Shown here one piece after another: positions 1 to 32,935 of a DNA stretch of 32,935 bases (the first letter of the stretch is position 1; every line of letters starts with the position of its first letter). This DNA is from Utricularia gibba (taxonomy: Eukaryota; Streptophyta; Magnoliopsida; Lamiales; Lentibulariaceae): positions 1-32,935 of the forward strand of contig NEEC01000299.1 of assembly GCA_002189035.1 (NCBI GenBank), in the 5' to 3' direction. The position numbers were made by a program, and so were the translations under genes. A model generated the notes under the pieces. The model was not told where the DNA came from. It did no database searches and saw only the letters and a list, made by a program, of their open reading frames with translations.

Positions 1-314
1 AAGCTTTTCCTTGAGAAACTATGTAGGCAGCGTAATAGCGCCGAACGTTAATAAATGCATCAATATTTTTGTCGGGCTACAAATGACTCTGGGCCGAGCT
101 CAACTCGACCTCCTGCTCGATACCGTTGCCCCACGAGAGTGCCTTATCAAATATAAAGCATGCGGTTGAGAAAACCATTTTGGGTGCTCATGATATCCTA
201 ACTTCAATAACTGCATCACGATTTTCGTCGAGTAGGACCCGATGTGGCAAAGGAGTCAGACCGAACCTATGGTCAGAACGAAGTTCACAACGACATCACC
301 CGCCCAAAAACGAC
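1..314 (+). repeat. Monomer M1, class C
   Basis: The window opens exactly on AAGCTT. This monomer has the class C front (ACTATGTAGG, AATAGCGCC, TTTTTGTCGGGC) and a back half with GTGCC, CATGATATCC and CTATGGTCAG. A single base change turns the usual GCAGCCTAAT into GCAGCGTAAT. Confidence 0.9.
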
Positions 315-629
315 AAGCTTTTCCTTGTGAAAACCATTGAGGCAGCCTATTAAAACCAAACGTTAATAAATGCATCAATTTTTTTCCGAGCTACAAATGA
401 CTATGTGCCCGAGCTCGACTCGACCTCCTACTCGATACCGTTGCCCCACGAGAGCACCTTATCAAATATAAAGCATGCGGTTGAGAAAACCATTTTGGGT
501 TCTCCTGACATCCTAACTTTAATAAGTGCATCACGATTTTCGTCGAGTAGGACCCGATGTGGCAAAGGAGTCAGACCGAACGTTGGGTCAGAACGAAGTT
601 CACAACGAAATCACCCGCCCAAAAACGAC

Positions 630-942
630 AAGCTTTTCCTTGAGAAAACAATGTAGGCGTTCTATTAAAACCCAACGTTAATTAATGCATCAAGTTTTTT
701 GCCGAGCTACAAATGACTATGGGCCCGAGCTCGACTCGACCTCCTACTCGATACCGTTGCCCCACGAGAGCGCCTCCTCAAATATAAAGCATGCGGTTGA
801 GAAAACCATTTTGGGTGCTCATGACATCCTAACTTCAATAACTGCATCACGATTTTCGTCGAGTAGGACCCGATGTGGCAAAGGAGTCAGTCAGAACCTT
901 GGGTCCGAAGGAAGTTCCCAACGACATCACCCGCCCCCGAAA
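630..942 (+). repeat. Class B monomer M3 with PacI octamer
   Basis: Class B is marked by ACAATGTAGGCG and by TTAATTAA (678-685), where other classes read TTAATAAA. Its back half carries the tandem GTCAGTCAG marker and GGGTCCGAAGG. Confidence 0.9.
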
Positions 943-948
943 CGATGT
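943..948 (+). other. 22-base deletion removing a HindIII site
   Basis: At the M3/M4 boundary the sequence reads GAAACGATGTAGG, where other boundaries have GAAACGAT, then the HindIII site, then GAAACTATGTAGG. The missing 22 bases lie between two imperfect 8-base direct repeats (GAAACGAT and GAAACTAT), as expected for a slippage or single-strand-annealing deletion. This is the only boundary in the window that has lost the whole site. Confidence 0.85.
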
Positions 949-1864
949 AGGCAGCCTAATAGCGCCGAACGTTAATAAATGCATCAATATTTTTGTCGGC
1001 TACAAATGACTCTGGGAGCGAGCCCGACTCGACCTTTTGCCCGATACCGTGCCCCACTAGAGCGCCTCCTCAACTACAAAGCATGCGATTGATAAAAGCA
1101 TTTTGGGTGCTCATGAAATCCTAACGTCAATAACTGCATCACGATTTTCGTCGAGTAGGACCAGATTTAACAAAAGGAGACATACCGAACCTTGGGTCGC
1201 AACGAAGTTAACAACGACATCACCCGCCCAAAAACGACAAGCTTTTCCTTGAGAAACCATGTTGGCAGCCTATTAAAACCCAACATTAAAAAATGCATCA
1301 AGTTTTTTGCCGAGCTACAAATGACTCTGGGACCGAGCTCGACTCGACCTCCTGCTCGATACCGTTGCCCACGAGAGTGCCTTATCAAATATAAAGCATG
1401 CGGTTGAGAAAACCATTTTGGGTGCTCATGATATCCTAACTTCAATAACTGCATCACGATTTTCGTCGAGTAGGACCCGATGTGGCAAAGGAGTCAGACC
1501 GAACCTATGGTCAGAACGAAGTTCCAAAAGACATCACCGCCCAGAAACGACAAGCTTTTCCTTGAGAGACCATGTAGGTAGCCTATTAAAACCCAACGTT
1601 AATAAATGCATCACTTTTTTTGACAGGCTAAAAATGACTCTGGAGCGAGCCCGACTCGACCTTTTGCCCGATACCGTGCCCCACTAGAGCGCCTCCTCAA
1701 CTACAAAGCATGCGATTGAAAAAAGCATTTTGGGTGCTGATGAAATCCTAACTTCAATAACTGCATCACGATTTTCGTCGAGTAGGACCAGATTTGGCAA
1801 AGGAGACAGACCGAACCTTGGGTCAGAACGAAGTTCACAACGACATCACCCGCCCAAAAACGAC

Positions 1865-2021
1865 AAGCTTTTCCTTGAGAAAACCATTGAGGCAGCCTAT
1901 TAAAACCAACCGTTAATAAATGCATCAAGTTTTTTGCCGAGCTACAAATGACTATGGGCCCGAGCTCGACTCGACCTCCTACTCGATACCGTTGCCCCAC
2001 GAGAGCACCTTATCAAATATA
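1865..2021 (+). repeat. Half A of the monomer (representative, M7)
   Basis: This is the first half of one typical monomer, from the HindIII site to just before AAGCATGC. Its first 77 bases (1865-1941) match the start of half B (2022-2098) without gaps at 55 positions (71%), including a 14-base identical run, TTGAGAAAACCATT. The remainder matches more weakly but in the same order, ending in an ACC-containing stretch and a CAAA-rich tail that leads into AAGC. The monomer is therefore a diverged dimer of a roughly 156-base ancestral unit. The same division applies to all the other monomers. Confidence 0.88.
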
Positions 2022-2180
2022 AAGCATGCGGTTGAGAAAACCATTTTGGGTGCTCATGAAATCCTAACTTCAATAACTGCATCACGATTTTCGTCGAGTA
2101 GGACCCGATGTGGCAAAGGAGTCAGACAGAACCTTGGGTCCGAACGAAGTTCCCAACGACATCACCCGCGCAGAAACGAC
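2022..2180 (+). repeat. Half B of the monomer (representative, M7)
   Basis: This is the second half of M7, from AAGCATGCGG to the base before the next HindIII site. It is 159 bases against 157 for half A. It holds the most constant stretch of the array, running from CTAACTTCAATAACTGCATC through CGATTTTCGTCGAGTAGGAC, which is nearly invariant in all copies. It also holds much of the class-defining variation: CATGA-A/T/C-ATCC, CCCGATGTGG versus CCAGATTTGG, and TTCCCAACG versus TTCACAACG versus TTCCAAAAG. Its start aligns with half A as described there. Confidence 0.88.
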
Positions 2181-2495
2181 AAGCTTTTCCTTGAGAAAAC
2201 AATGTAGGCGTTCTATTAAAACCCAACGTTAATTAATGCATCAAGTTTTTTGCCGAGCTACAAATGACTATGGGCCCGAGCTCGACTCGACCTCCTACTC
2301 GATTCCGTTGCCCCACGAGAGCGCCTCCTCAAATATAAAGCATACGGTTGAGAAAACCATTTTGGGTGCTCATGACATCCTAACTTCAATAACTGCATCA
2401 CGATTTTCGTCGAGTAGGACCCGATGTGGCAAAGGAGTCAGTCAGAACCTTGGGTCCAAACGAAGTTCCCAACGACATCACCGGCCAGAAACGAT
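2181..2495 (+). repeat. Class B monomer M8 with PacI octamer
   Basis: It has ACAATGTAGGCG and TTAATTAA (2229-2236), and GTCAGTCAG in the back half. It differs from M3 by small changes such as GATTCC for GATACC and CATACGG for CATGCGG. Confidence 0.9.
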
Positions 2496-3434
2496 AAGCT
2501 TTTCCTTGAGAAACTATGTAGGCAGCCTAATAGCGCCGAACGTTAATAAATGCATCAATATTTTTGTCGGGCTACAAATGACTCTGGGCCCGAGCTCGAC
2601 TCGACCTCCTGCTCGATACCGTTGCCCACGAGAGCACCTTATCAAATATAAAGCATGTGGTTGAGAAAACCATTTTGGGTGCTCCTGACATCCTAACTTT
2701 AATAAGTGCATCACGATTTTCGTCGAGTAGGACCCGATGTGGCAAAGGAGTCAGACAGAACCTTGGGTCCGAACGAAATTCCCAACGACATCACCCGCGC
2801 AGAAACGACAAGCTTTTCTTGAGAAACTATGTAGGCAGCCTAATAGAGCCGAACGTTAATAAATGCATCAATTTTTTGTCGGGCTACAAATGACTCTGGG
2901 CCCGAGCTCGACTCGACCTCCTGCTCGATACCGTTGCCCCACGAGAGCGCCTCCTCAATATAAAGCATGCGGTTGAGAAAACCATTTTGGGTGCTCATGA
3001 CATCCTAACTTCAATAACTGCATCACGATTTTCGTCGAGTAGGACCCGATGTGGCAAAGGAGTCAGACAGAACCTTGGGTCCGAACGAAGTTCCCAACGA
3101 CATCACCCGCGCAGAAACGACAAGCTTTTCCTTGAGAAACTATGTAGGCAGCCTAATAGCGCCGAACGTTAATAAATGCATCAATTTTTTGTCGGGCTAC
3201 AAACGACTCTGGGAGCGAGCCCGACTCGACCTTTTGCCCGATACCGTGCCCCACTAGAGCGCCTCCTCAACTACAAAGCATGCGATTGACAAAAGCATTT
3301 TGGGTGCTCATGAAATCCTAACTTCAATAACTGCATCACGATTTTCGTCGAGTAGGACCAGATTTGGCAAAGGAGACAGACCGAACCTTGGGTCAGAACG
3401 AAGTTCACAACGACATCACCCGCCCAAAAACGAC

Positions 3435-4683
3435 AAGCTTTTCCTTGAGAAAACCATTTAGGCGGCCTATTAAAACCAACCGTTAATAAATGCATCAAGT
3501 TTTTTGCCGAGCTACAAATGACTATGGGCCCGAGCTCGACTCGACCTCCTGCTCGATACCGTTGCCCCACGAGAGTGCCTTATCAAATATAAAGCATGCG
3601 GTTGAGAAAACCATTTTGGGTGCTCATGATATCCTAACTTCAATAACTGCATCACGATTTTCGTCGAGTAGGACCCGATGTGGCAAAGGAGTCAGACAGA
3701 ACCTTGGGTCCGAACGAAGTTCCCAACGACATCACCCGGCCAAAAACGACAGCTTTTCCTTGAGAAACTATGTAGGCAGCCTAATAAAGCCAACGTTAAT
3801 AAATGCATCAATTTTTTTGCCGAGCTACAAATGACAATGGGCCCGAGCTCGACTCGACCTCCTGCTCGATACCGTTGCCCCACTAGAGCGCCTCCTCAAA
3901 TATAAAGCATGCGGTTGAGAAAACCATTTTGGGTGCTCATGACATCCTAACTTCAATAATGCATCACGATTTTCGTCGAGTAGGACCGATGTGGCAAAGG
4001 AGACAGACCGAACCTTGGGTCAGAACGAAGTTCACAACGACATCACCCGCCCAAAAACGACAAGCTTTTCCTTGAGAAACCATGTAGGCAGCCTATTAAA
4101 ACCAACGTTAAAAAATGCATCAAGTTTTTGCCGAGCTACAAATGACTCTGGGACCGAGCTCGACTCGACCTCCTGCTCGATACCGTTGCCCCACGAGAGT
4201 GCCTTATCAAATTAAAAGCATGCGGTTGAGAAAACCATTTTGGGTGCTCATGAATCTAACTTCAATAACTGCATCATGATTTTCGTCGAGTAGGACCCGA
4301 TGTGGCAAAGGAGTCAGACCGAACCTATGGTCAGAACGAAGTTCCAAAGACATCACCCGCCCAGAAACGACAAGCTTTTCCTTGAGAACCATGTAGGTAG
4401 CCTATTAAAACCCAACGTTAATAAATGCATCACTTTTTTTGACAGGCTAAAAATGACTCTGGGAGCGAGCCCGACTCGACCTTTTGCCCGATACCGTGCC
4501 CCACTAGAGCGCCTCCTCAACTACAAAGCATGCGATTGAAAAAGCATTTTGGGTGCTCATGAAATCCTAACTTCAATAACTGCATCACGATTTTCGTCGA
4601 GTAGGACCAGATTTGGCAAAAGAGACAGACCGAACCTTGGGTCAGAACGAAGTTCACAACGACATCACCCGCCCAAAAACGAC
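3435..4683 (+). repeat. 4-mer higher-order unit A-C'-D1-D2, copy 1 (M12-M15)
   Basis: Four monomers in the order A (CCATTTAGG variant), C' (AATAAAGCC), D1 (GTTAAAAAATG, GGGACCGAG, AAATTAAAAG) and D2 (TTTGACAGGC, CCAGATTTGG). The next four monomers repeat the same order and rare markers, including CCATTTAGG, CCCGGCC and GAGACAG in the C' monomer. Small differences remain, such as CAATGGGCCC against TATGGGCCC. The HindIII site opening M13 is reduced to CAGCTT at 3750-3755. Confidence 0.85.
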
Positions 4684-5937
4684 AAGCTTTTTCTTGAGAA
4701 AACCATTTAGGCAGCCTATTAAAACCAACCGTTAATAAATGCATCAAGTTTTTTGCCGAGCTACAAATGACTATGGGCCCGAGCTCGACTCGACCTCCTG
4801 CTCGATACCGTTGCCCCACGAGAGTGCCTTATCAAATATAAAGCATGCGGTTGAGAAAACCATTTTGGGTGCTCATGATATCCTAACTTCAATAACTGCA
4901 TCACGATTTTCGTCGAGTAGGACCCGATGTGGCAAAGGAGTCAGACAGAACCTTGGTCCGAACGAAGTTCCCAACGACATCACCCGGCCAAAAACGACAA
5001 GCTTTTCCTTGAGAAACTATGTAGGCAGCCTAATAAAGCCGAACGTTAATAAATGCATCAATTTTTTTGCCGAGCTACAAATGACTATGGGCCCGAGCTC
5101 GACTCGACCTCCTGCTCGATACCGTTGCCCCACTAGAGCGCCTCCTCAAATATAAAGCATGCGGTTGAGAAAACCATTTTGGGTGCTCATGACATCCTAA
5201 CTTCAATAAATGCATCACGATTTCGTCGAGTAGGACCTGATGTGGCAAAGGAGACAGACCGAACCTTGGGTCAGAACGAAGTTCACAACGACATCACCCG
5301 CCCAAAAACGACAAGCTTTTCCTTGAGAAACCATGTAGGCAGCCTATTAAAACCCAACGTTAAAAAAATGCATCAAGTTTTTTGCCGAGCTACAAATGAC
5401 TCTGGGCCGAGCTCGACTCGACCTCCTGCTCGATACCGTTGCCCCACGAGAGTGCCTTATCAAATTAAAAGCATGCGGTTGAGAAAACCATTTTGGGTGC
5501 TCATGATATCTAACTTCAATAACTGCATCACGATTTTCGTCGAGTAGGACCCGATGTGGCAAAGGAGTCAGACCGAACCTATGGTCAGAACGAAGTTCCA
5601 AAAGACATCACCCGCCCAGAAACGACAAGCTTTTCCTTGAGAAACCATGTAGGTAGCCTATTAAAACCCAACGTTAATAAATGCATCATTTTTTTTGACA
5701 GGCTAAAAATGACTCTGGGAGCGAGCCCGACTCGACCTTTGCCCGATACCGTGCCCCACTAGAGCGCCTCCTCAACTACAAAGCATGCGATTGAAAAAGC
5801 ATTTTGGGTGCTCATGAAATCCTAACTTCAATAACTGCATCACGATTTTCGTCGAGTAGGACCAGATTTGGCAAAGAGACAGACCGAACCTTGGGTCAGA
5901 ACGAAGTTCACAACGACATCACCCGCCCAAAAACGAC
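4684..5937 (+). repeat. 4-mer higher-order unit A-C'-D1-D2, copy 2 (M16-M19)
   Basis: This directly follows copy 1 and matches it monomer by monomer. The unit is 1,254 bases against 1,249, with only scattered single-base changes and short indels visible by eye, so the duplication is recent relative to the class divergence. Confidence 0.85.
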
Positions 5938-6560
5938 AAGCTTTTCCTTGAGAAAACCATTGAGGCAGCCTATTAAAAACCGTTAATAAATGCATCAAGT
6001 TTTTTGCCGAGCTACAAATGACTATGGGCCCGAGCTCGACTCGACCTCCTACTCGATACCGTTGCCCCACGAGAGCACCTTATCAAATATAAAGCATGCG
6101 GTTGAGAAAACCATTTTGGGTGCTCATGACATCCTAACTTCAATAACTGCATCACGATTTTCGTCGAGTAGGACCCGATGTGGCAAAGGAGTCAGACAGA
6201 ACCTTGGGTCGAACGAAGTTCCCAACGACATCACCCGCGCAGAAACGACAAGCTTTTCCTTGAGAAAACAATGTAGGCGCTATTAAAACCCAACGTTAAT
6301 TAATGCATCAAGTTTTTTGCCGAGCTACAAATGACTCTGGGCCCGAGCTCGACTCGACCTCCTGCTCGATACCGTTGCCCCACGAGAGCACCTTATCAAA
6401 TATAAAGCATGCGGTTGAGAAAACCATTTTGGGTGCTCATGACATCCTAACTTCAATAAGCATCACGATTTTCGTCGAGTAGGACCCGATGTGGCAAAGG
6501 AGTCAGACCGAACTTGGGTCAGAACGAAGTTCACAACGACATCACCCGCCCAAAAACGAC
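5938..6560 (+). repeat. A-B pair (M20-M21)
   Basis: M20 is class A (CCATTGAGG) with a GACAGAACC and CGCGCAG back half. M21 is class B, with the PacI octamer at 6296-6303. M21 differs from the other B monomers by CTCTGGG and CTGCTCG in half A and by AATAAGCATC, which interrupts the usually constant AATAACTGCATC box. Confidence 0.82.
6250..6560 (+). repeat. Class B monomer M21 with PacI octamer
   Basis: It has ACAATGTAGGCG and TTAATTAA (6296-6303). Its back half has GACCGAACTTGGGTCAG instead of the GTCAGTCAG marker of the other B monomers. Confidence 0.88.
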
Positions 6561-8126
6561 AAGCTTTTCCTTGAGAAAACCATTGAGGCAGCCTATTAAA
6601 ACCAACGTTAATAAATGCATCAAGTTTTTTGCCGAGCTACAAATGACTATGGGCCCGAGCTCGACTCGACCTCCTACTCGATACCGTTGCCCCACGAGAG
6701 CGCCTCCTCAAATATAAAGCATGCGGTTGAGAAAACCATTTTGGGTGCTCATGACATCCTAACTTCAATAACTGCATCACGATTTTCGTCGAGTAGGACC
6801 CGATGTGGCAAAGGAGTCAGACCGAACTTGGGTCAGAACGAAGTTCACAACGAAATCACCCGCCCAAAAACGACAAGCTTTTCCTTGAGAAAACAATGTA
6901 GGCGCCTATTAAAACCCAACGTTAATTAATGCATCAAGTTTTTTGCCGAGCTACAAATGACTATGGGCCCGAGCTCGACTCGACCTCCTACTCGATACCG
7001 TTGCCCCACGAGAGCGCCTCCTCAAATATAAAGCATGCGGTTGAGAAAACCATTTTGGGTGCTCATGACATCCTAACTTCAATAACTGCATCACGATTTT
7101 CGTCGAGTAGGACCCGATGTGGCAAAGGAGTCAGTCAGAACCTTGGGTCCGAACGAAGTTCCCAACGACATCACCCGCCCAGAAACGATAAGCTTTTCCT
7201 TGAGAAACTATGTAGGCAGCCTAATAGCGCCGAACGTTAATAAATGCATCAATTTTTTGTCGGGCTACAAATGACTCTGGGAGCGAGCCCGACTCGACCT
7301 TTTGCCCGATACCGTGCCCCACTAGAGCGCCTCCTCAACTACAAAGCATGCGATTGACAAAAGCCTTTTGGGTGCTCATGAAATCCTAACGTCAATAACT
7401 GCATCACGATTTTCGTCGAGTAGGACCAGATTTGGCAAAGGAGACAGACCGAACCTTGGGTCGAACGAAGTTAACAACGACATCACCCGCCCAAAAACGA
7501 CAAGCTTTTCCTTGAGAAACCATGTAGGCAGCCTATTAAAACCCAACGTTAAAAAATGCATCAAGTTTTTTGCCGAGCTACAAATGACTCTGGGACCGAG
7601 CTCGACTCGACCTCCTGCTCGATACCGTTGCCCCACGAGAGTGCCTTATCAAATTAAAAGCATGCGGTTGAGAAAACCATTTTGGGTGCTCATGATATCT
7701 AACTTCAATAACTGCATCACGATTTTCGTCGAGTAGGACCCGATGTGGCAAAGGAGTCAGACCGAACCTATGGTCAGAACGAAGTTCCAAAAGACATCAC
7801 CCGCCCAGAAACGACAAGCTTTTCCTTGAGAACCATGTAGGCAGCCTATTAAAACCCAACGTTAATAAATGCATCACTTTTTTGACAGGCTAAAATGACT
7901 CTGGGAGCGAGCCCGACTCGACCTTTTGCCCGATACCGTGCCCCACTAGAGCGCCTCCTCAACTACAAAGCATGCGATTGAAAAAAGCATTTTGGGTGCT
8001 CATGAAATCCTAACTTCAATAACTGCATCACGATTTTCGTCGAGTAGGACCAGATTTGGCAAAGGAGACAGACCGAACCTTGGGTCAGAACGAAGTTCAC
8101 AACGACATCACCCGCCCAAAAACGAC
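6561..8126 (+). repeat. 5-mer unit A-B-C-D1-D2 (M22-M26)
   Basis: This is the first part of super-unit copy 1 and is equivalent to M2-M6, 20 monomers upstream. The A monomer keeps AACGAAATCACC, the B monomer has the PacI octamer at 6922-6929, and the C monomer keeps AACGTC and GTTAACAAC. Confidence 0.83.
6875..7189 (+). repeat. Class B monomer M23 with PacI octamer
   Basis: It has ACAATGTAGGCG and TTAATTAA (6922-6929), with CATGACATCC and GTCAGTCAG in the back half. It ends with the ACGATAAGCTT boundary typical of the monomers that carry GTCAGTCAG. Confidence 0.9.
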
Positions 8127-9368
8127 AAGCTTTTCCTTGAGAAAACCCTTGAGGCAGCCTATTAAAACCAACGTTAATAAATGCATCAAGTTTTTTGCCG
8201 AGCTACAAATGACTATGGGCCCGAGCTCGACTCGACCTCCTACTCGATACCGTTGCCCACGAGAGCACCTTATCAAATATAAAGCATGCGGTTGAGAAAA
8301 CCATTTTGGGTGCTCATGAAATCCTAACTTCAATAACTGCATCACGATTTTCGTCGAGTAGGACCCGATGTGGCAAAGGAGTCAGTCAGAACCTTGGTCC
8401 GAACGAAGTTCCCAACGACATCACCCGCCCAGAAACGATAAGCTTTTCCTTGAGAAACTATGTAGGCAGCCTAATAGCCCGAACGTTAATAAATGCATCA
8501 ATATTTTTGTCGGGCTACAAATGACTCTGGGAGCGAGCCCGACTCGACCTTTGCCCGATACCGTGCCCCACTAGAGCGCCTCCTAAACTACAAAGCATGC
8601 GATTGAAAAAAGCATTTTGGGTGCTCATGAAATCCTAACTTCAATAACTGCATCACGATTTTCGTCGAGTAGGACCCGATGTGGCAAAGGAGTCAGACAG
8701 AACCTTGGGTCCGAACGAAGTTCCCAACGACATCACCCGCCAAAACGACAAGCTTTTCCTTGAGAAACTATGTAGGGAGCCTAATAAAGCCAACGTTAAT
8801 AAATGCATCAATTTTTTTGCCGGCTACAAATGACTCTGGGCCCGAGCTCGACTCGACCTCCTGCTCGATACCGTTGCCCCACGAGAGTGCCTTATCAAAT
8901 TAAAAGCATGCGGTTGAGAAAACCATTTTGGGTGCTCATGATATCCTAACTTCAATAACTGCATCACGATTTTCGTCGAGTAGGACCCGATGTGGCAAAG
9001 GAGTCAGACCGAACCTTGGTCAGAACGAAGTTCCAAAAGACATCACCGCCCAGAAACGACAGCTTTTCCTTGAGAACCATGTAGGTAGCCTATTAAAACC
9101 CAACGTTAATAAATGCATCATTTTTTGACAGGCTAAAAATGACTCTGGGCGAGCCCGACTCGACCTTTTGCCCGATACCGTGCCCCACTAGAGCGCCTCC
9201 TCAACTACAAAGCATGCGATTGAAAAAAGCATTTTGGGTGCTCATGAAATCCTAACTTCAATAACTGCATCACGATTTTCGTCGAGTAGGACCAGATTTG
9301 GCAAAGGAGACAGACCGAACCTTGGGTCAGAACGAAGTTCACAACGACATCACCCGCCCAAAAACGAC
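8127..9368 (+). repeat. 4-mer unit A-C-C'-D2 (M27-M30)
   Basis: The order is A (CCCTTGAGG), C (AATAGCCCG, AATATTTTTGTCGGGC), C' (AATAAAGCC) and D2 (CCATGTAGGTAGCC, TTTGACAGGC, CCAGATTTGG). The same order follows at once in M31-M34. The boundary at 9060 has CAGCTT instead of AAGCTT. Confidence 0.83.
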
Positions 9369-10614
9369 AAGCTTTTCCTTGAGAAAACCATTGAGGCAGC
9401 CTATTAAAACCAACCGTTAATAAATGCATCAAGTTTTTTGCCGAGCTACAAATGACTATGGGCCCGAGCTCGACTCGACCTCCTACTCGATACCGTTGCC
9501 CCACGAGAGCGCCTTATCAAATATAAAGCATGCGGTTGAGAAAACCATTTTGGGTGCTCATGAAATCCTAACTTCAATAACTGCATCACGATTTTCGTCG
9601 AGTAGGACCCGATGTGGCAAAGGAGTCAGTCAGAACCTTGGGTCCGAACGAAGTTCCCAACGACATCACCCGCCCAGAAACGATAAGCTTTTCCTTGAGA
9701 AACTATGTAGGCAGCCTAATAGCGCCGAACGTTAATAAATGCATCAATTTTTTGTCGGGCTACAAATGACTCTGGGAGCGAGCCCGACTCGACCTTTTGC
9801 CCGATACCGTGCCCCACTAGAGCGCCTCCTAAATACAAAGCATGCGATTGAAAAAGCATTTTGGGTGCTCATGAAATCCTAACTTCAATAACTGCATCAC
9901 GATTTTCGTCGAGTAGGACCCGATGTGGCAAAGGAGTCAGACAGAACCTTGGGTCCGAACGAAGTTCCCAACGACATCACCCGCCAGAAACGACAAGCTT
10001 TTCCTTGAGAAACTATGTAGGCAGCCTAAAAACCGAACGTTAATAAATGCATCAATTTTTTTGCCGGGCTACAAATGACTCTGGGCCCGAGCTCGACTCG
10101 ACCTCCTGCTCGATACCGTTGCCCCACGAGAGTGCCTTATCAAATTAAAGCATGCGGTTGAGAAAACCATTTTGGGTGCTCATGATATCCTAACTTCAAT
10201 AACTGCATCACGATTTTCGTCGAGTAGGACCCGATGTGGCAAAGGAGTCAGACCGAACCTTGGTCAGAACGAAGTTCCAAAAGACATCACCGCCCAGAAA
10301 CGACAAGCTTTTCCTTGAGAACCATGTAGGCAGCCTATTAAAACCCAACGTTAATAAATGCATCACTTTTTTTGACGGCTAAAATGACTCTGGGAGCGAG
10401 CCCGACTCGACCTTTTGCCCGATACCGTGCCCCACTAGAGCGCCTCCTCAATACAAAGCATGCGATTGAAAAAAGCATTTTGGGTGCTCATGAAATCCTA
10501 ACTTCAATAACTGCATCACGATTTTCGTCGAGTAGGACCAGATTTGGCAAAGGAGACAGACCGAACCTTGGGTCAGAACGAAGTTCACAACGACATCACC
10601 CGCCCAAAAACGAC
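9369..10614 (+). repeat. 4-mer unit A-C-C'-D2 (M31-M34)
   Basis: This tandem copy of the preceding 4-mer is the last part of super-unit copy 1. M31 has GCGCCTTATC, where most A monomers have GCACCTTATC. M33 has a shortened CCTAAAAACCG in place of AATAAAGCCG. Confidence 0.82.
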
Positions 10615-12175
10615 AAGCTTTTCCTTGAGAAAACCATTGAGGCAGCCTATTAAAACCAACGTTAATAAATGCATCAAGTTTTTTGCCGAGCTACAAATGA
10701 CTATGGGCCCGAGCTCGACTCGACCTCCTACTCGATACCGTTGCCCCACGAGAGCGCCTCTCAATATAAAGCATGCGGTTGAGAAAACCATTTTGGGTGC
10801 TCCTGACATCCTAACTTCAATAACTGCATCACGATTTTCGTCGAGTAGGACCCGATGTGGCAAAGGAGTCAGACCGAACTTGGGTCAGAACGAAGTTCAC
10901 AACGACATCACCCGCCCAAAAACGACAAGCTTTTCCTTGAGAAAACAATGTAGGCGCCTATTAAAACCCAACGTTAATTAATGCATCAAGTTTTTTGCCG
11001 AGCTACAAATGACTATGGGCCCGAGCTCGACTCGACCTCCTACTCGATACCGTTGCCCCACGAGAGCGCCTCCTCAAATATAAAGCATGCGGTTGAGAAA
11101 ACCATTTTGGGTGCTCATGACATCCTAACTTCAATAACTGCATCACGATTTTCGTCGAGTAGGACCCGATGTGGCAAAGGAGTCAGTCAGAACCTTGGGT
11201 CCGAACGAAGTTCCCAACGACATCACCCGCCCAGAAACGATAAGCTTTTCCTTGAGAAACTATGTAGGCAGCCTAATAGCGCCGAACGTTAATAAATGCA
11301 TCAATTTTTTGTCGGGCTACAAATGACTCTGGGAGCGAGCCCGACTCGACCTTTTGCCCGATACCGTGCCCCACTAGAGCGCCTCCTCAACTACAAAGCA
11401 TGCGATTGAAAAAGCCTTTTGGGTGCTCATGAAATCCTAACTTCAATAACTGCATCACGATTTTCGTCGAGTAGGACCAGATTTGGCAAAGGAGACAGAC
11501 CGAACCTTGGGTCGAACGAAGTTAACAACGACATCACCCGCCCAAAAACGACAAGCTTTTCCTTGAGAAACCATGTAGGCAGCCTATTAAAACCCAACGT
11601 TAAAAATGCATCAAGTTTTTTGCCGAGCTACAAATGACTCTGGGACCGAGCTCGACTCGACCTCCTGCTCGATACCGTTGCCCCACGAGAGTGCCTTATC
11701 AAATAAAAGCATGCGGTTGAGAAAACCATTTTGGGTGCTCATGATATCCTAACTTCAATAACTGCATCACGATTTTCGTCGAGTAGGACCCGATGTGGCA
11801 AAGGAGTCAGACCGAACCTATGGTCAGAACGAAGTTCCAAAAGACATCACCCGCCCAGAAACGACAGCTTTTCCTTGAGAACCATGTAGGTAGCCTATTA
11901 AAACCCAACGTTAATAAATGCATCACTTTTTTTGACGGCTAAAATGACTCTGGGAGCGAGCCCGACTCGACCTTTTGCCCGATACCGTGCCCCACTAGAG
12001 CGCCTCCTCAACTACAAAGCATGCGATTGAAAAAAGCATTTTGGGTGCTCATGAAATCCTAACTTCAATAACTGCATCACGATTTTCGTCGAGTAGGACC
12101 AGATTTGGCAAAGGAGACAGACCGAACCTTGGGTCAGAACGAAGTTCACAACGACATCACCCGCCCAAAAACGAC
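10615..12175 (+). repeat. 5-mer unit A-B-C-D1-D2 (M35-M39)
   Basis: This is the third copy of the 5-mer order, after M2-M6 and M22-M26. The B monomer's PacI octamer is at 10974-10981. The C monomer has GCCTTTTGGG and GTTAACAAC, as in M24. The site opening M39 reads CAGCTT. Confidence 0.83.
10927..11241 (+). repeat. Class B monomer M36 with PacI octamer
   Basis: It has ACAATGTAGGCG and TTAATTAA (10974-10981). It appears nearly identical to M23, 13 monomers upstream. Confidence 0.9.
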
Positions 12176-13419
12176 AAGCTTTTCCTTGAGAAAACCTTGA
12201 GGCAGCCTATTAAAACCAACCGTTAATAAATGCATCAAGTTTTTTGCCGAGCTACAAATGACTATGGGCCCGAGCTCGACTCGACCTCCTACTCGATACC
12301 GTTGCCCCACGAGAGCACCTTATCAAATATAAAGCATGCGGTTGAGAAAACCATTTTGGGTGCTCATGAAATCCTAACTTCAATAACTGCATCACGATTT
12401 TCGTCGAGTAGGACCCGATGTGGCAAAGGAGTCAGTCAGAACCTTGGTCCGAACGAAGTTCCCAACGACATCACCCGCCAGAAACGATAAGCTTTTCCTT
12501 GAGAAACTATGTAGGCAGCCTAATAGCCCGAACGTTAATAAATGCATCAATTTTTTGTCGGGCTACAAATGACTCTGGGAGCGAGCCCGACTCGACCTTT
12601 TGCCCGATACCGTGCCCCACTAGAGCGCCTCCTAAATACAAAGCATGCGTTGAAAAAAGCATTTTGGGTGCTCATGAAATCCTAACTTCAATAACTGCAT
12701 CACGATTTTCGTCGAGTAGGACCCGATGTGGCAAAGGAGTCAGACCGAACCTTGGGTCGAACGAAGTTCCAACGACATCACCCGCCAGAAACGACAAGCT
12801 TTTCCTTGAGAAACTATGTAGGCAGCCTAATAAAGCCGAACGTTAATAAATGCATCAATTTTTTTGCCGGGCTACAAATGACTCTGGGCCCGAGCTCGAC
12901 TCGACCTCCTGCTCGATACCGTTGCCCCACGAGAGTGCCTTATCAAATTAAAAGCATGCGGTTGAGAAAACCATTTTGGGTGCTCATGATATCCTAACTT
13001 CAATAACTGCATCACGATTTTCGTCGAGTAGGACCCGATGTGGCAAAGGAGTCAGACCGAACCTATGGTCAGAACGAAGTTCCAAAAGACATCACCGCCC
13101 AGAAACGACAAGCTTTTCCTTGAGAACCATGTAGGCAGCCTATTAAAACCCAACGTTAATAAATGCATCATTTTTTTGACAGGCTAAAAATGACTCTGGA
13201 GCGAGCCCGACTCGACCTTTTGCCCGATACCGTGCCCCACTAGAGCGCCTCCTCAACTACAAAGCATGCGATTGAAAAAGCATTTTGGGTGCTCATGAAA
13301 TCCTAACTTCAATAACTGCATCACGATTTTCGTCGAGTAGGACCAGATTTGGCAAAGGAGACAGACCGAACCTTGGGTCAGAACGAAGTTCACAACGACA
13401 TCACCCGCCCAAAAACGAC
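12176..13419 (+). repeat. 4-mer unit A-C-C'-D2 (M40-M43)
   Basis: This is the counterpart of M27-M30. It shares the shortened CCTTGAGG boundary region and TTGGTCCG in the A monomer, and AATAGCCCG in the C monomer. M42 has CTATGGTCAG where M29 has CTTGGTCAG. Confidence 0.82.
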
Positions 13420-14986
13420 AAGCTTTTCCTTGAGAAAACCATTGAGGCAGCCTATTAAAACCAACCGTTAATAAATGCATCAAGTTTTTTGCCGAGCTAC
13501 AAATGACTATGGGCCCGAGCTCGACTCGACCTCCTACTCGATACCGTTGCCCCACGAGAGCACCTTATCAAATATAAAGCATGCGGTTGAGAAAACCATT
13601 TTGGGTGCTCATGAAATCCTAACTTCAATAACTGCATCACGATTTTCGTCGAGTAGGACCCGATGTGGCAAAGGAGTCAGTCAGAACCTTGGGTCCGAAC
13701 GAAGTTCCCAACGACATCACCCGCCCAGAAACGATAAGCTTTTCCTTGAGAAACTATGTAGGCAGCCTAATAACCGAACGTTAATAAATGCATCAATTTT
13801 TTGTCGGGCTACAAATGACTCTGGGAGCGAGCCCGACTCGACCTTTTGCCCGATACCGTGCCCCACTAGAGCGCCTCCTAAATACAAAGCATGCGATTGA
13901 AAAAAGCATTTTGGGTGCTCATGAAATCCTAACTTCAATAACTGCATCACGATTTTCGTCGAGTAGGACCCGATGTGGCAAAGGAGTCAGACGAACCTTG
14001 GGTCCGAACGAAGTTCCCAACGACATCACCCGCCCAGAAACGACAAGCTTTTCCTTGAGAAACTATGTAGGCAGCCTATAAAGCCGAACGTTAATAAATG
14101 CATCAATTTTTTTGCCGGGCTACAATGACTCTGGGCCCGAGCTCGACTCGACCTCCTGCTCGATACCGTTGCCCCACGAGAGTGCCTTATCAAATATAAA
14201 GCATGCGGTTGAGAAAACCATTTTGGGTGCTCATGATATCCTAACTTCAATAACTGCATCACGATTTTCGTCGAGTAGGACCCGATGTGGCAAAGGAGTC
14301 AGAACGAACCTTTGGTCAGAACGAAGTTCCAAAAGACATCACCCGCCCAGAAACGACAAGCTTTTCCTTGAGAAACTATGTAGGCAGCCTAATAAAGCCG
14401 AACGTTAATAAATGCATCAATTTTTTTGCCGGGCTACAAATGACTCTGGGACCGAGCTCGACTCGACCTCCTGCTCGATACCGTTGCCCCACGAGAGTGC
14501 CTTATCAAATATAAAGCATGCGGTTGAGAAAACCATTTTGGGTGCTCATGATATCCTAACTTCAATAACTGCATCACGATTTTCGTCGAGTAGGACCCGA
14601 TGTGGCAAAGGAGTCAGACCGAACCTATGGTCAGAACGAAGTTCCAAAAGACATCACCGCCCAGAAACGACAAGCTTTTCCTTGAGAAACTATGTAGGCA
14701 GCCTAATAAAAGCCAACGTTAATAAATGCATCAATTTTTTTGCCGGGCTACAAATGACTCTGGGCCCGAGCTCGACTCGACCTCCTGCTCGATACCGTTG
14801 CCCCACGAGAGCGCCTTATCAAATATAAAGCATGCGATTGAAAAAAGCATTTTGGGTGCTCATGAAATCCTAACTTCAATAACTGCATCACGATTTTCGT
14901 CGAGTAGGACCAGATTTGGCAAAGGAGACAGACCGAACCTTGGGTCAGAACGAAGTTCACAACGACATCACCCGCCCAAAAACGAC
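13420..14986 (+). repeat. A-C-C'-C' block ending in a hybrid monomer (M44-M48)
   Basis: M44 (A), M45 (C), M46 and M47 (C') follow the 4-mer order up to the last position. M48 is a hybrid. Its half A is class C' (GGGCCCGAG, CTGCTCG, GCGCCTTATC) and its half B is the D2 type (GCGATTGAAAAAAGC, CCAGATTTGG, GAGACAG). The switch falls at about 14828, the boundary between the two halves. Confidence 0.8.
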
Positions 14987-17171
14987 AAGCTTTTCCTTGA
15001 GAAAACCATTGAGGCAGCCTATTAAAACCAACCGTTAATAAATGCATCAAGTTTTTTGCCGAGCTACAAATGACTATGGGCCCGAGCTCGACTCGACCTC
15101 CTACTCGATACCGTTGCCCCACGAGAGCACCTTATCAAATATAAAGCATGCGGTTGAGAAAACCATTTTGGGTGCTCATGAAATCCTAACTTCAATAACT
15201 GCATCACGATTTTCGTCGAGTAGGACCCGATGTGGCAAAGGAGTCAGACAGAACCTTGGGTCCGAACGAAGTTCCCAACGACATCACCCGCGCAGAAACG
15301 ACAAGCTTTTCCTTGAGAAAACATGTAGGCGCCTATTAAAACCCAACGTTAATTAATGCATCAAGTTTTTTGCCGAGCTACAAATGACTATGGGCCCGAG
15401 CTCGACTCGACCTCCTACTCGATACCGTTGCCCCACGAGAGCGCCTCCTCAAATATAAAGCATGCGGTTGAGAAAACCATTTTGGGTGCTCATGACATCC
15501 TAACTTCAATAACTGCATCACGATTTTCGTCGAGTAGGACCCGATGTGGCAAAGGAGTCAGTCAGAACCTTGGGTCCGAACGAAGTTCCCAACGACATCA
15601 CCCGCCCAGAAACGACAAGCTTTTCCTTGAGAAACTATGTAGGCAGCCTAATAGCGCCGAACGTTAATAAATGCATCAATTTTTTGTCGGGCTACAAATG
15701 ACTCTGGGAGCGAGCCCGACTCGACCTTTTGCCCGATACCGTTGCCCCACTAGAGCGCCTCCTAAATACAAAGCATGCGTTGAGAAAAAGCATTTTGGGT
15801 GCTCATGAAATCCTAACTTCAATAACTGCATCACGATTTTCGTCGAGTTGGACCCGATGTGGCAAAGGAGTCAGACGAACCTTGGGTCCGAACGAAGTTC
15901 CCAACGACATCACCCGCCCAGAAACGACAAGCTTTTCCTTGAGAAACTATGTAGGCAGCCTAATAAAAGCCGAACGTTAATAAATGCATCAATTTTTTTT
16001 GCCGGGCTACAAATGACTCTGGGCCCGAGCTCGACTCGACCTCCTGCTCGATACCGTTGCCCCACGAGAGTGCCTTATCAAATATAAAGCATGCGGTTGA
16101 GAAAACCATTTTGGGTGCTCATGATATCCTAACTTCAATAACTGCATCACGATTTTCGTCGAGTAGGACCCGATGTGGCAAAGGAGTCAGAACGAACCTT
16201 GGTCAGAACGAAGTTCCAAAAGACATCACCGCCCAGAAACGACAAGCTTTTCCTTGAGAAACTATGTAGGCAGCCTAATAAAGCCGAACGTTAATAAATG
16301 CATCAATTTTTTGCCGGGCTACAAATGACTCTGGGCCGAGCTCGACTCGACCTCCTGCTCGATACCGTTGCCCCACGAGAGTGCCTTATCAAATATAAAG
16401 CATGCGGTTGAGAAAACCATTTTGGGTGCTCATGAATCCTAACTTCAATAACTGCATCACGATTTTCGTCGAGTAGGACCCGATGTGGCAAAGGAGTCAG
16501 ACCGAACCTATGGTCAGAACGAAGTTCCAAAAGACATCACCCGCCCAGAAACGACAAGCTTTTCCTTGAGAAACTATGTAGGCAGCCTATTAAAGCCGAA
16601 CGTTAATAAATGCATCAATTTTTTTGCCGGGCTACAAATGACTCTGGGACCGAGCTCGACTCGACCTCCTGCTCGATACCGTTGCCCCACGAGAGCGCCT
16701 TATCAATATAAAGCATGCGGTTGAGAAAACCATTTTGGGTGCTCATGAATCCTAACTTCAATAACTGCATCACGATTTTCGTCGAGTAGGACCCGATGTG
16801 GCAAAGGAGTCAGACCGAACCTTGGTCAGAACGAAGTTCCAAAAGACATCACCCGCCCAGAAACGACAAGCTTTTCCTTGAGAAACCATGTAGGCAGCCT
16901 ATTAAAACAACGTTAATAAATGCATCAATTTTTTTGCCGGCTACAAATGACTCTGGGCGAGCCGACTCGACCTTTGCCCGATACCGTGCCCACTAGAGCG
17001 CCTCCTCAACTATAAAGCATGCGATTGAAAAACATTTTGGGTGCTCATGAAATCCTAACTTCAATAACTGCATCACGATTTTCGTCGAGTAGGACCAGAT
17101 TTGGCAAAGGAGACAGACCGAACCTTGGGTCAGAACGAAGTTCACAACGACATCACCCGCCCAAAAACGAC
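14987..17171 (+). repeat. Transition block A-B-C-C'-C'-C'-D2-like (M49-M55)
   Basis: It begins like a third copy of the 5-mer (A, B with PacI octamer at 15349-15356, C) and then runs into three C' monomers and a D2-like one with many small deletions (GGGCGAGCC, CTTTGCCC, GAAAAACATT; M55 is 304 bases). This is where clear higher-order structure ends and where the shortened variants CATGAATCC and CTTGGTCAG become common. Confidence 0.78.
15303..15616 (+). repeat. Class B monomer M50, last with PacI octamer
   Basis: It has ACATGTAGGCGCC (one A short) and TTAATTAA at 15349-15356. No later monomer carries the octamer. Later B-like monomers with ACAATGTAGG (for example at 22442, 23060, 24593 and 25210) have TTAATAAA or TTAATAAT instead. 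Confidence 0.88.
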
Positions 17172-19654
17172 AAGCTTTTCCTTGAGAAAACCATTGAGGC
17201 AGCCTATTAAAACCAAACGTTAATAAATGCATCAAGTTTTTTGCCGAGCTACAAATGACTATGGGCCCGAGCTCGACTCGACCTCCTGCTCGATACCGTT
17301 GCCCCACGAGAGCCCTTATCAAATATAAAGCATGCGGTTGAGAAAACCATTTTGGGGTGCTCATGAAATCCTAACTTCAATAACTGCATCACGATTTTCG
17401 TCGAGTAGGACCCGATGTGGCAAAGGAGTCAGACCGAACCTTGGTCAGAACGAAGTTCAAACGACATCACCCGCCCAAAAACGACAAGCTTTCCTTGAGA
17501 AACCATTAGGCAGCCTATTAAAACCAACGTTAATAAATGCATCAATTTTTTTGCCGGCTACAAATGACTATGGGCCCGAGCTCGACTCGACCTCCTGCTC
17601 GATACCGTTGCCCCACGAGAGCGCCTTATCAAATATAAAGCATGCGGTTGAGAAAACCATTTTGGGTGCTCATGAAATCCTAACTTCAATAACTGCATCA
17701 CGATTTTCGTCGAGTAGGACCCGATGTGGCAAAGGAGTCAGACCGAACCTTGGTCAGAACGAAGTTCCAACGACATCACCCGCCCAAAACGACAAGCTTT
17801 TCCTTGAGAAAACCATGTAGGCAGCCTATTAAAACCAACGTTAATAAATGCATCAAGTTTTTTGCCGAGCTACAAATGACTATGGGCCCGAGCTCGACTC
17901 GACCTCTACTCGATACCGTGCCCCACGAGAGCGCCTTATCAAATATAAAGCATGCGGTTGAGAAAACCATTTTGGGTGCTCATGAATCCTAACTTCAATA
18001 ACTGCATCACGATTTTCGTCGAGTAGGACCCGATGTGGCAAAGGAGTCAGACCGAACCTTGGGTCAGAACGAAGTTCCAACGACATCACCCGCCAGAAAC
18101 GACAAGCTTTTCCTTGAGAAACTATGTAGGCAGCCTAATAAAGCCGAACGTTAATAAATGCATCAATTTTTTTTGCCGGGCTACAAATGACTCTGGGCCC
18201 GAGCTCGACTCGACCTCCTGCTCGATACCGTTGCCCCACGAGAGTGCCTTATCAAATATAAAGCATGCGGTTGAGAAAACCATTTTGGGTGCTCATGAAT
18301 CCTAACTTCAATAACTGCATCACGATTTTCGTCGAGTAGGACCCGATGTGGCAAAGGAGTCAGACCGAACCTATGGTCAGAACGAAGTTCCAAAAGACAT
18401 CACCCGCCCAGAAACGACAAGCTTTTCCTTGAGAAACCATGTAGGCAGCCTATTAAAACCAACGTTAATAAATGCATCAATTTTTTTGCCGGCTACAAAA
18501 TGACTCTGGGCGAGCTCGACTCGACCTCCTGCCGATACCGTTGCCCCACGAGAGCGCCTCCTCAAATATAAAGCATGCGGTTGAGAAAACATTTTGGGTG
18601 CTCATGAAATCCTAACTTCAATAACTGCATCACGATTTTCGTCGAGTAGGACCAGATGTGGCAAAGGAGTCAGACCGAACCTTGGGTCAGAACGAAGTTC
18701 ACAACGACATCACCCGCCAAAAACGACAAGCTTTTCCTTGAGAAACCATTAGGCAGCCTATTAAAACCAACGTTAATAAATGCATCAAGTTTTTTGCCGA
18801 GCTACAAATGACTATGGGCCCGAGCTCGACTCGACCTCCTACTCGATACCGTTGCCCCACGAGAGCACCTTATCAAATATAAAGCATGCGGTTGAGAAAA
18901 CCATTTTGGGTGCTCATGAATCCTAACTTCAATAACTGCATCACGATTTTCGTCGAGTAGGACCCGATGTGGCAAAGGAGTCAGACCGAACCTTGGGTCA
19001 GAACGAAGTTCCAAAAGACATCACCCGCCAGAAACGACAAGCTTTTCCTTGAGAAACTATGTAGGCAGCCTATAAAGCCGAACGTTAATAAATGCATCAA
19101 TTTTTTGCCGGGCTACAAATGACTCTGGGCCGAGCTCGACTCGACCTCCTGCTCGATACCGTTGCCCACGAGAGTGCCTTATCAAATATAAAGCATGCGT
19201 TGAGAAAACATTTTGGGTGCTCATGAATCCTAACTTCAATAACTGCATCACGATTTTCGTCGAGTAGGACCCGATGTGGCAAAGGAGTCAGACCGAACCT
19301 TGGTCAGAACGAAGTTCCAAAAGACATCACCCGCCAAAACGACAAGCTTTTCCTTGAGAAACCATGTAGGCAGCCTATTAAAACCCAACGTTAATAAATG
19401 CATCAATTTTTTTGCCGGCTACAAATGACTCTGGGCGAGCCCGACTCGACCTTTTGCTCGATACCGTGCCCCACGAGAGCGCCTCCTCAAATATAAAGCA
19501 TGCGGTTGAGAAAACCATTTTGGGTGCTCATGAAATCCTAACTTCAATAACTGCATCACGATTTTCGTCGAGTAGGACCAGATTTGGCAAAGGAGACAGA
19601 CCGAACCTTGGGTCAGAACGAAGTTCACAACGACATCACCCGCCCAAAAACGAC
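17172..19654 (+). repeat. Blended monomers, 8 copies (M56-M63)
   Basis: This block starts with a class A monomer (CCATTGAGG) after the D2-like M55, and closes with another CCAGATTTGG monomer, M63. In between, class markers mix freely: CCATTAGG (a hybrid of CCATTGAGG and CCATGTAGG), TTGCCGGC, TTCCAACG and CATGAATCC. No multi-monomer period is obvious by eye. The site opening M57 is followed by one T fewer than usual. Confidence 0.75.
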
Positions 19655-22600
19655 AAGCTTTTCCTTGAGAAACCATTGAGGCAGCCTATTAAAACCAACG
19701 TTAATAAATGCATCAAGTTTTTTGCCGAGCTACAAATGACTATGGGCCCGAGCTCGACTCGACCTCCTGCTCGATACCGTTGCCCCACGAGAGCGCCTTA
19801 TCAAATATAAAGCATGCGGTTTGAAAAAACATTTTGGGTGCTCATGAAATCCTAACTTCAATAACTGCATCACGATTTTCGTCGAGTAGGACCCGATGTG
19901 GCAAAGGAGTCAGACCGAACCTTGGGTCAGAACGAAGTTCAAACGACATCACCCGCCCAAAAACGACAAGCTTTTCCTTGAGAAACCATTAGGCAGCCTA
20001 TTAAAACCAACGTTAATAAATGCATCAATTTTTTTGCCGAGCTACAAATGACTATGGGCCCGAGCTCGACTCGACCTCCTTCGATACCGTTGCCCCACGA
20101 GAGCACCTTATCAAATATAAAGCATGCGGTTGAGAAAACCATTTTGGGTGCTCATGAAATCCTAACTTCAATAACTGCATCACGATTTTCGTCGAGTAGG
20201 ACCCGATGTGGCAAAGGAGTCAGACCGAACCTTGGGTCAGAACGAAGTTCCAACGACATCACCCGCCAGAAACGACAAGCTTTTCCTTGAGAAACATGTA
20301 GGCAGCTATTAAAACCAACGTTAATAAATGCATCAAGTTTTTTTGCCGGCTACAAATGACTCTGGGCCCGAGCTCGACTCGACCTCCTGCTCGATACCGT
20401 TGCCCCACGAGAGCGCCTCCTCAAATATAAAGCATGCGGTTGAGAAAACCATTTTGGGTGCTCATGAATCCTAACTTCAATAACTGCATCACGATTTTCG
20501 TCGAGTAGGACCCGATGTGGCAAAGGAGTCAGACCGAACCTTGGGTCAGAACGAAGTTCCAAGACATCACCCGCCAGAAACGACAAGCTTTTCCTTGAGA
20601 AACTATGTAGGCAGCCTATAAAAACCAACGTTAATAAATGCATCAATTTTTTTTGCCGGGCTACAAATGACTCTGGGCCGAGCTCGACTCGACCTCCTGC
20701 TCGATACCGTTGCCCCACGAGAGCCTTATCAAATATAAAGCATGCGGTTGAGAAAACCATTTTGGGTGCTCATGAATCCTAACTTCAATAACTGCATCAC
20801 GATTTTCGTCGAGTAGGACCCGATGTGGCAAAGGAGTCAGACCGAACCTTGGTCAGAACGAAGTTCCAAAAGACATCACCCGCCCAGAAACGACAAGCTT
20901 TTCCTTGAGAAACCATGTAGGCAGCCTATTAAAACCAACGTTAATAAATGCATCAATTTTTTGCCGGCTACAAATGACTCTGGGCGAGCTCGACTCGACC
21001 TTTGCTCGATACCGTTGCCCCACGAGAGCGCCTCCTCAAATATAAAGCATGCGGTTGAAAAACCATTTTGGGTGCTCATGAATCCTAACTTCAATAACTG
21101 CATCACGATTTTCGTCGAGTAGGACCCGATGTGGCAAAGGAGTCAGACCGAACCTTGGTCAGAACGAAGTTCAAAAGACATCACCCGCCCAGAAACGACA
21201 AGCTTTTCCTTGAGAAACCATGTAGGCAGCCTATTAAAACCCAACGTTAATAAATGCATCAATTTTTTGCCGGCTACAAATGACTCTGGGCCGAGCTCGA
21301 CTCGACCTCCTGCTCGATACCGTTGCCCCACGAGAGCGCCTCCTCAAATATAAAAGCATGCGGTTGAGAAAACCATTTTGGGTGCTCATGAATCCTAACT
21401 TCAATAACTGCATCACGATTTTCGTCGAGTAGGACCCGATGTGGCAAAGGAGTCAGACCGAACCTATGGTCAGAACGAAGTTCAAAAGACATCACCCGCC
21501 CAGAAACGACAAGCTTTTCCTTGAGAAACCATGTAGGCAGCCTATTAAAACCCAACGTTAATAAATGCATCAATTTTTTGCCGGCTACAAATGACTCTGG
21601 GCGAGCTCGACTCGACCTCCTGCTCGATACCGTTGCCCCACGAGAGCGCCTTATCAAATATAAAGCATGCGGTTGAGAAAACCATTTTGGGTGCTCATGA
21701 AATCCTAACTTCAATAACTGCATCACGATTTTCGTCGAGTAGGACCCGATGTGGCAAAGGAGTCAGACCGAACCTTGGGTCAGAACGAAGTTCACAACGA
21801 CATCACCCGCCCAAAAACGACAAGCTTTTCCTTGAGAAAACCATTAGGCAGCCTATTAAAACCAACGTTAATAAATGCATCAAGTTTTTTGCCGAGCTAC
21901 AAATGACTATGGGCCCGAGCTCGACTCGACCTCCTGCTCGATACCGTTGCCCCACGAGAGCGCCTTATCAAATATAAAGCATGCGGTTGAGAAAACATTT
22001 TGGGTGCTCATGAAATCCTAACTTCAATAACTGCATCACGATTTTCGTCGAGTAGGACCCGATGTGGCAAAGGAGTCAGACCGAACCTTGGTCAGAACGA
22101 AGTTCCAAACGACATCACCCGCCCAAAAACGACAAGCTTTTCCTTGAGAAAACCATTAGGCAGCCTATTAAAACCAACGTTAATAAATGCATCAAGTTTT
22201 TTGCCGAGCTACAAATGACTATGGGCCGAGCTCGACTCGACCTCCTACTCGATACCGTTGCCCCACGAGAGCACCTTATCATATAAAGCATGCGGTTGAG
22301 AAAACCATTTTGGGTGCTCATGAAATCCTAACTTCAATAACTGCATCACGATTTTCGTCGAGTAGGACCCGATGTGGCAAAGGAGTCAGACCGAACCTTG
22401 GTCAGAACGAAGTTCCCAACGACATCACCCGCAGAAACGACAAGCTTTTCCTTGAGAAAACAATGTAGGCAGCTATTAAAACCCAACGTTAATAAATGCA
22501 TCAAGTTTTTTGCCGAGCTACAAATGACTATGGGCCCGAGCTCGACTCGACCTCCTACTCGATACCGTTGCCCACGAGAGCGCCTCCTCAAATATAAAGC

Positions 22601-23973
22601 ATGCGGTTGAGAAAACCATTTTGGGTGCTCATGAATCCTAACTTCAATAACTGCATCACGATTTTCGTCGAGTAGGACCCGATGTGGCAAAGGAGTCAGA
22701 CCGAACCTTGGTCAGAACGAAGTTCCAACGACATCACCCGCCCAGAAACGACAAGCTTTTCCTTGAGAAACCATGTAGGCAGCCTATTAAAACCAACGTT
22801 AATAAATGCATCAATTTTTTTGCGGCTACAAATGACTCTGGGCCGAGCTCGACTCGACCTCTGCTCGATACCGTTGCCCACGAGAGCACCTTATCAAATA
22901 TAAAGCATGCGGTTGAGAAAACCATTTTGGGTGCTCATGAATCCTAACTTCAATAACTGCATCACGATTTTCGTCGAGTAGGACCCGATGTGGCAAAGGA
23001 GTCAGACCGAACCTTGGGTCAGAACGAAGTTCACAACGACATCACCGCCCAAAAACGACAAGCTTTTCCTTGAGAAAACAATGTAGGCAGCTATTAAAAC
23101 CAACGTTAATAATGCATCAAGTTTTTTGCCGAGCTACAAATGACTATGGGCCGAGCTCGACTCGACCTCCTGCTCGATACCGTTGCCCCACGAGAGCGCC
23201 TTATCAAATATAAAGCATGCGGTTGAGAAAACCATTTTGGGTGCTCATGATCCTAACTTCAATAACTGCATCACGATTTTCGTCGAGTAGGACCCGATGT
23301 GGCAAAGGAGTCAGACAGAACCTTGGGTCAGAACGAAGTTCCAACGACATCACCCGCCAGAAACGACAAGCTTTCCTTGAGAAACTATGTAGGCAGCCTA
23401 AAAACCCAACGTTAATAAATGCATCAATTTTTTGCGGGCTACAAATGACTCTGGGAGCGAGCTCGACTCGACCTTTTGCTCGATACCGTGCCCCACGAGA
23501 GCGCCTCCTCAAATATAAAGCATGCGGTTGAAAAAACATTTTGGGTGCTCATGAAATCCTAACTTCAATAACTGCATCACGATTTTCGTCGAGTAGGACC
23601 CGATGTGGCAAAGGAGTCAGACCGAACCTTGGGTCAGAACGAAGTTCCAACGACATCACCCGCCCAAAACGACAAGCTTTTCCTTGAGAAACCATTAGGC
23701 ATTAAAACCAAACGTTAATAAATGCATCAATTTTTTGAGCTACAAATGACTCTGGGCCGAGCTCGACTCGACCTCCTGCTCGATACCGTTGCCCACGAGA
23801 GCGCCTTATCAAATATAAAGCATGCGGTTGAGAAAACATTTTGGGTGCTCATGAATCCTAACTTCAATAACTGCATCACGATTTTCGTCGAGTAGGACCC
23901 GATGTGGCAAAGGAGTCAGACCGAACCTTGGGTCAGAACGAAGTTCACAACGACATCACCCGCCCAAAACGAC
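19655..23973 (+). repeat. Blended monomers, 14 copies (M64-M77)
   Basis: It begins with a class A monomer. The CCAGATTTGG block is absent throughout. Fronts alternate irregularly among CCATTAGG, CCATGTAGG, CTATGTAGG and ACAATGTAGG. Short forms dominate: GGGCCGAG or GGGCGAG, CATGAATCC, TTCCAACG or TTCAAAAG, and TTGCCGGC. M77 is only 300 bases and has lost about five bases between GGC and ATTAAAACC, plus part of the TTTGCCGAGC segment. Confidence 0.75.
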
Positions 23974-26442
23974 AAGCTTTTCCTTGAGAAAACCATTGAG
24001 GCAGCCTATTAAAACCAACGTTAATAAATGCATCAAGTTTTTTGCCGAGCTACAAATGACTATGGGCCCGAGCTCGACTCGACCTCCTACTCGATACCGT
24101 TGCCCCACGAGAGCGCCTTATCAAATATAAAGCATGCGGTTGAGAAAACCATTTTGGGTGCTCATGAATCCTAACTTCAATAACTGCATCACGATTTTCG
24201 TCGAGTAGGACCCGATGTGGCAAAGGAGTCAGACCGAACCTTGGGTCAGAACGAAGTTCCAACGACATCACCCGCCAGAAACGACAAGCTTTTCCTTGAG
24301 AAACTATGTAGGCAGCCTATTAAAACCAACGTTAATAAATGCATCAATTTTTTTGCCGGGCTACAAATGACTCTGGCCCGAGCTCGACTCGACCTCCTGC
24401 TCGATACCGTTGCCCCACGAGAGCACCTTATCAAATAAAAGCATGCGGTTGAGAAAACCATTTTGGGTGCTCATGATCCTAACTTCATAACTGCATCACG
24501 ATTTTCGTCGAGTAGGACCCGATGTGGCAAAGGAGTCAGACCGAACCTTGGGTCAGAACGAAGTTCCAACGACATCACCCGCCCAAAACGACAAGCTTTT
24601 CCTTGAGAAAACAATGTAGGCAGCTATTAAAACCCAACGTTAATAAATGCATCAATTTTTTGCCGGGCTACAAATGACTCTGGGCCCGAGCTCGACTCGA
24701 CCTCCTGCTCGATACCGTTGCCCCACGAGAGCGCCTTATCAAATATAAAGCATGCGGTTGAGAAAACCATTTTGGGTGCTCATGAAATCCTAACTTCAAT
24801 AACTGCATCACGATTTTCGTCGAGTAGGACCCGATGTGGCAAAGGAGTCAGACCGAACCTTGGGTCAGAACGAAGTTCCAACGACATCACCCGCCAGAAA
24901 CGACAAGCTTTTCCTTGAGAAACTATGTAGGCAGCCTAAAACCCAACGTTAATAAATGCATCAATTTTTTTTGCGGGCTACAAATGACTCTGGGCCCGAG
25001 CTCGACTCGACCTCCTGCTCGATACCGTTGCCCCACGAGAGCACCTTATCAAATATAAAGCATGCGGTTGAGAAAACCATTTTGGGTGCTCATGAATCCT
25101 AACTTCAATAACATCACGATTTTCGTCGAGTAGGACCGATGTGGCAAAGGAGTCAGACCGAACCTTGGGTCAAACGAAGTTCCAACGACATCACCCGCCC
25201 AAAAACGACAAGCTTTTCCTTGAGAAACAATGTAGGCAGCTATTAAAACCCAACGTTAATAAATGCATCAAGTTTTTTGCCGAGCTACAAATGACTATGG
25301 GCCCGAGCTCGACTCGACCCTACTCGATACCGTTGCCCCACGAGAGCGCCTTATAAAGCATGCGGTTGAGAAAACCATTTTGGGTGCTCATGAAATCCTA
25401 ACTTCAATAACTGCATCACGATTTTCGTCGAGTAGGACCCGATGTGGCAAAGGAGTCAGACCGAACCTTGGGTCAGAACGAAGTTCCAACGACATCACCC
25501 GCCCAGAAACGACAAGCTTTTCCTTGAGAAAATGTAGGCAGCCTATAAACCAACGTTAATAAATGCATCAATTTTTTGCCGGGCTACAAATGACTCTGGG
25601 AGCCGAGCCCGACTCGACCTCCTGCCCGATACCGTTGCCCCACGAGAGCGCCTCCTCAAATATAAAGCATGCGATTGAGAAAACCATTTTGGGTGCTCAT
25701 GAAATCCTAACTTCAATAACTGCATCACGATTTTCGTCGAGTAGGACCCGATGTGGCAAAGGAGTCAGACCGAACCTTGGGTCAGAACGAAGTTCCAACG
25801 ACATCACCCGCCCAGAAACGACAAGCTTTTCCTTGAGAAACTATGTAGGCAGCCTATAAAACCAACGTTAATAAATGCATCAATTTTTTTTGCCGGGCTA
25901 CAAATGACTCTGGGCCCGAGCTCGACTCGACCTCCTGCTCGATACCGTTGCCCCACGAGAGTGCCTTATCAAATATAAAGCATGCGGTTGAGAAAACCAT
26001 TTTGGGTGCTCATGAATCCTAACTTCAATAACTGCATCACGATTTTCGTCGAGTAGGACCCGATGTGGCAAAGGAGTCAGACCGAACCTTGGTCAGAACG
26101 AAGTTCCAAAGACATCACCCGCCCAGAAACGACAAGCTTTTCCTTGAGAAACCATGTAGGCAGCCTATAAAACCAACGTTAATAAATGCATCAATTTTTT
26201 TGCCGGGCTACAAATGACTCTGGGCCGAGCTCGACTCGACCTCCTGCTCGATACCGTTGCCCCACGAGAGCGCCTTATCAAATATAAAGCATGCGGTTGA
26301 GAAAACCATTTTGGGTGCTCATGAATCCTAACTTCAATAACTGCATCACGATTTTCGTCGAGTAGGACCGATGTGGCAAAGGAGTCAGACCGAACCTTGG
26401 TCAGAACGAAGTTCCAAAAGACATCACCCGCCCAGAAACGAC
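23974..26442 (+). repeat. Blended monomers, 8 copies (M78-M85)
   Basis: This block starts with CCATTGAGG in M78 and then alternates CTATG and ACAATG-like fronts (M79-M82), with short forms throughout. The otherwise constant box is damaged at two places: AACTTCATAACTG near 24481, and AATAACATCACG near 25110, which has lost three bases of ACTGCATCACG. Confidence 0.75.
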
Positions 26443-26731
26443 AAGCTTTTCCTTGAGAAACATGTAGGCAGCCTAAAAACCAACGTTAATAAATGCATCA
26501 ATTTTTTGCCTAAAAATGACTCTGGCGAGCCCGACTCGACCTATACCGTGCCCCACTAGAGCGCCTCCTCAATACAAAGCATGCGATTGAAAACATTTTG
26601 GGTGCTCATGAAATCCTAACTTCAATAACTGCATCACGATTTTCGTCGAGTAGGACCAGATTTGGCAAAGGAGACAGACCGAACCTTGGGTCAGAACGAA
26701 GTTCACAACGACATCACCCGCCCAAAACGAC
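26443..26731 (+). repeat. Shortest monomer, M86 (289 bases)
   Basis: It has lost bases at several places compared with other D2-like copies: CCTAAAAACC, TTTGCCTAAAAATG (GGGC missing), CTGGCGAGCCC, and CGACCTATACCG, which lacks about eight bases of the TTTTGCCCG segment. It still keeps the HindIII site, the constant box and the CCAGATTTGG block. Confidence 0.85.
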
Positions 26732-29508
26732 AAGCTTTTCCTTGAGAAAACCATTGAGGCAGCCTATTAAAACCAACGTTAATAAATGCATCAAGTTTTT
26801 TGCCGAGCTACAAATGACTATGGGCCCGAGCTCGACTCGACCTCCTACTCGATACCGTTGCCCCACGAGAGCACCTTATCAAATATAAAGCATGCGGTTG
26901 AGAAAACCATTTTGGGTGCTCATGAAATCCTAACTTCAATAACTGCATCACGATTTTCGTCGAGTAGGACCCGATGTGGCAAAGGAGTCAGACAAACCTA
27001 TGGTCAGAACGAAGTTCCAAACATCACCCGCCAGAAACGACAAGCTTTTCCTTGAGAAACCATGTAGGCAGCCTATTAAAACCCAACGTTAATAAATGCA
27101 TCATTTTTTTGCAGGCTAAAATGACTCTGGGAGCGAGCCCGACTCGACCTTTTGCCCGATACCGTGCCCCACTAGAGCGCCTTCAAATACAAAGCATGCG
27201 ATTGAAAAACATTTTGGGTGCTCATGAAATCCTAACTTCAATAACTGCATCACGATTTTCGTCGAGTAGGACCAGATTTGGCAAAGGAGTCAGACCGAAC
27301 CTTGGGTCAGAACGAAGTTCCAACGACATCACCGCCAAAAAACGACAAGCTTTTCCTTGAGAAACCATTGAGGCAGCCTATTAAAACCAACCGTTAATAA
27401 ATGCATCAATTTTTTTGCCGGGCTACAAATGACTCTGGGCCCGAGCTCGACTCGACCTCCTGCTCGATACCGTTGCCCCACGAGAGTGCCTTATCAAATA
27501 TAAAGCATGCGGTTGAGAAAACCATTTTGGGTGCTCATGATTCCTAACTTCAAAACTGCATCACGATTTTCGTCGAGTAGGACCCGATGTGGCAAAGGAG
27601 TCAGACCGAACCTATGGTCAGAACGAAGTTCCAAAAGACATCACCCGCCCAGAAACGACAAGCTTTTCCTTGAGAAACTATGTAGGCAGCCTAATAAACC
27701 GAACGTTAATAATGCATCAATTTTTTTGCCGGGCTACAAATGACTCTGGGCCGAGCTCGACTCGACCCCTGCTCGATACCGTTGCCCCACGAGAGCGCCT
27801 TATCAAATATAAAGCATGCGGTTGAGAAAACCATTTTGGGTGCTCATGAATCCTAACTTCAATAACTGCATCACGATTTTCGTCGAGTAGGACCAGATTG
27901 GCAAAGGAGACAGACCGAACCTTGGGTCAGAACGAAGTTCACAACGACATCACCCGCCCAAAAAACGACAAGCTTTTCCTTGAGAAAACTTGAGGCAGCC
28001 TATTAAAACCAACGTTAATAAATGCATCAAGTTTTTTGCCGAGCTACAAATGACTATGGGCCCGAGCTCGACTCGACCTCCTGCTCGATACCGTTGCCCC
28101 GAGAGCACCTTATCAAATATAAAGCATGCGGTTGAGAAAACCATTTTGGGTGCTCATGAATCCTAACTTCAATAACTGCATCACGATTTTCGTCGAGTAG
28201 GACCCGATGTGGCAAAGGAGTCAGACCGAACCTTGGTCAGAACGAAGTTCCAACGACATCACCCGCCCAGAAACGACAAGCTTTTCCTTGAGAAACCATG
28301 TAGGCAGCCTATTAAAACCAACGTTAATAAATGCATCACTTTTTTTGCAGGCTAAAAATGACTCTGGGCGAGCCGACTCGACCTTTGCCCGATACCGTGC
28401 CCCACTAGAGCGCCTCCTCAAATACAAGCATGCGATTGAAAAACATTTTGGGTGCTCATGAAATCCTAACTTCAATAACTGCATCACGATTTTCGTCGAG
28501 TAGGACCAGATTTGGCAAAGGAGACAGACCGAACCTTGGGTCAGAACGAAGTTCACAACGACATCACCCGCCCAAAAACGACAAGCTTTTCCTTGAGAAA
28601 ACCATTGAGGCAGCCTATTAAAACCAACCGTTAATAAATGCATCAAGTTTTTTGCCGAGCTACAAATGACTATGGGCCCGAGCTCGACTCGACCTCCTAC
28701 TCGATACCGTTGCCCCACGAGAGCACCTTATCAAATATAAAGCATGCGGTTGAGAAAACCATTTTGGGTGCTCATGATCCTAACTTCAATAACTGCATCA
28801 CGATTTTCGTCGAGTAGGACCCGATGTGGCAAAGGAGTCAGACCGAACCTTGGTCAGAACGAAGTTCCAACGACATCACCCGCCAGAAACGACAAGCTTT
28901 TCCTTGAGAAACTATGTAGGCAGCCTAAAAAAACGTTAATAAATGCATCAATTTTTTGCGGGCTAAAAATGACTCTGGGAGCTCGACTCGACCTCTGCTC
29001 GATACCGTTGCCCCACGAGAGCGCCTTATCAAATATAAAGCATGCGATTGAAAAAACATTTTGGGTGCTCATGAAATCCTAACTTCAATAACTGCATCAC
29101 GATTTTCGTCGAGTAGGACCAGATTTGGCAAAGGAGACAGACCGAACCTTGGGTCAGAACGAAGTTCACAACGACATCACCCGCCCAAAAACGACAAGCT
29201 TTTCCTTGAGAAACCATTGAGGCAGCCTATTAAAACCAACCGTTAATAAATGCATCAAGTTTTTTGCCGAGCTACAAATGACTATGGGCCCGAGCTCGAC
29301 TCGACCTCCTACTCGATACCGTTGCCCCACGAGAGCACCTTATCAAATATAAAGCATGCGGTTGAGAAAACCATTTTGGGTGCTCATGAATCCTAACTTC
29401 AATAACTGCATCACGATTTTCGTCGAGTAGGACCCGATGTGGCAAAGGAGTCAGACCGAACCTTGGGTCAGAACGAAGTTCCAACGACATCACCCGCCCA
29501 GAAACGAC
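26443..29508 (+). repeat. Five tandem dimers, D2-like plus A (M86-M95)
   Basis: Monomers alternate strictly here. The even-numbered ones carry CCAGATT (26652, 27268, 27890, 28504, 29119) and the odd-numbered ones carry the class A front (CCATTGAGG or the shortened AACTTGAGG). The period is about 615 to 622 bases apart from the first pair, which is 599 because M86 is short. This is the only run in the window with a two-monomer higher-order period. Confidence 0.82.
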
Positions 29509-31360
29509 AAGCTTTTCCTTGAGAAACTATGTAGGCAGCCTAATAACCAACGTTAATAAATGCATCAATTTTTTTTGCCGGGCTACAAATGACTCTGGGC
29601 CCGAGCTCGACTCGACCTCCTGCTCGATACCGTTGCCCCACGAGAGCGCCTTATCAAATATAAAGCATGCGGTTGAGAAAACCATTTTGGGTGCTCATGA
29701 AATCCTAACTTCAATAACTGCATCACGATTTTCGTCGAGTAGGACCCGATGTGGCAAAGGAGTCAGACCGAACCTTGGTCAGAACGAAGTTCACAACGAC
29801 ATCACCGCCCAAAAACGACAAGCTTTTCCTTGAGAAACCATGTAGGCATATTAAAACCCAACGTTAATAATGCATCAAGTTTTTTGCCGAGCTACAAATG
29901 ACTATGGGCCGAGCTCGACTCGACCTCTCGATACCGTTGCCCCACGAGAGCGCCTTCAAATATAAAGCATGCGGTTGAGAAAACCATTTTGGGTGCTCAT
30001 GAATCCTAACTTCAATAACTGCATCACGATTTTCGTCGAGTAGGACCCGATGTGGCAAAGGAGTCAGACCGAACCTTGGTCAGAACGAAGTTCCAAACGA
30101 CATCACCCGCCCAGAAACGACAAGCTTTTCCTTGAGAAACTATGTAGGCAGCCTATAAACCCAACGTTAATAAATGCATCAATTTTTTGCGGGCTACAAA
30201 TGACTCTGGGCGAGCCCGACTCGACCTTTGCCCGATACCGTGCCCCACTAGAGCGCCTCCTAAAATACAAAGCATGCGATTGAAAAAACATTTTGGGTGC
30301 TCATGAAATCCTAACTTCAATAACTGCATCACGATTTTCGTCGAGTAGGACCCGATGTGGCAAAGGAGTCAGACCGAACCTTGGGTCAGAACGAAGTTCC
30401 CAACGACATCACCCGCCAAAAACGACAAGCTTTTCCTTGAGAAACCATGTAGGCAGCCTATAAAACCAACGTTAATAAATGCATCAATTTTTTTTTTGCC
30501 GGCTACAAATGACTATGGGCCCGAGCTCGACTCGACCTCCTGCTCGATACCGTTGCCCCACGAGAGTGCCTTATCAAATATAAAGCATGCGGTTGAGAAA
30601 ACCATTTTGGGTGCTCATGAATCCTAACTTCAATAACTGCATCACGATTTTCGTCGAGTAGGACCCGATGTGGCAAAGGAGTCAGACCGAACCTATGGTC
30701 AGAACGAAGTTCCAAAAGACATCACCCGCCCAGAAACGACAAGCTTTTCCTTGAGAAACTATGTAGGCAGCCTAATAAAGCCGAACGTTAATAAATGCAT
30801 CAATTTTTTTGCCGGGCTACAAATGACTCTGGGCCGAGCTCGACTCGACCTCCTGCTCGATACCGTTGCCCCACGAGAGTGCCTTATCAAATATAAAGCA
30901 TGCGGTTGAGAAAACATTTTGGGTGCTCATGATATCCTAACTTCAATAACTGCATCACGATTTTCGTCGAGTAGGACCCGATGTGGCAAAGGAGTCAGAC
31001 CGAACCTATGGTCAGAACGAAGTTCCAAAAGACATCACCCGCCCAGAAACGACAAGCTTTTCCTTGAGAAACCATGTAGGCAGCCTATAAAACCAACGTT
31101 AATAAATGCATCAATTTTTTTGCAGGGCTAAAAATGACTCTGGGCGAGCCCGACTCGACCTGCCGATACCGTTGCCCCACTAGAGCGCCTCCTCAAATAC
31201 AAAGCATGCGATTGAGAAAACCATTTTGGGTGCTCATGAAATCCTAACTTCAATAACTGCATCACGATTTTCGTCGAGTAGGACCAGATTTGGCAAAGGA
31301 GACAGACCGAACCTTGGGTCAGAACGAAGTTCACAACGACATCACCCGCCCAAAAACGAC
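29509..31360 (+). repeat. Blended monomers, 6 copies (M96-M101)
   Basis: Fronts alternate CTATG and CCATG (M96 to M101). M100 is a well-preserved C' monomer with AATAAAGCCG. M101 has CCAGATTTGG and is followed by a class A monomer, as elsewhere. A run of about nine T's follows GCATCAA in M99 near 30487, where six to eight is usual. Confidence 0.75.
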
Positions 31361-32904
31361 AAGCTTTTCCTTGAGAAAACCATTGAGGCAGCCTATTAAA
31401 ACCAACCGTTAATAAATGCATCAAGTTTTTTGCCGAGCTACAAATGACTATGGGCCCGAGCTCGACTCGACCTCCTACTCGATACCGTTGCCCCACGAGA
31501 GCACCTTATCAAATATAAAGCATGCGGTTGAGAAAACCATTTTGGGTGCTCATGAATCCTAACTTCAATAACTGCATCACGATTTTCGTCGAGTAGGACC
31601 CGATGTGGCAAAGGAGTCAGACAGAACCTTGGGTCAGAACGAAGTTCCCAACGACATCACCCGCCAAAACGACAAGCTTTTCCTTGAGAAACTATGTAGG
31701 CAGCCTAAAAACCCAACGTTAATAAATGCATCAATTTTTGCCGGGCTACAAATGACTCTGGGCCCGAGCTCGACTCGACCTCCTGCTCGATACCGTTGCC
31801 CCACGAGAGCGCCTTATCAAATATAAAGCATGCGGTTGAGAAAACCATTTTGGGTGCTCATGAAATCCTAACTTCAATAACTGCATCACGATTTTCGTCG
31901 AGTAGGACCCGATGTGGCAAAGGAGTCAGACCGAACCTTGGGTCAGAACGAAGTTCCAACGAAATCACCGCCCAAAAACGACAAGCTTTTCCTTGAGAAA
32001 CATGTAGGCAGCCTATTAAAACCAACGTTAATAATGCATCAAGTTTTTTGCCGAGCTACAAATGACTATGGGCCGAGCTCGACTCGACCTCCTGCTCGAT
32101 ACCGTTGCCCACGAGAGCGCCTTATCAAATATAAAGCATGCGGTTGAGAAACCATTTTGGGTGCTCATGAATCCTAACTTCAATAACTGCATCACGATTT
32201 TCGTCGAGTAGGACCCGATGTGGCAAAGGAGTCAGACCGAACCTTGGGTCAGAACGAAGTTCCAACGACATCACCCGCCCAGAAACGACAAGCTTTTCCT
32301 TGAGAAACCATGTAGGCAGCCTATTAAAACCAACGTTAATAAATGCATCAATTTTTTGCCGGGCTACAAATGACTCTGGGCCGAGCCCGACTCGACCTGC
32401 CGATACCGTGCCCCACGAGAGCGCCTCCTCAAATATAAAGCATGCGATTGAAAAAACATTTTGGGTGCTCATGAAATCCTAACTTCAATAACTGCATCAC
32501 GATTTTCGTCGAGTAGGACCCGATGTGGCAAAGGAGTCAGACCGAACCTTGGGTCAGAACGAAGTTCCCAACGACATCACCGCCAAAAACGACAAGCTTT
32601 TCCTTGAGAAACCATGTAGGCAGCCTATTAAAACCAACGTTAATAAATGCATCAATTTTTTTGCCGAGCTACAAATGACTATGGGCCCGAGCTCGACTCG
32701 ACCTCCTGCTCGATACCGTTGCCCCACGAGAGTGCCTTATCAAATATAAAGCATGCGGTTGAGAAAACCATTTTGGTGCTCATGAATCCTAACTTCAATA
32801 ACTGCATCACGATTTTCGTCGAGTAGGACCCGATGTGGCAAAGGAGTCAGACGAACCTATGGTCAGAACGAAGTTCCAAAAGACATCACCCGCCCAGAAA
32901 CGAC
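31361..32904 (+). repeat. Blended monomers, 5 copies (M102-M106)
   Basis: It begins with a well-preserved class A monomer (CCATTGAGG, CCAACCG). M103 is CTATG-fronted, and M104-M106 have ACATG or CCATG fronts. M105 switches from a CAAATATAAAG half A to a GCGATTGAAAAAAC half B at about 32438, again at the half boundary. Confidence 0.75.
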
Positions 32905-32935
32905 AAGCTTTTCCTTGAGAAACTATGTAGGCAGC
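32905..32935 (+). repeat. Partial monomer M107
   Basis: This 31-base start of a further monomer has the CTATGTAGG front. The array continues beyond the window. Confidence 0.9.

Follow-up and report, generated by a model that had tools for sequence, protein, structure and literature searches.

Does the second half of a satellite array in the Utricularia gibba assembly reflect the evolution of the array or the way it was assembled? The question is raised by contig C37 of an assembly that comprises 516 contigs and 100,091,633 bases. The window, that is, the whole stretch of DNA that was analysed, is this entire contig (32,935 bases); it consists of an uninterrupted array of about 106 monomers of about 314 bp. 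Judging from the sequence, the shortened monomers that are found from about 16.24 kb on are very probably a product of the assembly, namely a collapsed consensus from which undecided bases have been dropped.

For the alignment of the monomers, a cyclic profile of 315 columns was derived from the first part of the array (part A); of the 107 rows, 106 were retained, of which 52 belong to part A and 54 to the second part (part B). A column was considered variable when at least two of the part A monomers, and no fewer than 4% of them, carry a second base, which is the case for 60 of the 315 columns; since these columns are set by part A monomers only, the definition is independent of part B. We read the whole of part B as collapsed consensus.

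Table 1. Coordinates of the array, of its two parts and of single features in contig C37.
Feature	Coordinates	Strand	Remarks
Head-to-tail satellite array, whole contig	1..32935	+	Tandem Repeats Finder: period 314, 106.1 copies
First part (A), 52 monomers: class variants at full length, with classes that recur regularly	1..16241	+	
Second part (B), 54 monomers: single bases lost at class-variable columns, diversity halved, periodicity undetected	16242..32935	+	
First CATGAATCC in its 29-base context within the contig	16426..16454	+	First place in this contig among the matches listed
Shortest monomer, about 289 bp (end inferred)	26441..26729	+	Two gaps, of 4 columns (at column 75) and of 8 columns (at column 115)

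Every shortened motif named in the original prediction exists and is concentrated in the second half of the contig. The counts in 1–15,928 and 15,929–32,935, respectively, are 0 and 25 for CATGAATCC, 0 and 3 for CATGATCC, 1 and 18 for TTCCAACG, 0 and 2 for TTCAAACG, 0 and 2 for TTCAAAAG, 2 and 14 for GGGCCGAG, 1 and 8 for GGGCGAG, 5 and 16 for CTTGGTC, 0 and 6 for CCATTAGG, and 0 and 5 for TTGAAAAAACATT. Some full class forms fall in step (GGGAGCGAG from 14 to 2, TTCCCAACG from 20 to 4, TTGAAAAAAGCATT from 9 to 0), and others do not (GGGCCCGAG 26 and 26, CTATGGTC 8 and 8, CCATTGAGG 8 and 8). Read by eye, GGGCGAG, CCATTAGG and CTTGGTC could each be the longest common subsequence of their class forms, which does not appear to hold for TTCAAAAG or for the form with GAAAAAAC. 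Apart from the shortest monomer, gaps of at least four columns occur in the part B monomers starting at 23672, 25208, 28892 and 29818.

The number of deletions rises from 158 in part A (3.0 per monomer) to 374 in part B (6.9 per monomer). Over ten hot columns, which were chosen because they lose bases in part B, the best change point is the monomer starting at 16,242, where the rate goes from 0.52 to 3.28 deletions per monomer (matched in none of 500 permutations). The series of all short deletions, in which no hot columns are selected, changes at 16,866, from 2.46 to 5.12 per monomer (again none of 500 permutations). The losses had been proposed to start at 15,929; their presence is confirmed, and the change point of the hot columns lies about 300 bases later.

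After subtraction of the part A rate, 76% of the excess deletions lie on the 60 variable columns. The expected share is 22% (SD 4%) when deletions are placed uniformly and 25% (SD 5%) when they are weighted by homopolymers, based on 20 simulated runs of each kind that were realigned in the same way. This bears out the prediction that missing bases cluster at the class-variable columns: as in a collapsed repeat, the errors coincide with the differences between copies (76% versus 22–25%). It had also been claimed that columns which do not vary rarely lose a base. This holds for the rate, since in part B 1.0% of the cells are lost at the 255 non-variable columns compared to 7.1% at the 60 variable ones; in counts, 143 of the 374 deletions of part B are on non-variable columns and 231 on variable ones. 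Homopolymer context adds to the effect: runs of three lose 15.7% at variable columns and 2.6% at non-variable columns.

Which base is lost could be asked at the 44 variable columns that passed a frequency and a prediction filter (16 of the 60 failed one of them), by predicting the class base of each cell from linked markers. Gaps are found at 137 of 660 cells where the predicted base is the minority one and at 152 of 1716 where it is the majority one (Mantel–Haenszel odds ratio 3.2), and the gap rate is higher at the predicted minority in 24 of the 29 usable columns. Some columns behave in the opposite way, for example column 290 (4 of 14 minority versus 20 of 40 majority cells), and column by column the loss of the minor allele is not correlated with the gain of gaps (rho 0.10, p 0.45).

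The diversity of the monomers changes as well. The heterozygosity summed over the variable columns is 22.6 in part A and 11.0 in part B, and it is lower in part B at 55 of the 60 columns. By halves, the values are 21.1 and 20.1 in part A, and 9.1 and 12.0 in part B: heterozygosity is level within part A and low in both halves of part B, so that the drop sits at the boundary. Minority variants are thus lost, as they are in collapsed repeats. The order of the classes recurs in part A, where the best match of a 3-kb piece is about 13 monomers away with 98.7% identity, and none of 500 permutations reaches the class periodicity of this part. On the contrary, no class periodicity was detected in part B taken as a whole (105 of 500 permutations reach its value), so that the regular recurrence expected of a higher-order repeat is found in part A only. 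The second half of part B alone gives a lag contrast of 0.41 at lag 15, which is similar to that of part A. The linkage between columns (cross-validated kappa) is 0.75 in part A versus 0.37 in part B when whole parts are used; the difference is smaller by halves (0.58 and 0.69 versus 0.44 and 0.54).

Off-class substitutions number 50 in part A and 8 in part B. Their change point is at 2,808, and 31 of the 50 lie in the first nine monomers and 8 of the 50 in the last 26 monomers of part A. The idea that private substitutions vanish at the boundary was therefore rejected; they fade well before it and provide little evidence of an averaging at 16 kb. The first nine monomers (1–2808) carry 3.4 off-class substitutions per monomer, compared to 0.28 in all later ones, as expected if the edge of the array were nearby or if this segment were older.

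The gap patterns hardly repeat. Over eleven hot columns, 52 distinct patterns are found in the 54 monomers of part B, and the similarity of the patterns along part B shows no periodicity (354 of 500 permutations are as good). Within a monomer, there is a slight linkage between the gap states (mean r2 0.032 versus 0.019, none of 1000 permutations), which could result from mixed piles as well as from real descent. A locus assembled twice was also sought, by comparing 3-kb pieces of the window (to base 31,500) with 16 other satellite pieces of the assembly and with the window itself; considering the best two matches of each piece, none of the pieces starting at or after 16,501 has a match above about 96% identity.

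The consensus step was simulated by taking as truth 50 of the 52 part A monomers (two of unusual length were dropped), mixing them at random and calling a consensus. Mixed piles that are called by majority after indel-only alignment reproduce the observed excess by column with a Pearson coefficient of 0.54–0.73 (four settings), or 0.36–0.66 within the variable columns only; they give 4.4–9.4 deletions per monomer, 63–74% of which are at variable columns. The pooled version of this simulation reaches 0.72, which none of 5000 permutations equalled when columns were shuffled only among those alike in variability and homopolymer length. The indel-only simulation in the four settings over-predicts columns 66, 21 and 116, under-predicts columns 178, 37, 97 and 306, and never yielded CATGATCC, TTCAAACG, TTCAAAAG or GAAAAAACATT. 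A plurality rule that keeps mismatches gives, with error-free monomers, a coefficient of 0.05–0.20 (−0.10 to 0.07 within the variable columns) and 0.9–2.6 deletions per monomer. The Spearman coefficient separates the rules little, since the ranges overlap (0.38–0.55 for indel-only alignment, 0.30–0.47 for plurality).

Noise of the kind found in long reads was then added to the piles. Unmixed piles show no match by column whichever of three rules is used (Pearson −0.11 to −0.17). Fully mixed piles reach 0.62 and 0.70 with graph-type rules that split or keep mismatches, respectively, and 0.42 with plurality; at 60% mixing the match is 0.18–0.51. The fully mixed piles contain 2.7–3.3 short deletions per monomer (2.9–3.3 with the graph-type rules), compared to 5.7 observed in part B and 2.6 in part A, so that the noisy simulations reach about half of the observed deletion rate. 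A plurality consensus was rejected as a poor match (0.05–0.20 without errors, 0.42 with noise): choosing the commonest base keeps a base at the disputed columns, and the consensus step must therefore drop any base that lacks a majority. The original prediction, in which a consensus is called from reads of different copies, is retained as regards the mixed pile and is refined in this respect. That a mismatch has to be split into an insertion and a deletion was rejected as a requirement, since the noisy rule that keeps mismatches matched equally well (0.70 versus 0.62); scoring a substitution as an insertion plus a deletion is one way to drop the base, and others exist. Mixing explains which columns are hit, not the exact rate, rule or program.

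The satellite is abundant in the assembly: two patterns of 29 and 30 bases identify at least 3903 monomers, which amounts to roughly 1.2 Mb. The shortened form GTGCTCATGAATCCTAACTTCAATAACTG (CATGAATCC in its 29-base context) occurs in 1183 places, and the form with the base in 2720; the 1183 shortened copies all come from one assembly, and are not independent support. Sixteen further satellite pieces (L003–L018) provide 481 monomer rows, or about 12% of the 3903 places. These pieces tend to lack bases at the same columns, with Pearson coefficients of 0.34–0.90 with part B, 0.29–0.58 with part A and 0.33–0.77 with the simulation. Nineteen units were compared, four in the window and 15 of the 16 other pieces (L003 is too small; 20 of the 470 rows of the 15 pieces were dropped as too diverged or gapped). 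Units with less diversity lose more bases at hot columns (rho −0.59, p 0.007); class linkage is weakly related to these losses (rho −0.39, p 0.10), and the order contrast is unrelated to them (rho −0.09). Segments of eight monomers (63 in all) show more losses the fewer off-class substitutions they contain (rho −0.39, p 0.001).

In contig C213 (3.70 Mb), the array starts beside non-satellite DNA. The nine outermost rows have 0–1 losses at variable columns and the next two have 11 and 7; this is the single anchored edge that was tested, and the monomers at an edge are also naturally diverged. The losses in C213 do not grow steadily with the distance from unique DNA, being heavy at 3,489–3,510 kb and lighter at 3,540–3,550 kb. 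The long array runs to the end of the contig (3,704,653); nine pieces were sampled from 3,556 kb onward, and all of them proved to be satellite. None of the 14 other small satellite contigs of recorded size exceeds 59,273 bases. By eye, what appears to be the end of an LTR (a G-rich tract and TGTTGG...CAACA) abuts a diverged monomer at L003:5800–6200 (about 3,485,800–3,486,200 of C213), and in L004 and L005 (about 3,497–3,502 kb) the array is interrupted by strongly diverged or rearranged monomers with up to 59 off-class bases. The assembly as a whole contains the plant telomere repeat TTTAGGG in 670 places and TTAGGC in none; among the places listed, telomere repeats stand at the start of C1, C2 and C3. 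It also has 140 matches to the plant NAM domain, of which 14 control genomes have none, as fits a land plant and, given this number, a flowering plant. Putative centromeric regions of U. gibba are described as lacking satellite repeats in a passage of PMC8333044; given that statement, a satellite of about 1.2 Mb in this species merits a look.

It may be asked whether the shortened monomers are real hybrids, in which single-base deletions at or beside class-variable sites were spread by unequal exchange or conversion. GTGCTCATGAATCCTAACTTCAATAACTG is indeed common in the assembly (1183 places versus 2720 with the base), the same columns tend to be short in other satellite contigs (Pearson 0.34–0.90 with part B in 16 pieces), the gaps are weakly linked, and off-class substitutions are already few before the boundary, so that on that account part B need not be averaged sequence. 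On the contrary, duplication should copy whole gap patterns, whereas the 54 monomers have 52 different patterns without periodicity; independent deletions would not favour the predicted minority base, a preference seen in 24 of the 29 usable columns; none of the 52 part A monomers contains CATGAATCC; and a second cause would be needed for diversity and periodicity to fall at this very position. Real hybrids are therefore improbable. It is extremely improbable that mismatched heteroduplexes of unequal monomers were repaired by dropping the disputed base, in which case exchange within the array would erode it one base at a time at class-variable sites and would also erase the diversity of the classes.

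Neither does plain residual sequencing error account well for the data. Few or unpolished reads under the second half would leave random and homopolymer indels with no mixing of copies; the effect of homopolymer context on the loss rate agrees with this, and the sharp change within the contig fits a switch of the underlying reads. Random deletions, however, put 22–25% of the losses on variable columns, where 76% is observed, and noisy piles that are not mixed give no match by column (−0.11 to −0.17 with three rules), so that plain homopolymer or random indels were rejected on both the deletion nulls and the simulation of unmixed noise. This explanation, which we regard as very improbable, also leaves the fall in diversity and the preference for the minority base unexplained.

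The collapsed consensus first proposed for this locus is supported by the column specificity, the preference for the minority base, the halved diversity, the undetected periodicity and the simulated mixed pile; from the assembly sequence, it is strongly supported, short of proven. It jointly explains which columns are hit, why the losses start abruptly, why diversity falls and why the gap patterns do not recur. No new biology is needed, and the artefact is of a known kind. Reads from different but similar monomers of a long satellite array would have been piled together, and the consensus step would have dropped the positions where no class had a majority, leaving a sequence close to what the classes share. 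The same averaging would have removed the minority class variants and the order of the classes, and later polishing probably left the result unrepaired, since reads there would not map uniquely.

If this is true, the second half of the contig is unusable for studies of monomer phylogeny, copy number, higher-order repeats or repeat evolution, as are probably some stretches of the assembly's other satellite contigs, and the shortened monomers would pass wrongly as a new variant of the satellite. The artefact is mainly valuable as a warning. To score its signature (gaps at the columns that differ between copies, lowered diversity, a sharp start and gap patterns that do not recur), an assembly is sufficient and no reads are needed. 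No description of base-dropping at mixed columns was found in the literature searched, including passages of PMC5411767, PMC6868369, PMC7804095 and PMC6356754.

How does this array compare with known systems? Higher-order-repeat arrays are a known organisation of satellites in plants and animals, with head-to-tail monomers in classes that recur regularly; part A is organised in the same way, whereas part B taken as a whole shows no detected recurrence. PBDAGCon and FalconSense build a graph of read alignments, in which majority-type scoring can omit a disputed base. This omission resembles the simulated result; the noisy simulations, however, give about half of the observed rate. Both tools are named in passages of PMC7804095 and PMC6356754 as long-read self-correction. 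The repeats that collapse in overlap-layout-consensus assemblies, as described in a passage of PMC6868369, are alike in that similar copies are piled up and that diversity and structure are lost; there the collapse usually concerns length and copy number, whereas here bases are lost one by one at the columns that differ between copies.
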